Under the pieces are notes generated by a model, which was not told where the DNA came from, did no database searches, and worked only from the letters and a program-made list of their open reading frames with translations. Positions 1 through 64,000 of a stretch of 64,000 nt of DNA are shown here, in pieces. The position numbers and the translations under genes were made by a program. The stretch lies in the NCBI GenBank assembly GCA_030427505.1, contig JAUICH010000011.1, positions 1 to 64,000 on the forward strand, read 5' to 3'. Source of the DNA: Verrucomicrobiia bacterium. Its GTDB lineage: Bacteria; Verrucomicrobiota; Verrucomicrobiia; Verrucomicrobiales; DEV007. Every line of letters begins with the position of its first letter. Position 1 is the stretch's first letter.

Positions 1-194
1 CCGCTTCCACCGCCACGGCGGAAGTATCGGCGCTCCAGCGCGCGTCGTAGAAGGCAACCGTCGTAGCCGTAGTCCTACAACACTTGCTCACCCAAGGCCG
101 TCAAGGGGTGGTTCCCGTGACGCTTACGTTTGGTCGAATCGCTACGGCATCACCAACGGCCCCCAATTCCTTTCCCCAACCCCTCCCAAGCCCC
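1..194. other. unassigned left edge
   Basis: No gene could be assigned between the window edge and the first start codon. Both strands carry short open stretches but none has a recognisable protein pattern, and no clear promoter or terminator is visible. It may hold the end of a gene lying outside the window. Confidence 0.3.
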
Positions 195-791
195 ATGCCA
201 GAGGCTCCCCACGACCCCAACCTGAAACCGGCGGGCGCTGGCTTGCCAGCGGTGGAGCTCTTGTTCTCCAAGACGGGTTTCGCCTTTTACCGGTGGAAGA
301 CATCCGACCTCACGGTCACGGAGCATTTTCGTTCCCAGGGCAGCGAAATCCTGGCGCTGGCCATGCTCTTACCCCCCAACGAGGGCCACCGCCGCACCAT
401 AATCGATCGCGTGATGGGCATCGAAGACCACAGCCGCGACTGGTCGGTCTACATGACGCTGGACCACCTGCGGCAGGTAAATGACCGCATTCGCGGCATC
501 GTCATGGGACTGTGCGACGGACGAAGCGACCCGCCCGCCGCGGACGTCACCCAGGTAATACCCAACGAAAAGGCGGGCCCGGATGTGATCGATCTCTTTA
601 GCGACTCCGTGAACGCCTACGTCAAACAGGCCGGAGCCCGGAAAGAGTTACCAAAAACCGAAAAGCATCCGCACCCCTGGTTTGGAGCCCTGGATGCCCA
701 TGGCTGGCACTGCGTGGCGGCGGTACACATGGCCATACACCACCGGCAGATCGAAAGCATCCTCCACGCACAGCGCGCGGAGGCAGCCTGA
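195..791 (+). CDS. DinB-like superfamily protein
   Basis: The protein has 198 residues and resembles the DinB/YfiT-like four-helix bundle superfamily, whose members are often metal-dependent and act in thiol transfer or damage response. The C-terminal helix carries a run of histidines (HGWHCVAAVHMAIHHRQIESIL region, residues about 168-190) that matches the typical final metal-binding helix HxxxH followed by HRQI. An upstream in-frame start at 84 exists, but the extra residues are low-complexity and unlike a DinB N-terminus, so the ATG at 195 is preferred. It converges on the next gene with only 10 bases between. The substrate is unknown and the family call rests on the histidine pattern. Confidence 0.6.
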   Translation: MPEAPHDPNLKPAGAGLPAVELLFSKTGFAFYRWKTSDLTVTEHFRSQGSEILALAMLLPPNEGHRRTIIDRVMGIEDHSRDWSVYMTLDHLRQVNDRIRGIVMGLCDGRSDPPAADVTQVIPNEKAGPDVIDLFSDSVNAYVKQAGARKELPKTEKHPHPWFGALDAHGWHCVAAVHMAIHHRQIESILHAQRAEAA

Positions 792-801
792 ATGGTTCGC
801 T

Positions 802-1383
802 TTACTCCGCGAAGGGACTCTCCACCACGCTGACGAAGTCCGGCTTAATAGCCTCAACCTTTTCTTCGGGACCGTAGAGTTTCAGGAACACGTTTCCCTG
901 TCCGCCACCGGTTTCCACAATGGCGCCCAGCATCATGTAGCCGGGGCGAGGCGTCTTATTTCCGCCAAAGGGAGGCCCTTCGAGGAAAGTGCCTTTGGCG
1001 AAAAAGAAGCTCACCTTGGTGCCGTCGAATTCCTTGGTTTCCTTTTCGATCGCCGGCTCGCCATCGAACTGACCGGCCCAACGGGCCAGGTTGGCTTCCG
1101 TGCTTCCACCGGAACTGGGGAAGTGAGAGAACACCAGCACCGGAGCGCCCTCATCGCCACCATAGACCAGCTCCGCCACCCGGCCAAAACCGGAGGAAGG
1201 CTGCTTCGCCCAGGGTGCGCCATAGGTGAAACTCAGCCCCGCCACGCCCAGCGACTCTTTGGTATCTTCCTTCTCCTTGGCCGCTTCCTCGGCGGCGCGC
1301 AGTGAAAGAGTGGTGAGAGACAGGCACGCCAAAATCACAGCGAACCGGCCAAAGGTGAAGAGACGAGGGTTGGGCAGCTTCAT
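802..1383 (-). CDS. exported hypothetical protein
   Basis: The protein has 193 residues and begins with a clear signal peptide: positive start, a hydrophobic stretch at about residues 10-25, and an Ala-rich cleavage area ending near LRAAEEAAK. The start at 1383 is chosen because a longer frame to 1542 would bury this signal inside the protein. The mature part contains a SHFPSSGGSTEANLARWAGQF segment that I associate with uncharacterised exported proteins of planctomycetes and verrucomicrobia, but I cannot name a function. It is transcribed divergently from rpoN across a 273-base spacer with an inverted repeat. Confidence 0.7.
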   Translation of the reverse strand: MKLPNPRLFTFGRFAVILACLSLTTLSLRAAEEAAKEKEDTKESLGVAGLSFTYGAPWAKQPSSGFGRVAELVYGGDEGAPVLVFSHFPSSGGSTEANLARWAGQFDGEPAIEKETKEFDGTKVSFFFAKGTFLEGPPFGGNKTPRPGYMMLGAIVETGGGQGNVFLKLYGPEEKVEAIKPDFVSVVESPFAE

Positions 1384-1560
1384 GATGGCGACACCATAGA
1401 CGCGACCCGCCCCCGCGTGCCAGCGAATTTTCCGGGCGCGAGCCCGCTCACACCGGCCACCAAGGGGCTGGTTTCCCTTCCATTTTTCCTCCAAAAACAG
1501 CGCTTCCGGCCCTGGGGACCTGAAAATCAAGGACACACGCAATCAGCTTCAGGAAATCTC

Positions 1561-1594
1561 TGGGCCAAATTTAGAAAAATCATTAGTTGGCCCA
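1561..1594. promoter_or_regulatory. inverted repeat upstream of rpoN
   Basis: A perfect 8-base inverted repeat, TGGGCCAA at 1561-1568 and TTGGCCCA at 1587-1594, is separated by 18 AT-rich bases (ttagaaaaatcattag core). It lies between divergent genes, 63 bases before the rpoN start. There is no U-tract, so it reads better as a dyad operator than as a terminator. The binding protein is unknown. Confidence 0.35.
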
Positions 1595-1656
1595 TACTTT
1601 GCTATGCGGTACGTTTTGTTGTTCCCGTCCCTTAGGATGGGCAGACCCTTTCCCCT

Positions 1657-3066
1657 ATGGCCGAGCAGAGTTTTCATCAGTCCCAGTCCCTTCACCTGCA
1701 TCAGACGATTGCGCCTCAGATGCAGCAGAGCTTGCAAATCCTGCAGGTTCCGACGCTTGAGCTGCGCAATTTGATCCAGCAGGAGTTGGAAGCAAATCCC
1801 GTGCTGGAGGACGAAACCAAGGAAGTTTCTCTGGACGAACAGCCCACTCCCGAAGATGACAACTTCGATGACGAGTTCGCCCAGCTCTCCCGCATGGATG
1901 ACGAATGGCGGGAATATCTGTCTCAATCCCGCACCAACCGGCCACGCCGGGACGACGACGACGAGCGCCGCCAGTTCCTGCTTGACTCTCTAGTTAGCGA
2001 AAAGACTCTCCAAGATCATCTCCTGGACCAGTTGTCCCTCTCCGATGCGGATGACCGGACCCGGGAGTTGTCCACCATGCTCATTGGCAACACGAACGAC
2101 CACGGCTTTCTCCAAACCGCGGTGGAAGAACTGTGCTTCACCGCTGGCATCCCGCTCCGCGACCTGGAGGCCGCCAAGGAACTCGTGCAAAGTTTCGATC
2201 CCGTGGGCGTCTGCGCTGAAGACCTTCGCGAGTGCCTCCTCATCCAACTGGACCGGCTCGACAAACACCACAGCCTGGAATACCGCATCGTCGACAAGCA
2301 CTTGGACGATCTGGCGAAGAAGCGCTACCCGCTCATCGCGCGGAAGCTGAACGTTACGCCGGAGCAAATCAGCCGCGCGGCGGAGTTCATCGCCACCCTG
2401 GATCCCAAGCCCGGCAGCCGTTTTCAGTCCGGCATCAACAACTACATCACACCCGACGTGGTGGTGGAAATGATCGGTGGCGAATACCTCGTCACGACCA
2501 ACAACGACTCCATCCCCCGTCTCCGGATCAGCAACGCTTACAAAGAACTGATGGCGCAGGGTAACAGCGGGCAGGACGTACGCTCCTACATCCGCGACAA
2601 GATCCGGAACGGAAAGTTCCTCATCCGCAGCATTCACCAGCGGCAGCAGACCATAGAAAACATCGCGCGGGAAATCGTGACCCGCCAGCAGGCTTTCCTG
2701 GAGCACGGCCCTTCCCAACTAAAGCCCATGAACATGGCCCAAGTGGCCGACGCCGTGGGCGTGCACGAAACCACCGTCAGCCGCGCCATTTCCGGCAAGT
2801 ACATCGCCACTCCCCACGGCGTGTATGAGATGAAATACTTCTTCACCCCCGGCTACCAGACCGAGAGCGGAGAGTCCATGAGCAACACCTCCGTGAAAAA
2901 CGCGCTGGCCGACCTGGTGGGCAAGGAAGATTCCCACCGCCCCTACAGCGACCAGAAGATCGTGGAAGAGCTCAAGAAGAAAGGCATCAGCATCGCTCGC
3001 CGCACCGTGGCCAAATACCGGGACGAACTGAACATCCTGCCCAGCCACATGCGGAAGACGTATTGA
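1657..3066 (+). CDS. rpoN: RNA polymerase sigma-54 factor
   Basis: The protein has 469 residues, the usual length for sigma-54. It directs core RNA polymerase to -24/-12 promoters that need AAA+ activators. The glutamine- and leucine-rich Region I is at residues 1-50 (LHLHQTIAPQMQQSLQILQ), followed by an acidic linker and the core-binding domain. A helix-turn-helix lies at about 365-385 (MAQVADAVGVHETTVSRAI), and the RpoN box ARRTVAKYR at 447-455 is intact, so the factor should be functional. No hpf/raiA, lptB or PTS gene sits beside it, unlike the proteobacterial arrangement. A possible operator dyad lies upstream. No -24/-12 promoter was recognised upstream of the pilin genes in this window, so its targets are probably elsewhere. 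Confidence 0.97.
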   Translation: MAEQSFHQSQSLHLHQTIAPQMQQSLQILQVPTLELRNLIQQELEANPVLEDETKEVSLDEQPTPEDDNFDDEFAQLSRMDDEWREYLSQSRTNRPRRDDDDERRQFLLDSLVSEKTLQDHLLDQLSLSDADDRTRELSTMLIGNTNDHGFLQTAVEELCFTAGIPLRDLEAAKELVQSFDPVGVCAEDLRECLLIQLDRLDKHHSLEYRIVDKHLDDLAKKRYPLIARKLNVTPEQISRAAEFIATLDPKPGSRFQSGINNYITPDVVVEMIGGEYLVTTNNDSIPRLRISNAYKELMAQGNSGQDVRSYIRDKIRNGKFLIRSIHQRQQTIENIAREIVTRQQAFLEHGPSQLKPMNMAQVADAVGVHETTVSRAISGKYIATPHGVYEMKYFFTPGYQTESGESMSNTSVKNALADLVGKEDSHRPYSDQKIVEELKKKGISIARRTVAKYRDELNILPSHMRKTY

Positions 3067-3121
3067 CCGGAGGTTACGGGAAGGCTTCTTGGCGTCTTTC
3101 TCCAGAGAAAACACAGGCCGG

Positions 3122-3601
3122 TCAGAAACCAGTGCCCACCCCTGTCGCCCAGATGACAGTTACCACTCCGGCAAGGACCGCAATGACCTTGATGCCGCGG
3201 CCCTTTGCCAAAATGTAAAAGCCCAAGGCAATGCCACCCGCCACGAGTGGGAGCAACGCCAGCAGCTTTTTCTCGGGGTAAGACGAGGCTTTGGCTTTCG
3301 CAAATAGATCCGGGTCTTCAAAGACTCGCATCATGTCGGATGGGTTCCGGGTATCCAGCCCCTCTTCCCGCATGGTTTCCTCCACTCCCATCCGTAAGCC
3401 GTCCGCGTATTCGTAAAACAGCTTCACCCCGGTAGCCGTCAATGTCAGGGAAAGCAGAAACAAGGCCCCCGGAAGCGCTTGGGGCCGGCTCTTGATCAGC
3501 CGCGAAGCCAGCCAAACAACCAGGAAGACAACGGGAAGAATCCACCAGGCTCCAGCTCCGATGAGAATTCCCAAACCAAAAGCTAATTGGTGAAGCAACA
3601 T
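3122..3601 (-). CDS. small polytopic membrane protein
   Basis: The protein has 159 residues with about four hydrophobic segments: 5-30, 43-62, 112-130 and 137-155. A soluble middle part (about 65-110) carries charged residues and includes EETMREEGLDTRNPSDMM. No known family motif is seen. It ends 55 bases from the convergent rpoN stop and starts just upstream of the BamE-like lipoprotein gene on the same strand. Function is unknown. Lower-GC composition than its neighbours may hint at a recently acquired or poorly expressed gene. Confidence 0.65.
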   Translation of the reverse strand: MLLHQLAFGLGILIGAGAWWILPVVFLVVWLASRLIKSRPQALPGALFLLSLTLTATGVKLFYEYADGLRMGVEETMREEGLDTRNPSDMMRVFEDPDLFAKAKASSYPEKKLLALLPLVAGGIALGFYILAKGRGIKVIAVLAGVVTVIWATGVGTGF

Positions 3602-3665
3602 CTATTTGTACACTCTCTTTTGTTGCCAGCGGCTGGCAGTTCCGCCAAAGGCCTGAAATCCCGAC

Positions 3666-4187
3666 TCACTCGAACCGCCGTTCCGCGATTTTCCTGGCAA
3701 ATTTCTTGTCGAATGGCTTATTAAGGCGGGTTAACTCCGCTTCAACCCGCTCTGCTTTTGGATCGGTCATGAACCGGTAGGGATCTCGTGTAATTCCCAC
3801 AAGATAGTGGGTAAAGCTACTATCCTGCTCGGAATGCAACGATTTCAGTTTTTCATCGCCGTCAAAGTCGAAAACCGCCACAGTGTAATTTTCCCTGGTC
3901 CCACCCGCGGCCAGCCCCACATATGGAATGTAACCCCACCAGGCACCCCACCGGTCTGCGTGCATGTAGTACCAGGTGGATGGCGATTCCCCAATTTCAC
4001 CCTCGTACAGAACATCCGACGGCTGGCCAAATAGGTCATAGATGTCGGTCTTAGTGGACTCCCCTTTCTCCAAGTCCAAGTACTTTCCGAAGTCACTCAA
4101 CCCCTCGGAGCCTATCGTTTCGCAGTGGCATAATAGAAGGCAGACAGAGAGCCCAACGACGAACGGGAAGAGGAGTTTCTGAAGCAT
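3666..4187 (-). CDS. BamE/SmpA-like lipoprotein
   Basis: The protein has 173 residues from the ATG at 4187. It opens with a lipoprotein signal, a hydrophobic stretch ending in LLLCHC, where one of the two cysteines would be lipidated. Residues about 35-65 (KGESTKTDIYDLFGQPSDVLYEG) match the SmpA/OmlA (BamE) pattern, in which a helix after KG.T..DI leads into the turn FG.P. This fold occurs in outer-membrane assembly factors and in many unrelated small lipoproteins. The C-terminal third, with DPYRFMTDPKAERVEAELTRL, is specific to this protein. A longer frame starting at 4232 adds 15 residues before the signal and is less likely. A direct role in BAM is not implied, since no bam genes are nearby. 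Confidence 0.65.
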   Translation of the reverse strand: MLQKLLFPFVVGLSVCLLLCHCETIGSEGLSDFGKYLDLEKGESTKTDIYDLFGQPSDVLYEGEIGESPSTWYYMHADRWGAWWGYIPYVGLAAGGTRENYTVAVFDFDGDEKLKSLHSEQDSSFTHYLVGITRDPYRFMTDPKAERVEAELTRLNKPFDKKFARKIAERRFE

Positions 4188-4544
4188 TGTAGTTTTAGCT
4201 GGTTGTATCCTTGAATTTATTTTTGAGGTCAAAGAAAAATCCCCACTTAGAGATTCACTGGGACAATCTTGACTTGAGGCTTCCCTGTCTCGGTAAGCAG
4301 ATGCTCTGCCACGCTCCCCTGGTCTGACCTAGCTGAAATGACTTACGGGAAGTCCAGATGGCCGCCTATCTTCAGCCCGAAGTGAATTCCAAAGGTTTGG
4401 CCGTGGAAAGTTGCTGATCCTTTCCTTTATCTGAGCCGAAGGCGGGAACCCGAAGAAAAAACACCCACTATTCTCGGAACCGATTGCCGGTTTCTTCAAC
4501 AAAGCGGCAGACCTTCGCGAAGTGTGTAACCCACTGGAAATGAA
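4188..4544. other. intergenic stretch with possible Usp remnant
   Basis: These 357 bases lie between the lipoprotein gene and the tRNA. The only coding-like signal is a short minus-strand frame at 4247-4339, described separately. The remainder has no promoter or terminator that I can support. Frames overlapping the tRNA are shadows of it. Confidence 0.4.
4247..4339 (-). pseudogene. possible 3' remnant of universal stress protein
   Basis: A minus-strand frame of about 31 codons ends at a TAA at 4247-4249 and reads ...SDQGSVAEHLLTETGKPQV... then KIVPVNL. GSVAEHLL followed by a V.IVPV end resembles the last helix and strand of UspA-family proteins, which close the ATP-binding fold (GSVAE.. then PVLVV). 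There is no start codon, and an in-frame stop lies just upstream, so if this is a Usp it is only a decayed tail. The match is short and could be chance. Confidence 0.25.
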
Positions 4545-4620
4545 TGGTGGAGCATAACGGATTCGAACCGTTGACCTCTTCAATGCCATTGAAGCGCTCT
4601 ACCAACTGAGCTAATGCCCC
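4545..4620 (-). tRNA. tRNA-Ala (anticodon GGC)
   Basis: The 76-base gene folds as a full cloverleaf. The acceptor GGGGCAT pairs with ATGCTCC including one G-U, and the D-arm is GCTC/GAGC. The anticodon stem CTTCA/TGAAG encloses loop ATGGCAT, giving anticodon GGC, which reads GCC and GCU alanine codons. The T-arm AACGG TTCGAAT CCGTT is canonical, and the 3' CCA is encoded at 4545-4547. It is downstream of a membrane-protein gene on the same strand. Confidence 0.95.
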
Positions 4621-4684
4621 GAAAAAATCCTCCGGACCACTGGGAACCGCCTGGGGTGGCGGGCTCCCTTTTTGCGGGAGCCGG

Positions 4685-4713
4685 AATTTAGGGCAGCTTC
4701 CGCGGCCCGGCAA
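4685..4713 (-). promoter_or_regulatory. candidate tRNA promoter
   Basis: Reading the minus strand, TTGCCG (4708-4713) and TAAATT (4685-4690) are separated by exactly 17 bases and lie about 65 bases upstream of the mature tRNA. A GGCTCCC/GGGAGCC hairpin (4662-4682) follows and could be part of the leader or the end of the upstream gene's transcript. Confidence 0.35.
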
Positions 4714-4764
4714 CGATTTTTTGCATCTCCGCCGCTGGTTCCGTGCTTCCGAGCCGTTCTCTTT

Positions 4765-5760
4765 TTACCAGCTCAGGGTGCGGCCCAGGGAAGTTCCGCC
4801 ATCCACCGCCACGGTGCCGGAACCAGCCCCGGTCGCCCGGCGGAAAAAGAACCGCAGCCAGAAGGGCAAATTGATGAAGAAGATCAGGAGCAGCATCTTG
4901 TTGTAGAAAAAGTTCAGCCGCATGATTTCGGAAATCATGGAGTGCATGGCAAAGAGGCCCACCCCCAGCAGAAAGGCCCACCCCCGGTTGATCAGCGCCA
5001 CAAAGGCCAGGAGTTCCAGGTAAAAGCCCATGCCAAACAGGAGGATGGCCTCGGTGGGGTGCATGGTGACCCATTCCACCACCTGGCGGTTGAAATCGTC
5101 CTCCGGCGGCCGGGCGAAGTCAGCGGTCGCCTGGCCCTCATTCTTCACGAACTGCACCACGATGTTGGGCAGTTGGGCCAGCCACTTGGCGCCCGGGAGG
5201 ATACCGCCCCCGCTGTTGATCCACTTGCTGATGGCGGAGACGACGTAGCCGGCGCACATCATCTGCTGGGAGAAAACAATCATCCCGGTAGGCAGGGAAT
5301 AGTGCGGAGCCCGGGAATACTTCGTCCAGATCAAGCGCCGCAGGGGGCGCCACACCAGGAAGACAAACTGGCCCAGCAACACCAGCCCCACCACCTGGGT
5401 GGCATGATGGTCTTTCTGAGGCGAGGCAAAGATGGCGCCCACCGCCGAGTGGATGACGAGCAACCCGGAGACCGCCACCAGAGGGAAGAAACCGCTCAGA
5501 TACAGGACCAGGAAGAGAAAGAACAGAATGGCCGACACGGCAGTCGCTCCCGTGCCCGCCAGCCAGTTCAGATTGAACAATGCCGCCAGCCCGTTGGGAT
5601 TGTTGGACGTGTCGTACTCCGGAATGTCGATCGCGCCCGGATTAAAGGTGTGCCAAGTAGCGCCCCAAAGCAGGAAGGCAAACACCGTCCGGATAATGAT
5701 CCACTCCCAGCGGGAATACTCGATCATTCCCAACTCGTTTCTAAAAAACGCCTTGATCAT
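4765..5760 (-). CDS. polytopic HTTM/DoxX-like membrane protein
   Basis: The protein has 331 residues and 7-8 hydrophobic helices and is an inner-membrane protein. It is a clear paralog of the gene at 7102-8238. Both share an N-terminal [FY].RWE..I.R..FA pattern, a W/L-INS-G-G/D turn (residues about 186-192), a LEL.AF.AL..RGW helix (about 268-282) and a final YN...L..FFIN.PFW segment. The overall layout resembles HTTM (horizontally transferred transmembrane, related to vitamin-K gamma-carboxylase) or DoxX-like families, but the canonical carboxylase residues are not obvious. It sits 34 bases behind a small partner gene (5795-6301) in one transcription unit. The same pair recurs in opposite orientation next door, so the two proteins probably act together in the membrane. 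Chemistry is unknown. Confidence 0.7.
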   Translation of the reverse strand: MIKAFFRNELGMIEYSRWEWIIIRTVFAFLLWGATWHTFNPGAIDIPEYDTSNNPNGLAALFNLNWLAGTGATAVSAILFFLFLVLYLSGFFPLVAVSGLLVIHSAVGAIFASPQKDHHATQVVGLVLLGQFVFLVWRPLRRLIWTKYSRAPHYSLPTGMIVFSQQMMCAGYVVSAISKWINSGGGILPGAKWLAQLPNIVVQFVKNEGQATADFARPPEDDFNRQVVEWVTMHPTEAILLFGMGFYLELLAFVALINRGWAFLLGVGLFAMHSMISEIMRLNFFYNKMLLLIFFINLPFWLRFFFRRATGAGSGTVAVDGGTSLGRTLSW

Positions 5761-5794
5761 CGTTGTATAATTAAAGGAAATCCGGCGGGAGCCA

Positions 5795-6301
5795 CTACGG
5801 CGCGGAGGGTGGCAGACGCGCCACTACCTCTCCCTTTTCCACGGGCTTACCGTCTTCCATGGTAATGCGCACATCCACCAATTCCATCCCCGTGTAGCGC
5901 CCGTCTTTGAAGGCATCCGGCGCCCGGTCGGTGCGCAACCAGTCCAGGGTGGCCTGGCCGGCCTCTCCCCGGACTTCCGCGGACCAGTCAAAGTGACTCC
6001 CTTCGTGATCCTCTTTCAGATCGTCGAGGTGACGTCCGTACTCTTTCTTAAGCTGCGAGGCGAAAACCTGGAACGCTTCCGCCGTCGGGATCTGTTTGCC
6101 TTCCGCGTCCCTTAGAATCACGTAGTAGGTCCGGTCGTCGAATTTCGAATACATCGGGAACGAAGAGAACGGGTACATCTCTCCGGTGCAATAGCTCAAG
6201 ATGATCGCGGCGATCATGGGCGCCATATAAACCGGAATCATCGCCAACCGTTTGAGCGGGCTTTCGGACAAAGGCTGGGTGGAGAAAATCGTTCCTGACA
6301 T
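5795..6301 (-). CDS. small membrane partner with YPFSSFPMYS motif
   Basis: The protein has 168 residues. A single hydrophobic helix at about 18-40 is followed immediately by EMYPFSSFPMYS (about 42-53), then a soluble domain with many acidic residues that ends in a beta-like MEDGKPVEKGEVVARL. The ATG at 6301 is chosen because the longer frame to 6616 runs through the divergent paralog's coding region. The paralog at 6480-7040 has the same TM-YPFSxFPMYS layout. Each is the first gene before a polytopic HTTM-like protein, which points to a conserved two-protein membrane module. No enzymatic motif is visible. Confidence 0.7.
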   Translation of the reverse strand: MSGTIFSTQPLSESPLKRLAMIPVYMAPMIAAIILSYCTGEMYPFSSFPMYSKFDDRTYYVILRDAEGKQIPTAEAFQVFASQLKKEYGRHLDDLKEDHEGSHFDWSAEVRGEAGQATLDWLRTDRAPDAFKDGRYTGMELVDVRITMEDGKPVEKGEVVARLPPSAP

Positions 6302-6479
6302 GTGGGTAGGGAATGCTGGCCTCAGTGAGGGTGTTTCACTGTGCCGATTCTGCCAATTGTCCGCGAATTTTGACTTGGAGCAAGTTCCGGCTGAAGATGA
6401 GATCCCCGGAAGCGCTTGCGGGCCATCGCTTTCCGCGATAGCAAGGCCTGACTTGCCTATCACCTCTCTAATTCCCTCT

Positions 6480-7040
6480 ATGGAAACCACTTCGAACGAG
6501 ACCCACGTACCGGCCGCGCCGGAAAATTCCGCCTCCGCCGCCTCCGTCATCCGCAAGGTTCTGCGACACCCCTTCCTGCACCTCTGGCTGCTGGTGTTCT
6601 TCTGCCTGTCCATCAAAGAATTCTATCCCTTCTCCAACTTCCCGATGTACTCCGACCCGGACGAGACGGAGAACTACCTGGTCGTCGGCCAAGTAACGCC
6701 GGAAGAAGAGAATGGCTGGAAGCCCTTGCCCGTCCGCGAATTGACCGGCATCACAGCGCCAAAGGTGAAGAAGATGTTCAAGTCCCGGCGGGACGCCTAC
6801 TGCGACGAGGTAGACAAGGACTCCGATGAGCTGAGCGAGGCGGAACTGGCCGCCATCGGCCAGGACTTGCTCAACTACCTCCGGGAACAAGCCCTGGCCC
6901 GGACGGATGGGAAGGAGCCGCTGCCGGATCAACTGGTGCTGGTGGACTACTGGATCATCTACGAAGACGGCGGCGGGTACTCGGAAACCCCAACCATCAT
7001 CACGAAGGAGTCCGCGCCCGGCGTCTCGGCCACGAACTAA
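6480..7040 (+). CDS. small membrane partner with YPFSNFPMYS motif
   Basis: The protein has 186 residues. A cytoplasmic N-terminus of about 28 residues leads to a hydrophobic helix (HLWLLVFFCLSIKEF, about 30-48) and then YPFSNFPMYSDPDETENY. The remaining part is soluble and acidic, with a VLVDYWIIYEDGG strand near the end that parallels LVDVRITMEDGK in the paralog 5795-6301. The ATG at 6480 is preferred over upstream starts because these would overlap the divergent gene. The next gene, 61 bases downstream, is the polytopic partner. Function is unknown. Confidence 0.7.
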   Translation: METTSNETHVPAAPENSASAASVIRKVLRHPFLHLWLLVFFCLSIKEFYPFSNFPMYSDPDETENYLVVGQVTPEEENGWKPLPVRELTGITAPKVKKMFKSRRDAYCDEVDKDSDELSEAELAAIGQDLLNYLREQALARTDGKEPLPDQLVLVDYWIIYEDGGGYSETPTIITKESAPGVSATN

Positions 7041-7101
7041 GCCTCTATTTATTCCTCAACGTTTCCGAATTCTTTCTTACCGGATCAGCTAACTACCCAT
7101 C

Positions 7102-8238
7102 ATGGACTCCAACGCTACGACCTCCTCCTCTTCCGGCTTGGTAACCAAACTATGCGCCGCGCTGAAGTGGCTCAGCGAACGTTTCGACGTCTGGAAATTC
7201 GGCCGGTGGGAGGTGCTCATCATGCGCATCCTCTTCGCCTGTCTGCTGTATCAGACCATGCCCTTGGGAAATCCGTTCTCCAACTTCTCCCTGGAGCACC
7301 TCCGGGGCCTGCACGATTTCGCGGTGGAGCACGACGGGGCGCTGCGTCCGCCACTGGTTCCGCTGACCGAGTTCCTGCCGAACTCGGAAGTCCAGCTGAC
7401 TTTCGACACCCAACCGGTACCCAACGGCTTGGCCCGTTTCTTCGATTTCACTTTCTTTGCCTCGGACGGGTTCGTGAAGGTTCTTCCTTGGATCGTCATC
7501 CCCTGCCTGCTTCTCTATGCCTCCGGCTGGGGCTTGCCAGTGGTCCTGCCCATTCTGACCTTCATCAGCATCGGCAGCCGGACCCTGGCCAACAGTCAAG
7601 GCGCCATTCACCATGGATTTCAGATCGTCTCGGTGGTCCTGCTCGCCCAAACGGTGGTGGTCCTGTTCGGGGTAGGCTACCGGCTGTTTAAGAAGCGCGC
7701 CTTTGTGGATGCCCGCGGCCGGACGGTTCGCGACTACTTCATCTACTACGCCCAACTGGCGGTCGTTGCGTTCTACCTCATTGCCGGGGTTATCAAGCTC
7801 ATCAATTCCGACGGCGCCTGGATCGCCAACAGTCACCTCATCGGCGTTCAGCTCGTCAAAACGGAACGTCAGGGTTTCTACAATGACCTGGACACCACTC
7901 AGTTTGAAGGCGTGGGCGGCGAGGTGCCTCTGGCGGACACCATGCTGAATCATCCCAATCTCACCCGCGCCTTCATGAGCATGGGCCTCATGCTGGAGCT
8001 CTTTGCCTTCCTGGCTCTGCTGGGCCGCGGCTGGGCCAGCATTTTCGGACTGCTGGTCGTCTGTTTCCACTGGTTCAACGACGTCATCATGAAGCTCTAT
8101 TTCTACAACAACGAAAAGGTTGTCTGGATCTTCCTGATCAACGTCCCCTTCTGGATCTACTTCTTCACCCGGAACATGCGGAAGCAGCCGCAAGAGGTGG
8201 GTACGGCGGAGTCCGCGACCGAGCCAGCCAGCGCTTGA
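7102..8238 (+). CDS. polytopic HTTM/DoxX-like membrane protein
   Basis: The protein has 378 residues with about 7-8 transmembrane helices and is paralogous to 4765-5760. Shared landmarks are FGRWEVLIMRILFA (about 33-46), IKLINSDGAWIANS (about 231-244), MLELFAFLALLGRGW (about 296-310) and the C-terminal NNEKVVWIFLINVPFWIYFF. It follows the YPFSNFPMYS partner gene on the same strand, in the same order as in the inverted copy. A strong hairpin terminator ends the unit. HTTM or DoxX-like is the nearest family I can name, but the assignment is by general layout and not by catalytic residues. Confidence 0.7.
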   Translation: MDSNATTSSSSGLVTKLCAALKWLSERFDVWKFGRWEVLIMRILFACLLYQTMPLGNPFSNFSLEHLRGLHDFAVEHDGALRPPLVPLTEFLPNSEVQLTFDTQPVPNGLARFFDFTFFASDGFVKVLPWIVIPCLLLYASGWGLPVVLPILTFISIGSRTLANSQGAIHHGFQIVSVVLLAQTVVVLFGVGYRLFKKRAFVDARGRTVRDYFIYYAQLAVVAFYLIAGVIKLINSDGAWIANSHLIGVQLVKTERQGFYNDLDTTQFEGVGGEVPLADTMLNHPNLTRAFMSMGLMLELFAFLALLGRGWASIFGLLVVCFHWFNDVIMKLYFYNNEKVVWIFLINVPFWIYFFTRNMRKQPQEVGTAESATEPASA

Positions 8239-8340
8239 GCCGGCACTCTGTCCCCCCAAGCGCCTGCTTTCGTATTCATTGCTCAAACACGGCAGCCTTT
8301 TCCCACCGGGGAAAGGTTGACTCGTGGCCTTCCTTTGCCG

Positions 8341-8375
8341 AAAACTCGGGGAACCTCCAACCTCCCCGAGTTTTT
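8341..8375 (+). terminator. rho-independent terminator
   Basis: Bases AAAACTCGGGGA (8341-8352) and TCCCCGAGTTTT (8363-8374) form a perfect 12-bp stem with a 10-base loop and a run of Ts. It ends the HTTM-like operon. The next start codon is only 6 bases downstream, so the terminator must overlap the sulfatase promoter or leader. A TTGACT at 8317-8322 could place the sulfatase start of transcription inside the hairpin, which would prevent termination of its own mRNA. Confidence 0.85.
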
Positions 8376-8380
8376 GTCTG

Positions 8381-9823
8381 ATGAAGTGTTCCGGTTTTCC
8401 CCCGCTGTTTCTGGTTTTTCTTTCCGCCTGTTGGTCCTGCTCCGCCACCGTGGCGGACGCCGCGGAGCAGAAGCCCAATGTCCTCCTCATCTGTGTGGAC
8501 GATCTCCGTCCGGAGCTGAACTGCTTCGGCGCTGACTACATCCAGTCGCCTAATATCGATGCGCTGGCGGCCCGGGGCCGGGCCTTTCATCGCCACTACG
8601 TTCAGGCGCCTACCTGTGGAGCTTCCCGGTATGCGCTTCTGACCGGCCTCTACGGACCGGGCTCGAACAATGCCATTTTTGGCCGGGCGAAACTTCAGGC
8701 GGAAGATTCCGCCCCGGTCCCGCCCAGCATGCCCGCGTGGTTCCGCAAGCACGGCTACACCACGGTCTCCGTGGGCAAGGTGTCGCACTATCCGGGAGGC
8801 CGGGGTGGCCCGGACTGGAATGACGAAGCCATCCCGGAAATGCCTTTTTCCTGGGACCGCCACCTCATGCCGGTGGGCCCCTGGCAACACCCCCGTGGCG
8901 CCATGCACGGCCTGGCGAATGGCGAAATCCGGGGCGATGCCGGAAAGATGGACGTCTTCCAGTCCACCCCCGGAGAAGACACCATCTACCCAGATGGCCT
9001 CACTGCGGAAACCGCACTGGAAGAACTGCGAACCCTGGCCGCGGACTCCACGGACAAGCCCTTCTTCCTGGCCGTCGGCTACATCCGCCCCCACCTGCCC
9101 TTTGGCTCGCCAACCAAGTATTTCGAGCCCTACGAGAAGGCCGCGCTTCCCCCCATCCCCCACCCCGAGAAACCCCAGGGCGAAACCACCTGGCACAAGT
9201 CCGGGGAATTCATGAAATACAACCGCTGGGACCGCGACCCGAACACGGACCCCGAGTTCGCGACGGAAGTGCGCAAACACTACGCCGCCTGCGTCACCTA
9301 TGCGGACACCCAGGTAGGCAAACTGTTGAGCCAACTTGAAGCCTCCGGCGTCTCGGACAATACCGTCGTTATCCTCTGGGGCGATCACGGCTGGCACCTG
9401 GGCGAACACGCCGTGTGGGGAAAGCACACTTTGTTTGAGGAATCGCTCCGCTCTCCCCTCATCGTCTCCTACCCCGGAATCTCGGAACCCGGCAAGTCCA
9501 CAAACTCCATGGTGGAAACCATCGACATCTTTCCCACCCTCTGCGAGCTGGCTCACCTTCCCATGCCGGAATTTGCCCAGGGCGTTTCCCTGGTTCCCAT
9601 CCTGAACGACCCCGCCGCTCCGGGGCATCCCGCCATTTCCTACCAGACCAAGACGCAAACCATCCGCACGGACACCCATCGTCTGATCCTTCACAGCAAC
9701 CGGCCCAAGGAACTCTACGATCACACCACGCCGGAAGGAGAGACCCGGAACCTCATCGAAGAACAGCCGGAACTGGCCGGGCAACTGGTCAAGCTGTTGA
9801 GGGAACGGCTTCCGAAGCAGTAA
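8381..9823 (+). CDS. secreted sulfatase (iduronate-2-sulfatase-like)
   Basis: The protein has 480 residues, beginning with a signal peptide ending near the [13 protein letters not shown] area (possibly a lipoprotein). It belongs to the formylglycine-dependent sulfatases, which cleave sulfate esters from polysaccharides in the periplasm. Metal-binding [13 protein letters not shown] (about 38-50) opens the domain. The signature TCGASR has the cysteine to be converted to formylglycine at residue 79. [24 protein letters not shown] (about 330-353) supplies the second metal and substrate-site residues, as in iduronate-2-sulfatase-like subfamilies. The start at 8381 is chosen over 8324 because the longer frame would translate through a terminator hairpin. 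A maturase (FGE) is not in the window. The exact polysaccharide is unknown. Confidence 0.9.
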
Positions 9824-9999
9824 GCGGTGAGCATTCCGGGCAACCAGCGCCTTGCTTTTTCCGCCTATCTCTCTTCGCCACGCTCCAATTCCCTGTTTGA
9901 CTTCGCCGCGCTCCGTCTATCTCCGCTTCGCTCCGGTTCCCCATCTCCTTGCCTGGGAGCGCGGCGCCCCCCCACCCACCGCCACCGCTATTCCTCAAG

Positions 10000-10028
10000 A
10001 TGACACGGCCCGTCCCTCCGGCTATACT
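10000..10028 (+). promoter_or_regulatory. promoter of dus, nearly leaderless
   Basis: ATGACA (10000-10005) and TATACT (10023-10028) are separated by 17 bases. The -10 element ends only 9 bases before the ATG at 10038, so transcription would start about 2-3 bases before the start codon. No ribosome-binding site is present. This predicts a leaderless or nearly leaderless mRNA. Confidence 0.55.
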
Positions 10029-10037
10029 ACCCGTCTC

Positions 10038-11045
10038 ATGCTTCCGTGGTTTCAGAACGGCCAGTTTCCCCTTTTCCTCGCGCCCATGGCGGGCGTGACG
10101 GATCTGGTGTTCCGCCGCATTTGCAAGGAGCTGGGCGCGGACGTCATGGTCACGGAGTTCGTCTCCGCCGAGGGCATCATGCAGGCGGACGAACGCACGC
10201 GGAAGTACACGGAATTTGAAGACACCCAGCGCCCCGTTGGCGTCCAGCTCTTCGGCGGTGACGGCCCGCGCATGGCGGAGGCCGCGAAGAAGATCATCGA
10301 CTGGAAACAACCGGACTTTATCGACATCAATTTCGGCTGCCCGGTAAACAAGGTGGTGGCCAAGAACGGCGGCTCCTCCCTGCTGAAGGACTGCCCCCTG
10401 TTGGCCAATGTGGCGGAGTCCATCGCCAAGGGCGTGGGCCATCTGGTGCCCGTGACAGCGAAGATCCGGATTGGCTGGGACTCACAGAACATCAACGCGC
10501 CACACGTCTGTCACGTGCTGGAAGACTGCGGCATGCAATCCATCGCCATCCACGGACGCACCCGGGCCCAGGGCTATGGCGGCGAAGCCTGTTGGGAAAC
10601 GATCGCCCAGTGCGCGTCGGAAGTGAGCGTGCCTGTCGTCGGCAACGGCGACATCGCCACCGGAGCCGATGTGGAGAAACGCCGCCGCGAGACTGGCGTC
10701 AGGGGCGTGATGATCGGCCGCGCCGCGATGTCGAATCCCTGGGTGTTCCAGGAGGCAAAGCACTTTCTCAAGACCGGCGCTCATGCGCCGTCCGCCAGCT
10801 ACGAGGAGCGCTGGGCGCTCATCCTGCGCCATACCCGCATGGCCCTGGACTGGGGCCGCTACGGCGACGAACGCCACACCCTCCAGTCCATGCGCTCCCG
10901 CCTGATGGCCTACTCCAAAGGGCTCCCCGGCGGCAAGCAACTGCGGACCCGCTTTTCCCAAGTGATCTCCATCGCGGAACTGGAGGACATCGCCGCCGAG
11001 CACCTCATCCAATTGGGAGAACGTCCCCAACCCGCCGCGGCCTGA
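10038..11045 (+). CDS. dusB: tRNA-dihydrouridine synthase (DusB-like)
   Basis: The protein has 335 residues, typical for Dus enzymes, which reduce uridines in the tRNA D-loop using FMN and NADPH. The TIM-barrel opens with LAPMAGVTDLVFRRI (about 14-28). DINFGCPVNKVV.KNGGSSLL (about 97-117) contains the catalytic cysteine, and KIRIGW, AIHGRTRAQGY and the FMN phosphate site GNGDI (about 203) follow in order. GVMIGRAAMSNPWVF (about 227-241) completes the barrel, and the C-terminal helical domain is present. The DusB paralog is inferred from the CPVNKVV.K pattern. The gene stands alone, without fis, and starts from a near-leaderless promoter. Confidence 0.93.
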   Translation: MLPWFQNGQFPLFLAPMAGVTDLVFRRICKELGADVMVTEFVSAEGIMQADERTRKYTEFEDTQRPVGVQLFGGDGPRMAEAAKKIIDWKQPDFIDINFGCPVNKVVAKNGGSSLLKDCPLLANVAESIAKGVGHLVPVTAKIRIGWDSQNINAPHVCHVLEDCGMQSIAIHGRTRAQGYGGEACWETIAQCASEVSVPVVGNGDIATGADVEKRRRETGVRGVMIGRAAMSNPWVFQEAKHFLKTGAHAPSASYEERWALILRHTRMALDWGRYGDERHTLQSMRSRLMAYSKGLPGGKQLRTRFSQVISIAELEDIAAEHLIQLGERPQPAAA

Positions 11046-11120
11046 AGGTTCTTTCGGCTCGTTTCCTGTTTAGGCAGCCGAGGCAAATTTCGCCAATCTT
11101 TCAGCGCGTCCGCCACTTGC

Positions 11121-11139
11121 CACGCGTAACCTGCGCGTG
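11121..11139. promoter_or_regulatory. inverted repeat before Ste24-like gene
   Basis: CACGCG (11121-11126) and CGCGTG (11134-11139) form a 6-base dyad with a 7-base spacer, followed by an AT-rich stretch (TTAATTATC) 37 bases before the protease start. It may be an operator or a chance GC dyad. Confidence 0.25.
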
Positions 11140-11175
11140 TTCCTTAATTATCAGAAACACTAAGAAAACGCGAAT

Positions 11176-12420
11176 TTGGAACCCAACGCTTACTTCTGGA
11201 TCATCCTCCTGGCCCTGGTTGGATTCTACAAGCTGGATCTCTTTTCCACCTTGTTGAACATGAAGGCTTTATCCTCAAAGCTACCCAAGGAATTTTCCGA
11301 TATCTTTGACGCCGAAAAGTATGAGGAGTCTCAGGAATACGCGAAGGAAAACGCCCGCGTTGGCGTCATCGAGTCCAGTGTGTCCCTCGCCCTTTTGCTG
11401 ACGTTCTGGTTCATCGGCGGATTTGGCTGGCTGGACGGGCAGGTTCGGGGCCTGAACTTGAACCCGGTGTGGACGGGAGTGGTCTATGTCCTTGTGTTGA
11501 TGGCGGTTAACTACCTGGTGGGGCTTCCCTTCGGGATCTACCACACCTTCGTCATCGAAGAACGCTTCGGCTTCAACAAGACCACCCCGGTCACCTTTTT
11601 CGTGGATCAGATCAAGAGTCTCTTCCTCAGTCTGCTCCTGGGCGTGCCGGTCCTGGCGCTGGTGCTGTTCCTGTTCGAAAACGTGCCCCATGCCTGGCTC
11701 TACGGCTGGCTGGCCATGACAGGCCTGTCGCTGGCGCTCGCCTACGTGGCTCCCACCTGGATCATGCCTCTGTTCAACAAGTTCACCCCACTGGAGGAGG
11801 GCGAACTGAAAAGCGAGATCATGAAGATGGCGGAGAACTGCCGCTTTCCCCTCAAGGAAGTGATGGTCATGGACGGCTCGAAGCGTTCCACCAAAAGCAA
11901 TGCCTTCTTTACCGGTTTTGGAAAAAACAAGCGCATCGCGCTTTTCGACACGCTCATTGAGAAACACACCACGCCCGAACTCGTCGCCGTGCTGGCCCAC
12001 GAAATCGGTCATTTCAAGAAACGCCACATCATCCAGCGCATGGTCGTGGGCGTGCTGGAGACGGGTGTCATGTTCTTCCTGGTGGGACTCTTCATGCATA
12101 ACCAGGCCCTCTTCGCCGCCTTTGGCGTGGCCCAAACGTCCACCTACCTGAGCCTGATTTTCTTTGCCTTGCTCTTCGAGCCGGTGAACCGCTTGCTCTC
12201 CGTCGCCGGCGCCGTGTGGAGCCGGAAACACGAGTTCGAGGCAGACGCGTTTGCCGCCGGGGTTACCCACGATCCTGCCTCAATGGTCGCGGCATTGAAA
12301 AAGCTGAGCAAAGACAACCTCTCCAACCTCACTCCCCACCCGCTCCACGTATTCCTCAACTATTCCCATCCCCCGGTACTGGAGCGCATCCGGGCCTTGA
12401 AGAGCGATGCCGCGGCATGA
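11176..12420 (+). CDS. M48 family CAAX-type membrane protease (Ste24-like)
   Basis: The protein has 414 residues, matching the Ste24/CAAX prenyl protease 1 family of multi-pass zinc metalloproteases. The N-terminal transmembrane part has several helices and the family motif LPFGIYHTFVIEERFGFNK (about 116-134). The zinc site HEIGH is at 275-279, with the third ligand in EFEADAFA (Glu about 355). In bacteria, which lack prenylated CAAX proteins, these enzymes probably act in membrane protein quality control. The start is a TTG at 11176; no better ATG precedes the first helix. The gene overlaps no neighbour and ends 70 bases before the large sulfatase fusion. Confidence 0.92.
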   Translation: MEPNAYFWIILLALVGFYKLDLFSTLLNMKALSSKLPKEFSDIFDAEKYEESQEYAKENARVGVIESSVSLALLLTFWFIGGFGWLDGQVRGLNLNPVWTGVVYVLVLMAVNYLVGLPFGIYHTFVIEERFGFNKTTPVTFFVDQIKSLFLSLLLGVPVLALVLFLFENVPHAWLYGWLAMTGLSLALAYVAPTWIMPLFNKFTPLEEGELKSEIMKMAENCRFPLKEVMVMDGSKRSTKSNAFFTGFGKNKRIALFDTLIEKHTTPELVAVLAHEIGHFKKRHIIQRMVVGVLETGVMFFLVGLFMHNQALFAAFGVAQTSTYLSLIFFALLFEPVNRLLSVAGAVWSRKHEFEADAFAAGVTHDPASMVAALKKLSKDNLSNLTPHPLHVFLNYSHPPVLERIRALKSDAAA

Positions 12421-12490
12421 CGAAAGCGGCCGGCTCTTCCCAATTCCACCCCTTGCCCCCATTCCCCGATTCTGCCAAACTTTTTCCGCG

Positions 12491-15400
12491 ATGAAGACCC
12501 GCGTCCCCCCTCTGTATCTGGTTTTATCGATGGCCGCCTTCCTCAGCGGCCTGGTTCCGCATGCCGAAGCCGCCGAAGAAAAACGGCGCCCCAACGTGGT
12601 CTTCATCCTGACGGACAATCACGGCGCCTGGACACTGGGCTGCTACGGAAACCCGGACATCCAAACGCCCAATATCGATCGCATGGCGGCGGAGGGCATT
12701 CTCTTCAATCGCGCTTTTGCCAACAACGCGGTGTGCTCCCCCACCCGGGCCACCTATCTGACGGGCCTCATGCCGTCGCAGCACGGAGTCCACAACTTTC
12801 TGCGGGGCGGCCGGCTCCAGACCGGCGAAGAAGCCCACAACACGTTGGAGGAATTCACCTCCCTACCCGAAGTGCTCGCCGCGAATGGCTACTCCTGCGG
12901 CCTGGTAGGCAAGTGGCACCTGGGCAACAACCTTCAACCCAATGAAGGCCTGAACGACTACTGGATTACCATGCCCCACGGTGGCACCAGCACCTTTCAC
13001 GGCGCACAGGTCATTGAGAATGGGGAAATCCGAAAAGAGCCCGAATACCTGACGGACTTCTGGACGGAGCACGCCCTGAAGTTCATCGAACAAAGCCAGG
13101 GCAAGGACCAGCCCTTCTTTCTCTACCTGGCCTACAACGGCCCCTACGGCCTGAGCCGCTATCAGTTGGAGTCCTCGGGAAACCGGCACGCCGCCTTTTA
13201 CGCGGACAAGGACATGCCCTCCTTTCCCCGTGGCGTCATCCACCCCTGGGAGTTCAACAACCGCGAGTACTTTGGAAATCCGGTGAGCATTCGCCGTTAT
13301 GGCGAGGAACTCAGCGCCATCGATGACGGCGTGGGCGCGATCATGGACAAGCTGAAGGAACTGGGCCTGGATGAAGACACCCTGATCGTCTTCACCGCCG
13401 ACCAGGGCTGGGCCGGCGGTCAACACGGCCTCTGGGGCATGGGCGACCACACCCGGCCCATCAACGCGCTGGATTACTCCATGCGCATCCCGCTGATCTT
13501 CCGCCAGCCCAACAGCATTCCCGGCGGACGGAAGTCGGACCTGATGACAAGCAACTACGACTTCATGCCCAGCGTGCTGGGTTACCTGGGTCTGAAGAAC
13601 CAAATGCCCGCCGAACCGAAGTCCCCCGGCCGGGACTACTCCGCCGAACTGAAGGGCGGCAAAGTGGGCGAGTGGGACAACCGCGTGTTCTACGAATACG
13701 AAACCCTCCGCGCCGTGCGGACGGAAGACTGGAAATACGTGGAACGCTATCAGGATGGGTACGACGAGCTTTACCACCTGGCGGAAGATCCTGAGGAATT
13801 GCACAACCTCATCAGCGATCCGGCGGCGGAAGGCAAAAAAGCGGAACTGAAGTCCGCCATGGATGCTTTCTTTAAAGAATACAGCACGGAAAAGTACAAC
13901 CTTTGGGAGGGCGGCGAATCCCAGCCCATGACCTTGGTATGGGGTGAGGAAGCGAAGAAACGGGCCGAGACCCGCGCGGAAGACGGCATGCTGGCTAGCG
14001 CCATCGATCCTGGCTTCAATCCTCCGCCTTTCGCGTTGCCCGACGGCCTGGTGGCGGAAGTGGCCGCCGCGCCGCCCCTGGTGCAACACCCCATCATGGC
14101 GGCCTTTGACGACAGGGGCCGGCTCTTTGTTTCCGAAAACGCGGGCCTGAACCTGAAGAAGGAGGAACTGGAGGCACAAAAGCCCAACAGCATTCGGGTG
14201 CTGGAAGACACCAATCAAGACGGTATCTTCGACTCTTGGAAAGTGTTCGCCGACGGCCTGACTTTTCCCCAGGGCGCCCTGTGGCTGCACGGGTCGCTTT
14301 ACGTCATGTCGCCCCCCAGCCTGTGGCGCTTTGATGACATGGACGGCGACGGCATTGCGGACGAGCGCACGGAACTGGTCACGGGCTTTGACTACACGGG
14401 TAACGCCGCGGATGTGCATGGCCCCTTCCTGCATCCCAACGGCCGCATCTACTGGTGCCACGGCCGGAAGGGCCATGTGGTGCACGACGAGTTTGGCCAC
14501 CTGGTTTCCGAAAACAAGGGCGCGCGCATTTGGTCCTGCAATCCGGATGGATCGGACCTCCAAGTCTTCGCGGGCGGCGGCATGGACAACCCGGTAGAGC
14601 TGGATTTCACGGAATCGGGTGACGTCGTGGGCTCGGTGAACCTCTTCTACGGCCGCCCCCGGGGCGACGTGCTGGTGCACTGGCTCTACGGTGGCGCTTA
14701 CCCCCGGCACGACCAGGAACTGGTAGTGGCGGAGTTTCCGCGCACGGGACCGCTTCTCCCGGAGTTTCACAATTTCGGCCACGTGGCGGTCTCAGGCATG
14801 TGCCGCTACCGCAGCGGCGCCTTGAACCCGGAGTGGAAGGACAGCTTTCTGGTCACGCATTTCAACACCCAGAAGATCACCCGCACCCAGGTGGCCCCGG
14901 AAGGTTCCTCCTACCGCGCTGTTTCCACGGAACCCATTTTGGAGATCAACAGTCCGGACGTTCACCTGACCGATGTGTTGGAAGACGCCAATGGCGATCT
15001 GCTGGTACTGGACACCGGCGGCTGGTTCCGCATCGGCTGCCCGACCTCCCAGGTAGCTAAGCCCGAAATTCCAGGCGCCATCTATCGCATCCGCAAGGCT
15101 GGCGCTATTGACAAGAAGGCGGATCCTCGCGGCCGGACCATCGACTGGGAAGACGAGTCTCACGAATCTCTGGCCCACAAGCTGGACGGCCCGAGCTTTG
15201 CCATTCGCGAACGGGCCAGCGAGGAACTGGCCATCCGCGGGGAAGCCTCTCTGACCGCCCTGGAGGAAGCCCTGGCCAGCGATTCCCCCCGCCTGCGCCG
15301 CAATGCCATCTGGACGCTGACGCGAATGAATTTCTTCGACGCCCGGGAACTGGTGCGCGCCGCCCTGAAAGACAGCGACGCCGGTGTGCGAAAGGCCGCC

Positions 15401-17068
15401 TGTCACAGCGCGGGGGTGACTCTGGACGAAAATGCCGTGCGGACCCTGGCTCAACTGGTCCGGAACGACCCCTCCCCCGCCGTGGTCCGCGAAGCCGCCA
15501 CCTCCCTGGGCCGCCTGGGCAAACCCCAGGGCGTGGACGCTCTGCTTTCCGTGTTAAGAAAGGAAGATATCGATCGTTCGCTGGAACACGCGGCCATCTT
15601 TGCCCTCATCGAAATCGGAGACTACGACCTGACTCTCCAGGGTTTGAAGTCCGGTCTGCCCCATCTCCAGGCCCGCACGCTCTGGGCGCTGGACCAGATG
15701 GCGAACACCAAGCTGGGCGCGGCGCCGGTGATCGCGCTGCTGGATCACCAGGACGAACCTCTGGCGGCCACCGCCATTGAGATCGTGAAACGTCATGAGG
15801 AATGGGATGCCGCCTTGTCGAACCGCTTCGGAGATTGGCTGGGCAACGGCTCGCTCAGCCCTGAACAGTCCGCCGCCATCGCCGCCGTCGCCCCGGCCTT
15901 CCTCGCCACGCCGCCCATGCAGAACGTGGTTTCGACACTCCTTTCCAGTAACGACGCGCGACTGAAGCTTCTCGGTCTGAACGCCATCGCGAACAGCACC
16001 CACACGGAACTCCAGGAAGACTGGATCGAACCCATCACGGCCATTCTTCGCGATGACGGGGGTGGCGGCTTGCTGCCCGCCGCGCTCGACGCCTTGGGTA
16101 AGGTTCAGAGCACGGCTTTCGACGACGGCCTCCGGGCCCTAGGCACCCAGGAGAAACTCCCCGCCTTGCTCCGCGTCCGGGCCCTGCGCGCCGTGGCCAA
16201 CCAGGACGCCGCCTTGGACGATGCCTCCTTCAAGCTGCTGACGGATCTGCTGGCGCCGGACAGCGAGCCGCTGCAGCAACTGGAGGCCGCCCAAATGCTC
16301 GGCAGCGCCCGCCTGAATACCGCCCAGCTCGTGCAAGTGGCCGGCCTCACCAAGAACGCGGGTCCCATGGCGCTGCCGCCGCTGCTGAAAGCGTTTGAAA
16401 GAAGCAAAGCCCCGGAAGCCGGCGCGGCTCTCGCCGAAGCGCTCCCCCAGTCCCCCGGCATCGGGAATGTGGATGCGGATGAATTGAAGCGCCTGATCCT
16501 GCGCTTTCCGCCGGAGGTGTATGAGAAGATGAAGCCCACCCTGGACGAGCAACTGGCCCGGAAAGAACAGCAGGCCGCCCGCCTCGCCGAACTGGCCGCG
16601 AAGCTGGACGAAGGCGACGCCGAGCGTGGCCGCGAAGCCTTTGCCCAGGCCAAAGGCGGCTGCATCGCCTGCCACCAGATCGGTGGCGTTGGCCGCGCCA
16701 TCGGCCCGAATCTCAGCACCATTGGTCAGATCCGGACCAAGCGGGACCTGCTGGAATCCATCCTCTACCCCAGCGAAAGTCTGGCGCGGGATTTCGAGAC
16801 ATACAACGTTGCGCTGAGCGACGGATCCGCCCAGTTCGGACTGATCCAGCGCGAAACCGCGGATACCGTTTACCTCACCAATCCCGCCGGAGAAGAGATC
16901 CCCATTCCCCGCACGAAGGTGCAGACCATCACACCCGTCCCCATGTCCCTGATGCCTCAGGGCCTGGACCTGGCGATGACCCAGCAGGATCTGCTGGACC
17001 TCATCGCCTATTTGAAGAGTCTGGACGGCGCGGAAGCAAACGCTCAGGATGCCCAGCCGTCCCGGTAA
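12491..17068 (+). CDS. sulfatase - PVC-type dehydrogenase - HEAT - cytochrome c fusion
   Basis: The protein has 1525 residues with a signal peptide (MKTRVPPLYLVLSMAAF..., cleaved near residue 28). Residues about 33-480 are a formylglycine sulfatase, with ILTDNHGAWTLGCYG metal site, CSPTRATYLTG signature (Cys82), GKWHLG, and TADQGWAGGQHGLWG. Residues about 510-890 form a beta-propeller dehydrogenase-like domain of the PVC-type membrane-bound family (FDDRGRLFVSEN, DTNQDGIFDSWKVFADGL, VHGPFLHPNGRIYW). About 900-1370 are HEAT-like repeats, and 1375-1500 a cytochrome c domain with heme site CIACH at 1391-1395 and GRAIGPNLSTIG. In related bacteria the sulfatase and the PVC heme protein are usually separate. 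The frame is open throughout the junction, so the fusion appears real. It probably desulfates a sugar and oxidises the product, passing electrons to the heme; this is inference. Confidence 0.85.
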   Translation: MKTRVPPLYLVLSMAAFLSGLVPHAEAAEEKRRPNVVFILTDNHGAWTLGCYGNPDIQTPNIDRMAAEGILFNRAFANNAVCSPTRATYLTGLMPSQHGVHNFLRGGRLQTGEEAHNTLEEFTSLPEVLAANGYSCGLVGKWHLGNNLQPNEGLNDYWITMPHGGTSTFHGAQVIENGEIRKEPEYLTDFWTEHALKFIEQSQGKDQPFFLYLAYNGPYGLSRYQLESSGNRHAAFYADKDMPSFPRGVIHPWEFNNREYFGNPVSIRRYGEELSAIDDGVGAIMDKLKELGLDEDTLIVFTADQGWAGGQHGLWGMGDHTRPINALDYSMRIPLIFRQPNSIPGGRKSDLMTSNYDFMPSVLGYLGLKNQMPAEPKSPGRDYSAELKGGKVGEWDNRVFYEYETLRAVRTEDWKYVERYQDGYDELYHLAEDPEELHNLISDPAAEGKKAELKSAMDAFFKEYSTEKYNLWEGGESQPMTLVWGEEAKKRAETRAEDGMLASAIDPGFNPPPFALPDGLVAEVAAAPPLVQHPIMAAFDDRGRLFVSENAGLNLKKEELEAQKPNSIRVLEDTNQDGIFDSWKVFADGLTFPQGALWLHGSLYVMSPPSLWRFDDMDGDGIADERTELVTGFDYTGNAADVHGPFLHPNGRIYWCHGRKGHVVHDEFGHLVSENKGARIWSCNPDGSDLQVFAGGGMDNPVELDFTESGDVVGSVNLFYGRPRGDVLVHWLYGGAYPRHDQELVVAEFPRTGPLLPEFHNFGHVAVSGMCRYRSGALNPEWKDSFLVTHFNTQKITRTQVAPEGSSYRAVSTEPILEINSPDVHLTDVLEDANGDLLVLDTGGWFRIGCPTSQVAKPEIPGAIYRIRKAGAIDKKADPRGRTIDWEDESHESLAHKLDGPSFAIRERASEELAIRGEASLTALEEALASDSPRLRRNAIWTLTRMNFFDARELVRAALKDSDAGVRKAACHSAGVTLDENAVRTLAQLVRNDPSPAVVREAATSLGRLGKPQGVDALLSVLRKEDIDRSLEHAAIFALIEIGDYDLTLQGLKSGLPHLQARTLWALDQMANTKLGAAPVIALLDHQDEPLAATAIEIVKRHEEWDAALSNRFGDWLGNGSLSPEQSAAIAAVAPAFLATPPMQNVVSTLLSSNDARLKLLGLNAIANSTHTELQEDWIEPITAILRDDGGGGLLPAALDALGKVQSTAFDDGLRALGTQEKLPALLRVRALRAVANQDAALDDASFKLLTDLLAPDSEPLQQLEAAQMLGSARLNTAQLVQVAGLTKNAGPMALPPLLKAFERSKAPEAGAALAEALPQSPGIGNVDADELKRLILRFPPEVYEKMKPTLDEQLARKEQQAARLAELAAKLDEGDAERGREAFAQAKGGCIACHQIGGVGRAIGPNLSTIGQIRTKRDLLESILYPSESLARDFETYNVALSDGSAQFGLIQRETADTVYLTNPAGEEIPIPRTKVQTITPVPMSLMPQGLDLAMTQQDLLDLIAYLKSLDGAEANAQDAQPSR

Positions 17069-18402
17069 GGCACGGCCATGAGCAGTTTCTGAGCTTCTTC
17101 GTCACCCACGATCTGTTCCTTCGCGGCGTCCCATTTGAGCTTTCTACCCAGGGTATTGGAGACAAACCCCAGGTGACCCGGCGTGATGGAACGGTGGCCC
17201 GTTTCCGCCGGCGCCACACAGGGCTTCCGGCTCTTCACGCAATCCAAGAAATTCCGGTGATGATCGGGGGACTCATAGGCTTTTGTGCCGCCTCGGTCGA
17301 ACTCGGGCGCGATCCACTCCGGATTGGAAGCCTCCAACGCGCCGCGGTTCACCCAGACCCAACCGTTCTCGCCAATCCATTTTGTGCCGCCGCGGTTCTG
17401 CGTGGAGATCGTCGTTTCAATATCGCCCGCGTACTGGCAGCGCACGGTGAAATCCACCGGGGTGTCGTAGATTCCACCCTTCGGCGAAGTCCATCCCGTG
17501 GCTTCCACCTCCAGCGGACCGCTGCCGTCCATGCCCAGGCCCCAGTGCGCGATGTCGTTGTGGTGGCCGATCCAGTCCATCAAATTTCCGCCGCCATAGG
17601 CGCGGACGCCCCGCCAGAAGCGGTGGTGCGTCGCCCGCATGTAGGGCAGCACCGGGCTGGGCCCGCACCAGAAATCGTAGTTCAGGTGGTCAGGAATGGG
17701 TAGCACCTCCGTGCTGGCCTGCGGCTCGGGATATCCGGCGGGTAGCCCTACTTCCACTTTCTGAATTTTACCGAGGTGCCCGTTCAGCACCAGTTCCACC
17801 GCCTGGCGGAAGTTCGCGGTGGACCGCTGTTGAGACCCGGTTTGGAAGACGGCTTCGCGGGCCGCTACTTCGGCCACCACCTGCTGGCCTTCGTGGAAGT
17901 GATGCGTCACCGGTTTCTCGCAATACACATCTTTCCCCTGGCGGAGCGCTTCCAAGGTCATCAGGGCGTGCCAATGGTCCGGCGTGGCGACCAGCACGGC
18001 ATCGATGTCATCGCGCGCGCAGAGCTCGTGATAGTCTTCGTAGGTATTGCAGCCTTTGTAGTCGCCACTCCCGCCCTTCCGGTCCGCATAGGTGGTTTCC
18101 ACTTTCAGCTTCCCCGGCTCCAGGCCCAGGGGCCGTCCGGTGCGGGTCGCGTATTCGCGGTAGTGAAAGGTATCGACGTCACACACCGCCACGACCTGCG
18201 CGTCGTCACACTTGAAGAAGCCATCCAGGTTGGCAAAGCCGCGCGCTCCCATGCCTATCGCGCCAATGGTGATCCGGTTGCTCGGCGCCGTGCCGCCGCC
18301 CTTGCCCAGAACCGAGGCGGGCACAATCATCGGCGCGGCGAAGGCGGATGCCGCCAGGCCCAGGGCCTTGCGGCGGGAAATATTTCGGGGAGTTTCTTTC
18401 AT
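17044..18402 (-). CDS. Gfo/Idh/MocA oxidoreductase with Tat signal
   Basis: The protein has 452 residues. A twin-arginine signal (ISRRKALGLAASAFAAP, residues about 8-24) precedes an NAD(P)-binding Rossmann fold with GAIGMGARGFANL (about 48-60). The family motif D.VLVATPDHWHA.M..EA...GKDVYCEKPVTH (about 133-165) includes the EKP lysine. GGNLMDWIGHHNDIAHWG (about 270-287) supplies the catalytic-domain His and Asp. Such exported enzymes are abundant in planctomycetes and verrucomicrobia and act on sugars or cyclitols; they are thought to carry tightly bound cofactor. The start at 18402 is set by the Tat signal. Its last 25 bases overlap the 3' end of the convergent fusion gene. Confidence 0.9.
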   Translation of the reverse strand: MKETPRNISRRKALGLAASAFAAPMIVPASVLGKGGGTAPSNRITIGAIGMGARGFANLDGFFKCDDAQVVAVCDVDTFHYREYATRTGRPLGLEPGKLKVETTYADRKGGSGDYKGCNTYEDYHELCARDDIDAVLVATPDHWHALMTLEALRQGKDVYCEKPVTHHFHEGQQVVAEVAAREAVFQTGSQQRSTANFRQAVELVLNGHLGKIQKVEVGLPAGYPEPQASTEVLPIPDHLNYDFWCGPSPVLPYMRATHHRFWRGVRAYGGGNLMDWIGHHNDIAHWGLGMDGSGPLEVEATGWTSPKGGIYDTPVDFTVRCQYAGDIETTISTQNRGGTKWIGENGWVWVNRGALEASNPEWIAPEFDRGGTKAYESPDHHRNFLDCVKSRKPCVAPAETGHRSITPGHLGFVSNTLGRKLKWDAAKEQIVGDEEAQKLLMAVPYRDGWAS

Positions 18403-18634
18403 GGTATTTATCGGGAGGCCGTTCCCCAGGAGCCTGACGCACAGCTCCCGGGGGGTCAAGCGCCGCGAAGGCACGCTTTCGCGTAGGCGGCACACCCGCG
18501 ACAGGAAGGTCAGCCCGGTACCTCCGGAACGCTTTTTCCTTGGCAGAACAAGCGCGCTGCTGTTAGGCAGAAAGGCTCCAACTTCCTCCCTCTTTCCTCT
18601 TCTCCAGAAGAATCCCCCACCCTGACGAAGTCTC

Positions 18635-19000
18635 ATGTCCCGGCACTTTCACCATGTGGGCGTTCCCACGGATACGCCGCAACCCGGCGAGGTCTATGTT
18701 CCCGACACCAAGGTCTGGGTCACGGATCCTGGCGATCATCCTTACCGCATTGAGTTCCTGCGCTTCGAAGCTGACTCGCCCGTCACGGGTCCCCTGCGCG
18801 ATCTCCCCCATGTGGCCTACCGGGTAGCAGACATGGACGCCAGCCTGGAAGGAAAAGACGTGATCCTTCCGCCATTCTCTCCCATGCCGGGGTTAATGGT
18901 GTCTTTCTATCTGGAAGACGGCGCGGTCATCGAACTGATGACATTCGAAGGAGGCGCCACGGAGTTCAAGGAACTCCAGGCCGCCAACCCAGCTGAATAG
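18635..19000 (+). CDS. VOC/glyoxalase-like protein
   Basis: The protein has 121 residues and begins FHHVGVPTD, the start of a beta-alpha-beta-beta-beta fold typical of vicinal-oxygen-chelate proteins. LPHVAYRVADMDASLEG (about 52-68) forms the second module start and VIELMTFEG (about 96-104) supplies the usual glutamate metal ligand near the end. Possible metal ligands are His6 or His7, His55 and Glu98. It is 21 bases upstream of the SDR gene on the same strand and divergent from a Gfo/Idh gene, suggesting a small carbohydrate-catabolic group. Substrate is unknown. Confidence 0.7.
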   Translation: MSRHFHHVGVPTDTPQPGEVYVPDTKVWVTDPGDHPYRIEFLRFEADSPVTGPLRDLPHVAYRVADMDASLEGKDVILPPFSPMPGLMVSFYLEDGAVIELMTFEGGATEFKELQAANPAE

Positions 19001-19021
19001 GAACCCTTTCCCCAGCCTAAC

Positions 19022-19798
19022 ATGCTCCTCAAAGACAAGCACATTATCGTCACCGGCGGCACCTCGGGCATTGGCGAAGCCTGCGTGCGCCACTTTCTCG
19101 GCCAGGGCGCGCGGGTCTGCATGGCATCCAACCAGAAAGACTCCGGCGAAGAGCTGGAACAGGAGTTGCAGAAAACGTTCGAAGATTCGGTCTTCTTTCA
19201 ATATTGTGACGTCGCTGACGAGGGTAGCGTGCGCGACCTGTGCCAGGCCGCGGAGGAGCGCCTGGGCCGGGTAGATGCCACCCACTGCAACGCCGGCGTC
19301 TGGGGAAAGGGCAAGGTGACCGATTTCACCACGGCGGACTGGGAAAAACTGATGGGCGTGAACGTCAAAGGCGCGTTCTGGCTCGCCAAACACGCCGTGC
19401 CGCTGATGGAGCAAAACGAAACAGGCGGCGTCTTCCTGGTGACCACCTCCGTGGCCGCGCAGACGGGTTTCCCCGAACACGCGCTCTATTGCGCGTCCAA
19501 GGCCGCGCTGGAAGCCCTGGTGCGCTGCCTGGCCGTGGACCACGCCGGAAAGGTCCGCGCGGTGGCGGTAAGCCCGGGCACCATCGATACCCCCATGCTG
19601 GCGGCCAGTTGCCAGGGTTGGGACAAACCCGTGGCCGAACTCTACGCTGAAGTGGAAAAACGCATACCCGTCCGGCGCCTGGGCCAACCGGATGACATCG
19701 CCAAGGCCGCCGCCTTTCTTCTGAGCAACAACGCGGCTTACGTAAACGGCACCACCCTGGTACTGGACGGCGGAACCATGGCGCTGCCGCCCTGGTAA
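19022..19798 (+). CDS. SDR family oxidoreductase
   Basis: The protein has 258 residues, the normal length of a classical short-chain dehydrogenase. The cofactor motif TGGTSGIGEA (11-20) is complete, CNAG occurs at about 89-92, and the catalytic TTSVAAQ...YCASKAALEAL (about 141-168) has Ser, Tyr and Lys in place. PGTIDTPM and a C-terminal YVNGTTLVLDGGT complete the family pattern. It follows the VOC-like gene closely and is likely cotranscribed. The neighbouring Gfo/Idh enzymes suggest a sugar or polyol substrate, which is inference. Confidence 0.92.
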   Translation: MLLKDKHIIVTGGTSGIGEACVRHFLGQGARVCMASNQKDSGEELEQELQKTFEDSVFFQYCDVADEGSVRDLCQAAEERLGRVDATHCNAGVWGKGKVTDFTTADWEKLMGVNVKGAFWLAKHAVPLMEQNETGGVFLVTTSVAAQTGFPEHALYCASKAALEALVRCLAVDHAGKVRAVAVSPGTIDTPMLAASCQGWDKPVAELYAEVEKRIPVRRLGQPDDIAKAAAFLLSNNAAYVNGTTLVLDGGTMALPPW

Positions 19799-19821
19799 GC
19801 GGCGACAACCCGGCTACCCCG

Positions 19822-20820
19822 CTACAGCGTCACGATTTTCCCCGTGGCGGCGGACTCCTCCGCCGCCAGGCAGGCGCGCACGGCTTCCAGGGACTCCCGG
19901 GGGGTGATGACTTCCGGCGCCCGCCCGTCCGCGACACAACTGGCGAAGTAGGCCAGTTCTTCGCGCAAGGCTCCCGCCCGCTGGCCGTGCAGTTCGGGCC
20001 AGTAGGTGGTGTCCGGCGAATGCCACCCGTCCTTGTCGCAGACGGAAAAGTTCGGGTGCGTCTCATGAATGTGGATGGACCCCTCCGTGCCGATGATCTC
20101 CATGCGCTCGTCGATCTGGAAGGCGGTCTTGTCCGGCAGGCACCAGTTGTCTTCCAGCACGCCGGTGGCGCCGCTGTCGAAACGGTACATCGTCCACCCG
20201 ATGTCCGGGTGTTTGTGTTCGTTCACCTTCACGGTCTGGGCATAGGCGCTGACCACCTTTGCCCCCGTGTACCAGAGCATCAGGTCTGTGTCGTGCACCC
20301 CGTCTCCAATGATGGGTCCGATCTTGTCCAGCACCGTCGCGCCCACCCAGGCGGGAATATTCCGGCGGGCATAAATGGACACGATCTTCCCAATCTTTCC
20401 CGCCGCGATCTCCTGCTTGGCTGCCGCGTAGCGGGGATTGAACCGGCAGATGTGCCCCACCATGAAGCCCCCCTTTGCCGCTTCCGCCGCGGCCACGATG
20501 GCTTCGCAATCTTCCACCGTGGAGGCCATGGGCTTTTCCAGGAACACGCTCTTCCCCGCCTCCAGCGCCGCGACGGCGGGCGCCCGGTGCTGGTCCCACA
20601 TGGTCACCACGCTCACGGCGTCCAGCTCGGGGTCCGCCAGCATTTCGTGGTAGTCTTGAAAGCGCCGCTCCACCCCAAAGCGGTCGCCCACTTCGTTCAG
20701 GCGGGATTCCGTGCGGGTGCAAAACGAATGCAATTCCACCTGGGGAATCGCGGCGAGCGCTTCACAGTGTTTCTCACCAAACCAACCGAGACCGATAACG
20801 CCGTATTTTACTCTTTTCAT
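19822..20820 (-). CDS. Gfo/Idh/MocA oxidoreductase (cytoplasmic)
   Basis: The protein has 332 residues without a signal peptide. The Rossmann motif GVIGLGWFGEKH is at 7-18. VSVVTMWDQHRAPAVAALEAGKSVFLEKPMAST (about 67-99) contains the EKP motif with the conserved lysine. GPIIGDGVHDTDLMLWYTG (about 163-181) carries the catalytic Asp/His positions. The start at 20820 places the Rossmann fold at the N-terminus; the longer frame adds an unrelated tail. It converges with the SDR gene with 23 bases between, and probably belongs to the same sugar metabolism as its neighbours. Confidence 0.92.
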   Translation of the reverse strand: MKRVKYGVIGLGWFGEKHCEALAAIPQVELHSFCTRTESRLNEVGDRFGVERRFQDYHEMLADPELDAVSVVTMWDQHRAPAVAALEAGKSVFLEKPMASTVEDCEAIVAAAEAAKGGFMVGHICRFNPRYAAAKQEIAAGKIGKIVSIYARRNIPAWVGATVLDKIGPIIGDGVHDTDLMLWYTGAKVVSAYAQTVKVNEHKHPDIGWTMYRFDSGATGVLEDNWCLPDKTAFQIDERMEIIGTEGSIHIHETHPNFSVCDKDGWHSPDTTYWPELHGQRAGALREELAYFASCVADGRAPEVITPRESLEAVRACLAAEESAATGKIVTL

Positions 20821-20930
20821 AAAGGGGGAATTTCGAAGTTCAGAAAACTCCCCGATCTTTGAGAAAGAGCGAACGGGAAGGAAGACAAAACGGCACCCGG
20901 CTTCGCGGTACCTTTTCACCGGTTCGAAGC

Positions 20931-20968
20931 AAAAAGCGGCGATCCCCCCCCAGGGACCGCCGCTTTTC
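20931..20968 (-). terminator. terminator of the pilus locus
   Basis: AAAAGCGGCG (20932-20941) pairs with CGCCGCTTTT (20958-20967), with an inner TCCC/GGGA extension. On the minus strand the 3' arm ends in a T-run, fitting termination of the transcript from the last pilus gene at 21023. The A-tract on the other side would let it work on the plus strand too. Confidence 0.8.
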
Positions 20969-21022
20969 TGGTGACATGCTGATTTGGTTAATCAGAACAA
21001 ATTCTTCTCGTAGGGGGGGACC

Positions 21023-21442
21023 TTACAGATCTCCCACGTCCCAGAGGCCATCATCGGATGCCCCGGAGGGGTCGTATGGCGTGGTGGCGTTTTCGACAAC
21101 CGGTGGCATCACCGTGAAAATGATGCTTTTCGAACTGCCATCCAGCGCCGTGACACTGGGAATCGCCGTGATGCCGGACGGCAGGTAGGGCACCAAATCC
21201 GCCGCCAGTACCGTGCTGATGTCAGCCGTCGGGTTGTCGGCCATGTAGGCTTTTTGCGCGACGTACACAGAGCGCAGATCCGTGGAAGCTTCCCGGGCCT
21301 TGCGCCACTCGCCCACGCCATGCAGGGAATAAGCCACCGCTCCTGCAAAACTGATCATCAGCGCGAGCGTCAGGCTCATTTCGATGACCGTCATGCCAGA
21401 CTGCGGCGGCCGGTGATAGTTACGGGCGCCAATCATCTTCAT
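21023..21442 (-). CDS. type IV prepilin-like protein
   Basis: The protein has 139 residues. A short basic leader ends in PPQSG, followed by MTVIEMSLTLALMISFAGAVAY, the classic prepilin N-terminus with Glu at position 5 after the cleavage glycine (residues about 16-37). The rest is a short pilin-like globular part with WRKAREASTDLRSVYVAQKAYMA, similar to helix alpha-1 of pseudopilins. An AAAGGAG ribosome-binding site lies 6 bases before the ATG at 21442, which fixes the start. It is the last gene of the minus-strand pilus locus, followed by a terminator. Confidence 0.85.
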   Translation of the reverse strand: MKMIGARNYHRPPQSGMTVIEMSLTLALMISFAGAVAYSLHGVGEWRKAREASTDLRSVYVAQKAYMADNPTADISTVLAADLVPYLPSGITAIPSVTALDGSSKSIIFTVMPPVVENATTPYDPSGASDDGLWDVGDL

Positions 21443-21485
21443 TTCGTTCTCCTTTGTTGGTTGTTCCTCTTCCCGTTCGGGCCGA

Positions 21486-21983
21486 TCACTCTTCCCGGCG
21501 ATCGATCTCGAACATCTTATCTTCAATGTGATAAACTTTGATGTCGTTATCCGGTCCGTCCTCCGCATTGGCTATGGCCGCGGCCTCCTCTTCCTCCGCA
21601 ATCTCATCCGCCATGAGCTTTCCATAGAGCGTATTGGGTAACGGAGACGCGCAAAAAGCCCCTACCAGGATCAACATCACGATCCAGGCCACTTCATAGG
21701 TAACGCTTTTATTAGGCCGGTTCAGCCATTTGGCCAGCCAGCCGTCCTTATTGTCTACCCGGGAAGTGAAAGTAATGTTGTTAAGCCGGAATTCCTCCAC
21801 CGTGTCGCTCAGGATGTCATCTGACTCCGGAGTGAGCATGTAGCGGAACCTGCCGCCACTTTCCTCATGCGCTTCCTCCAAGTCCACTCCCGCGGGAATG
21901 TCATCCGGAAGCACGTTGCAATATATGCGATTGATATAGACGTATTTTCGTCTCAACCAGCGATCAAGGGCAGTCTGTTGCAT
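21486..21983 (-). CDS. single-TM protein of the pilus locus
   Basis: The protein has 165 residues. A soluble basic N-terminal part of about 90 residues (LDRWLRRKYVYINRIYCNVLP...) leads to one hydrophobic helix at about 96-114 (AWIVMLILVGAFCASPLP). The C-terminal tail is strongly acidic (EIAEEEEAAAIANAEDGPDND). It lies between the PilC-like and prepilin genes and is likely cotranscribed with them. No family is recognised; a local accessory role in assembly is inferred only from position. Confidence 0.7.
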   Translation of the reverse strand: MQQTALDRWLRRKYVYINRIYCNVLPDDIPAGVDLEEAHEESGGRFRYMLTPESDDILSDTVEEFRLNNITFTSRVDNKDGWLAKWLNRPNKSVTYEVAWIVMLILVGAFCASPLPNTLYGKLMADEIAEEEEAAAIANAEDGPDNDIKVYHIEDKMFEIDRREE

Positions 21984-22006
21984 GGGAGATAACGTGTATG
22001 GTTTGT

Positions 22007-23176
22007 TTAGATACCAGAACCCTGCATCATCTTCGGTCCCATGAGGAAGATGGGCAGGAACGCACCGATAAAGACGCAGCAGATCAGCACACAGGCCAAC
22101 ACCAGGGCGAAGAAGTTGATGGCCGCCGTAAAGTCCCCCATCAGCTGCTCCACGTCTTCCTCATACATGGTGGTCAGCAATTCGAGCTGGTTTTCCAGGG
22201 ACGAAGACCTCTCCCCAATGGAGATCATGTGAGATACCTGGGGATCGCAGGAGGTAAACTTCTTCATGGCCTCGGAAAATGGCAAGCCCGTGTGCTTGTA
22301 TTTCTTTCCGGCCTCGATTAACTCCGAAAAGAGCGGCGTGCCTTTGACCGTTTCGGCGGCGGTCTCAACTGCCTTGGTCAGATTAATGCCATTGGAGTGC
22401 AGCATGTTCAGCGTTCCAAGAAACATCATCTGCCGCATCCCCATGATGAGGTTTTTCAAGAGACGCCAGCGCGACATCAGCAGATAGAGCATCTGGTTGC
22501 GGGCCTTCTCCGAGACGAAGAACATGGTGACCCCGCCCCCTATCAAAAGGACCACGGCGGGCCAGACCTTCTGGGTCACGTGACTGACCGTGAACATGAA
22601 CTTGGAGAACGGATCCGGTTCCTGGCCGATGTCGTCCAGGATGCCTTCCACCTGAGGAACGACCTTGAGCTGAGCTCCAATGAAAAGCCCGATCAGGATG
22701 CAGATGATCATACCGGGCAGCAACGTGGCTTTCTTCAACTTTGCCTTGTACTCCATCTCCTTTTTCAAACGATGGGACATGGCGGCGAAAGCCCGGTGGA
22801 GCTGACCGGACTCGCTACCCGCCCGGATCAAACCGACGGTCTTGTCATCGAAACGCTTTGTCTTGGCAAACGCGGCAAAGGCCGGCACACCGGAGTCGAT
22901 CTGTTCGCGCACCGCCGTCAGCGTCTTGCGAACCTCCGCGTTCGGATGGTCAAAGGAATAGTACTTCAGCGCGTCAGAGGTATTGATCTGGGCCTTCAAC
23001 ATGGAGGCCATGCCCCGGCAAAACTTGATCAACTCCTTATTAGGAAACCCCCGGATGCGGGTTTTCTTTTCGGACACTTTTTGCCGCATCGCCAGCGCCG
23101 TGGCGGAGGTGCCGGGTCGCCCACGGTTCATCGCGGAGCTGCTGTCACTGGGATTCGGGTTCAGGGTAATGGCCAT
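22007..23176 (-). CDS. type IV pilus/type II secretion platform protein (PilC/GspF)
   Basis: The protein has 389 residues, the inner-membrane platform that the assembly ATPase acts on. Two GspF domains are seen. In the first, FCRGMASMLKAQINTSDALKYY (about 49-70) and LIRAGSESGQLHRAF precede the first membrane segment (LLPGMIICILIGLFIG, about 149-164). The second repeats the pattern with MFLGTLNMLHSNGINLTKAVE and MISIGERSSSLENQLELL, before a C-terminal helix FALVLACVLICCVFIGAFLPIF. The MFLGTL...GE duplicated layout is diagnostic. It follows the PilB-like ATPase gene by 29 bases. Confidence 0.93.
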   Translation of the reverse strand: MAITLNPNPSDSSSAMNRGRPGTSATALAMRQKVSEKKTRIRGFPNKELIKFCRGMASMLKAQINTSDALKYYSFDHPNAEVRKTLTAVREQIDSGVPAFAAFAKTKRFDDKTVGLIRAGSESGQLHRAFAAMSHRLKKEMEYKAKLKKATLLPGMIICILIGLFIGAQLKVVPQVEGILDDIGQEPDPFSKFMFTVSHVTQKVWPAVVLLIGGGVTMFFVSEKARNQMLYLLMSRWRLLKNLIMGMRQMMFLGTLNMLHSNGINLTKAVETAAETVKGTPLFSELIEAGKKYKHTGLPFSEAMKKFTSCDPQVSHMISIGERSSSLENQLELLTTMYEEDVEQLMGDFTAAINFFALVLACVLICCVFIGAFLPIFLMGPKMMQGSGI

Positions 23177-23205
23177 GGTTCCAACGCAGTTTCGGGACGT
23201 TTACT

Positions 23206-24891
23206 TCAGTTCGTCATGTCAATGACCTTGCGCAGTGCATCGAGGTCGGTCTTGCCTTCCTTCACCATGCGCAGACCGCTGTCGCGCAAAGAGGGCAAAC
23301 GGCCTTTCTTCCGGACTTCCAGTTCCAGTTCGTAGGGACTCATCGTTCCCTTCGAAAGGGCGTCGGACCATTCCGGTGTGATGGGGATGATTTCCAGGAT
23401 GGCGGACCGGCCGTTGTAACCGCGGTTATGGCATTCGCCGCAGCCATCCGGATTTTTCCCAAAGATTTCAATGTGCAGCCACTCTTCATCCAGGCCGTAG
23501 ATGTCCAGTTCCCTGCGTTCCACGCCCTGGCGCTTGATCTTGCAGTAGGGGCAGAGAATCTTCACCAGACGTTGCGCGCAGGCCGCCTTGAGCGTTTGCG
23601 CGATCTTCCACCGTTCGATGCCGAGCTGCTCGAAACGCTCGATGATCTGAGATGCCCGCGGGGTGTGAATCGTGGTCAGCACCTTGTGACCGGTGATCGC
23701 CGCTTCGATCGCCAGTTCGGCGGAGTCCAGGTCGCGCACCTCCCCCATGAGAATGATGTCCGGGTCGCTCCGCATGAAACTGGTGATCATGGGCTTGAAC
23801 TCCGCGCTGCTCTTCAAGTCGCAGTGCACGACACCCTGAATTTCGTCCTCCACCGGGTTCTCCAGAGTCAGAATATTGTCTTCCGGCCGGTTCAGTTCCC
23901 GCAGCATGGCGTTCAGGGTCGTGGACTTCCCGGACCCGGTCGGTCCTGACATCACGATGATTCCGGACGGAATGCTCATGACCCGTTCGATTTCGAACAG
24001 GGTCGCGGGATCGAAAGCCAGGGAGCCCATGCCCAGCTTTGCCTCGAAGTGACTCTTGTCCAAAATACGCATCGTCACGTGATAGCCGCGATAGGTCCGG
24101 TGACGCTCGTAACGAATATCGATACTCCGGCGGAGGTAAGACACCGTGAAACGGCCGGAGATGCCGGGCCGTTTTGTCCGTTCCTCCGGCGGCAGCCCCA
24201 TGAGGTTCAGGAGGAAGGCATCCAGCCGGTCTCTCAGTTTCATGGGAATGTCGTACTTCGTCCCCATGTCGCCATCGATCCGGTAGCTGTAGTGGATGCG
24301 CTCCTTCTCGGTCTTGATGTGAACGTCCGAGGCGTGCTGCTTGATCGCCTCCGACATCATCTTGGCGATGAACTGCGTGAGCGGTTCTTCGTAAGTGGTG
24401 GTGACGTTGAAGTCCGCGATGTCTTCCGAGACCTCGTCCACCTCGATGGCGTCCAGTTCGGACTTGGACGGACCGGCGGTCCGCGCCACGGTTTCGATAA
24501 CCTTCGAGATCTCCGCCACGGGCGAGAGAATCTTTACGACCTCCACGTCCGGGTAGCGTTGCGAACAAAAGTCCTCCGCGATGGGGTCCCAGGGATTCGC
24601 CACGGCCACGACCAATTGGCGGTCGTCCCGGCGCAACGGGACAAACATGCCGCGGTTCATGATCTGGGGATCGTTCTGCTCCAGCAGCGCCCGGTCCACA
24701 AAGTTCCGGATGTTCAGGAACACGGGAATGGAGTTCAGATTCCCGATGGCCGCCAGGATGCGCGCCTGCGAGCACCGGCGCACGACATCCTCTTTCGGAC
24801 GCTCCCTCAGCGTGGGATCGCCATCGGCCAGGCGATTCACGATGGCGTTCGTGATCGTCTCATTTAGTTCGATGCCGATGTTTAGATTCAT
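23206..24891 (-). CDS. assembly ATPase (PilB/GspE-like)
   Basis: The protein has 561 residues and is the hexameric ATPase that drives pilus or pseudopilus extension. An N-terminal MshEN-like region (about 40-170, with FVPLRRDDRQLVVAVANPWD) precedes the catalytic domain. ASDVHIKTEKERIHYSYRIDGD is at about 190-211, Walker A GPTGSGKST at about 316, the Asp box LENPVEDEIQG, Walker B DPDIILMGEVRD (about 370) and the His box HKVLTTIHTPRA. A tetracysteine zinc module (CPYC ... CGEC, about 445-485) marks the PilB/GspE subfamily as opposed to PilT. Its start overlaps the upstream gene's stop by 4 bases (ATGA). Confidence 0.96.
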   Translation of the reverse strand: MNLNIGIELNETITNAIVNRLADGDPTLRERPKEDVVRRCSQARILAAIGNLNSIPVFLNIRNFVDRALLEQNDPQIMNRGMFVPLRRDDRQLVVAVANPWDPIAEDFCSQRYPDVEVVKILSPVAEISKVIETVARTAGPSKSELDAIEVDEVSEDIADFNVTTTYEEPLTQFIAKMMSEAIKQHASDVHIKTEKERIHYSYRIDGDMGTKYDIPMKLRDRLDAFLLNLMGLPPEERTKRPGISGRFTVSYLRRSIDIRYERHRTYRGYHVTMRILDKSHFEAKLGMGSLAFDPATLFEIERVMSIPSGIIVMSGPTGSGKSTTLNAMLRELNRPEDNILTLENPVEDEIQGVVHCDLKSSAEFKPMITSFMRSDPDIILMGEVRDLDSAELAIEAAITGHKVLTTIHTPRASQIIERFEQLGIERWKIAQTLKAACAQRLVKILCPYCKIKRQGVERRELDIYGLDEEWLHIEIFGKNPDGCGECHNRGYNGRSAILEIIPITPEWSDALSKGTMSPYELELEVRKKGRLPSLRDSGLRMVKEGKTDLDALRKVIDMTN

Positions 24892-25649
24892 GCGCCGAAG
24901 TGTTTTTCGTTAAGAAAGCTCCAGGCGTTGGAGTCCGTGGTCATCACGAAGGCGAAGGGCTTGATGCCGGACGCTTCCTCCAAGACTTTGGAAATGATCA
25001 ATGCCGCCGCGGAAGCCGTGATGGGATTGATGGATACCACGGTGAAGAAGTCCTTCTCATGCGCCTGAATGATCGGACACATCAGCGTGGAGCAGACTTC
25101 GTAGATAACCGGAAAGCCCTGATAGATCTCGGTGGGCGTGTCCACCAGATGGGCAAAGGAGCTGTGCGTGATCCGGCCCGGAATGCATGGGGTGACACTC
25201 TGCGTCAGTTGACGGATTTCCCTGACCGCTTTTTCGTCCTTCGTTTCCAGACGGATCCAGACGATGAAGGCCAGCAGGTCCAGGATGCTGCTCTTGTCCG
25301 GCAGATCGTCGATGTAAAGTTTGAAGGATTCGAGAAGACCGCTCGACTCTGAGTTCTCCAGGTAACCCGTTTCGACCAGCCGTTTGGCGGTCATCCAGGC
25401 ACACTGGTAGGCCTGGCGGCGCAACTGGCGGCCAAAGCCTTCCCGGTTGATGGCGCCACCCTCGGCACTTTCGCCTCCAGTGCGAAACGCCGGCTGAAGA
25501 AATGCTTCAGCCCTGCCATCGACTTCATCGTGCGCGACGTGTTCCGAGACGCCATTCGAGTCGTGTGCGCCGTCTACTGCCGCGCGATCTGAGCCGGTGT
25601 CCGTAGCATTTTGACTGGGTGCGAAAAGAACTTTTCGAGCCATTTGCAT
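24888..25649 (-). CDS. pilus-locus protein of unknown function
   Basis: The protein has 253 residues. The first 80 residues are polar and look disordered. The rest is mostly helical and alternating, with LLESFKLYIDDLPDKSSILDLLAFIVWIRLET (about 110-141) and a C-terminal FTVVSINPITASAAALIISKVLEEA.G. No signal peptide or certain membrane helix is seen. It sits between the secretin and PilB-like genes and shares a 4-base stop-start overlap with the latter, so the two are translated together. An adaptor linking secretin and motor is possible but unproven. The ATG at 25649 is 5 bases after an AAGGA site. Confidence 0.7.
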   Translation of the reverse strand: MQMARKVLFAPSQNATDTGSDRAAVDGAHDSNGVSEHVAHDEVDGRAEAFLQPAFRTGGESAEGGAINREGFGRQLRRQAYQCAWMTAKRLVETGYLENSESSGLLESFKLYIDDLPDKSSILDLLAFIVWIRLETKDEKAVREIRQLTQSVTPCIPGRITHSSFAHLVDTPTEIYQGFPVIYEVCSTLMCPIIQAHEKDFFTVVSINPITASAAALIISKVLEEASGIKPFAFVMTTDSNAWSFLNEKHFGA

Positions 25650-25656
25650 AGGTTCC

Positions 25657-28062
25657 TTATTCGCGGCTCAACCGGTCTTTGATCCGGCCAAACAATCCCT
25701 TCTTACCGGCGTTGTCCCTTTTGACAGCTGTTACCGGCTCGACGGAGCCCGCTTGAGGTTGAGGATAGTTTTCGGCCACTTCGGGCGGCAAATTCATGGG
25801 GTGCCCGGGATTCAACGCATTGGAGGGCGCCACGTCCGGATAGAGGTCCAGCGCGTTTCCGATGGCCCAGCCCAGGTTGGAGTCGTAGTTGAAGCCCGGC
25901 GCCTGACGGTCCGGCCATGCGTGATCGAAAGGCAGCACATGCTTGTCGTGCAGGCGCTTGGTAGTGGCCAGCGTTTCACCCACGGAAACGGGCTCGTAGT
26001 GCGTGGGAGTGACCACGAAGACCAGACTGGTGTGTTCCTTGGTCTTTTCCGTGGACTTGAAGAAGAAGTTCAACCACGGCACGTCCCCAAGGACCGGGAC
26101 CTTGTTGATGTTTTCCCCTTCCAGCACTTCATAGAAGCCACCGACCAGCAGGGAGTGTCCATTCGGCACCCGGGCGATGGTCTGCACCGTGGATTCGTTT
26201 ACTCGCGGATACTGGTTACCCGTGCGACCTTCCACGAAGGAAACGATCTGAGCCGACCGGGGATTCAGAATCATGCGGATCGTGCCGTCCGGGAGAATCG
26301 TCGGCACCACGATCATGGACACCCCGATCTCGCGAGAGGCCGTCGGGTCGTCAATCGGGTCGTCCTCATCCACGCGGTAGCGCACTTCTTCGGAGATGTT
26401 CTGGCCCGCGTCCGTCTCGCTGATGGTGGAGGTAATGATCGGGACGCGGTCGATGATCGAGATGACCCCCTGCTCGTTGTCTTCCGTGATAAGGGTCGGA
26501 GCAGACTCTTGTTGCGCCAGGCCGCCAAAGTTCAGCGCCCTCAGAGTCGCCTGAAGCTGGAGAGGACTGAGCACCAGGCCGGAACCATTCCGCACCGTAT
26601 TCTGGGTGGATTCCGTAGTGCGGCTGTAGCCTTCCGAGCCCCCCGCTTCAAAGGCGCCACCCGCCAGGGAACCCGCGCCGAGCACGGTTCCTTCCAAGCT
26701 CAGGCTGGAGGATGACTCAGGAATGGTGGAGCTCAGCGACAAACTCGTTTCAGATTCCGGATCCACCATTCCGAGCACGGCGTTTTCAGCAATGGTAAAG
26801 CCGGAGCGTCCCTGGGAATCGGTCATCGTCGTGATGATGTCCGTCACCGTGTCCGAATCGGGAAGATTGAAGAGCGCGTTCAGGGCCTGCTCCGCTTCAA
26901 ACGTAAGCCCCTCCTCTCCCAGAACCGTGGACCAGTCCACCCCGATACGATTCGACGAACTGCTCTTGATCCGGAGAATACGGGTTTCGATCGCGATCTG
27001 CTGCTTGGGTTTGTCCAATTCTTCCAGGATCGCCTGGACGTCTTTCACCTTCTGCTCGTTGTCGATGACGATGAGGGTGTTCGTTTTCGTTTCAAAGTCG
27101 ACGACTCCGGTTCCTGGCGTCAGGACGGGCCGGAGAATTGTCTCGATCTGATCGATGTCACTGGGACGGAGATACTTCAGCTGGTATTGGAAAGGCCGGG
27201 TCGGCAGTTGCGCCAACTGAGACTCCGTCATGGCATAAACCGTGGTTCCCTTCCGGTAGATGGTAACGCCATACATCAGCCCCAGTTCTTCCATCTGCGT
27301 CTGGGGATCGCCCATGTTCAGGTGGCCTGTCACCACGAAGTTCGGCGCGTCGAGGTCCGAATTGTGGAAGTACTGAAGATTCCCCAACTGGGCGAGATAC
27401 TGAAAGACGTCGTTCAACTGAGCCCCGCGAATCCAGAAACCGCTGTCTCCGCTGACGATCTGCGTGGCCGCGTCATCCAACGCACCCGGGGCCAGGTCAT
27501 CCGCGGGCTCCGAAGGATCGACCAAAGACTCCGCGGACGAAAGCGGCTGAGGAGAGGGAACATAGGACGGATCGCTCTCCACGGAACTGATCTCGTTCGT
27601 CGGCGGATCCACATACAGCGTATCCTCGACTCCTTTCAGAGAGTTGGTGACGTTGTCTTCCGCTTCCATCAGGGTGTTCATCAATGACTCCGGATCGGAG
27701 AAATCCGGAACCGTCATGTCACCCGCGCCATCGCCGGTGCCTTCCCAGTTCACTGGCTGATCCAGCGGAATGGTTTCCAGTTCCTCCGCATCGGCCTCCG
27801 CCTGAGCCAGAACCATCGGAAGTCTGGCCGCCGGATAGCCCCCGGGACTGGCCACCGTCTCTTCGTCCCGCATTTCTTCGGGATGTGGAGTGGACTCCCA
27901 GGCCGGAAAAGCCATTTGAGAAAGGTTCGCCGCGGGATCCCGGGACGACATCTCGGCTACGTTATTGGTAGCGGACGTGTGCGTCCCAAATTCGGAGGTC
28001 GATAGCCCGATGGGGTAGATAAGGGCACCGGTAACCAAAGTGAGGATGATCTGCGTTTTCAT
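25657..28062 (-). CDS. secretin (PilQ/GspD-like)
   Basis: The protein has 801 residues with an N-terminal signal (MKTQIILTLVTGALIYPIGL). After a long acidic linker (about 60-200), N-domains appear: a STN-like GAQLNDVFQYLAQLGNLQYFHNSD (about 213-236) and a KH-like N1 domain with QLKYLRPSDIDQIETILRPVL and ETKTNTLIVIDNEQKVKDVQ..LEELDKP (about 290-355). The C-terminal secretin barrel (about 500-705) contains RVPNGHSLLVGGF, VPVLGDVPWLNFFFKS and TSLVFVVTPTH, the standard closing motifs. It forms the outer-membrane channel. No dedicated pilotin is recognised. A promoter lies upstream at 28152-28179. Confidence 0.93.
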   Translation of the reverse strand: MKTQIILTLVTGALIYPIGLSTSEFGTHTSATNNVAEMSSRDPAANLSQMAFPAWESTPHPEEMRDEETVASPGGYPAARLPMVLAQAEADAEELETIPLDQPVNWEGTGDGAGDMTVPDFSDPESLMNTLMEAEDNVTNSLKGVEDTLYVDPPTNEISSVESDPSYVPSPQPLSSAESLVDPSEPADDLAPGALDDAATQIVSGDSGFWIRGAQLNDVFQYLAQLGNLQYFHNSDLDAPNFVVTGHLNMGDPQTQMEELGLMYGVTIYRKGTTVYAMTESQLAQLPTRPFQYQLKYLRPSDIDQIETILRPVLTPGTGVVDFETKTNTLIVIDNEQKVKDVQAILEELDKPKQQIAIETRILRIKSSSSNRIGVDWSTVLGEEGLTFEAEQALNALFNLPDSDTVTDIITTMTDSQGRSGFTIAENAVLGMVDPESETSLSLSSTIPESSSSLSLEGTVLGAGSLAGGAFEAGGSEGYSRTTESTQNTVRNGSGLVLSPLQLQATLRALNFGGLAQQESAPTLITEDNEQGVISIIDRVPIITSTISETDAGQNISEEVRYRVDEDDPIDDPTASREIGVSMIVVPTILPDGTIRMILNPRSAQIVSFVEGRTGNQYPRVNESTVQTIARVPNGHSLLVGGFYEVLEGENINKVPVLGDVPWLNFFFKSTEKTKEHTSLVFVVTPTHYEPVSVGETLATTKRLHDKHVLPFDHAWPDRQAPGFNYDSNLGWAIGNALDLYPDVAPSNALNPGHPMNLPPEVAENYPQPQAGSVEPVTAVKRDNAGKKGLFGRIKDRLSRE

Positions 28063-28224
28063 GGAACCTTCTCGGATCTCGTTAAGCGATTGTCGTCTGA
28101 CGTGAGACTGAGCGAAGGGTCAAAAATGGGTTCGGCCGGGTCTCAATTACAATGATATCCATAATTTCTATAATATCAATGAACTATTAAGGGTACTTGG
28201 ATATTTTTTCATTCCGGCGGACGA
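28063..28224. other. AT-rich intergenic segment in the pilus locus
   Basis: These 162 bases separate the PilP-like and secretin genes, which are otherwise in one orientation. The segment is AT-rich against a GC-rich background and holds a promoter plus the imperfect dyad GATAT...ATATC. No gene is present. Confidence 0.5.
28152..28179 (-). promoter_or_regulatory. promoter for secretin operon
   Basis: On the minus strand TTGATA (28174-28179) and TATCAT (28152-28157) are 16 bases apart, embedded in AT-rich sequence, about 90 bases before the secretin ATG. The elements overlap a near-palindromic GATAT/ATATC stretch that could bind a regulator. Confidence 0.5.
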
Positions 28225-28845
28225 CTACTCCACCGTCATCACGCCGTTCATCGGCGAGATCCCGATCCCCGAGGGCACGCCGTTGGCGTTGGGAGCGGCT
28301 TCCAACCCCGGAGGCTTCCTGGGAACGATGCCGTGCTTGATCTGCGCTTTCTCCCCCGTCTCCATGTCCTCCAGTTCCACATAGTCCAGAGTGACATTGG
28401 AGATTCTGAGCCGGAACGTGACGTCCAGGTGCTTGATGAGGATCTTGTCCCCCACCCCGAGCGCCCGCGCCCCAACGATGATCTTGCCTTGTCCGGGAAT
28501 AACTCCCGTGATGTGAAACTTGGACACGGCTTCCTGCATGGTGGTGATCACCTGAGGTTCCGGTTCCTCCTCCATGATGGGCGCGTGCATGGGCTGAGCC
28601 AGATCCTCGGGGTCCATGCTCAGGCCAAACGGATCCATGTTTCGCTGCCGGGCATGCAGCTTCTTCATCAGCTCCCGGCTCCTGGCCATGACCAGGTCCA
28701 CCGTATTGGCAGGCTCTTCCTCCTTCTGCGCGGCATCCGGCTTCTTGCCGTCTTTCTTTTTCTCCTGCCCCCAGGCCGCGTCCGCGCTCAGAACGCAGAG
28801 GATCAACAGGCAGGCTCCGATCTGTGTGGCCAGTCTTCTTCTCAT
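28225..28845 (-). CDS. PilP-like periplasmic pilus alignment protein
   Basis: The protein has 206 residues with a signal peptide (MRRRLATQIGACLLILCVLSADAAWG). After a charged linker, residues about 100-175 form a small beta domain (AVSKFHITGVIPGQGKIIVGARALGVGDKILIKHLDVTFRLRI...), reminiscent of the PilP/GspC homology region that links the inner-membrane complex to the secretin. The start at 28845 follows a GGAGG site 8 bases upstream. It lies directly behind the PilO-like gene, in the canonical M-N-O-P order. The assignment rests on position and general layout rather than on a diagnostic motif. Confidence 0.6.
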   Translation of the reverse strand: MRRRLATQIGACLLILCVLSADAAWGQEKKKDGKKPDAAQKEEEPANTVDLVMARSRELMKKLHARQRNMDPFGLSMDPEDLAQPMHAPIMEEEPEPQVITTMQEAVSKFHITGVIPGQGKIIVGARALGVGDKILIKHLDVTFRLRISNVTLDYVELEDMETGEKAQIKHGIVPRKPPGLEAAPNANGVPSGIGISPMNGVMTVE

Positions 28846-28864
28846 CGGGTTACCCTCCGGATAT

Positions 28865-29416
28865 TTATTTCTTTTCCTGCCAGCAGAGGTAGGTGACGTC
28901 GAACTCCAGGCTGGGGTCCTCATCTCCCGTGGTGTTGACGGTACGCATCTTCATGCTTTCCAACACCAGGTGCGGCATGCGCAGTTCCAATTCGGCAAAC
29001 GCCTCCTGCATGGGACCAAAACCGCCTATGAAGCTCATCCGGAAACGAGAGTATTCGTTTTCCGTGTAGCCAGCCAGCGGACTGCGCGTGCCGGGACGGC
29101 TCAACGCCGTCTGCCGGAGTTGCTTGTCACTGAACCGCTCATCGATTTCAGACAGGTTTTGCGTCAGGCTCTGAATAAACTCCTGGTTCAGGTTCTCTTC
29201 CCAGTAAGCCATCAGATCCCGCTTGCCGCTCAACTGGGCTTCCAGCGCGTTGATCTGGGCAACGGTCTGCTCGTGAGACCGGTACGCCACGGTCTTCTGC
29301 TCCTTTTGCTCCTGCAGATTGGTCAGCACGGAGTAGGTGACCACTATCAGCACCAGTAACAGGATGCCGGGAACGGCTACCCCGAATAGAACGATCGCTT
29401 TGGTATGAACACTCAT
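28865..29416 (-). CDS. PilO/GspM-like inner-membrane protein
   Basis: The protein has 183 residues. One N-terminal helix (IVLFGVAVPGILLLVLIVVTYSVL, about 8-31) is followed by a coiled coil (about 32-100, NLQEQKEQKTVAYRSHEQTVAQINALEAQL) and a C-terminal alpha/beta domain of ferredoxin-like size ending VTYLCWQEKK. This is the layout of PilO and GspM. The start codon overlaps the preceding gene's stop as TAATG, so translation is coupled to the GspL/PilMN-like gene. Confidence 0.75.
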   Translation of the reverse strand: MSVHTKAIVLFGVAVPGILLLVLIVVTYSVLTNLQEQKEQKTVAYRSHEQTVAQINALEAQLSGKRDLMAYWEENLNQEFIQSLTQNLSEIDERFSDKQLRQTALSRPGTRSPLAGYTENEYSRFRMSFIGGFGPMQEAFAELELRMPHLVLESMKMRTVNTTGDEDPSLEFDVTYLCWQEKK

Positions 29417-31278
29417 TAGTTGGATTGTCCTCCTGCTCTCGGGGGTTCGATGTTGATCGCCAGACTATCCTCATCGGAAAAGCTCTGAAGAATGGTGAGT
29501 TCGAATGACGTGCGGAAATGCCTCGCCACGCTGGAGTTCACCACCCCCGAAGGCATTTGCCCCTGCTGTTGCTGCATGGTCACGGACAGTGCCCGCGAGT
29601 CAAAGCTGGGGTTGAAAGCCTCGCTTTGCATTTCCTGTGAGATCCGCTCGAACTCAGCCTTCAAGAAGGTATTGCTGCTCAACTTGGACAGCCGGGCCAC
29701 GCCGGTTTCGCTGGCGTATCCCTTGACCACCCACCGTCTTTCGAAGGCGATCTTCTTGGATCTCTTGTCCGCGGTCTCTCCCTGAGCGTTGTAGTCGCAC
29801 TCGGTGATGATGATTCCGGAATCCGGCGGGAAAAGCCTTAGCGGCACCTCCATGACCAGCCACCCTTCGGAGCGGGGCGCCATCATGTTTTCCCAGTACT
29901 CGATCTTTGACTTCTCTTTGTTCAGCTTGGCCAGTTCCAGATTGGAGGCGGATGCGTCGGTTTCCGACAGTCTCCAGGCCCGGGTCGTGATGGTACTGGC
30001 CACTTCCACGGCCGTCCAGGAGACGAGCCCCATGAACCCGATAATCAGGACCATCTTGATATACCCAAACGACTTAAGAAGTTTCAGGTCTCGTTGTGAG
30101 GGGTAAAAGGACTTCTCCTCTTCAGACAGTCCATAAAAGTCCTGGGCCGCCCAGCCGTTCGCCAGGTTGGTAAAAGACTTCGTTTCGGACAGGCTGGAAG
30201 CACGGAACGTGGCTTCGAAGTCTTCTTCGCTTGCTAAGATCAACTCCAGCTTTCCGCCAGGAATCTTGCGCGTCAGTTCCATTTCCTGAATGTCGATGAA
30301 GCCGATGTTCATCGGGGAACGCGAGGCAAAGTACAGCTCCAGATCCTGAATCAGGCCGTCCTGATTGATCCGGCTCATCGGAACGATGTGCACCGCCGGA
30401 TTCTTCAAATTCATCAAAGCGGACGTGTTAACGAGAATCTCTCCCAGTCCGCTGGGGTGGTTTGCGTTGCTCCGGTGCTGGAGTGCGCGAATCTGCACAA
30501 GCTCGCCCGAAGGGTCGAGAACGGCCATCGCGCTGAAATTACGATACTGAAAAAGGACGATGTCACCGTTGCCGTCCCGCTTGTCCAAAAGCAGAGGCAG
30601 AAGCATGACGGCTTCCAGGGGAGCGGCGTGGGCCGAGGCAATGATGGGAATGTTCCGCTCCTCGCCATAGCTCCTCAGAGAGTTAATCAGTTCAAAGTAG
30701 CGGCGGGACAGCATGATCGCCACCGAGCGGCGCTCTCCTTCTGAAATCCCCCAATAGGGAAGGATCCGCCAGCTGTGCGCCAAAGGATCGACCGAGGAGT
30801 CTCCCAAGGCTTCCATGGGGTCCACAATGGTCAGTTCCCGAATTCGCTCGAAGTCGTCTTCCATGGCGTACTCCGGCGCCAGGTCATTCACGGCAAATTC
30901 TTCCGCGACATGCAGAATGACACCCAGGGACTTTGCCTTGGGCCCAAATTCCTTGGACGCCAGGATTTCGCGGACGGTCTTGCGAAAGGCGTCGATGACT
31001 TCACTGCTCCCCTCCTGAGAGTCCGGTCCCGGCTTGGAGTGGAGCGCTTTCAGGCTGGGCACTTCGGGCCCTTCTTTCCAGGTGTTCGTTCTCCGGTCAA
31101 AGATGCAACTGATGACGGCCTCTCCGCCATCTATCCAGATGTGCCATTGCCGGTCCACTTGCATGGCATCCTTATACCAGTCCGCGCTGCTGGCCCGGCT
31201 GGTATGTTTCGTCAGCATTTTAGCCTGACGATAAACCTGCCAGATGTTCAGCTCAGTGGGATGCCGTAGTTCGATCAT
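29416..31278 (-). CDS. GspL/PilM-N-like inner-membrane protein
   Basis: The protein has 620 residues. The N-terminal about 400 residues are cytoplasmic and may have an actin-like fold (WIDGGEAVISCIFDRR near 49-64; GDIVLFQYRNFSAMAVLDPSGELVQIRAL near 230-258). A single helix at about 403-425 (KMVLIIGFMGLVSWTAVEVAST) is followed by a periplasmic part with a coiled start and an alpha/beta end. That order, cytoplasmic actin-like part then one TM then periplasmic ferredoxin-like part, is the GspL arrangement and equals a PilM-PilN fusion. The gene heads the PilO-PilP pair with a 1-base overlap. The actin-like assignment is inferred from position. Confidence 0.65.
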   Translation of the reverse strand: MIELRHPTELNIWQVYRQAKMLTKHTSRASSADWYKDAMQVDRQWHIWIDGGEAVISCIFDRRTNTWKEGPEVPSLKALHSKPGPDSQEGSSEVIDAFRKTVREILASKEFGPKAKSLGVILHVAEEFAVNDLAPEYAMEDDFERIRELTIVDPMEALGDSSVDPLAHSWRILPYWGISEGERRSVAIMLSRRYFELINSLRSYGEERNIPIIASAHAAPLEAVMLLPLLLDKRDGNGDIVLFQYRNFSAMAVLDPSGELVQIRALQHRSNANHPSGLGEILVNTSALMNLKNPAVHIVPMSRINQDGLIQDLELYFASRSPMNIGFIDIQEMELTRKIPGGKLELILASEEDFEATFRASSLSETKSFTNLANGWAAQDFYGLSEEEKSFYPSQRDLKLLKSFGYIKMVLIIGFMGLVSWTAVEVASTITTRAWRLSETDASASNLELAKLNKEKSKIEYWENMMAPRSEGWLVMEVPLRLFPPDSGIIITECDYNAQGETADKRSKKIAFERRWVVKGYASETGVARLSKLSSNTFLKAEFERISQEMQSEAFNPSFDSRALSVTMQQQQGQMPSGVVNSSVARHFRTSFELTILQSFSDEDSLAINIEPPRAGGQSN

Positions 31279-31322
31279 GATGCGAGTTGCTTGGTAAGGC
31301 TGAGAGGAGAGACGACAGGAGT

Positions 31323-31370
31323 CTTGGCAGGCTGCCCCTTCCGGCCAGGCACCGGAAGGGGCGAGCCAAG
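31323..31370 (-). promoter_or_regulatory. intercistronic stem-loop after pilin gene
   Basis: GCCCCTTCCGG (31334-31344) pairs with CCGGAAGGGGC (31352-31362), loop 7 bases, enclosed by an outer CTTGGC/GCCAAG stem. It lies between the pilin stop (31411) and the GspL-like start (31278). No U-tract follows, so it resembles a processing or stabilising structure that could let pilin mRNA exceed the downstream message. Confidence 0.5.
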
Positions 31371-31410
31371 AATAATTGGCTTAACTCAAGGGGTGACTAC
31401 CCCCCGTGGT

Positions 31411-31803
31411 TCACCAACCGGCGGTGCTGGCCGGCACGTGGTCGTCGGACGTAGCCAGGCTGCAGGTCAGGTAAGCAGTACCAGCGGCCGGAACTTCCGT
31501 ACCGAAGGTGTAAGTACCGCTAGCCGGGCAGGTCGGCGTGGACTCGATCATTTTGCCGGAACCAGCGATGTCGGTGGACGCAAGCGTGTCACCAATAGCC
31601 AGTTCGTACAGGTTCTGATAGGAACGCGCGGCTTTCTGAACGGTGGAAATGTTCAGGATGCACTTGGCGCGGTCAGCACCTTTCTTGTAAGCAGCGACAC
31701 CGATGAAAAGAACGCTGATCAAACCGAGCAGCACCGCGATCACCAGAGTCACTTCGATAAGGGTCAGGCCAGCCTGACGCTTGTTCGTGGATTGGACTTT
31801 CAT
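31411..31803 (-). CDS. type IV prepilin, probable major pilin
   Basis: The protein has 130 residues. Leader MKVQSTNKRQAG is followed by LTLIEVTLVIAVLLGLISVLFIGVAAYKKG, an excellent prepilin N-terminus (Gly at the cleavage point, Glu5). The mature protein is about 118 residues with two cysteines in the C-terminal half (TCPASGTYTFG ... YLTCSLA) that could form the disulfide loop. The strong leader, small size and following stable stem-loop suggest the main pilin. A CAA-repeat-rich leader (ACAACAACAACAACC) precedes the ATG, and it should be unstructured. The gene lies just behind the PilT-like ATPase gene. Confidence 0.85.
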   Translation of the reverse strand: MKVQSTNKRQAGLTLIEVTLVIAVLLGLISVLFIGVAAYKKGADRAKCILNISTVQKAARSYQNLYELAIGDTLASTDIAGSGKMIESTPTCPASGTYTFGTEVPAAGTAYLTCSLATSDDHVPASTAGW

Positions 31804-31879
31804 TCTGTCTTTCTTATTTGGTTGTTGTTGTTGTACTTTCGGAAGGTCCGGAGAAGGAAATCCCTGGACCCTCCGTTTT

Positions 31880-33094
31880 TCAGAATTCCGCCCCCACGGG
31901 GAGGAAGAGGTTGGAATCCTCATCGTCCACATGCATGCGGTTCATCTGAAAAGCTTCGAAAGAGATCAGCCCCTTGCGGTGCAAGTTGGCCAGGTTCGCG
32001 TCCCACTCGACGTTGCCACTTTGGCGAATCACGTCTTCCAGGGACTTGGCGCCGCCATCGTAGGCCGCGATACCCGAACGCACCGCGGACTCCGTGTTCT
32101 GCAGGAACTCGTAGTTCAGCACGCGGCCGTTTTTGCCGGTGATGAGTCCCTGAGATAGGATGAACATCAAAATCTCCGCCATCCGGCCCAGGATGGAGCG
32201 GTGCTGGCTGCGGGGGAAGAACTCCAGAATACGGTCCAGGGTCTTCACCGCGCCATTTGTGTGCAGGGTGGAAATCACCACGTGACCGGTTTGGGCGGCT
32301 TCCATGGCAATTTCCATGGTGTCCCGGTCACGGATCTCTCCCAGGAGGATGACGTGGGGCGCCTTACGCAAGACGTCTTTCAGCCCCTGGTAGTAACTCT
32401 TTACGTGCTTACCGACTTCCTGCTGGGTCACGAATCCCGGCGCGGGTACGCGCTGGCCCGCGATCTCCGGGTGCGCCATGTCGTGCGGATAGCGGTATTC
32501 GATCGGATCCTCCACGGTCACGATGTGGCGGGGATAGCTCCGGCGCAGCCAGTCGATGAGACCGGCCAAGGTGGTCGACTTACCCGAACCGGTCTGCCCG
32601 GTCACCAGGGCCAAACCCTGACGTTTTTTTACAAATTCTCTCAATGCCCGGGTCGTGTCTCTGGACAGGCCCAGGACATCCAAGTCGGCAATGTCGTCAT
32701 TGAGAATACGGCAGGTCACGCCCAGCCCGGAGGAACTGAGGTGCGCCTGGACACGCATGCGCCCGGAAAGTTCCCCATTCGGCAGCGGGTGACCGTTGCA
32801 ACTAAAGTCCACCACTTTGTATTCGCAAAGCCGGTCAAACACAGGCTGCTGTTCCTGAAGCCGGAGAGTCTCATTTTTGAACTCGTCCTCCTCCTGCCGG
32901 GAGTAAAGCATCTCAATAACGTTCATGATGACGTCCGTGGGCAGGTAACCAAGAGACTCGATAATCTGGAGTCCTTTCTTAGTATGCACGTATGCCAGGC
33001 GATTGGTCCGGAGCTGAATATCCGAAATCGCGTTCTCACCCGCCTGGGCGAAAACCTCACTGAAAACGTGCTGGCCGTATGAGAAGTCGGACAT
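31880..33094 (-). CDS. PilT-like retraction ATPase
   Basis: The protein has 404 residues. It shows AISDIQLRTNRLAYVHTKKG at the N-domain, Walker A GQTGSGKST at about 164-172, Asp box VEDPIEYRY, Walker B APHVILLGEIRDRDTMEIAMEAAQTGH (about 250-276), and His box VVISTLHTNGAVKTLDRI. The tetracysteine module of PilB is absent, and the shorter length matches PilT. A PilT suggests a retractable type IV pilus rather than a type II secretion system. Its promoter is at 33113-33141 in an AT-rich island, with a short leader. The pilin gene follows 76 bases downstream. Confidence 0.92.
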   Translation of the reverse strand: MSDFSYGQHVFSEVFAQAGENAISDIQLRTNRLAYVHTKKGLQIIESLGYLPTDVIMNVIEMLYSRQEEDEFKNETLRLQEQQPVFDRLCEYKVVDFSCNGHPLPNGELSGRMRVQAHLSSSGLGVTCRILNDDIADLDVLGLSRDTTRALREFVKKRQGLALVTGQTGSGKSTTLAGLIDWLRRSYPRHIVTVEDPIEYRYPHDMAHPEIAGQRVPAPGFVTQQEVGKHVKSYYQGLKDVLRKAPHVILLGEIRDRDTMEIAMEAAQTGHVVISTLHTNGAVKTLDRILEFFPRSQHRSILGRMAEILMFILSQGLITGKNGRVLNYEFLQNTESAVRSGIAAYDGGAKSLEDVIRQSGNVEWDANLANLHRKGLISFEAFQMNRMHVDDEDSNLFLPVGAEF

Positions 33095-33112
33095 AATCTC
33101 TGATTCCTTAAT

Positions 33113-33141
33113 AACCTACTAAAATTTATAAATATGGTCAA
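33113..33141 (-). promoter_or_regulatory. promoter for pilT-like gene
   Basis: On the minus strand TTGACC (33136-33141) and TAGGTT (33113-33118) are 17 bases apart, 18 bases before the ATG at 33094. An AT-rich stretch (about 33142-33170) just upstream could act as an UP element. Confidence 0.5.
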
Positions 33142-33280
33142 TATGGAAATTATAATTTATATCATATTTTAGACCAGGCAGCCATTATTTTGTGTGGCGA
33201 TTCTCTAATTCGCATCTCACCTCCGAACCGCACAGCTGAATACCAAATCTGCGATCCGGTGGCGGTCCTTCAAAGGAAGA

Positions 33281-34435
33281 TCACTTTTCCTCCACGCCCG
33301 TAGCCACTTCCCCCGACGTCTCCTTGCCGGGTTCGGTCCGGTTCGCCCGGGCCAGCATGGCATCAAACTGCGAAAACGATTTCATGGCGAAGCCGGCCCG
33401 TTCTTCGGTCTGTTCCCGCCGGTCTTGAGGGATGTTCTCCCAACGGCCTGACGCAATGGCCTTTTCCCGGAGAACGCCGTACTGCTGGAGAAAGAAACCC
33501 ATCTTGTCGCGATGTTCGGCAAGGCGCTCCACCGGGACTTCAGCGCCTTTCTCCCGGTACGCTTCCTGGTCCAGGAAGAACAAGTTCAGTTGGGCAATGG
33601 CGGCGGTCAGCCAGGGATCCGGAGACGTGTCTTCCTGAAACGCCCGGGAAATGGTCAGTTCGGAGACTTTCTTGGCGTGCTCGACAGCGCGGTCCGTGGC
33701 TCGAAGGTCATGCGTGGTCAGAAACAAAAAGTAGGCGCTGTACACCCCGTAGTCCGAAGGGTCCATCTTGTAGGCGCGCAGGAGCATTTCCTCAATATCC
33801 CGGGCCACCACCATCTTGTGAGCCTGAGACAGGTGCTTGTTGCTGGTCCGTTCGAAGCGGGCATGCCGCATTTCTTCGATGAACTCCATGGCTTCATGAA
33901 GGGGCTCCAGCCCATGCTCGGCGACCGCCGCTTCTCCGTGGTCATGGTCATGATCGCCATGGTCGTGGTCATGATGTTCGTGATCGTGGTGCTCGTGCTC
34001 GTCAGCCAATTCGTGTTCATGACCATGCTCGTGAGCGTGTTCATGCAGGTGCTCTTCCTCGTGAGACTCCGCGTGGTGATGACCGCCGGATTCGGAGCCA
34101 CTTTTCTCCGCGGACTCCATTTCATCCCCATCGGCGTGATTCCCCTCCCCGCTTTCATGGGTGAGCAACTCCATGGGCTGGTGGTTGTGGCTGGGGTCCG
34201 AGCAGGTGGACGCGTCGTGGTCGTGGCCGTAGGGATCCACCTCTTCAAATCCGTAGTGCCACACCTTGTTTACGGTGTCTTGAGACAGCCGGGCCAGCAG
34301 CATGCCGTAGCCACTCTCCTGGATGGCAAACGGGTTGTGGTGATAGCGCAGCCTCTCTCCGTCTTTCAGCAGGTAGAGAGCCCCTCCCGAAAGCGCGAAT
34401 CCGAAGAACGCCAAGGTGATTCCGAAAGCCTTCAT
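33281..34435 (-). CDS. histidine-rich membrane-anchored protein
   Basis: The protein has 384 residues. One N-terminal helix (MKAFGITLAFFGFALSGGALYLL) anchors a large periplasmic or external domain. Residues about 117-165 are extremely rich in His, Glu and Asp (HLHEHAHEHGHEHEL and HDHDHGDHDHDHGEA), a metal-buffering type sequence as seen in ZIP or cation-diffusion transporters. The C-terminal part (about 180-370) is helical and repeat-like, with RTSNKHLSQAHKMVVARDIEEMLLRAYKMDPSDYG resembling TPR helices. Its start overlaps the ABC permease stop as TAATG. An accessory role comparable to PilG in the PilGHI transporter is inferred from position. Confidence 0.75.
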   Translation of the reverse strand: MKAFGITLAFFGFALSGGALYLLKDGERLRYHHNPFAIQESGYGMLLARLSQDTVNKVWHYGFEEVDPYGHDHDASTCSDPSHNHQPMELLTHESGEGNHADGDEMESAEKSGSESGGHHHAESHEEEHLHEHAHEHGHEHELADEHEHHDHEHHDHDHGDHDHDHGEAAVAEHGLEPLHEAMEFIEEMRHARFERTSNKHLSQAHKMVVARDIEEMLLRAYKMDPSDYGVYSAYFLFLTTHDLRATDRAVEHAKKVSELTISRAFQEDTSPDPWLTAAIAQLNLFFLDQEAYREKGAEVPVERLAEHRDKMGFFLQQYGVLREKAIASGRWENIPQDRREQTEERAGFAMKSFSQFDAMLARANRTEPGKETSGEVATGVEEK

Positions 34436-35196
34436 TATTTTTTCTCCCGGTAAAGCAGAGATGCCAGAGCCACGATGAGCAGCCCGAGCCCGGTCAGGTA
34501 GGCCGTGATGGTGAGGAAACTGCCCCACGCCATGGCGCCCATCTTAAAGACCAACCGGGCGGTCAGGTCCGCCAGATGGTAGTGCGGCGAAAGGATGAAC
34601 AACAGGTCCAGGACCGGATTGCCTGACTGAGAAAGGAAGAAGTCCAGGTAGCCAATGCCAAAAAGCCCGTAGGCCGCGATACCCGCCGTCAGCAGATAGG
34701 CCACGGTGGTGTTGAACCGTGTGCCCAAGGCAATGGCCAGACAGACCAAAGGCGAAAAAACCAGTGAGAAGAGCCAGGCATATTGAAGATTCGTAAGCAC
34801 CCAGGCGCGCGCCTCCACGGAGTCCGATGGCATGGCGGTCAACAGGGTCAACACCAGGACCACCGCCAGAAACCCGAAGAAGAAAATCTGACAGGTCAGC
34901 CAGAGCTGGGCCAACTGCGCCAAGCGCTTGGTGCCCAAGGTCTTAAAGTACTCTAGAACCCCCTGCGAAGCGCAATGGTCGCCAAAAGAGGCAGCCTGAT
35001 AGAGCACCCAGCCAAGCGCCACCATCCAGAGGAGGCTCCAGGCGGTTTGGGCACGGGCCGGTTCGAGGAGCTGAGGTTTTTCTTCCCAGGGGGTTAGAAA
35101 GGGCAAAGCCAGGGGAAGAACAATCAGCAGAACCAGGAAGATGATGAACGTCTTCCGGTTTAGGACGGTGTTAAATGTAAGTCTGAAAAGAGACAT
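34435..35196 (-). CDS. ABC-2 type permease
   Basis: The protein has 253 residues with about six transmembrane helices (18-35, 54-70, 105-125, 140-160, 166-185, 225-245). The fold resembles ABC-2 exporters. The first cytoplasmic part MSLFRLTFNTVLNRKTFIIF and the large loop after the second helix are typical. The ATG at 35196 is preferred over a TTG at 35211. It lies between an ATP-binding subunit and the His-rich protein, with an overlapping TAATG to the latter, so the three form one transporter. The substrate is unknown, but location in a pilus locus suggests pilus assembly, as for PilI. Confidence 0.75.
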   Translation of the reverse strand: MSLFRLTFNTVLNRKTFIIFLVLLIVLPLALPFLTPWEEKPQLLEPARAQTAWSLLWMVALGWVLYQAASFGDHCASQGVLEYFKTLGTKRLAQLAQLWLTCQIFFFGFLAVVLVLTLLTAMPSDSVEARAWVLTNLQYAWLFSLVFSPLVCLAIALGTRFNTTVAYLLTAGIAAYGLFGIGYLDFFLSQSGNPVLDLLFILSPHYHLADLTARLVFKMGAMAWGSFLTITAYLTGLGLLIVALASLLYREKK

Positions 35197-35241
35197 GACT
35201 GAGTTGGGCAATAAGATTGAAGGCCGTTTTTCTGGCCGGTT

Positions 35242-35916
35242 TCAGTTCAGTGACTTGCGGGTTTCAAACCAGTCCAGCATGCCGTCCACCTTCACCTGCT
35301 CCATGATTTCCTCGCTGATGACCAGAGCGCTGTCCGCCTGCAAGGTCGGTTCGTCAGGGTGCACGCACACCAGGCGAAGCACCTCGCTGCCGCGTTCGTT
35401 CCAGATTTCGTCGATCTTCTCGCGAACATGGAAATCCAGCCCTGAAAACGGCTCGTCCAGCAGCATGACCTGGGCGCCACCGCCCGCTGCCTGGCACTCC
35501 GCCACGATGAGCGTGACCTTTTGCCGGTTGCCCTTGGAAAGCTTTCCGTACTGCTTTTTCACATCCAGTTCCAGGCGGCCGGACATTTCCATGGCCAGGT
35601 CGAACCGGCCATTGGGAAAGAAGGACCGGAAAATCTGCCGGGGCGTCAGTTCCTGATCGAAGCGAAGCTCTTCGTCGATGAATTGTCTCTGGCCTTCGAT
35701 CTTGAACTCGCCTCCCATGACGGGCAAGAGCCCCGCCAGAGTCTTCAGAAGGGTGGTCTTGCCCCTGCCATTCCGGGCCAGGAGAAGGTGACGCCCCGTC
35801 TTCAGCTCGATATCTGTCTTCGCGGAGGCCAGACGCAACGCCCCTTCCCGTCCTTGGAAACGGCGCGGGCGGTAGCCGATGGTCATACCTTCTTTGATGA
35901 GAATCTCTGGATTCAT
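35242..35916 (-). CDS. ABC transporter ATP-binding protein
   Basis: The protein has 224 residues. Walker A ARNGRGKTT is at about 47-55 (Arg where most have Gly/Ser-Gly), Q-loop near FIDEELRFDQELTP, the signature LSKGNRQKV about 128-136, and Walker B VMLLDEPFSGLD about 150-161. The H-loop VCVHPDEPTL is present. It is the motor of the adjacent ABC-2 permease (34435-35196). The ATG at 35916 is chosen because a further start at 35928 is TTG. A strong promoter (TTGATG-N17-TATAAT) lies 34 bases upstream. Confidence 0.93.
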   Translation of the reverse strand: MNPEILIKEGMTIGYRPRRFQGREGALRLASAKTDIELKTGRHLLLARNGRGKTTLLKTLAGLLPVMGGEFKIEGQRQFIDEELRFDQELTPRQIFRSFFPNGRFDLAMEMSGRLELDVKKQYGKLSKGNRQKVTLIVAECQAAGGGAQVMLLDEPFSGLDFHVREKIDEIWNERGSEVLRLVCVHPDEPTLQADSALVISEEIMEQVKVDGMLDWFETRKSLN

Positions 35917-36195
35917 TGTTAAGGACAACGATAAGTTTAACTGTTCCGTATTATATTGCCCAGCAGAGATCGCATCAAGTGTATTTTTTATAATTAATAT
36001 AAAAACAATACTTTCACTGAGTCTCTACGCTTTTCGTGGCAATAAGTGCCCCTAATTTGATCAAGCCCAGCCGTTTGGCTGCCTGGAGCCCTAATTTTTT
36101 CCGGCAAAAACGGAATAAGCCACCTCTCCGCCTTACAAAGAGGCCCTGGAGGAGAAACCCCAAACCGCCACGAAGCTACGGGCGCCGCAAAGGGG
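35917..36195. other. intergenic region before ABC operon
   Basis: These 279 bases lie behind the 655-residue protein gene and before the ABC operon. They hold the ABC promoter, a long AT-rich stretch (about 35980-36010), and a direct repeat CCCTAATTT at 36050-36058 and 36089-36097. No gene is seen. Confidence 0.5.
35950..35978 (-). promoter_or_regulatory. strong promoter of ABC/His-rich operon
   Basis: On the minus strand TTGATG (35973-35978) and a perfect TATAAT (35950-35955) are 17 bases apart. An A/T-only stretch directly upstream (about 35981-36010) is a good UP-element candidate. The transcript would start near 35943, about 27 bases before the ATG. Confidence 0.7.
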
Positions 36196-38163
36196 TCACT
36201 GAATCTCCTCGACCGTGACCAGCCAGTTCATCATGAACACCGGGGGAAGCTCCGCGGGGCTGATTAATCGCTTGAGCTCGGCCGAGATCTGCCCGGCATC
36301 CACCAGATCGTCATACCCATCTTTCAGATCCATTGGACGAAAGGCGTCCGCGGACTGTTCTTTCAGACTGCTCATCTGTCCCTCGAAGACGATCCGCTGA
36401 TCGTAGGCGCCTGTGCCGTAGCGCTTTTCCGGCGCAAAGATCGAGGTCGGCGGGTAGAACTCATAGCCAGAGGGCAGTCCCGCTCCGGAGGGCGCGGTGA
36501 TGGGCACTTGATTGAAGCTTTCACCGAAGTAAAACCGGCTCATCGAGACAATGGACAGCCCTTCCGTGAAAGGGCTCAGATCTTCACACTCCCGGATCGC
36601 CACCGCCATGTCGTCCGAAGTACTCGGAATGTTCGGCGCGTTTACGGTGGTTCTGGTCGAATCCGGGTAGATGTAGACCGAATTGTTTACGGTCACATCA
36701 TCCCCTCCGATGGAGGCCAGGAATGCAGGCAGGCGCTCCGGCAGGAAAATCAGAGCGTTCCGGCCCACTTCCAGATAGTCAGTCTGAAAAGGGAACGCAT
36801 CTCCCCCGGGCTCGTTTTCACGGGGCCAGTTCCAGTCCCGGGTGTAGCGCCGGTTTACCCGGGAACCCCCAGAGTAGTAGTAGAACCGGACCCGGGTTGG
36901 CATTTGGGTACTGGAGCCGACCATGCGCTCCACCCGGATCCGCATGGCGCATTGTTCGGCGCCCAGCGTGTAGTCATTCCATCCCGTGGGCGAAATCCGT
37001 TCGCTGTTGCTGCCGTCGCCATTCAGCTCGAAATATTCGTTACCGCGATTCAAAGGGACGATCGCCACCCGGCCGGCGTTGGAGGCCAGAGAGGCTTCGT
37101 AAAAGTCGGTGTCGGAGTTCGCCTGGAACGTTTCCCGAACCCCCAGGTCGTCAATATTTCCATTGATGGCCTGACCCGCCACCGTTGTTCCCGCGCCGAT
37201 GGACAGACGCTGGCGGCCGGAAAACAGACCCGAATTTAGGTTCACATTGCCATCGGTCTCCAACTCGTTGGCAAACACCCCTCCATCGATCGTGATATTG
37301 GTCCAGGCACTTCCATCCGCGTGACTTCCCACATTCATGTAATTTCCCGCGGACAAGGGTAACTGCGTGGGGACTTCATAAATCGAAAGAACATAGGTCT
37401 TCTTCACCGCGGGAATCGTCACATCTCCCGTGGTTTGGCCTCCAAAAGTCAGGGAAAACACCCACCAGTTCCGCTTGGCCACGAAGTTTTCGCCCGGCTT
37501 GGCAAAGCCAAAGCGAATATCCGGATACTCAATCAAGTTATAGAGTTCGTAATCCGGAAGGCTGGCACTCAGCCCCGCGGTCCAGCCGCTGTCGTAGGTC
37601 TTGTTGGTCGTGATAACGGGATAGGTCTGGTCGAGAAGGAAGATCGAATTGGTGGAGGTCAGCGGTGTGGGAATCTTGCCTCCTATCGAGGTATCGAACA
37701 TCAGGGCCGTGTCCCGGCGGTTTCCCGCGTTGACGAAACCGGTGGTTCCGACCGCCGGCGAAACAATCTCATCGGAGGACAGAATCTGCCGGTCACCCGT
37801 ATTGGCGGAAATGTGCCCGTCCAGATTCAGGGCCGTCAGCACGCTTGCGTCCACGCTGTCTTCGACGCCCGCCAGATCGATGGCTTCCTCGAAAATCGTT
37901 TCCCAACTGTACTCGGCCTGGTTTAGAGAGGACCCCTGCTGCATGGCCCCGATGGCCTTGTTCGGCACAATCGCCACCAGCGCGCGGATAATGGCATCCT
38001 CTTTCTGCGAATAGTCCACCTCAATCTGGCTCCGCACCTCCGCATCGTGAGCCCGCAGGTTCTGCCGGAAAACAAACATCAGGCTACCCAGGGTGATCAG
38101 CGCAAACGCCACCACCAAGGCGGTTCCAATGTATCCCGAGTCTCGTCTGGGTTTGTAGTGCAT
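36196..38163 (-). CDS. large PilX-like exported pilus-locus protein
   Basis: The protein has 655 residues. The N-terminus MHYKPRRDSGYIGTALVVAFALITLGSLMFVF is a basic leader then a hydrophobic helix, similar to PilX/PilV-type minor pilins but without the Gly-Phe-Thr-Leu-Ile-Glu site. The large remainder is beta-rich (ITIDGGVFANELETDGNVNLNSGLFSGRQ...) with no recognised domain. It follows two prepilin-like genes, in the order GspH/PilW-PilX, and may sit at the pilus tip or act as adhesin. The start at 38163 is one base after the upstream stop. Composition is normal for the region. Confidence 0.6.
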   Translation of the reverse strand: MHYKPRRDSGYIGTALVVAFALITLGSLMFVFRQNLRAHDAEVRSQIEVDYSQKEDAIIRALVAIVPNKAIGAMQQGSSLNQAEYSWETIFEEAIDLAGVEDSVDASVLTALNLDGHISANTGDRQILSSDEIVSPAVGTTGFVNAGNRRDTALMFDTSIGGKIPTPLTSTNSIFLLDQTYPVITTNKTYDSGWTAGLSASLPDYELYNLIEYPDIRFGFAKPGENFVAKRNWWVFSLTFGGQTTGDVTIPAVKKTYVLSIYEVPTQLPLSAGNYMNVGSHADGSAWTNITIDGGVFANELETDGNVNLNSGLFSGRQRLSIGAGTTVAGQAINGNIDDLGVRETFQANSDTDFYEASLASNAGRVAIVPLNRGNEYFELNGDGSNSERISPTGWNDYTLGAEQCAMRIRVERMVGSSTQMPTRVRFYYYSGGSRVNRRYTRDWNWPRENEPGGDAFPFQTDYLEVGRNALIFLPERLPAFLASIGGDDVTVNNSVYIYPDSTRTTVNAPNIPSTSDDMAVAIRECEDLSPFTEGLSIVSMSRFYFGESFNQVPITAPSGAGLPSGYEFYPPTSIFAPEKRYGTGAYDQRIVFEGQMSSLKEQSADAFRPMDLKDGYDDLVDAGQISAELKRLISPAELPPVFMMNWLVTVEEIQ

Positions 38164-38164
38164 G

Positions 38165-38701
38165 CTATTCCCCTCCTCCGACGTAGGTGATTTCTTCCTG
38201 ATTTGGGCCCGTGATTTTCACCAGCAGAATGCCCGTGTCGTTGGAAAAGGTCACGTCACTCACTTTGGAAGAAATGGTCCAATCCGGGTCGTTGCTCCAA
38301 ATGGCGCCCTTGGAGTAAAAATTCAGCTGTCCCTCTCCGTTGACGACTTCGAAGGCGATGATCCTCTCGGAAGAACTCCCGTCCGGGTTCCGGTAGATCA
38401 GCCGGACGCAGCGCCCCCCCGTCGTGATGGCGCTGGACTCGGAAAAGGCGGTCGCCTTGGAGGCGTAAACGCGGTAGGAGTCCGCCCGGTTCAGCATCTT
38501 CACCATCAGCATGTTGATGGTGGGTGCGTCATCTCGCAGGAAATCGAAGGAATTTATGATTCTCAGAAGATTCACATGGTCGCTCAGCAGCACGAGGGAC
38601 GCGCTGGCGAGAATCATGGCAAGAATCAGGGCCAAGGTCATCTCCACGAGGGAGAAGGCCTTCTGCTTACAGGCTTTCGCGGCGGTCCGGAGCGTCATCA
38701 T
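38165..38701 (-). CDS. prepilin-like minor pilin (PilW-like)
   Basis: The protein has 178 residues. A leader MMTLRTAAKACKQKA precedes FSLVEMTLALILAMILASASLVLL, a prepilin N-terminus with Glu5 but Ala at the -1 position. The globular part has ICs typical of minor pilins, with CVRLIYRNPDGSSSERIIAFEVV resembling PilW/GspJ beta strands. Its first bases overlap the preceding stop by 4 bases, so both are cotranslated. It likely forms part of a minor pilin set that starts pilus assembly. Confidence 0.75.
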   Translation of the reverse strand: MMTLRTAAKACKQKAFSLVEMTLALILAMILASASLVLLSDHVNLLRIINSFDFLRDDAPTINMLMVKMLNRADSYRVYASKATAFSESSAITTGGRCVRLIYRNPDGSSSERIIAFEVVNGEGQLNFYSKGAIWSNDPDWTISSKVSDVTFSNDTGILLVKITGPNQEEITYVGGGE

Positions 38702-39180
38702 CGGGATCTCAGCACGTTCCGGGTTTTCACATAGTCCCGGCCGGAAACGGTGTAGGTCAGGAGCGACTGCAATCTCCAGGCCTCCATGCCGCTGGGGTTG
38801 GTAAAGCTGTCTCCCTTACCGCCTTCAGCGACCAGATTGTTTTCGTCAGCGAACTTCGTCCGGCGGACCGTGGCTGTCACGGCTAAGCCACCGGGCAGCT
38901 TGCCTACCTCCACGACTTCGGTCTGGATGGCGGGATATGTCGGCCAGGGCGTGCCCGTTTCCTTGAAGTCGTCGAACGGATACCGCCTGGCCAATGCCAT
39001 TTCCCGGGACATGTAGGCATCCGTCATGGCTTGGACGACGGTCCACCGCTGGGCGGACGTCGCGGAGACGGAGGCCTTGAACAAAAGCAGGGCCAAGACC
39101 GTGAGAAACCCAAAGCCAAACGTCAGCTCCATCAACGCCGAACCTTTGGAGCGGCTTCTGGATGAGTTACGGGCTTTCAT
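38698..39180 (-). CDS. prepilin-like minor pilin (PilV/GspI-like)
   Basis: The protein has 160 residues. Leader MKARNSSRSRSKG is followed by SALMELTFGFGFLTVLALLLFKASV, with Gly at -1 and Glu at position 5. The ATG at 39180 puts this leader at the N-terminus. YMSREMALARRYPFDDF after the helix resembles the start of GspI/PilV pseudopilins. The gene heads a row with the PilW-like and 655-residue genes and shares the 4-base overlap with the former. Confidence 0.75.
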   Translation of the reverse strand: MKARNSSRSRSKGSALMELTFGFGFLTVLALLLFKASVSATSAQRWTVVQAMTDAYMSREMALARRYPFDDFKETGTPWPTYPAIQTEVVEVGKLPGGLAVTATVRRTKFADENNLVAEGGKGDSFTNPSGMEAWRLQSLLTYTVSGRDYVKTRNVLRSR

Positions 39181-39246
39181 TTCTTGCGTCTTGGCTCGTG
39201 GCAGGGGCAGCCGCCCCCGGAAAGACAAACTGGGCGGAGTCGTTTC

Positions 39247-40272
39247 TTACTCCGAAGTCGTCACGGAACCCTTCACCCGGATGGTCCTGTCCAGTTCGAA
39301 GGTGAGGTAGGCCAGCCGGTCGGTTCCAAAGGGCGTGGTGGTCAGGATTTCCATGGTCCACACGCCGTCATCGGTAAAAACGGAGTCCCACTCGCTGAGA
39401 GTCAGCACCCGGCTCTGCGGCACGGAGTCGTTAATATTCAGGGCGGAGCCTTCCACCACCGTGCCTACCGTGCCCAGGCTGGGCTGACCCGGATAAACTT
39501 GCGCGTATGTCTGGGAGTCCGGGTACAGGTCGTTCAGATACAGGGAGACCGTCGGCACGGCGCCTTTGATTACCTGACCTCCGGTGATACCGGAAATGCT
39601 CGCGTCCGCCACCGGCCAGATCTGGATGAACTGGGAAGCCAGTTGGGATTCGGGAGACTGATAGTCTTCCAGCGAAAAGATGGAAAAGCGTTCTTCGCCC
39701 CGGACCTTAGCCCGGTTGGACCCCGGAATGGACGTCACGCCAAAGGTGACCTGCCAGATTCCATTAGAGGTCAGATAACCCTGGTAAAGCAGGGTCGCCT
39801 GATCCCGATTGATGTCCACGCCCGTTCCGCTGGAGCCGTATGACTGAACGTGCCAAAGCAGTTTCACGGCTTTGGACGCTTCAGGATCTTCGGATCCACT
39901 CAGCAACCCGCTGGTGTTGATCGTCAAGAAAAACGGACGATCAGCGCGAGTCCGGGGAATCTCTGTGTAGGGATCCTCCGAGGTGATTTCCACCGCCGCG
40001 CTCGGGACGTAAGCGCCCACATATTTGGTATCCAGCAAATAGCTGGCCAGCGGGGATGACTTGACGGTCCACAGCTCAAACCGTGCTCCCACGTTATCGA
40101 TGGACAGCGGAGAGATTTGTTCTCCCGTGGACTCGACCGACACGTCCCGCTGCACCCCGCTCTCCGCCTGTACCTGACGGATGAAATTGGTGTATTCCTG
40201 CGCGCTGGCGGCAGTGCCACCTAACAGAAAGACGATCAGACAACGAGTAACGACCCATTTCATGGCAGACAT
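39247..40272 (-). CDS. exported protein of the pilus locus
   Basis: The protein has 341 residues with a signal peptide (MKWVVTRCLIVFLLGGTAASA, cleaved near residue 24). The mature part is beta-rich and contains RTIRVKGSVTT at the end and many Asp/Ser/Thr residues, like a secreted adhesin or beta-sandwich protein. No known domain is recognised. It is likely coexpressed with the minor pilin genes downstream, which start 67 bases later, and could be a tip or cell-surface component. Confidence 0.65.
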   Translation of the reverse strand: MSAMKWVVTRCLIVFLLGGTAASAQEYTNFIRQVQAESGVQRDVSVESTGEQISPLSIDNVGARFELWTVKSSPLASYLLDTKYVGAYVPSAAVEITSEDPYTEIPRTRADRPFFLTINTSGLLSGSEDPEASKAVKLLWHVQSYGSSGTGVDINRDQATLLYQGYLTSNGIWQVTFGVTSIPGSNRAKVRGEERFSIFSLEDYQSPESQLASQFIQIWPVADASISGITGGQVIKGAVPTVSLYLNDLYPDSQTYAQVYPGQPSLGTVGTVVEGSALNINDSVPQSRVLTLSEWDSVFTDDGVWTMEILTTTPFGTDRLAYLTFELDRTIRVKGSVTTSE

Positions 40273-40290
40273 AGTGTTAGTGTTCGGTTC

Positions 40291-40893
40291 TTAGTTGTCG
40301 GTGGTGTCCGCGCTGGCGGTATCCGGTTCCGCCTCTTTAGGTGGCAACACGGAGATTGGCCCGCCCTTGAGCGTGGCCACGACCAGCTTGTTGCTGTTTT
40401 GAATCCATTCGAGGGTCTTCTCCGGCAGGGGGCTTTCGCCTTTGGCCTGTTCGAAGTCCACTTCCACCACCGCAATCCAGGCGCGGTTCGCCGCGTAGAA
40501 GTTCGTCCAGGTATACACGCGGGCGTCATCCTTCATTTCCAGCCGGTCTTCCAGCGCCTCCGGGACGTGAATCACGGCACGTTTCGGAACCAGCGTTGCC
40601 GCGCCGCGATAGCAGATAATATCGGACTGGCTGATGAGATCCTTGGGAACCTTGGCCTTGGAGGGGTCCTGCCCCTGCGAAGGCTTAAGAGCCTTCACCG
40701 GCGAATTCCGCAATGACTGGAGCAGAGCCTTGGAAAGGTCCTCATGAGTCGCCGCGTCGCGGATCTCTCCTTTCGGTCTAATCTTGATCTCGGCTTCCTC
40801 TCCCAAGCTCAGACCCGCCAGAGGAACCAGGCAAGTGGCCCCCAGCAAAACCAGGCAAAGAAAAAACCATTCTTTAAACGGACTCTTTTTCAT
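40291..40893 (-). CDS. exported protein of the pilus locus
   Basis: The protein has 200 residues with a signal peptide (MKKSPFKEWFFLCLVLLGATCLVPLAG). The mature part has a mixed alpha/beta pattern, including SQSDIICYRGAATLVPKRAVIHVPEALEDRL (about 94-124) and ANRAWIAVVEVDFEQAKG. No family is recognised. It is 18 bases upstream of the 341-residue exported gene and 8 bases downstream of the first paralog (40902-41627), so all three are probably on one transcript. Confidence 0.65.
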   Translation of the reverse strand: MKKSPFKEWFFLCLVLLGATCLVPLAGLSLGEEAEIKIRPKGEIRDAATHEDLSKALLQSLRNSPVKALKPSQGQDPSKAKVPKDLISQSDIICYRGAATLVPKRAVIHVPEALEDRLEMKDDARVYTWTNFYAANRAWIAVVEVDFEQAKGESPLPEKTLEWIQNSNKLVVATLKGGPISVLPPKEAEPDTASADTTDN

Positions 40894-40901
40894 GTGGATA
40901 G

Positions 40902-41627
40902 TTAGTTCTTTCGGAAAGTCACCAGAAGGACGAGGTCCTGAAGATCGAAGGCAGACTGGCTGGGATGGGTCATCGCCAGTTCCATGAGGATGATCACATC
41001 CCGGGGACCGATCTTGATCTTGCCGTTGGAGTCGAGGTAGGGCTTCAGGAAGTCCTCAATCGCGTCCTGATTGTAGGCGGGAATGGTCTCCGGCGGCGTT
41101 TCGCCATTGGCCAGTACCACTACGTTGTAAGTGTTCGTTCCGGTGGAGTAGTAGGGATACCAGCCATTGTAGTAACAACGCCCCCGGAAATCGACCGTCC
41201 GGTCCTGCCGGACATACTTGGTGTAGTAGATCCGGGTAGGATTCACGTCAGGCTGTTTACCACTGAAGAAGCGCGTGAAACTCGTGGCTCCGTCCGCCTT
41301 GGCATAGGCTTCCACCGTCAGCCAGTTCGTGGCCGAGGTCTGGACCGAAGCGCCCAGAACTCTGACGTCCATGTAGAGGTTCTCCTTTGGAATGACCGTT
41401 CCGTCGTCCTCAATAACCACCACGTCACGGACGGTTTCCGGGTAGGTAATGTTCCAGTCCAGGGAAGGATTGGTCCCTGGTTGTACTTTGTGAGGAAAGG
41501 TATCCAGATATCCCACGGGTATCGCCGGATTGGTGGAACTCTCAGCGTGCAAACAGGTAGTACCCCCCAAGCCCACGGCAAGGAATACTGTCAGGACCCC
41601 CAGACCTTTCTTTATCGTCAGTTTCAT
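40902..41627 (-). CDS. exported paralog 1 with dockerin-like tail
   Basis: The protein has 241 residues with a signal peptide (MKLTIKKGLGVLTVFLAVGLGGTTCLHA). It is one of three tandem paralogs. Shared blocks are LYMDVRVLGASVQTS.TNWLTVEA, RFFSG.QP..NPT.IYYTKYVR, FRGR.Y..GWYPYYSTGTNT.NVVVL and the C-terminal FDLQDLVLLVTFRK. Residues 199-210, DSNGKIKIGPRD, match the calcium loop of dockerin type I repeats (D, N, G, K, I and D in the right places, position 5 not acidic), followed by VIILMEL. The gene starts at 41627; a longer frame to 41732 lacks a signal at its start. The leader from the promoter at 41783-41810 is about 150 bases. Function is unknown. Confidence 0.7.
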   Translation of the reverse strand: MKLTIKKGLGVLTVFLAVGLGGTTCLHAESSTNPAIPVGYLDTFPHKVQPGTNPSLDWNITYPETVRDVVVIEDDGTVIPKENLYMDVRVLGASVQTSATNWLTVEAYAKADGATSFTRFFSGKQPDVNPTRIYYTKYVRQDRTVDFRGRCYYNGWYPYYSTGTNTYNVVVLANGETPPETIPAYNQDAIEDFLKPYLDSNGKIKIGPRDVIILMELAMTHPSQSAFDLQDLVLLVTFRKN

Positions 41628-41782
41628 CTCTCTCTGCGTTTGCGATTGTGTTGTTTCAGGCGTCGTCGTCCCCATCCGGATAGCTGCGCCGCTCTGGCAG
41701 ATCTCCCAAATCTGAGGACTCCGTCCTCGCACCCGAATGAAGAAACTGTGAATCCGTCAAAATAGACCCATAGTTGATACGG

Positions 41783-41810
41783 ATTTTATTAAAATTATAA
41801 AAAATCGCAA
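41783..41810 (-). promoter_or_regulatory. promoter candidate for paralog 1
   Basis: On the minus strand TTGCGA (41805-41810) and TAAAAT (41783-41788) are 16 bases apart, the same spacing as in the promoters of paralogs 2 and 3. Here the spacer itself is A/T-rich. It lies about 155 bases before the ATG, so it is a less certain choice than the other two. Confidence 0.4.
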
Positions 41811-41948
41811 TATCTATTTTAGAATTCTCGTTCTTGAGGATCGCGACGCGTTTCTTGGATTTCTCCTTTTCCGGAAAACCCTCCCGATCTTTCGAAGGCT
41901 ATCGACCGCCGCTAATCGTTGTATTTGTTTGGACTAACGCGGCACCTC

Positions 41949-41980
41949 CCGCCCGGCTCACGCAGATAAGAGCCGGGCGG
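41949..41980 (-). terminator. hairpin after paralog 2
   Basis: CCGCCCGGCTC (41949-41959) pairs with GAGCCGGGCGG (41970-41980), loop of 10 bases, 62 bases behind the stop of paralog 2. No U-tract follows on the minus strand, so it may be a stabilising 3' structure rather than an intrinsic terminator. Confidence 0.45.
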
Positions 41981-42042
41981 AGAGGACCGCGATCGTGACG
42001 CTGAGGTTGGGAGATACTGACTAAACTTTTTCTCTGAAACTC

Positions 42043-42645
42043 CTATTTCCGGAAGGCAACCAGCAGGACCAGGTCCTGAAGGTCAAAGGCCGGTTGACTG
42101 GTGTCTGGCGGGGTACCCCCATTCACCAGGACCACCACATTGGCGGTGCTGGTCCCCGTCACGTAGTAGGGATACCACCCACTGTCGCAACAGCGGCCGC
42201 GAAAATCGATCGGCCTGGGCGTCCTCACATACTTGGTACTGTAGATCTTCGTGGGATTGGCGTTGGGTTGTCTGCCGCTGAAGAAGTTCGAAAAATTGGA
42301 CGCTCCATCCGCCCACGGGTCAGCTTCCACCGTCAGCCAGTTGGTGGAAGAAGTTTGCACCGAAGCCCCCAGGACCCTGACGTCCATGTAGAGGCTCCGC
42401 TTTGGAGCAATCGTTCCATGATTGTCGATCGAAGCTACTTCTTTGGCCGGATGGGGATAAGAGATCGCCCACATAAGTGTCGGCATGGTCCCGGGCTGGA
42501 CCTTGCTGGGAGCGGCCGTCAGCGTCCCTGCCAGAACGGAAGGACTGGAGTTGGAACTGGCGGCGTGAGCGCCAGAGGTGACACCTGCCGTGGCGATCGC
42601 GACGGCCAGCCACAGAGCCGAGGTCCCTGCAACGAATTGTCTCAT
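42043..42645 (-). CDS. exported paralog 2, dockerin-like tail deleted
   Basis: The protein has 200 residues with a signal peptide ending near AHAASSNSS. It shares YMDVRVLGASVQTS, TNWLTVEA, FFSGRQPNANPTKIY.TKYVR, PIDFRGR, GWYPYYVTGTSTANVVVLVNGGTPPDT and the ending FDLQDLVLLVAFRK with paralogs 1 and 3. Between PPDT and the C-terminal block it lacks about 40 residues present in the others (the NQDAIEDFLKPY to IILMEL segment), a clean in-frame deletion. The matching promoter, 16-base spacing and upstream AT motif are shared with paralog 3. If the deleted part is a binding module, this copy may be a soluble variant. Confidence 0.7.
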   Translation of the reverse strand: MRQFVAGTSALWLAVAIATAGVTSGAHAASSNSSPSVLAGTLTAAPSKVQPGTMPTLMWAISYPHPAKEVASIDNHGTIAPKRSLYMDVRVLGASVQTSSTNWLTVEADPWADGASNFSNFFSGRQPNANPTKIYSTKYVRTPRPIDFRGRCCDSGWYPYYVTGTSTANVVVLVNGGTPPDTSQPAFDLQDLVLLVAFRK

Positions 42646-42670
42646 TTGTATGGTTGAACGTATCTTCAGG

Positions 42671-42719
42671 AATCTAGCTGAACCCCCTGAAATTGCAATA
42701 ATAAATTATAATTATCATA
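42671..42719 (-). promoter_or_regulatory. promoter of paralog 2 with upstream AT motif
   Basis: On the minus strand TATGATAATTATA (42707-42719) is followed after 8 bases by TTGCAA (42693-42698), 16 bases, then TAGATT (42671-42676). Paralog 3 has the same three parts with the same distances, so the arrangement is conserved. Confidence 0.65.
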
Positions 42720-42921
42720 GTTTTTAGCAAAATAGAGAATCCGAAATTTTCCCAAGCGAGACCTTTCTACCCACCGCGAACCAAATCTGGTATTTCACAG
42801 GTCCACCCGGGCTGAAATACGTCAAAGGAGAGCCCTTGAACGGTTGCGCCCATGCGAAAGGGGAAAGTCCGGGAATGGGGCCGGCAAGTCTTTCCCGCTC
42901 TTCCCCTCCGGCAATAAAGAA

Positions 42922-42960
42922 ACCCTCCCGCGGATCGGCTCATGGCCGCCGGGAGGGTCT
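42922..42960 (-). terminator. terminator of paralog 3
   Basis: ACCCTCCCG (42922-42930) pairs with CGGGAGGGT (42950-42958), with extra inner pairs. On the minus strand the second arm is followed by TTCTTTATT. It lies 37 bases behind the paralog 3 stop. Confidence 0.65.
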
Positions 42961-42996
42961 AAAAAATTGGGAAGCTGAAATCCCGGTAGCGAGGAG

Positions 42997-43980
42997 TTAC
43001 GCTTTCCGGAACGTGACCAGCAGAACCAAATCCTGAAGATCGAAGCCTGAGGAATTCACGTTGGTTTGACCAATTTCGACGAGAATAATCACATCCCGGG
43101 GACCGATCTTCACCTTCCCGTTCACCATGTAGGGCTTCAGGAAGTCTTCGATGGCGTCCTGATTGTAGGCGGGAACGGTTTCCGGTGGGGTATCGCCATT
43201 CTTCAACACCACAACGTTCGGAGTATTGGTACCGGTAGAGTAGAAGGGGTAGTACCCGTAGTAGTAACCGCGGCCTCCCAGGTCGATGGGGCGCGGGGAA
43301 CGCACGTACTTCGTATAGTAGACGTGGGTGGGATTTACCTGCGGTTGAGTTCCACTGAAGAAACGGGTGTAGCTGTAGGCTCCGTCGGCTTTGACGTAGG
43401 CTTCCACCGTCAACCAGTTGTATCCCGACTGCCAAGCCGCGCCCAGCACACGGATGTCCATGTAAAGGTCCTCCTTGGGAATGATGGTGCCGTCGTCCTC
43501 GATTTCGACGATCTCGGTGACAATCTCCGGGTAGGTAATTTCCCAGTTCAGCCGCGGGAAGGTTCCCGCGCGCACCTTGGAGGGATATGTCTCCAGGGAC
43601 CCTACCGGCATGGCGGGGCTGGCGGAACCTCCACTGTCTCCGTCCATGCCAGCGCCGTCTCCACCGGAATTGGTATTCCCGTTTCCATTGCCATTGCCAT
43701 TCCCGTTCCCGTTCCCGTTCCCGTTCCCGTTCCCATTGCCATTCCCGTTTCCGTTCCCATTCCCGTCTCCATCATTCCCATGGCCTTGATCCTCATGATC
43801 GTCGTCATCGGAGTCGTGGTGATTTCCGTTGTCATGGCGATTTCCATCGTCGTCTTCGTACCCGTAACGGCGTCCATCGTCATCGTCGTTGCGGTAGGCG
43901 AAAACGCTTTCCGGCGTCACCCAAAGGGCAACGGAAAGAGCCGTTAGAAGAGCCAAGAAGAAGGTGAAGAAGCGTTTCAT
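42997..43980 (-). CDS. exported paralog 3 with Gly-Asn repeat and dockerin-like tail
   Basis: The protein has 327 residues with a signal peptide (MKRFFTFFLALLTALSVALWVTPESVFA). An acidic His/Asp-rich segment and 15 tandem Gly-Asn dipeptides (encoded at 43675-43764) precede the paralog domain. The domain has YMDIRVLGA..QSGYNWLTVEAYVKADGAYSYTRFFSG, VYYTKYVRSPRPIDLGGRGYYYGYYPFYSTGTNT and the ending FDLQDLVLLVTFRK. Residues 285-296, MVNGKVKIGPRD, correspond to the dockerin-like loop but lack the first Asp. The repeat probably forms a flexible linker. The gene is the first of the pilus-locus block, with its own promoter and terminator. Confidence 0.7.
   Translation of the reverse strand: MKRFFTFFLALLTALSVALWVTPESVFAYRNDDDDGRRYGYEDDDGNRHDNGNHHDSDDDDHEDQGHGNDGDGNGNGNGNGNGNGNGNGNGNGNGNGNGNGNTNSGGDGAGMDGDSGGSASPAMPVGSLETYPSKVRAGTFPRLNWEITYPEIVTEIVEIEDDGTIIPKEDLYMDIRVLGAAWQSGYNWLTVEAYVKADGAYSYTRFFSGTQPQVNPTHVYYTKYVRSPRPIDLGGRGYYYGYYPFYSTGTNTPNVVVLKNGDTPPETVPAYNQDAIEDFLKPYMVNGKVKIGPRDVIILVEIGQTNVNSSGFDLQDLVLLVTFRKA
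43675..43764 (-). repeat. 15-copy hexamer repeat encoding Gly-Asn
   Basis: Fifteen 6-base units of type GGNAAY in the minus strand lie in the reading frame of paralog 3. Five adjacent units are identical (GGGAAC), and the others vary at third codon positions. Gain or loss of a unit changes linker length by two residues without a frameshift. The variation between copies suggests selection for the protein sequence and not only recent slippage. Confidence 0.85.
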
Positions 43981-44281
43981 TATCTCAAGAGATTATGATT
44001 TTTATGGTAAATCGATGCGATTCTAGCACAATACGTTCGAGCGGCAACAAAAAACTATAATTTTCATAAGTTTCTCATCTCTGCAACGCTGTCCCGCGCA
44101 TTTGGTTTTCTCTACAGCCTCACTCTCAGTCAGCGGAAACCGCCTCATCTCCTCTTCCGGATCTTTGTATTCCCGCGGTTACCACCCCGTTCCTCCAACC
44201 TTGGGACCTTCATCCCCTCCAGCGAGTGAGCACCCTCTCTTGACGTGGCTTGCTCTTCTCTCCCATTCTCTCTTCCACGCT
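43981..44281. other. divergent intergenic region
   Basis: These 301 bases separate paralog 3 (minus) from the beta-helix gene (plus). They contain the paralog 3 promoter and its AT motif on the left. The right half is a pyrimidine-rich segment before 44282 with no clear plus-strand promoter; TTGACG near 44240 is a weak candidate. A plus-strand frame beginning at 44102 extends the beta-helix protein upstream, but its signal peptide starts at 44282. Confidence 0.5.
44020..44068 (-). promoter_or_regulatory. promoter of paralog 3 with upstream AT motif
   Basis: On the minus strand TATGAAAATTATA (44056-44068) is followed after 8 bases by TTGCCG (44042-44047), 16 bases, and TAGAAT (44020-44025). 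Transcription would start near 44013, about 33 bases before the ATG. The layout is identical to that of paralog 2. Confidence 0.65.
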
Positions 44282-45505
44282 ATGAAACCCTCTTCCATCC
44301 TCTTGCTTCTCACGGTCCTGTCGGCCCAGGCCGCACTATTCCAGTCCCATGCCCAGGATTCCCCCGCCCCGGTGCGCGTCGATGCCTCGGACTATCCATC
44401 CTTGCAGGCCGCTTGCGATGCCCTGCCCGAAGCCGGTGGCATGGTCGTCCTGCCGCCCGGTACTTTTGAATTGAGCAAACCTCTCGTAATCTCCACCCCG
44501 GAAACCCACCTCTCCGGCAGTGGCGCTTCGACTCATCTCAAGAATGTGAATGAGTCCGGGGAACCCGCGCTGGTTCTCCAGCCAAAGAATCGCCAGGAAG
44601 ATCCCAAGGCACGGCTCTGGAGAGTCAGCCTTCAGAATTTCCGCGTCTCCGGCAACGAGAAAAGCGGAGACGGCATTCACGCCGAGGGCATCCAGGAAAT
44701 CTTCCTCCAGGGCGTGTCCGTGGATCACCACGGCGGCCACGGCATCGCGCTAATCGATTGCTATGAAGACCCGCGGATCAGCGACAGCATCATCACCTAC
44801 AATAAGAAAGCCGGACTCTACATTCAGGCGAACCACGACATCGTGGTGAACGGAAACCAATTCGAAGAAAACCAGGACGCGGTGGTCTGCGTGGACTCCT
44901 TCAACCTCTGCATGAACGGCAACAACCTGGACGACCACCTCGGGAATGGGGTCGTCATCGAGAACACGTATGGTTCCGTGGTGAGCGGGAACATGATCGA
45001 GGAATGTCAGGGCCAAGCCATCATCCTGGACCGGGACTGCTACGGCATTACCCTGAGCGCCAACGTCATCGCCCACGAATTCTCCGGAGGAATCGACCTC
45101 CGGGACGCCTGGGGCTGCGCTGTTTCCGCGAACACGTTTACCATTGTGCACCAACACGGCATCCGGGTGGGGCCGAACTCCGGGCGGATCACGATCAGCG
45201 CCAACAACTTTTCCAACAGCCACATCGGCAACGCGGAGAAACGCGACCTGTCCATGGAAAACACCGCCCGCATGGACGCCGGAAACGGCGTGGTTCTGGA
45301 CGGAGCGAAGCACGTCGCCATCTCCGGCAATGTCTTCAGCGGCATGGATGGGAAAGCCGTGTCAGCGGCGAACGGGTGCGAGGGCATCTGCGTAACCGGC
45401 AACGTGGTCACCGACGTTCACCGCCGCGACGAAGACAAAAGCGCGCCCGCCATCGATCTGGGAGACGCCACCCAAAGCCTCGTGGAAAACAACCTGACGC
45501 CCTGA
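44282..45505 (+). CDS. secreted right-handed beta-helix protein
   Basis: The protein has 407 residues with a signal peptide (MKPSSILLLLTVLSAQAALFQSHA). The mature start VDASDYPSLQAACDALPEAGGMVVLPPGTFELSKPLVI is the pectate-lyase-superfamily opening. Regular repeats such as GNQFEENQDAVVC, GNNLDDHLGNGVVIENTYGSVVSGNMIEE and SANTFTIVHQHGIRVG form the parallel beta-helix coils. Such proteins are often polysaccharide lyases or hydrolases, but I see no firm catalytic set, so no substrate is given. It is divergent from the pilus locus and has no obvious operon partner. Confidence 0.8.
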   Translation: MKPSSILLLLTVLSAQAALFQSHAQDSPAPVRVDASDYPSLQAACDALPEAGGMVVLPPGTFELSKPLVISTPETHLSGSGASTHLKNVNESGEPALVLQPKNRQEDPKARLWRVSLQNFRVSGNEKSGDGIHAEGIQEIFLQGVSVDHHGGHGIALIDCYEDPRISDSIITYNKKAGLYIQANHDIVVNGNQFEENQDAVVCVDSFNLCMNGNNLDDHLGNGVVIENTYGSVVSGNMIEECQGQAIILDRDCYGITLSANVIAHEFSGGIDLRDAWGCAVSANTFTIVHQHGIRVGPNSGRITISANNFSNSHIGNAEKRDLSMENTARMDAGNGVVLDGAKHVAISGNVFSGMDGKAVSAANGCEGICVTGNVVTDVHRRDEDKSAPAIDLGDATQSLVENNLTP

Positions 45506-45586
45506 ACGAATCTCCCCCGGGCCTGAGCGCCCCGCCCGCGTTTCGCGGTTGAGCCGGGCGGATTCCGGCTCTATCGACTTTCCGGC

Positions 45587-46219
45587 ATGAGCAGCAAACC
45601 GAAAAAGTATCCCGACGAAAAGGTCCTGGTGGTCTCCCGCGCCCTGTTTGACGAACTGGGCTCCTTCCAGGGCCTGAGCCTGGAACCGGACCGCTACCTG
45701 CCCGCCTTTCTGGACCCGGAGAACAACTACTTCCTGGCCCGCGACGACGCGGAGGAGGATCCCTCCCACAAGCAGATCATCCCCTACGCCATTTTCCACC
45801 ACCAGGGAAAATACCTCCACTACGTGCGCGGCGGTGGCGGCGGAGAGAAGCGCCTGGCCGCAAAAGGATCGCTCGGCATCGGCGGCCACATCAACGCGGA
45901 AGACGCCGCCCAGTCTTCCCTGGACAAAGACACCTACACCACGGGCGTGGAGCGCGAGGTGGACGAGGAACTGAACTTATCCGGCGGGCACACTCAGAAG
46001 ATCATCGCCCTCATCAATGACGACTCCAATGAAGTCGGCGCCGTCCACCTGGGCGTGGTGCACCTCTTCGACCTGGAGTCCGGCGCCGTGACGGCAAACG
46101 AAGACAACATTGCCGAACTCGAGTTCCTCACCCTGGAAGAGCTGGAAGCCCGCCGGGACCGGATGGAAACCTGGTCCCAGATTTGCCTGGATGGGCTGGA
46201 GAAGCTAATGGGCGCCTGA
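45587..46219 (+). CDS. Nudix hydrolase-like protein
   Basis: The protein has 210 residues. A Nudix box-like segment begins with GIGGHINAEDAA (about 104-115) and ends with GVEREVDEELNL (about 128-139), so REVxEE is intact, but the loop between the first Gly and the Arg is longer than in the standard motif. The preceding YAIFHHQGKYLHYVRGGGGGEKRLAAKGS strand fits the fold, as does the downstream LEFLTLEELEARRDRMETWSQ end typical of phosphoesterase-type Nudix proteins. Substrate unknown. It stands alone and converges with the regulator gene. Confidence 0.75.
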   Translation: MSSKPKKYPDEKVLVVSRALFDELGSFQGLSLEPDRYLPAFLDPENNYFLARDDAEEDPSHKQIIPYAIFHHQGKYLHYVRGGGGGEKRLAAKGSLGIGGHINAEDAAQSSLDKDTYTTGVEREVDEELNLSGGHTQKIIALINDDSNEVGAVHLGVVHLFDLESGAVTANEDNIAELEFLTLEELEARRDRMETWSQICLDGLEKLMGA

Positions 46220-46270
46220 GAGGAATTCTCGACCAATAGGGCGCCGCGTTAGAAAAGAGCCCTCAAGCCT

Positions 46271-46960
46271 TTAACCCGCCTTCTGGAACTCCAGCATGGG
46301 CTCGGCCGTGTTCTTTCGGCCCAGGGTCTCGATCTCGAAAACATAGCGGCGGAGTCCGGAGGCTTTTTCTTCGGAGCGCTTGACCTTGGTGCCCAGGACG
46401 CGTTCGAACATGGTTTCTTCCATGCGCTCCACCGTGCGGTAACGCTCCGCCAAGACGCGGAGCGGATTGTGGTACTCCACAATGCGGAGGCCGGCCTGAT
46501 TGTCGTAAAGGCACTCGGACATGTAGCCGGACTGATCACGCATTTTCGCCAGAGAAGAAGCTTTCTCCACAACGGATTTTCCGCGTAATTTTTTCAGGTA
46601 GCTCTCCGTCTGCTCCTGAAAATAAGAATAAAGCAACTTTTCCGGAACGTTCGGACCGAAGAGCGCCTGAGTGGACTCCAGAACCTTCAAAATGAGATCA
46701 TTTCCCACCTGAGGAAAGAGCGGCGCCGATTTCTCGGTCAGCCGGTAGGCTTTTTCCGGCCGGCCGACGTCTTTTGGCCGCCGCCAGGTATCCAGATAAC
46801 CCTTCTTTTCCATTTCCACGCAATGCTGCTTCACTCCCATATAACTCATTTTCATGGCTTTAGAGAGCTCATGAACCGACATGCCAGTGGAACGCTTCAG
46901 AAGATTAAGAATCTGAAACCACTGCGGCTTGGAAAAATCCCGAAATACTTTGAGAAACAT
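46271..46960 (-). CDS. winged-helix transcriptional regulator
   Basis: The protein has 229 residues. The N-terminal domain, KPQWFQILNLLKRSTGMSVHELSKAMKMSYMGVKQHCVEMEKKGYLDTWRR...GRPEKAYRLTEKS (about 11-76), is a winged-helix unit of the ArsR/DeoR-like group close to SufR-type regulators, where GRP...YRLT marks the wing. The C-terminal part has a helical dimerisation region and no CxxC cluster-binding set. It is divergent from the lysine aminomutase gene, with a dyad at 46983-47002 between them that may be its operator. Its effector is unknown. Confidence 0.8.
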   Translation of the reverse strand: MFLKVFRDFSKPQWFQILNLLKRSTGMSVHELSKAMKMSYMGVKQHCVEMEKKGYLDTWRRPKDVGRPEKAYRLTEKSAPLFPQVGNDLILKVLESTQALFGPNVPEKLLYSYFQEQTESYLKKLRGKSVVEKASSLAKMRDQSGYMSECLYDNQAGLRIVEYHNPLRVLAERYRTVERMEETMFERVLGTKVKRSEEKASGLRRYVFEIETLGRKNTAEPMLEFQKAG

Positions 46961-46982
46961 GGGTAGGGAGTTGGAAGTTACT

Positions 46983-47002
46983 CAGTTACACTGTAAAAAC
47001 TG
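46983..47002. promoter_or_regulatory. candidate operator of the winged-helix regulator
   Basis: CAGTT (46983-46987) and AACTG (46998-47002) form a dyad that encloses TTAC/GTAA. It is 22 bases upstream of the regulator ATG and about 90 bases upstream of the aminomutase gene, a fitting place to control both. Confidence 0.4.
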
Positions 47003-47091
47003 CAAGCGACCGTGAAAACGAGGGGGTTTATTATTCTGCCACCAATCCCCTGTCGCGCTACCGGATTTCCATAATTTCCCGCTAATTTGAC

Positions 47092-48363
47092 ATGAATCCG
47101 CCTGATCCTAAGATGAACCGCCTACCGTATCCAAAGACAGCAGGCAAGACGGCCCCAACTCTCAACATGGCGTCATTCCCCGATCCAAAAACATTTCAAT
47201 CCCACGCCCCCGGTTACTGGCAGGACCAGGACCCCAAGAAATGGAATGACTGGGGGTGGCAGCTCAAAAACCGCGTTACCAACCTGCGGCAACTGGAGGA
47301 GCACCTGACCCTTTCGGAAGAAGAGCGGGCCGGCGTGCTGCTCTCCGGGAATAAGCTGGCCATGGCGATCACGCCGCACTTTTTCAACTTGATCGACCCC
47401 ACGGACCCGGACTGCCCCATCCGCCGGCAGGTCATCCCGCGCATCGAAGAAACCTGGGACGAGCCCTACGAGATGGCCGACCCCTGCGGGGAAGACTCCC
47501 ACATGCCGGTCCCGGGCCTGGTACACCGTTATCCGGACCGCGTGCTCTTCCTGGTGACGGACCGTTGCGCCTCCTACTGCCGCTACTGCACCCGCAGCCG
47601 GGTGGTCAGCGGCGCGGGCGAACAGCACCTGGAGTCCGACCACGAGGCGGCCTTCCGCTATCTGGAAGAGCATACTGAAGTACGCGACGTGCTGCTTTCC
47701 GGAGGCGATCCCCTGCTCTTTTCCGACGCGAAACTGGAGCGCATCCTGAGCCGCCTGCGTTCTATCCCTCACATCGAGTTTCTCCGTATCGGCACCCGCG
47801 TGCCGGTCTTTCTGCCGCAACGCATTACCGATAGCCTGTGCCAGATGCTGCAGAAATACCATCCCCTGTGGATGAGCGTGCATGTGAACCACCCGAAGGA
47901 ATTGACCCTGGAGGTGAAAGAAGGCCTGGAACGGCTGGCGAACCACGGCGTGCCGCTGGGAAACCAAAGTGTCCTCCTGCGCGGGGTGAATGACGACGTG
48001 GAAGTGATGCGCACCCTCGTTCACAAGCTGCTGATGTGCCGCGTGCGCCCCTACTACCTCTACCAGATGGACCTGATCCGCGGCTCCGCTCACCTGCGCG
48101 CGCCGGTCAGCCAGGGCATCGAGATCATTCGCGGCCTGCGCGGTCACACCACGGGCTACGGGGTGCCGCAGTTCGTCATCGACGCGCCCGGCGGCGGCGG
48201 CAAGGTGCCGATCAATCCGGACTACGTCCTGCAACGCAATGACGAACGGGTCATCATCCGGAACTACGAAGGCAAGACCTTCGAATACCCGGAACCGGCC
48301 CTCCAGGAACGCATCAAAGAAGCGCCCCTGGAACCGGCGGCCCAGTTGTGCGGCTGCGATTGA
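47092..48363 (+). CDS. kamA: lysine 2,3-aminomutase family radical SAM enzyme
   Basis: The protein has 423 residues, typical of KamA. The enzyme converts L-lysine to beta-lysine using PLP, SAM and a [4Fe-4S] cluster. The cluster motif CASYCRYC has cysteines at 159, 163 and 166. LLSGGDPLLFSDAKLERIL (about 203-221) and VHVNHPKELT are conserved. The lysine for PLP would be in the GGGGKVPINPDY segment (about 367). The C-terminus ends LCGCD, which could supply part of the zinc-binding cysteines of KamA. No ablB acetyltransferase or efp gene is near, so the role (osmolyte, degradation or EF-P modification) is open. Confidence 0.93.
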   Translation: MNPPDPKMNRLPYPKTAGKTAPTLNMASFPDPKTFQSHAPGYWQDQDPKKWNDWGWQLKNRVTNLRQLEEHLTLSEEERAGVLLSGNKLAMAITPHFFNLIDPTDPDCPIRRQVIPRIEETWDEPYEMADPCGEDSHMPVPGLVHRYPDRVLFLVTDRCASYCRYCTRSRVVSGAGEQHLESDHEAAFRYLEEHTEVRDVLLSGGDPLLFSDAKLERILSRLRSIPHIEFLRIGTRVPVFLPQRITDSLCQMLQKYHPLWMSVHVNHPKELTLEVKEGLERLANHGVPLGNQSVLLRGVNDDVEVMRTLVHKLLMCRVRPYYLYQMDLIRGSAHLRAPVSQGIEIIRGLRGHTTGYGVPQFVIDAPGGGGKVPINPDYVLQRNDERVIIRNYEGKTFEYPEPALQERIKEAPLEPAAQLCGCD

Positions 48364-48513
48364 TGGAGGGCGACTCCAGTTCGAACGGTCTGAGGCTTCG
48401 AAAAAAGCATTCCCCGATTGTCGAAACCTGGTGGAGTGGGCCGTCATTCTTGAAAAGCCGCGTTACTTTTGCTTTGCGGCTGAAATCAAAATGACAACGC
48501 CAAGCACGGAATC

Positions 48514-48891
48514 ATGAAATACGCCCTACTCCTCCACCTGACCCAAGAACAGTTCGAACAACGGGATCGCGACCGCGACGCCGCGCTGGCGGCGGGCAAG
48601 GCCTACGGCGAAGCCCTTCAGGAAGCCGGTATTTTCGTCGGCGGCGCGGGCCTGGAATCTCCTCAGATCGCAACCACCGTGACCGTCCGGGACGGCAAGC
48701 GGGTGGTTCAAGACGGCCCCTACCCAGAGACCAAGGAATTCCTGGCCGGACTCGGCATCATCGACGTGCCGGACCTGGACGCCGCGCTGGAGTGGGCGGC
48801 CCGCCACCCCGCCGCCGCCTTTGCCACGATCGAGGTGCGGCCCCTGCTGGGTTCGCATTTCACGGTGGGCCGCGCCGCCCTGGCCGCCTGA
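48514..48891 (+). CDS. YCII (DGPF) domain protein
   Basis: The protein has 125 residues. The N-terminal MKYALLLHLTQEQFE strand and the motif VVQDGPYPETKEFLAGLGIIDVPDLDAALEWAARHP (about 67-102) are diagnostic of the YCII-related DGPF family. The stop overlaps the start of the sigma factor gene (TGATG). In many bacteria such proteins are coupled to ECF42 sigma factors, and the pair is likely one regulatory unit. The biochemical role of DGPF proteins is not established. Confidence 0.93.
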   Translation: MKYALLLHLTQEQFEQRDRDRDAALAAGKAYGEALQEAGIFVGGAGLESPQIATTVTVRDGKRVVQDGPYPETKEFLAGLGIIDVPDLDAALEWAARHPAAAFATIEVRPLLGSHFTVGRAALAA

Positions 48892-50144
48892 TGAGTGAAG
48901 CCGAAACCGCCGCGCGGGCCGCGGTGGAAGACACCGCGCGGAACTCCTACGGCCGCCTGATCGCCTACCTGGCGTCCCGCTCGGGGGACGTGGCGGGCGC
49001 GGAGGACGCGCTGAGCGAAGCCTTCGTCGCGGCGCTGGAGCGGTGGCCGGACGGCGGCGTGCCGGACAAGCCGGAAGCCTGGCTGCTGCGGGTGGCTCGC
49101 AACCGGCTGATCGATGCCGCAAGGCACCGGCAGGTCCGGCGGCGGTCCGCCGAACACCTTCAACTGGCAGCGGAGGAAGCCCAGACCGTGGCGGCGGAGC
49201 ACGATCCCTTTCCGGACGAGCGGCTGAAGTTGCTCTTTGTCTGCGCGCATCCGGCCATCGATCCCGCCGCGCGCACCCCGCTCATGCTGCAAACCGTGCT
49301 CGGTATTGACGCGGCCCACATTGCCTCCGCCTTCCTGGTTTCTCCCGCCGCCATGAGCCAGCGGCTGGTGCGGGCCAAGGCCAAGATCCGCGACGCCGGC
49401 ATCCCCTTCCGGGTTCCGGAGCCGCCGGAGTGGGACGAACGCCTCAGTGACGTGCTGGACGCCATTTACGCCGGCTACTCCGCGGGCTGGGAAACGGTAA
49501 CGGATACCGCCGAGTCCACCCTGAGCGGGCTGGCGGCGGAAGCCATCGCCATTGGACGCACCCTGGTCCAGCTGATGCCAGAGGAGCCGGAAGCCCTCGG
49601 CCTTCTGGCGCTGATGTTGCACTGCGAAGCGCGGCGGGAGGCGCGGACTTCGGCGGACGGCGCCTTTGTTCCCTTGGACCAGCAGGATACAGCCCTCTGG
49701 TCCACACCGATGATAGAGGAGGCGGAAACACTGCTGCTCGCCGCCGCGGCGCTTGGGCGCATGGGCCGCTACCAGTTGGAGGCCGCCATCCAGTCCATCC
49801 ACGCCCACCGGGCGGTCGCCGGAACCATCGACTGGAAGGAGATCGCCCTGCTTTACGAAGGGCTGGTCCAGCTTGCGCCCCGCATCGGCGCTCTGACGGG
49901 GCGGGCCGTGGCCCTTGCCCAGGCGGGAAAGGTGGAGGAAGGCTGGGCCGCGTTGGAAACTTTGCCCGAGGACCTCGTTTCTTCATACAAGCCCTACTGG
50001 TCCGCCCGCGGTCATCTGCTTTACCTGTTAAGCCGCGGAAAAGAAGCCGCCCAGGCTTTTACCCGCGCCGCCAGCCTGACGGACGATGCCGCGTTGCGGG
50101 CTTATCTGTTGCGGCGGGCTGAGGAGGTGGGGGCGGGATCTTGA
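48891..50144 (+). CDS. ECF42-type RNA polymerase sigma factor
   Basis: The protein has 417 residues, much longer than simple ECF sigma factors. Sigma region 2 is at about 20-85 (AEDALSEAFVAALERWPDGGVPDKPEAWLLRVARNRLIDAARH), region 4 at about 120-165 (TPLMLQTVLGIDAAHIASAFLVSPAAMSQRLVRAKAKIRDA). A helical C-terminal extension (about 180-410) with LLALMLHCEARREARTS, GPRY-type helices and TPR-like repeats is typical of ECF42 (DUF6596-containing). No anti-sigma gene is visible, and the extension is thought to regulate activity. The start at 48891 overlaps the YCII gene. Confidence 0.92.
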   Translation: MSEAETAARAAVEDTARNSYGRLIAYLASRSGDVAGAEDALSEAFVAALERWPDGGVPDKPEAWLLRVARNRLIDAARHRQVRRRSAEHLQLAAEEAQTVAAEHDPFPDERLKLLFVCAHPAIDPAARTPLMLQTVLGIDAAHIASAFLVSPAAMSQRLVRAKAKIRDAGIPFRVPEPPEWDERLSDVLDAIYAGYSAGWETVTDTAESTLSGLAAEAIAIGRTLVQLMPEEPEALGLLALMLHCEARREARTSADGAFVPLDQQDTALWSTPMIEEAETLLLAAAALGRMGRYQLEAAIQSIHAHRAVAGTIDWKEIALLYEGLVQLAPRIGALTGRAVALAQAGKVEEGWAALETLPEDLVSSYKPYWSARGHLLYLLSRGKEAAQAFTRAASLTDDAALRAYLLRRAEEVGAGS

Positions 50145-50460
50145 GTTTGGGTGGAGCCTCTCCGCTCAATTCACGTGCGATCCACGCTCCGCGAAGGTGG
50201 AACGCGATCTCCGAGCGCGTTCGCGGGAGCAGTTTAGGGCTGCTTTACATCCTTACTTGGACCTCCCATCTACTCGGGCAGGCACAACTGTTCACGCTTC
50301 TTGCAAAGCATCTGCCGCTACTGATCGACAGCCCGGCTCGCGAGTTCCTCGCCCGGAGGTCGAGGACCACCCTTTTCGACCGGCACTCTGCATACCTTCG
50401 AACGCAATCCAGCAGAGAGTCCGCTTGCTTCGCCCTCGCTTCGGCGGAACACTGAGGGTC
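50145..50460. other. intergenic stretch with hairpins
   Basis: These 316 bases between the sigma factor and the methyltransferase have no convincing gene. They contain stem-loops CCAC...GTGG (about 50182-50200) and GAACGCG/CGCGTTC (50200-50206 and 50216-50222). The pattern could be a dispersed intergenic repeat, but only one copy is in the window. Frames across it lack family character. Confidence 0.4.
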
Positions 50461-51642
50461 ATGTCAGGTCTTGTCGTCAAACCCCGCGCGCGCATCTATC
50501 ACGGCCACGAATGGGTTTATAGCAGCGAAGTTCAGAAAGTCTTCGGCGATCCCCAGCCGGGGGATGTGGTGTCCTTGAAAGACTTCCGTGACCGGCGGAT
50601 CGGCACCGCCATTTACAATCCCGATTCCCAGATCGTGGCCCGGCGGTTTTCGCGGCGCAAGCAGGACCTGGATTTGGACTTCTTCCGCCGCCGGTTCGAA
50701 CGCGCCTTGGACTGGCGGGTCAGCAGCTTAAAGCTGGGCACGCTGCCCGCGCTCTACCGCCTGGCCTGGAGCGAGAGCGACGGCCTGCCCGGCGTCATCG
50801 TCGATCGTTACGGCGACCACTTCGTCCTCCAGACCCTGACCCTGGCCATGGACCAGCGGAAGAACCTCATCACCCAGGCCTTGGTCGATCTCTTTTCCCC
50901 AGCCGGCATCCTGGAACGAAACGACTCCCCCATTCGCGCGGCGGAGAACCTGGAACTGGATGTGAATGGAGTGCTCTATGGCGCGGCGCCCGACCCCTTT
51001 CCCGTGGACATCAACGGCCTGAAAATGGAGGTGGACCTGATGGGCGGCCAGAAGACTGGCCTCTACCTGGACCAGTTGGACAACTACGCCGCGGTGGGCG
51101 AACTGGCAAAGGGCAAACGGGTGCTGGACTGCTTCTGCAACCAAGGCGGCTTTGCCCTCCACTGCGCCCGGGCCGGCGCCGCCGAAGTCACCGCGGTGGA
51201 CATCAGCGAACCGGCCATCGAAACCGCTTCGCGAAACGCGGAGCTGAATGGCTTGGCGGTGAACTTCACCGCCGCCAATGCCTTCGACTTTCTGAAACGA
51301 TTGGACGGGGAGAAAGCGCAGTTCGACCTCATCATCCTAGACCCTCCTTCCTTCACGCGGAACCGGAAGGCGGTGAAGGACGCCCTGCGCGGCTACAAGG
51401 AAATCCACCTGCGCGCCCTGCGTCTGCTGTCGGACCACGGCACCCTGGCCACTTACAGCTGTTCCCACCACATCGGTCACGACCTGTTCATGGAAATGAT
51501 CTGCGATGCCGCCGTGGATGCCCGGCGCACCCTCCGGCTGCTGGACCGGCACTCTCAGCGAAAAGATCACCCGATCCTTCCTTCCCTTCCCGAGTCGGAG
51601 TATCTTAAAGGTTATCTCCTGCAAACCCTTCCCGGCTGGTGA
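50461..51642 (+). CDS. class I SAM-dependent rRNA methyltransferase (RlmI-like)
   Basis: The protein has 393 residues. An N-terminal PUA-like domain (KPRARIYHGHEWVYSSEVQKVFGDPQPGDVVSLKDFRDRRIGTAIYNPDSQIVAR, about 6-60) precedes the central EEHEE-like domain and the Rossmann methyltransferase. VLDCFCNQGGFALHCARAGAAEVTAVDIS (about 222-250) is the SAM site, and ILDPPSFTRNRKAV (about 296-309) is the catalytic NPPY-like motif. This is the RlmI (m5C1962 of 23S rRNA) arrangement. The start at 50461 is chosen because the longer frame lacks any homology-like content. The stop overlaps the start of the next gene by 4 bases (GTGA). Confidence 0.93.
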   Translation: MSGLVVKPRARIYHGHEWVYSSEVQKVFGDPQPGDVVSLKDFRDRRIGTAIYNPDSQIVARRFSRRKQDLDLDFFRRRFERALDWRVSSLKLGTLPALYRLAWSESDGLPGVIVDRYGDHFVLQTLTLAMDQRKNLITQALVDLFSPAGILERNDSPIRAAENLELDVNGVLYGAAPDPFPVDINGLKMEVDLMGGQKTGLYLDQLDNYAAVGELAKGKRVLDCFCNQGGFALHCARAGAAEVTAVDISEPAIETASRNAELNGLAVNFTAANAFDFLKRLDGEKAQFDLIILDPPSFTRNRKAVKDALRGYKEIHLRALRLLSDHGTLATYSCSHHIGHDLFMEMICDAAVDARRTLRLLDRHSQRKDHPILPSLPESEYLKGYLLQTLPGW

Positions 51643-53405
51643 GCGATTGGAAACAGTTCTGCCTTCTCTTTAGAGTCTACCGGCGCATCTTTCGCGCCCG
51701 GGTGAAGAAGCTGGTCACAGAGTCGAAGTTCATGACTTTCGTGCTCACGGTGTTTCTGGTGACCTACATGGTGGCGGGTTACGAACTGTTCAGCCACGGC
51801 CTGGCCTACGTGAACCGGCTGCCCGCCGTCAGTTCGCTGATTAGCGAGCGGCTCCTTTATCTGATCTTTTTCTGTTTCTTCCTGATGCTGATCTTCTCAG
51901 CGGCGGTCACCAGCTTTATCGCCCTGTTCCGCAACCGGGAGACCAAGTGGCTGCTCACCCTGCCGCTCAGTCACCGGGTCATTTTCCTTTGGAAGAGCCT
52001 GGAGAGCGCTCTCTTTTCCAGTTGGGGACTGCTCTTCATCAGCGCCCCGCTGATTGTCGCCTTCGCCAACCAGCGGGAAGTCTCTCCGACGTTCTATTTA
52101 AAGACCTTAGTCGTGCTTTTTCCGTTTATCATGGTGGCCTCCGCCATCGCTTCGCTACTGCTGCTGGCGGTGGTTCGCTGGGTTTCGAAGCGCCAGTTTA
52201 TCATCGCCGCCGCCGCCGCGACATTAGTACTGACGATCTTTACCGTGCGCACCGTGGCGGCGGACCGCAATCTGGTGGAGGAAACCGGTCTCAGCGCCGC
52301 CCTCACGTTCCAACAGGTGCTCCGCCACACCGAGGTCAGCGAAAACCTCCTCTCCCCCAGCACTTGGCTGACGCGTTCCATCCTGCAATGGACCCGGCCG
52401 CTCTACGGTTCCAGCCCGCTCTTTCCCCTGCTGCTCATCAGCTACGCCCTCATGGGTCTGCTCCTGGTGACCTGGACCGCCCGGCACTGGTTCTACGACG
52501 CCTGGAACCGCACCCTGCAAGGCAACGCCATTTCGGTGCTGCGGCGAGAATCCCGCCTGGCGGAAGCCGCCGCCAGACTTCACGAACGGGCGGAGACCGT
52601 GCGCGACCGCTTTTTCAAAAGCCCCTTGCTCGCCATCTGCCGGAAAGACATCGCCACCTTCTTCCGCGAGCCCGCCCAGTGGGTGCAGTTTCTCATCGTT
52701 TTCGGCCTGCTGGTTTTTTACGTGCTGAACATCGATAAGATGGGCTATGACATTGATCAGCTGCACGATCCGGAAGACGAGGTATCCACGGCTCGGGACC
52801 GCTACATCATTGCCTACCTGAACCTCACAGTCTGTTCGCTGGCCCTTTCCACGCTGACCACTCGCTTCGTCTTTCCTCAGTTCTCGCTGGAAGGGAGGCG
52901 GGTCTGGATTCTCGCCATGTCGCCCATGCCGCTGGAGCGCCTGGTGTGGCAAAAATTTTTCCTCAGCACGGCCTTCACCGGCTCGCTCATGTTCGCGCTA
53001 GTGTTTCTGTCCGGCCACATGCTGCGGCTGGAACGTGGGGAAACCCTCTTTTTCGCCGGGGCCATCATCCTGCTCAGCGTGGGGCTGAACGGCATCGCCA
53101 CCGGACTCGGCGTCATCTTTCCCAACCTCCGGGAAGTCAACGCGGCAAAGATCGTTTCCGGCTTTGGCGGCACGCTGTGTCTCATCACCAGTTTCGTCTA
53201 CATCATGGCTTTCATCGGGAGCCTGATCTACGCGCGGAAGGTCTACTGGGTCTCCAACGGCGCCCGGGTTCCCCAGATTTTTCAGGACCCGCATTGGAAC
53301 CTGGGAGTCACCGCGGCCCTCGGCGCTACCGTGCTGGCGGCGGCGGTCCCACTATTTTTTGCACGTACTCGTCTGAAAAAGCTGGAAATTCTAGGCAATC
53401 TGTAA
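51639..53405 (+). CDS. ABC-2-like membrane protein
   Basis: The protein has 588 residues with about 12 hydrophobic helices in two blocks of six, separated by a soluble linker (about 270-340). Its start GTG overlaps the methyltransferase stop. Segments such as NRETKWLLTLPLSHRVIFLWKSLESALFSSWG and RVWILAMSPMPLERLVWQKFFLSTAFTG are similar to the half-repeat cytoplasmic turn of ABC-2 permeases that lie between helices 1 and 3. No ATP-binding gene is adjacent. It is likely an exporter permease or a related membrane protein with motor elsewhere. Confidence 0.75.
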   Translation: MSDWKQFCLLFRVYRRIFRARVKKLVTESKFMTFVLTVFLVTYMVAGYELFSHGLAYVNRLPAVSSLISERLLYLIFFCFFLMLIFSAAVTSFIALFRNRETKWLLTLPLSHRVIFLWKSLESALFSSWGLLFISAPLIVAFANQREVSPTFYLKTLVVLFPFIMVASAIASLLLLAVVRWVSKRQFIIAAAAATLVLTIFTVRTVAADRNLVEETGLSAALTFQQVLRHTEVSENLLSPSTWLTRSILQWTRPLYGSSPLFPLLLISYALMGLLLVTWTARHWFYDAWNRTLQGNAISVLRRESRLAEAAARLHERAETVRDRFFKSPLLAICRKDIATFFREPAQWVQFLIVFGLLVFYVLNIDKMGYDIDQLHDPEDEVSTARDRYIIAYLNLTVCSLALSTLTTRFVFPQFSLEGRRVWILAMSPMPLERLVWQKFFLSTAFTGSLMFALVFLSGHMLRLERGETLFFAGAIILLSVGLNGIATGLGVIFPNLREVNAAKIVSGFGGTLCLITSFVYIMAFIGSLIYARKVYWVSNGARVPQIFQDPHWNLGVTAALGATVLAAAVPLFFARTRLKKLEILGNL

Positions 53406-53436
53406 TATTAAGATTGCTTAGCTAAATCAGCGTTTC

Positions 53437-54075
53437 ATGAGTACGGTGTCCCACTTCGAAAATCAGGAGGTTCTCATCCAGTTTGACGAGAATGCCTTCG
53501 AGTCCGGCTCCCCGGCTTACAACGAGAACTTCGGCGATCAGGTTCACGAAGCGCAGGAGCAACTGTTGCAGCTTCGCCAGAAGCAGGAACAGATCGAGCG
53601 CCAGAAGGCGGAACTGGAAGAACTGCATCGGAAGAAAGATCAGTTCATCACGGGCCGGACGGAACTGACCGACCGCCTGACGCGCTCCATCACGCACCTG
53701 GAAAAGGAAGCGCTGGAAGCCCAGCGCCGCGTGGATGAGTACATCGAAACGAAGGAAACTTTCGAAGACCACCTGCGCAGCATCCAGAACCTGCGGCCCG
53801 AACTGTGGAGCCGCCAGCAACTGCGCAGCGAGCTTTCCCGCGCCCTCGGCGCCATCGAAGACGCGGAAGACGACTATTTGAAAAGCAAACCCATCCTGGA
53901 ACGCGCCAAGGTCATCCGCCCGAAGGGCGGGAGCAGCGGCGTGGAAGGTTTCTTCGGCATGGCCGCGGATTCCGGGTTCTGGATGTGGTTCAAATGCGGC
54001 CTGGCTTTCACGCTGCCGCTGGTCATTTTTGGCGCCTTGTTCCTGGTGTTCTGCCTGCTGCTGCCTTCTCTGTAA
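53437..54075 (+). CDS. coiled-coil membrane protein
   Basis: The protein has 212 residues. Residues about 35-145 are strongly charged with heptad pattern (QVHEAQEQLLQLRQKQEQIERQKAELEEL), then a linker PILERAKVIRPKGGSSGVEGFF and a C-terminal TM helix (MWFKCGLAFTLPLVIFGALFLVFCLLL, about 184-210). It is a tail-anchored cytoplasmic coiled coil. No family is recognised. Together with the gene at 54190 (also coiled coil plus C-terminal helix) it may form a membrane scaffold; the two lie on one strand before a strong terminator. Confidence 0.7.
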   Translation: MSTVSHFENQEVLIQFDENAFESGSPAYNENFGDQVHEAQEQLLQLRQKQEQIERQKAELEELHRKKDQFITGRTELTDRLTRSITHLEKEALEAQRRVDEYIETKETFEDHLRSIQNLRPELWSRQQLRSELSRALGAIEDAEDDYLKSKPILERAKVIRPKGGSSGVEGFFGMAADSGFWMWFKCGLAFTLPLVIFGALFLVFCLLLPSL

Positions 54076-54189
54076 GGCAAACGCGGAAGTCCACCCCTGA
54101 CCCTGGCTCCAGATACGTCCCTGTCTCTATTCCCTACCGCACCCGAACAAAGCTAACCAGAACCCTAACTGTCGTTCGTCCCAACGGCC

Positions 54190-54570
54190 ATGAATCAGCG
54201 TCGCCACACCAAACGATCCACCAAGCCCAAACGGAACACTCGCCGCAGCGATCAGCAGGCCCTCAAGCGTCAGCTCGAGGAAGCCGAATACACCCTTCAC
54301 GCCCAGATCGGGCAATTGGAAAACTTCATCGCCGGTTCTCCCTTCCGGGAAAAGAAACGGTGGTATGACAACCGGGACATGGTCCCCCCGCCGGACCGTT
54401 TCTCCGCCAGCCGCTCGGCTGCCACCGCCGCCAATACCGGCCGCCGTCTGAGCCGCCGCGAAGTCATGGAGATGAAGCAGGAACGCAACAAGCACGCGTT
54501 CACGTTTTTCTGCCTCTTCCTGGCTGTCTGCGCCCTCCTCTACTGGCTGCTTCAGGCCGCGGAGGTGTAA
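54190..54570 (+). CDS. small basic coiled-coil membrane protein
   Basis: The protein has 126 residues. A highly basic start (MNQRRHTKRSTKPKRNTRRSDQQ) is followed by a short coiled coil (LKRQLEEAEYTLHAQIGQLENFI), a polar middle and a C-terminal helix (AFTFFCLFLAVCALLYWLLQ). It shares design but no clear sequence with the gene upstream. No family is recognised. A function in membrane organisation is only a guess. Confidence 0.65.
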   Translation: MNQRRHTKRSTKPKRNTRRSDQQALKRQLEEAEYTLHAQIGQLENFIAGSPFREKKRWYDNRDMVPPPDRFSASRSAATAANTGRRLSRREVMEMKQERNKHAFTFFCLFLAVCALLYWLLQAAEV

Positions 54571-54595
54571 GTGTCAGGCCAAAAGTTTATAAAAG

Positions 54596-54631
54596 AAAGG
54601 GACGCGGGTGAGTCATCCGCGTCCCTTTTTT
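54596..54631. terminator. bidirectional terminator
   Basis: AAAGGGACGCGG (54596-54607) pairs perfectly with CCGCGTCCCTTT (54617-54628), loop 9 bases, followed by a T-run and preceded by an A-run. It ends both the plus-strand membrane-protein unit and the minus-strand DUF1080-like gene (54658-55326). Confidence 0.9.
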
Positions 54632-54657
54632 GTCGATCTCTATCCGTGGTCTGGCCC

Positions 54658-55326
54658 TTACTTGGCCTTCGCTTCCCAGACTTTCAGGTTGCGGAATGAG
54701 GCCCCTTCGCCGGCGACGGTGAAGCCAAAGTTGGCCTTGTCCGTGCCGATCAGTTCGTGAGAACCCTTCACGGTCATGCCGTCGATGTGGGCGCACATTT
54801 CGTTGCCCACCACTTCCAGCACCACGGTCTTCCACACGCCTTCCTGGATCGGCAGAGCGGCCTTCCCGAAGACCTCGGCCTTGTCCGGCCCGTCGTGATC
54901 GTGGTCGTCTTTCTGCGCGGTGAAGCCCGCCTTGTTGATCAGCACGCGGCAGACGTGTTCCTTGGCGTCATTCAGGCTGAGCGTGGTTACCCGGCAGCCA
55001 TCCAGGCGCACGTCATACTGGATGACCACGTCCTTAAAGGCGACGGGGAAACGGGCCACCGCGCCATGGTGATCTTCCTTCTGTTCGGTGCCCGTCATGG
55101 CGCCGTCCGCGAATTCCCACTTGCCGGGCCGCAGGCGCCAGCCGGCGGTGGCGGGTTTGCCTTTCTGCGCCTTGGCGGTTTCCACCGGTTTGGAGAAATC
55201 TTCGCTCAGCAGCAGTTCGCCGCGCTCAGCGATCAGCGTTTCAGGATCGCCAGCCTGAGCCGCGGACAAAGCGGTCAACGCCAGCGCGCCGGTCAGCGCC
55301 AGCAGGGAAATAGATGAGGTTTTCAA
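54658..55326 (-). CDS. secreted DUF1080-like protein
   Basis: The protein has 222 residues with a signal peptide (MKTSSISLLALTGALALTALSAAQA). The start is a TTG at 55326, supported by the signal. The mature part ELLLSEDFSKPVE..., WRLRPGKWEFADGAMTGTEQKEDHHGAV, VIQYDVRLDG and GTDKANFGFTVAGEGASFRNLKVWEA follows the LamG/concanavalin-like layout of the DUF1080 (3-keto-disaccharide hydrolase) family, abundant in PVC bacteria. A short His/Asp-rich loop (KDDHDHDGPD) is unusual. Substrate is unknown. Confidence 0.8.
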   Translation of the reverse strand: MKTSSISLLALTGALALTALSAAQAGDPETLIAERGELLLSEDFSKPVETAKAQKGKPATAGWRLRPGKWEFADGAMTGTEQKEDHHGAVARFPVAFKDVVIQYDVRLDGCRVTTLSLNDAKEHVCRVLINKAGFTAQKDDHDHDGPDKAEVFGKAALPIQEGVWKTVVLEVVGNEMCAHIDGMTVKGSHELIGTDKANFGFTVAGEGASFRNLKVWEAKAK

Positions 55327-55465
55327 ATGTAGGGTTGGATTGGTTTTTGGGTGAATCGCTTGGTTGCTTCACCGGCCATTCATGGCAGGCTCGACAACCG
55401 CGCAAAGAAAAGGACCGCTGGTCCGTCTTCCTGACCAATGGAAAGATTGGCGCAATAGCGCCCCC

Positions 55466-55900
55466 TCACCCGGCCAACTCCGCTCTGGAGCTTGCGGCAT
55501 TCTTGCCAATCCCGGCAGCCAGCCACAGAGTCACGGGCACGAACAAAAGTAAAAGCCATGGAAACTCAATCGCCCGGATGTCTATATATTGGTCTGGCTC
55601 GGTGAGACGAAATGAAAAGGGAGTCATGGAATCTCCTATTCTTTTCTCCAGGAACAAATCGAGGGGTCCACTATCGAGAATAGTGATCAGATAGTCATTG
55701 GGAACGCCGTATCCATAGGCGATATCATTCCCTAAATGTTCAGCATTCGCCAGATAGCAAGTTCCCAGAGAAGCGCCCAGCACCAAGTCTCTATCTCCAA
55801 GATTGAGGTATGCGAAAATGCTCCAGCCCATCATATTAATCATGAAAGGAACGAGCATCGCTATCCCGAGCACTGCCGCCATGGACTGTCCTCTATTCAT
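55466..55900 (-). CDS. hypothetical membrane protein
   Basis: The protein has 144 residues with two hydrophobic segments (about 6-30 and 112-130) and a soluble middle (DRDLVLGASLGTCYLANAEHLGNDIAYGYGVPNDYLITILDSGP). The loop likely faces the periplasm. No family is recognised. GC content is lower than its neighbours. It follows the 455-residue gene by 22 bases on the same strand and may share its transcript. Confidence 0.55.
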   Translation of the reverse strand: MNRGQSMAAVLGIAMLVPFMINMMGWSIFAYLNLGDRDLVLGASLGTCYLANAEHLGNDIAYGYGVPNDYLITILDSGPLDLFLEKRIGDSMTPFSFRLTEPDQYIDIRAIEFPWLLLLFVPVTLWLAAGIGKNAASSRAELAG

Positions 55901-55922
55901 TGTCTGGCACGATAGTCTGTTC

Positions 55923-57290
55923 TCACCGATTCTCCATCTTTGTCAGGACCGCCACCCGCTTCAGGTAGGCTTGACGATAGCGATCATAGTTGAACTGGGA
56001 TAGTTCCGGGTCTTCTTTATAGGCCTCCAGCAACTTTTGCTCCTGGCTCTGAGTGAGAATTTCGCTTCGGCCCAGCAACACGCGAGAGACTTGGTCCGGG
56101 TTTGGACTTACTTCCAGGGGTAGTATGGCGCCGGTGAACTCGCGGGGCACGACCCAGAAGGCGCGAAGCCCTGCTCTACTGGTGTAGCTTTCCCACCAGG
56201 TGCTCAGCATGGCGACGGCCTCGGCCTCATATAGGCCGGCGGACATGAGCGCGGTTTTCAGTCCCTGGTAGGCTTCCATCTTGAGTGACTCGAAGGGCTG
56301 ATACTCCCCGGCTTCGTCTGATAGAGAGATGGTTTCCCGGTCTTTCAACGGAGCCGACCACAGCAGGCTGGCCAGGCCGTCGGTGCGCCGGTGAAGCAGG
56401 AGGAGAAAGGGAATCTCGCACTCCACTCCGCCAGCGGCTTGGGGAGACAGGGTCAGGATCTCCTGGCTGGAATCTTCTTCCACGCGGGACGTCTCAAACC
56501 TAACCGGAAGATCGAAGCGCCCCACCCCACGGTAGAAAAGAAAGCCTTCCCGCTCTTCTCCTTGAGCGCCCTGGGTAACCACGATATTGGCTCCCGGAAC
56601 GCGTGGCCGCGTCCAGGTAAGCGATTCGCCCAGTTTCATCAATTCGAAAGGCGTGTCAGAACTATAGGACTTCAGATCGACCTTCCATTGAATGCTTCCT
56701 TCGAAGCCCTTTGAGAAGTCGACAGGCGACGCACCTAACGGAATCGCCACGGCCGGATCTGGAACTTTCGGCAGATCGTTCTTATTACTCGTATCGATAC
56801 GAATTACTGGCGGAAGGGTCTCGCCCCCCACTCGCGAGGGGTACCACTGGGAAATGGAACCTCCCCGAAAACCCACGTTGACTTCAACTCCCTGGTGGGC
56901 CGGCCCATAGAAGTATAGCACCGGGGTTTCCATCTTAATGGTGACCCCTTTCAGCGGACGGTTGAAGCCTTTCGTCATGATCTTGAATTTTGGCTCACCT
57001 TCCGCATCCAGTTCCGGCTGAACTTTTCCTCCCATGCCATCATGCGAATAGACAAAGTAAGGTAACGTTTCCTCCTCTGCCTCCAGTCCGGAGAGCAGTA
57101 CCCCGTCCGATCCGGACACACTGGTAAAGGTGCCCCATTCGTGGACGACAAAGTCAGACGCACCCGCCTCATTTCCTTTCTCCCCAGGGCTCCAGGGTGC
57201 CGCGAACAACAGGACTGGAAGGATAAGGATCGCCACCGCGGCCGCGGTGAGTCCCCGCCCATAGGTATGGATCTGCTGGATAACTTTCAT
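55923..57290 (-). CDS. exported protein with VVHEWGTFTSVSGSDG motif
   Basis: The protein has 455 residues. An N-terminal helix (about 10-31, GLTAAAVAILILPVLLFAA) acts as signal or anchor. The mature protein starts with DFVVHEWGTFTSVSGSDGVLL, a pattern I associate with uncharacterised proteins of planctomycetes and verrucomicrobia. Later segments KMETPVLYFYGPAHQGVEVNVGFRGGSISQWYPSR and LLSTWWESYTSRAGLRAFWVVPREF are beta- and Trp-rich. There is no visible catalytic motif. The preceding ceramidase-like gene is on the same strand. Confidence 0.75.
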   Translation of the reverse strand: MKVIQQIHTYGRGLTAAAVAILILPVLLFAAPWSPGEKGNEAGASDFVVHEWGTFTSVSGSDGVLLSGLEAEEETLPYFVYSHDGMGGKVQPELDAEGEPKFKIMTKGFNRPLKGVTIKMETPVLYFYGPAHQGVEVNVGFRGGSISQWYPSRVGGETLPPVIRIDTSNKNDLPKVPDPAVAIPLGASPVDFSKGFEGSIQWKVDLKSYSSDTPFELMKLGESLTWTRPRVPGANIVVTQGAQGEEREGFLFYRGVGRFDLPVRFETSRVEEDSSQEILTLSPQAAGGVECEIPFLLLLHRRTDGLASLLWSAPLKDRETISLSDEAGEYQPFESLKMEAYQGLKTALMSAGLYEAEAVAMLSTWWESYTSRAGLRAFWVVPREFTGAILPLEVSPNPDQVSRVLLGRSEILTQSQEQKLLEAYKEDPELSQFNYDRYRQAYLKRVAVLTKMENR

Positions 57291-57392
57291 GGTGCCGCAA
57301 GACTACGCCGCCACACTCTTCGAGTTGTCAGGAAGATGTCAGAAGTTTGTAAAAACCGCGGACCTGGTTTTCCGCCGCAAAGCTGACACCGC

Positions 57393-58781
57393 TCAGAACT
57401 CACGGCCCGCTTTCCGCGCCATGGCTTCTATCTTGTTCACGAGAACGTCTTCGGCTTCCGGGGCAAAGATACCGGCGGCGGCGTCTCTGCCATAAGTGCC
57501 ACGCGTTTCATAACCGCCTTCCTTCAGCACGCGCTTGGAGGGCAGGTAGCCCCAGGTAACGTGGCTGTAAGCGCCGACCCAGAGGTTCAGGGGGCCGAGA
57601 CGGTTCTCTAGCAGTTTCACATAGTCCACCACCACCTCGCTGGACAGAGCGACCAGGGTGAGCCCCTCGCCAAACTGCCACACGGCCTGCTGGGTGGCGG
57701 GCAGAGCGGCGGCCGGCGCCCCGCCCGCTTCGTAGAGCGCCAGCAGTTTTTCGCCGATGTATTTTTGATAACGGGAACCTTCCGCCAACTCGCGGGCGCC
57801 CTCTTCGGAAATAGGGCCGTCGAAGGGCAGATCCACCTCGCCAAACACGGTGGTGAGGGGACCTTCCAGTGGGGTGAGTTCGTCCTCCGTCTCCAGCAAG
57901 CGCCCCACCTCATCGGCGGTGGTCCTGCCGTGTTGCTTGGCATGCTCCAGCGTGCCTCGCGGATAGGGATTCGCATCGCCCGCGCAACCCGCCATGAAGA
58001 GGGCCGGCACGCCGGGGTGGGCTTCTTCGAAGTAGGCCTGAGCAAACCCAGCGAAGTCGCCACTGATGGACAGGTTCTTGCCGCCCAGGGTGGTGTTATG
58101 ACAGGCCACCTGGAACAAGACGCCCATGGGATCGCCGGAGTCCGCCTTCCGCGCCACCAGCACGGGCAGGGTACGGTCCGACAAGCCGCTAAACTGATTT
58201 CCCAGACGCACGCCGTTCAGGATGAATTCGCGCCGGTTCATCACAAAAGGCGCGAAGCCTTTCCCCCAGGACAGCGTGGCGGGTTCCATCGACTGCACCG
58301 CCTTCGTGGCACAGGTCACGATCTGGTCTTCCAGCCGGGTCAGGTAGCGTTCCACCCGCGCCGCGATCTCCGCGTCCCCCCCATCCGGCACGGCAATCAC
58401 CGGCCCCGCGTGGGTGTGGGAACAGTTCAGCAGGATCTGGCGCCGCTCCAGGCCGGCGGTTTCCTTCAATCTCGCCACAACCTGACTGGACCAGGGCTCG
58501 AAGATAGCCGCCAGGTCCATCGTCACCAGCACGGCCCGGTTTCCCGCCGCGTCTTCAAAGGCCATGGCCTTGGTCCAGAGGTCCTGGGTGACGTCTTCAA
58601 AAGGCTCTTTCCGGCTGGCGTAGCCGGACATGGGGATAGGCTCCTCCGGCGTGATCTTTTCCGCCGCGAACCCGATTTTCCAGGGCGCGTCCCCAGCCAC
58701 GGCCGGATACCCGCGGAAAAGAGTGAAGCCAAAAGCCAGCGCGAAAAACACGCTCAGGCGAAGGGGATTGCGCCTCATCAT
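57393..58781 (-). CDS. neutral/alkaline ceramidase N-terminal domain-like protein
   Basis: The protein has 462 residues with a signal (MMRRNPLRLSVFFALAFGFTLFRGYPAVAG). KIGFAAEKITPEEPIPMSGYASRKEPFEDVTQDLWTKAMAFED opens the neutral ceramidase fold, LLNCSHTHAGP (about 119-129) supplies the zinc ligand pair, and VACHNTTLGGKNLSISGDF... (about 225) the second His. The true ceramidases have about 700 residues with a C-terminal Ig-like domain, absent here, so this belongs to the shorter PVC subfamily. A GT21-like glycosyltransferase gene lies 19 bases upstream on the same strand, which suggests a linked lipid pathway. Lipid activity is inferred. Confidence 0.82.
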   Translation of the reverse strand: MMRRNPLRLSVFFALAFGFTLFRGYPAVAGDAPWKIGFAAEKITPEEPIPMSGYASRKEPFEDVTQDLWTKAMAFEDAAGNRAVLVTMDLAAIFEPWSSQVVARLKETAGLERRQILLNCSHTHAGPVIAVPDGGDAEIAARVERYLTRLEDQIVTCATKAVQSMEPATLSWGKGFAPFVMNRREFILNGVRLGNQFSGLSDRTLPVLVARKADSGDPMGVLFQVACHNTTLGGKNLSISGDFAGFAQAYFEEAHPGVPALFMAGCAGDANPYPRGTLEHAKQHGRTTADEVGRLLETEDELTPLEGPLTTVFGEVDLPFDGPISEEGARELAEGSRYQKYIGEKLLALYEAGGAPAAALPATQQAVWQFGEGLTLVALSSEVVVDYVKLLENRLGPLNLWVGAYSHVTWGYLPSKRVLKEGGYETRGTYGRDAAAGIFAPEAEDVLVNKIEAMARKAGREF

Positions 58782-58800
58782 GCGCACATTGAAGCCGGGT

Positions 58801-60108
58801 TCACCCCCCGGCGTCAATCTCTACCACTTCCTTCTCCCTCTGCTCCATGGGGGAAGGCTTTTCAGGCCGGATGACCTCCATCTCGTACAAAGACCTGACC
58901 CGGTAACCGATGCCCGCCCAAGTTACGCCTTTGGCCAGAAGAGCCGCCAGGGGGAAGAGGCCATGCAGGGCCATCCAGAACGGAGTAGCCAGGTGCTCCA
59001 GCCACCAGTTGCCTCGCAAGGCCCGGACGGTTTCCGGTTTGAACAACTGGTTCACCACCCGGCGTCTCCCCAGGGCTCGTAGCTGGTCGAAGAAGAAGAC
59101 AGCGGCGATAAAACCCCACGCGATGCTCATGCCGGAAAGGCCCATCACCACGGCGCTCGTCCAACTGGCCACATAGAGCCCCGTGATCATAAATGATAAC
59201 CGGTAGAGGATCGGTGAATAGTGCCGCACCTGGTAGTACTGCCGCCGGGCAAATTCAAACAGGGAAGCCCAGTCCAAGTCGGTTTTGGAAGGCCGCAGCA
59301 GGGAACGGATGTAGGCGATCCGGCACCCATTGCGGCGGGCGTGTTTCCCCACCCGGAGGTCGTCATTCAAACACGTCGAAATCGCGTCCGGCACGTTCAG
59401 CCGCTGGAACTCGGTCATCGCGATGGCATTCGAACCGCCCCAGATGGTATTGAGGTGCTCCGGGCCGCCCATGGTGGCCACGGAGGCATTCATCACGCTG
59501 GCCAAGTGGTTCACCAGCGTGGAGCGCTCCGGAACCAGCCAGCGGTAGGTGGTGGAGAGGTGATGGGTGCCCAGATTGATCGGCGCCGTCAGCCGCGCCA
59601 GCCAGTCCGGCTCGCAACGGATGTCGGCGTCCGCGCAGGCCACGATCTCGTCCTCCGGGCCTAGAAGGCGGTAGGCTGCCTGTTGATTGTACAGCTTCTG
59701 ACTGCACTTCGTGGAATATCCCGCCACCACCAGCCGCACTTCCGTGACACAGGCGTCACATTCTCCTTCTTGAGATTGGGGCGCCACCCACCGTTCCTCT
59801 GCCAATGTCAATCCGAGCACGTCTCTCACCACTTGAGCCGCCGGGTCCTGGGCGTCTTCCACGGCAAAAATCACCCGGTAGCGGCGATAGTCCTGCTTCA
59901 GCAGCTCCCGGACAAAGTTTTCCGTATCCTCTTCGACACCCTTGATGGCCACCACCACGGCGGCGGGGCGCTGCATTTCCCGGGAAACTTGGGCTCCCGT
60001 CTGGTCTTGCCGCTTCGCGGCGATAGGGTATCTCCATACCCGGAACGCCGAAAAAATCGACTGCCCCAGCCACAGACTCCACAGAAACAGGAAAAACCAC
60101 TCGATCAT
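58801..60108 (-). CDS. family 2/21-like glycosyltransferase
   Basis: The protein has 435 residues. An N-terminal helix (IEWFFLFLWSLWLGQSIFSAF), a GT-A catalytic domain and C-terminal helices are seen. PAAVVVAIKGVEEDTENFVRELLKQDY (about 48-74) starts the nucleotide fold. DEIVACADADIRCEPDWL (about 152-169) has the DXD-like motif, GGSNAIAM and CLNDDLRVGKHARR the acceptor residues, and RRQYYQVRHYSP the Q-x-x-R-like motif seen in ceramide glucosyltransferases (GT21) and HpnI. It is head of a unit with the ceramidase-like gene. A ceramide or hopanoid-type lipid acceptor is inferred. Confidence 0.8.
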   Translation of the reverse strand: MIEWFFLFLWSLWLGQSIFSAFRVWRYPIAAKRQDQTGAQVSREMQRPAAVVVAIKGVEEDTENFVRELLKQDYRRYRVIFAVEDAQDPAAQVVRDVLGLTLAEERWVAPQSQEGECDACVTEVRLVVAGYSTKCSQKLYNQQAAYRLLGPEDEIVACADADIRCEPDWLARLTAPINLGTHHLSTTYRWLVPERSTLVNHLASVMNASVATMGGPEHLNTIWGGSNAIAMTEFQRLNVPDAISTCLNDDLRVGKHARRNGCRIAYIRSLLRPSKTDLDWASLFEFARRQYYQVRHYSPILYRLSFMITGLYVASWTSAVVMGLSGMSIAWGFIAAVFFFDQLRALGRRRVVNQLFKPETVRALRGNWWLEHLATPFWMALHGLFPLAALLAKGVTWAGIGYRVRSLYEMEVIRPEKPSPMEQREKEVVEIDAGG

Positions 60109-60183
60109 TGCCTCAGGTATGGGTACGTTTCGCTCTCCGTCCTACAGGGCATCGTATTCATCCAGAGTGAAACCAGAAATCAT

Positions 60184-60882
60184 ATGACCGTCGTTGAAGC
60201 GCGGGACGTTCAAAAGACCTACCATTTTGGCGAAACTCAAGTGCAAGCACTGCGTGGTGTAAGCTTGAAGATCCAATCCGGCGAATTTGTGGCTATTTGG
60301 GGTCCCTCCGGGTCCGGCAAATCCACCTTGTGCAACCTGCTGGGCCTCCTGGACGAACCCAGCCAAGGCCAGATATTGCTGAAGGGCCAAGCCGTTGGCA
60401 CCTTCAGCGACAACCGCCTGAGCGAAGTCCGCAATGAGGCCATCGGCTTTGTTTTCCAGAATTTCAACCTGGTTCCCGTTCTTTCCGCCCTGGAAAACGT
60501 GATGCTGCCCATGCAGATCCAGGGCGTGCCTCTGCCGGAAGCCCAACAAAGGGCCATGGCACTGCTGGAGGAAGTGGACCTGACCTCCCACAGCCACCAC
60601 CGGCCCACCAAGCTCTCCGGCGGTCAGCAACAGCGCGTGGCCATTGCCCGCGCGCTGGTCTCGGAGCCCGCCATGGTCATCGCGGACGAACCCACGGCAA
60701 ACCTTGACTCGGTCAATGCCGACCGGATTATCCGCCTCATGCGCAAAGTCAACCGCACCCACCATACGGCCTTTCTCTTTTCCACCCACGACGACCGCCT
60801 GCTGGGCTCCGTGGACCGGCACGTCCGGCTGAAGGACGGCACCATCGAGGAAGACGTGGAACATCAGGCGATCGATCTATGA
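60184..60882 (+). CDS. ABC transporter ATP-binding protein (LolD/MacB-like)
   Basis: The protein has 232 residues. Walker A GPSGSGKST (about 40-48), Q-loop FVFQNFNLVP (about 97), signature LSGGQQQR (about 144-151), Walker B AMVIADEPTANLD (about 163-175) and FLFSTHD H-loop match the LolD/MacB/FtsE group. The ATG at 60184 is chosen because longer frames run through the divergent glycosyltransferase. It overlaps the FtsX-like permease gene by 4 bases (ATGA), so the two form one exporter or lipoprotein-release system. Confidence 0.96.
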   Translation: MTVVEARDVQKTYHFGETQVQALRGVSLKIQSGEFVAIWGPSGSGKSTLCNLLGLLDEPSQGQILLKGQAVGTFSDNRLSEVRNEAIGFVFQNFNLVPVLSALENVMLPMQIQGVPLPEAQQRAMALLEEVDLTSHSHHRPTKLSGGQQQRVAIARALVSEPAMVIADEPTANLDSVNADRIIRLMRKVNRTHHTAFLFSTHDDRLLGSVDRHVRLKDGTIEEDVEHQAIDL

Positions 60883-62126
60883 AGTGGCTCTCCCTGGCAT
60901 TTCGAAATCTGCTCCGCAACGGGCGGCGGTCCGTCACCACCATGCTCGCCGTGTCGCTCGGCTACGCCGCCATCAATATTTTCGGTGGCTTCACGACCTA
61001 CATGTTCGTCAGCATTCGTGAGTCTTTTATTCACGATCAAGGCAACGCCCACGTCCAGATCTGGAAAAAAGGCTACCTGGAGAAAGGCAGTCTGGAGCCG
61101 GAGAAATACTTCCTGACCGCGGAGGAACTTGGGGCCATCCAGGAAGCTGTCTCGGAAGATCCCCGGGTGAAACTGACCGCCGGCACCATGCAGATGACGG
61201 GTTTTGTGGACACCGGAGAGACCTCCGCCATCTACATCGGCTTCGCCAGCAAGCCCTCCGCCCGGGACACCATCTACGAATCGGGCACCATCTTGTTCAA
61301 AGACTCGGACCCCTACGTGGGCGACCCCATCACGGACGACACTCCGTTTAAGATCGGCATCACCTCCGGCATGGCGGAGAAACTGAATATCGGGAAAGAC
61401 TCAGACGTCATCCTCATGGCGCCGACTCTGGACGGCCAGATGAACGCGATAGACGCCAAGGTGGCCCAGATCATCGACGTGCCGGCGGAGATCCTGAATG
61501 ACCGCTACATCTACATGCCCCTCTCCCTGGCCCAGGACCTCTACGGCACCCAGGGCGCCGGAGAAGTGCGAGTCCTGCTCCATGACAGGGAAGACACCCA
61601 CGCCGTGGTGGCGGACTTGCAGGCGGCCCTCGCCGCCAAGGGCATGGACGTGGAAGTCAAACCCTGGGACCAGCTCTCCACCATGTACACCCGCACGAAG
61701 AAGATGTTCGACATCATCTTCGCCCTGGTCTTCGGCATCATCATCACCATCGTGACGATGAGCGTGCTGAACACCATCGGCATGGCCGTGGTGGAGCGGA
61801 CGAAGGAGATTGGGACCCTGCGGGCCTTGGGTCTGAAGCGGCGCGGCGTGGTGGCCCTTTTCGGAATCGAAAGCTGCCTGTTGGGCCTGATTGGCGCCAC
61901 GCTGGGCCTGGCGTTGACCGTCGGGTTTGCTGGCCTGGTGGACTACGTAAAGCCCATGTGGGAACCGCCCATGGCGGCCCGGGCGGTCATCTGGCAGATC
62001 AAGCTGGTGCCCGACTACCTCATTCCCAGCTACGTGCTGCTTATCCTGCTGACTTTCAGCGCCGCCATCATGCCCGCCAAGCGCGCGGCCTGCCAGACCA
62101 TCGTGGACTCCCTGGGGCACGTATAG
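60879..62126 (+). CDS. FtsX-like ABC permease
   Basis: The protein has 415 residues. One N-terminal helix (TMLAVSLGYAAINIFGGF, about 21-38) leads to a large periplasmic MacB-PCD domain (about 45-265), then three C-terminal helices (about 277-300, 330-350, 380-400). The cytoplasmic segment AVVERTKEIGTLRALGLKRRGVVALFGIESCLLGLIGATLGL (about 304-345) is the FtsX signature. This is the layout of LolC/E and MacB. No membrane fusion or outer-membrane gene is next to it, so a Lol-type or mechanotransmission role is more likely than tripartite efflux. Confidence 0.93.
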   Translation: MKWLSLAFRNLLRNGRRSVTTMLAVSLGYAAINIFGGFTTYMFVSIRESFIHDQGNAHVQIWKKGYLEKGSLEPEKYFLTAEELGAIQEAVSEDPRVKLTAGTMQMTGFVDTGETSAIYIGFASKPSARDTIYESGTILFKDSDPYVGDPITDDTPFKIGITSGMAEKLNIGKDSDVILMAPTLDGQMNAIDAKVAQIIDVPAEILNDRYIYMPLSLAQDLYGTQGAGEVRVLLHDREDTHAVVADLQAALAAKGMDVEVKPWDQLSTMYTRTKKMFDIIFALVFGIIITIVTMSVLNTIGMAVVERTKEIGTLRALGLKRRGVVALFGIESCLLGLIGATLGLALTVGFAGLVDYVKPMWEPPMAARAVIWQIKLVPDYLIPSYVLLILLTFSAAIMPAKRAACQTIVDSLGHV

Positions 62127-62128
62127 AC

Positions 62129-62156
62129 GGCGCGGCCAACGTTTTTGGCACGCGCC
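62129..62156 (+). terminator. hairpin after the ABC operon
   Basis: GGCGCG-GCCAA (62129-62139) pairs with TTGGC-A-CGCGCC (62145-62156) with one bulged A, loop CGTTT, 2 bases behind the permease stop. A clear U-tract is missing, but the position fits a 3' structure for the operon. Confidence 0.45.
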
Positions 62157-62219
62157 GGAGCTTCGTTTGTCTTGTTTCCGAGGGACGGTTCTTCTCTTTA
62201 TGGTTAGAGCCGTTCCTCA

Positions 62220-64000
62220 ATGAAGAGCCGCCATCCGCCGAGACAAGAGCGCCCCGCCACCTCCATCTGGCAACTGGCGGGGGTTGGACTGATCCTCCTG
62301 GGATTAGCCGGGTTGCCAGCTTGCTCCACGGTAAAAGTCAGGACGCAACCTCATGAAATCGGGCGGGAAAGCCTGCGATCCGCCAAAGGGCTCCGCGAGA
62401 TGGCGGGCGCCACGAAGACGGTCATCGCCGCCTTCGCCAATACCAGTACCGGGCTGATCCGGGAGGCCCGCCGCCTCGAATTCCAAGGGAAGGAGACAGA
62501 CGCGGCGGCTCGCTATCTGAAAACCGCCCTGGAGTCCCGCGGCCTGCTGGCGGAACGGAAGGAGATCCCAGGTTCGGAGGCGGAGCAGGCCCTTCTTGAC
62601 GTACACAATCTCTCCCTGGCCCGCTTTGCCGAACTCTGGGCCACGGATCCGCGCCGCTTCGAAGACGGCCCTCACACTTTCACTGTGAATGATGAGGTCT
62701 TCGAAGTGGAATTTTCCCTGAGCGAGACATCTGAATTTTCCCCCGATTTCTTCGACCGCGCGGTCGCGACCGAATCCCTCAGGGGAAAAGGCGTGGTGGA
62801 AAAAAAACGCGCTGGCTATGGCGCTACCCTGGTGGGCATCCGGGAACAACGGCCGGAGCGGGAGGAAGAGATGCGGTTTTTTCCGCCGCGCGGCCTTTTC
62901 GTACCCATCACGGTGACGCTGGACGATCCGCGACTCATTCCCTCAGGCGAACAAAAGCGCTACCGGGTCCCAGTGAGACTGTGGAATCCCGAGCTGCACG
63001 AAACCGTGGAGGTGGGGGGCCGCGCCTATCCCCTGGCCGCAAATTTTTCCGCGCCCATGGAGATGATTCTCTCCGGACGGAACGAGCTCCTCTGGGGCCT
63101 GGGCGGTTTCCTGGAGGCGGAAAAGCGCGTCGATCAGGCCGGCATCTATCTGGCGGGCCCCTACGACCCGAACCGCATCCCCGTCCTCATGACCCACGGG
63201 CTGGTCTCCGTTCCCATCATGTGGCGCGATGTGATACCGGAGCTCGCCGCCGAGCCGGATCTTTCCCGGCGCTACCAGTTCATGCTGTTCACTTATCCCA
63301 GTTCCTTTTCCATCGCCGAATCGGCCCTGCTTTTCCGGACCAAGCTCGCCGAGCTGCGCCAGCACTTCGATCCCGAGGGAGACGATCCGCTTTCCACCAA
63401 CATGGTAGCCATCGGCCACAGCATGGGCGGCGTCCTGACGCACCTGCTCGTCGCGGACGTCGGCGACCACTTGTGGAATCAAGTCAGCGCGGTTTCCATC
63501 GAGGAATTTCCCTTCAACGACGAGCAACGGGAAAAAGCGCGGAGCCTCGCTTACTTCGAGCCGGATCCCGCCATCCAACGGGCGATCTTCCTGTCCGCGC
63601 CCCACCGGGGAGCCAAGATGGCGGAGGCCGGCTACGCCGGGTTTGCCGCCAGCCTGGCCCATCTGCCCTCTGACTTGGTGCTTTCCGCCTCTTCCCTGTT
63701 CGATGAAGGCGCCGGCGAATACCTGAAAGTGGATCTTCAAAAGAAAGTCACCAGTATCCTGTCCCTGAGACCCGACTCCCCCATCGTGGTGGGCCTGGAC
63801 ATGTCTCCCTATAAAGAGGGCGTGATCTATCACTCCATCATGGGCGACCGCGGCAAAGGCGATACTCCGGACAGTTCAGACGGCGTGGTGGACTATTGGA
63901 GTTCCCACCAAGAAGGCGCGGCGTCCGAGATCATTGTCCCCACCGGGCACGACTCCTACACGCACCCGGACGCCATCGCGGAAATCAAACGCATCCTGCG
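62220..64000 (+). CDS. lipoprotein alpha/beta hydrolase (partial at right edge)
   Basis: The frame is open from the ATG at 62220 to the window edge (593 codons so far) with no stop, so the gene is truncated here. A lipoprotein signal ends in the lipobox LPAC (about residue 37, GLILLGLAGLPACS). A long N-terminal region (about 40-290) is followed by an alpha/beta hydrolase: YDPNRIPVLMTHGLVSVPIMWRDV (about 318-341), nucleophile elbow GHSMGG with Ser401, and LSAPHRGAKMA (about 460). An Asp/His region near the end (TGHDSYTHPDA) could supply the catalytic His. It is probably an esterase or lipase anchored in the outer or inner membrane. Confidence 0.85.
   Translation, partial: MKSRHPPRQERPATSIWQLAGVGLILLGLAGLPACSTVKVRTQPHEIGRESLRSAKGLREMAGATKTVIAAFANTSTGLIREARRLEFQGKETDAAARYLKTALESRGLLAERKEIPGSEAEQALLDVHNLSLARFAELWATDPRRFEDGPHTFTVNDEVFEVEFSLSETSEFSPDFFDRAVATESLRGKGVVEKKRAGYGATLVGIREQRPEREEEMRFFPPRGLFVPITVTLDDPRLIPSGEQKRYRVPVRLWNPELHETVEVGGRAYPLAANFSAPMEMILSGRNELLWGLGGFLEAEKRVDQAGIYLAGPYDPNRIPVLMTHGLVSVPIMWRDVIPELAAEPDLSRRYQFMLFTYPSSFSIAESALLFRTKLAELRQHFDPEGDDPLSTNMVAIGHSMGGVLTHLLVADVGDHLWNQVSAVSIEEFPFNDEQREKARSLAYFEPDPAIQRAIFLSAPHRGAKMAEAGYAGFAASLAHLPSDLVLSASSLFDEGAGEYLKVDLQKKVTSILSLRPDSPIVVGLDMSPYKEGVIYHSIMGDRGKGDTPDSSDGVVDYWSSHQEGAASEIIVPTGHDSYTHPDAIAEIKRIL

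Follow-up and report, generated by a model that had tools for sequence, protein, structure and literature searches.

LecB is a soluble lectin, and the Verrucomicrobiota, the phylum in which the present locus was found, include particle- and mucus-associated glycan degraders. PA-IIL, a member of the LecB family, binds fucose and mannose (available part of PMC1903359). A LecB-like module has also been linked to type IV pili in Myxococcus xanthus, where PilY1.1, associated with a minor-pilin operon, carries a Ca2+-dependent, LecB-like sugar-binding domain (N-terminal DUF4114) and has EPS as its proposed ligand (excerpt of PMC9109919). The minor pilins PilC and PilA of Streptococcus sanguinis bind glycans and place a lectin module at the pilus tip (excerpt of PMC9934059). 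Within the Verrucomicrobiales, Akkermansiaceae have been proposed in a 2026 study to attach to fucose-rich glycans by a conserved type IV-like pilus, represented by the MUL2 locus; the part of PMC13174399 consulted names no adhesin.

The window, i.e. the whole stretch of 64,000 nucleotides analysed, contains a cassette of six kinds of genes, designated X, Y, Z, B, C and A, the first of which is present in three copies. X-Y-Z-B-C-A is a well-supported, conserved and widespread Verrucomicrobiales cassette that was previously unannotated. Its genes and the pilus genes that follow are:

42997..43980, minus strand: X copy 3, 327 aa; an Asp/Asn/Gly-rich spacer of about 90 aa with a (GN)n run precedes the same domain
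42043..42645, minus strand: X copy 2, 200 aa; copy-1 residues 182-222 missing in frame
40902..41627, minus strand: X copy 1, exported protein of predicted lectin fold, 241 aa; Y follows after 8 bp
40291..40893, minus strand: Y, about 200 aa, exported, no Pfam family match
39247..40272, minus strand: Z, 341 aa, exported, with predicted tandem Ig/FnIII-like beta domains
38698..39228, minus strand: B, minor-pilin-like, prepilin site G|SALME
38165..38701, minus strand: C, minor-pilin-like, N_methyl PF07963, prepilin site A|FSLVE
36196..38163, minus strand: A, 655 aa, hydrophobic N-terminus, last cassette gene; pilin-like by position only
35242-35928, minus strand: ABC ATPase with a membrane protein beside it (34435-35211), with support from synteny
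31880..33094, minus strand: PilT-like T2SSE ATPase, with support from synteny
31411..31932, minus strand: pilin-like protein
29416-31278, 28865-29416 and 28225-28923, minus strand: three pilus-platform-like genes, in an order resembling the MUL2 locus (excerpt of PMC13174399)
25657..28062, minus strand: secretin (PF00263, PF03958)
23206..24891, minus strand: PilB-like T2SSE ATPase with MshEN
22007..23176, minus strand: PilC-like T2SSF protein

The three X genes are paralogs at the coordinates given, as the initial annotation had proposed, and all lie on the minus strand. With copy 1 as the query against the entire own genome, copy 3 was recovered (72% identity, E 2e-99), as was copy 2 (59% identity, E 4e-64), while no fourth copy was found at E<=10 in this assembly, which is 96.5% complete; a first contig scan with copy 1 alone as the query gave no match. 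The sequence blocks described as shared are present: NWLTVEA is invariant across the three copies at each of its 7 columns, and FDLQDLVLLVTFRK at 13 of 14. The in-frame gap of copy 2, given as about 40 residues, comprises 41. It takes out the loop that had been read as a dockerin, one predicted strand of the beta-sandwich and the conserved acidic residue 216, and is therefore not the loss of a detachable binding tail. Copy 2 has the longest branch of the three paralogs in the tree and differs from copy 1 at 0.24/0.20/0.53 of the three codon positions, which makes a long-dead gene unlikely. With the presumed site gone and the sandwich incomplete, it is probably altered or non-binding. The family is apparently exported, as previously suggested, and has no counterpart in Pfam or NCBIfam, in agreement with the remark that no described family was known. 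Whereas the lectin of S. sanguinis is grafted onto a pilin (excerpt of PMC9934059), inspection of X by eye revealed a conventional signal peptide but not a prepilin signal. A scan for promoters and terminators gave counts no higher than in shuffled sequences; two promoter-like sites precede copies 3 and 1, by happenstance at these counts.

For B and C, the prepilin signals are a computational observation that extends beyond the window: G/A-x4-E ahead of a hydrophobic stretch occurs in 19/20 B rows and 17/20 C rows, and the four rows lacking it are wrong-frame or partial ORFs. The same scan found no clear site in 17 rows of A. Z is more conserved than X and Y and is predicted to form a rod of Ig/FnIII-like domains, its structure matches being generic for such folds (poor rmsd and a VIA-align Z no higher than 8.5). 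The biofilm scaffold RbmA is among its Foldseek matches, and DUF2914 was matched by two of 28 Z members (best E 7e-5), the Z of the window not being one of them.

The composition of the cassette was compared across 25 X loci. Z lies beside X in all of them and Y completes the trio in 24, with the complete B-C-A next to it in 16 and at least B in 18; B-C-A was not seen at seven loci, two of which are on short contigs. Three X copies of a single genome stand without Y or Z. Across 386 genomes of the order, X occurs in 107, Z in 145 and both in 106 (hypergeometric P 2e-60, phylogeny ignored), and B-C-A follows Z in all seven Z-bearing genomes without a called X. The pairing with the pilus core was likewise observed computationally. 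As the initial annotation had stated, pilus genes adjoin X in the window, where the N_methyl gene at 38165-38701 is followed further along by the secretin, T2SSE and T2SSF genes, and of the 23 X-bearing genomes examined, 22 contain a PilM/N-like pilus-core gene. The pilus core of the own genome and window lies on the same strand as the cassette and after it. A PilM/N profile had no match in four genomes of one genus, and the secretin of the window had none in three genomes of that genus at E<=1e-5. The order of secretin, two small genes, PilM-like gene and pilin at MUL2 resembles the window at 25.6-31.9 kb (excerpt of PMC13174399); a link by sequence was not obtained, as profiles of the pilin and the small genes did not match the Amuc structures. 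An ABC ATPase gene is close by in up to 8/25 X loci. No published report of the cassette or of a Verrucomicrobia pilus lectin was found in a search whose scope lay outside most subscription journals and bioRxiv preprints.

Four features of copy 1 are relevant to its possible function:

41439..41519, minus strand: hairpin motif of about 27 residues, PxGxL...vqxGtxPxLxWxIxYP (residues 37-63), from the model and comparison
40905..41429, minus strand: predicted LecB-like domain (residues 67-241), from the VIA-align 2 fold match
40998..41033, minus strand: loop formerly read as dockerin (residues 199-210); the model shows no EF-hand here
40935..40982, minus strand: candidate Ca2+ hairpin E216...D228-L-Q230-D231, from conservation and the fold-match register

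The structure prediction supports a common fold for the family. The AF2 model of copy 1 is all beta (mean pLDDT 84.7), and the VIA-align 2 comparison of the predicted model returned LecB-type structures in all of the top 17 rows (Z 8.6-11.4), with the next fold at 5.9. The best match of the X domain was BclA (2vnv; Z 11.4, rmsd 2.8, 117 of 127 residues aligned), and the predicted sandwich aligns in this range with the LecB/PA-IIL family (PF07472; PA-IIL, BclA, RS-IIL, CV-IIL). A LecB/PA-IIL-like beta-sandwich is thus a well-supported prediction for X. Foldseek returned nothing under 0.001, its best rows, starting at E 0.012, being C2 and TNF folds; the C2 fold, which ranked first there instead of LecB, was rejected as it stood far beneath LecB after VIA-align 2. 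Searches of solved structures gave one antibody chain for copy 1 alone (E 0.34) and an antibody chain and CD33 for the X profile (E 0.49-0.59), all of which were taken as chance. Sequence homology between X and LecB was not detectable, with an hhalign probability of 0.2 against a two-sequence profile, and PF07472 was not listed for any of 28 members, nor did the own genome yield a match to it at E<=1. Over 240 genomes of the phylum, the PA-IIL HMM exceeded its cut-off in one, which is not the own genome, and sub-cut-off matches occurred in 42 others but also in 6 of 14 control genomes.

The candidate calcium hairpin lies in the last part of this domain. D-x-Q-D is present in 15/15 rows of one alignment, in 23/23 further members found by profile and not by motif, and in 28/28 rows of a larger alignment, most of which were picked by a DLQD pattern. 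The end points of the fold match place D228-L-Q230-D231 on D101-Y-N-D104 of LecB, provided that an ungapped alignment is assumed for the last strand, so that the D-x-N-D of LecB and the conserved D-x-Q-D of X would share one register. We take the Ca2+ ligands on the C-terminal hairpin of LecB to be E95, D101, N103 and D104, with D99 in the set too. In the ungapped register, the equivalents of D101, N103 and D104 would be the conserved D228, Q230 and D231, and E216 is a plausible further ligand. The position of Asp99 is G or A in all 28 rows. Since the tails of X vary in length, the C-terminal carboxylate by which a neighbouring subunit completes the LecB site cannot be conserved in X. X further differs from LecB in its extra N-terminal hairpin motif, in the missing C-terminal Gly ligand and in its place in a pilus cassette. 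Loop lengths also vary; one of the places affected is the 94-101 loop, the counterpart, in the same register, of the sugar-specificity loop of LecB. An NNGHGNN module is appended at the C-terminus in 8/28 rows.

The initial annotation had placed calcium in a dockerin-type tail that would dock X to a cohesin. The 12-residue stretch is present in copies 1 and 3, but its first Asp is found only in copy 1, copy 3 starting with M. Copy 1 does contain one D...G..I...D stretch, and its last Asp is conserved in 28/28 and 13/15 rows of the two alignments; position 1, however, is variable, with D in only 23/28 homologs. EF-hand and dockerin loops have G at position 6, whereas that of X is at position 4. 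The model has no helix after the loop but a beta-strand at residues 210-215, the alignment shows a single stretch in place of the duplicated loop and helix of dockerin type I, and PF00404 was absent at E<=10 from the matches of 28 members and of the three window proteins, in a search whose HMMER filters discard most matches above about 0.1. A dockerin is therefore extremely improbable. The earlier idea of calcium close to the C-terminus may nevertheless hold for D228-x-Q230-D231, about 20 residues past this loop.

We give slightly better than even chances to the reading that X is the secreted, exchangeable glycan-binding head of a minor-pilin, tip-priming complex of a type IV pilus. B-C-A would prime and cap the pilus, and Z and Y would hold X at the tip, to which it may attach via its N-terminal hairpin. 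A Ca2+ ion on E216, D228, Q230 and D231 would help to bind glycans on particles or surfaces, after which the pilus could pull. In the own genome, X would have been duplicated twice, leaving copy 1 next to Y and copies 2 and 3 apart, where they could serve as alternative heads.

The order and sizes of B-C-A resemble those of the GspI-J-K pseudopilins, and these genes might instead form a type II-secretion-like piston, with X, Y and Z constituting an exported free or surface lectin instead of a tip part. The solubility of LecB, the match of Z to RbmA and the trios without nearby B-C-A are consistent with this. T2SS needs no PilT-like ATPase, however, and the same-strand pilus set after the cassette includes one; together with the pilus core in nearly all X-bearing genomes, this makes the secretion reading unlikely. 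A part in polysaccharide uptake, with X as a surface glycan-binding protein linked to the pilus through shared regulation only, draws on the proposed pilus-linked attachment of Akkermansiaceae to fucose-rich glycans and their demonstrated fucoidan uptake (excerpt of PMC13174399), and on the fucose and mannose binding of PA-IIL (excerpt of PMC1903359). The neighbours common to most X loci are, however, the cassette genes themselves, and we regard this role as quite improbable, although the ABC ATPase gene close to up to 8/25 loci would be compatible with it, as would the other neighbours, most of them without annotation and possibly including glycoside hydrolases. A similarly low probability is assigned to a Ca2+-stabilised structural or protein-binding tip domain without sugar binding. 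Such a domain would fit the non-conserved Asp99 and C-terminal carboxylate ligands and the missing sequence link to lectins, but not as readily the loop-length variation at the putative sugar-specificity loop.

If X is a pilus-tip head, a close analogue would be PilY1.1, whose paralogs carry different heads as the X slot does (excerpts of PMC9109919 and PMC13190605), whereas the lectin-fold domain of X is a free small protein. Neither PilY1 PF05567 nor DUF4114 PF13448 was listed for X members, and the Pfam search of the cassette proteins of the window gave no PilY1 match; the PF05567 profile matched none of 54 relatives but had no match in the control either, and so does not indicate absence, and DUF4114 is not always detected (excerpt of PMC13190605). 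Some lineages have a different head in the first slot of the cassette, and the hairpin motif seems to be common to X and these proteins, although it beats all shuffles individually in only 4/25 of them. A broader, tentative and rather doubtful proposal is a PilY1-independent modular adhesin system, in which the minor-pilin cap bears a Y/Z adaptor and the hairpin serves as the plug for interchangeable heads, one being the Ca2+ lectin with the LecB fold and the other a second, different head. The MUL2-like pilus, for which capture of fucose-rich glycans has been proposed, would then have the lectin head as its missing adhesin.

The cassette pairs minor pilins with the predicted fold of known fucose and mannose binders and thereby provides a concrete and cheaply testable adhesin candidate. 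If the tip location and sugar binding of X are true, the free subunit would represent a third route of lectin modules into pilus tips, besides fusion to PilY1 and grafting onto pilins.

The three exported paralogs proposed by the initial annotation were found as open reading frames, all on the minus strand. They are termed X here and are listed with two genes of their surroundings.

40902-41627, minus strand: X copy 1
42043-42645, minus strand: X copy 2
42997-43980, minus strand: X copy 3
44102-45505, plus strand: right-handed beta-helix protein (PF13229/NosD-like) adjoining the X genes
33281-34528, minus strand: His/Asp-rich protein between an ABC membrane protein and a PilT-like ATPase

Identities to copy 1 of 72% (E 2e-99) and 59% (E 4e-64) identify the copies as true paralogs, and no fourth copy was detected in the organism's own 6.4 Mb genome at E<=10. 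A protein tree of 37 rows unites the three copies (support 93/92) and pairs copy 1 with copy 2 (99/93), so that they look like duplications within the window's lineage. The branch of copy 2 is the longest of the three (0.56 vs 0.15 and 0.21), and this copy, as had been noticed from the sequence, lacks about 40 residues, more exactly the 41 corresponding to copy-1 residues 182-222. Copies 1 and 2 differ most at the third codon position (0.24/0.20/0.53 by position), so copy 2 evolved under constraint on its protein for a large part of its history. The spacer of copy 3 (43640-43900, minus strand) is Asp/His-rich and then turns into (Gly-Asn)n; this coding repeat is possibly prone to slippage, by which the head's reach could change. 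Homologs of the beta-helix protein also lie inside three loci from other genomes (L051, L065, L068).

The view that X belongs to no described family was borne out for Pfam and NCBIfam, as copy 1 has no Pfam match and the three copies together gave a single NCBIfam match (copy 3, E 0.17). Pfam matches among 28 X members were weak (E 0.009 or worse) and each confined to one member. A three-row model found homologs in 10 of 57 relatives, own genome included, and a 15-row model found them in 107 of 386 genomes sampled from the order. One degenerate pattern around FDLQD yielded 25 loci from about 85,000 species genomes, which are therefore selected for that very motif. By title, they come from Luteolibacter, Haloferula, Akkermansiaceae, Verrucomicrobiaceae and other Verrucomicrobiota, and the one titled Akkermansia muciniphila is a metagenome bin.

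X very probably folds as a LecB/PA-IIL-like sandwich, judging by structure prediction. The AlphaFold2 model of copy 1, built from a 28-row alignment, is all-beta with a mean pLDDT of 84.7 and a pTM of 0.74; 148 of 241 residues reach a pLDDT >=90, and residues 1-33 stay below 50. Foldseek alone was not decisive (best E 0.012). Its top 1000 chains were realigned with VIA-align 2, of which 998 aligned, and the first 17 rows were all LecB-type lectins, led by BclA (2vnv, Z 11.4, rmsd 2.8, 117/127 residues) and including PA-IIL (1gzt, Z 10.1) and thrombocorticin (8.6-8.7). The fold claim is based on this Z of 11.4 and the gap of almost 3 to the next fold (Z 5.9); according to the program's guidance, best Z values of 7 to 8 are typical for models without a clear match. 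The matched region starts near residue 67 or 74 and continues to the C-terminus; residues 37-63 lie outside it.

The dockerin-like tail suggested by the initial annotation was rejected. In the copy-1 model, the proposed loop (199-210) is followed by a strand (210-215); loop position 1 is D in 23 of the 28 rows, position 12 (D210) is invariant but as the first residue of that strand, and no second dockerin-like repeat was seen in the X alignment or model. Near the C-terminus, a different candidate metal site emerges. In the 1gzt match (model 74..241 on chain 1..114), D231, Q230 and D228 fall on the Ca2+ ligands D104, N103 and D101 of LecB if the last strand is aligned without gaps; at this register the chain segment reads SEDGTDNDYNDAVVVINW. 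D-L-Q-D occurs in all 28 rows of the large alignment, most of which were chosen by that same motif. A fairer test is offered by members found by profile, and D-x-Q-D occurs in 15/15 rows of such an alignment and in 23/23 further members absent from both alignments (second residue L in 20). Position 216 is E or D in 28/28 and 14/15 rows, respectively, the exception being the gap of copy 2, and E in the 16/16 further members that a simple pattern could place. Asp99 and the Gly114 carboxylate are named as ligands in LecB/PA-IIL by PMC1903359. In X, however, all 28 rows have G or A where LecB has Asp99, the C-terminus varies among members, and a profile-profile comparison with LecB showed no homology. 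These differences argue against full equivalence; the candidate site may work like that of LecB, in a protein that is at most a putative PA-IIL family member.

Clustering the ORFs of the 25 loci and the window, followed by profile building, revealed a gene cassette X-Y-Z-B-C-A, whose existence as a unit is practically certain. It comprises X, an exported protein (Y), a predicted Ig/FnIII-like rod (Z), two minor-pilin-like proteins (B, C) and a large last gene (A). Z accompanies X in 25/25 loci and Y completes the trio in 24, with the order X-Z-Y in L072 and L073 and no Y found in L057. Complete B-C-A sets follow in 13 loci and lie upstream in divergent orientation in three (L051, L065, L068); L067 and L069 show part of the set before the contig ends, and none was seen in seven (L053 and L057, both short contigs, L064, L066, L072, L073, L075). 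Second loci of the same organisms carry all of B-C-A for L066 (L056) and part of it for L072 (L067). L058 carries the whole X-Y-Z unit twice, and L060 has X-Z plus X-Y-Z. Across the order, Z occurs in 145 of 386 genomes, including 106 of the 107 with X, although these related genomes are not independent. Type III prepilin sites were found in 19/20 rows of B and 17/20 of C, the other four being wrong-frame or partial ORFs; the same scan gave no clear site in A. The Z model shows tandem Ig/FnIII-like domains (pLDDT 88.4) with generic structural matches only. In genome G040, three X genes lie in tandem in a stretch that contains neither Y nor Z (L106, G040:C1:230000-246000); at separate sites this genome has two X-Y-Z trios, and the stretches examined around them showed no B-C-A.

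Downstream of the window's cassette, the same strand encodes an ABC ATPase and membrane protein, the His-rich protein, a PilT-like ATPase and a pilin, then three platform-like genes, a secretin, a PilB-like ATPase and a PilC-like protein. All three other genomes examined (G012, G040, G211; three families) share the gene order between ABC and the last pilin; among them, the cassette adjoins this set only in G012, from the window's family. In Luteolibacter marinus, the cassette lies apart, between mutL plus one unknown gene and a CT398-like gene. The proposed association with pili held at genome level: rather than being scattered in pilus-free genomes, X co-occurs with a PilM/N-like core gene in 22 of 23 X-bearing genomes, which stand for the 25 loci since the remaining two come from organisms already included. 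The His/Asp-rich protein, syntenic in G012, G040 and G211, possibly binds metal. In two genomes (L141, L143), the pilin beside the PilT-like gene is tandemly duplicated.

Z without a called X was seen in 39 genomes, and the locus was examined from 37. B-C-A followed Z in all seven loci read at length. A different protein, taken as an alternative head, precedes Y in 25 of the 37; no head was obtained from the other 12, where the flank was truncated or an unrelated ORF preceded Y (e.g. L101, L105, L126). In 23 of the 25 heads, the best match to the hairpin motif of X (about 27 residues, 37-63) falls close to the C-terminal end or directly ahead of an added tail. Scores of 8.3-16.7 bits in L102, L104, L112 and L114 exceed the maximum of 1000 shuffles (5.9), and the remaining heads of the 25 scored do not individually exceed background. 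Of these heads, 16 were aligned; they are mutually related and therefore not independent tests. The hairpin probably serves X and the alternative heads as a common attachment element, with the head lying on one side of it or the other. One 496-aa ORF (L103:6013-7503, minus strand) combines a weak hairpin match (4.5 bits), an Asn/Asp/Gly module and a homolog of Z; it looks as though the head of the first slot had disappeared and its attachment motif had become part of Z.

This module of about 35 residues (NNGHGNN.DG.DSSNPG...DDE), whose protein sequence is better conserved than its DNA, turns up in several cassette proteins and at varying positions: between hairpin and Z in that ORF, at X C-termini (L052, L054, L055, L062, L063, L067, L071, L075), in the alternative heads of L102 and L104, and inside the lectin domain at the loop after VIGA (L109:8774-9754). 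In the window's family, the C-terminus of many X proteins is a polybasic GRRRR-like tail (L028, L036, L039, L043, L045-L048, L050), often preceded by an acidic or Asn/Gly-rich stretch; the tail resembles a processing or anchoring signal of a kind not yet recognised.

The closest working precedent for X as a tip lectin is Myxococcus PilY1.1, which belongs to a minor-pilin operon; its DUF4114 domain, for which a Ca2+ pocket is predicted, was compared by the authors to BclA, RS-IIL and PA-IIL, and exopolysaccharide binding was proposed (PMC9109919, PMC13190605). In S. sanguinis, a lectin module on a minor pilin was placed at the tip by modelling (PMC9934059). For Akkermansiaceae, a 2026 paper proposed that a type IV-like pilus, MUL2, attaches the cells to fucose-rich glycans, and the window's order of secretin, two small genes, PilM-like gene and pilin resembles its description (PMC13174399). 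Comparisons of the window's pilus genes with MUL2 did not demonstrate orthology. Our confidence is therefore near complete for the cassette and high for the fold, and the chances that X would act as a tip lectin are about even.
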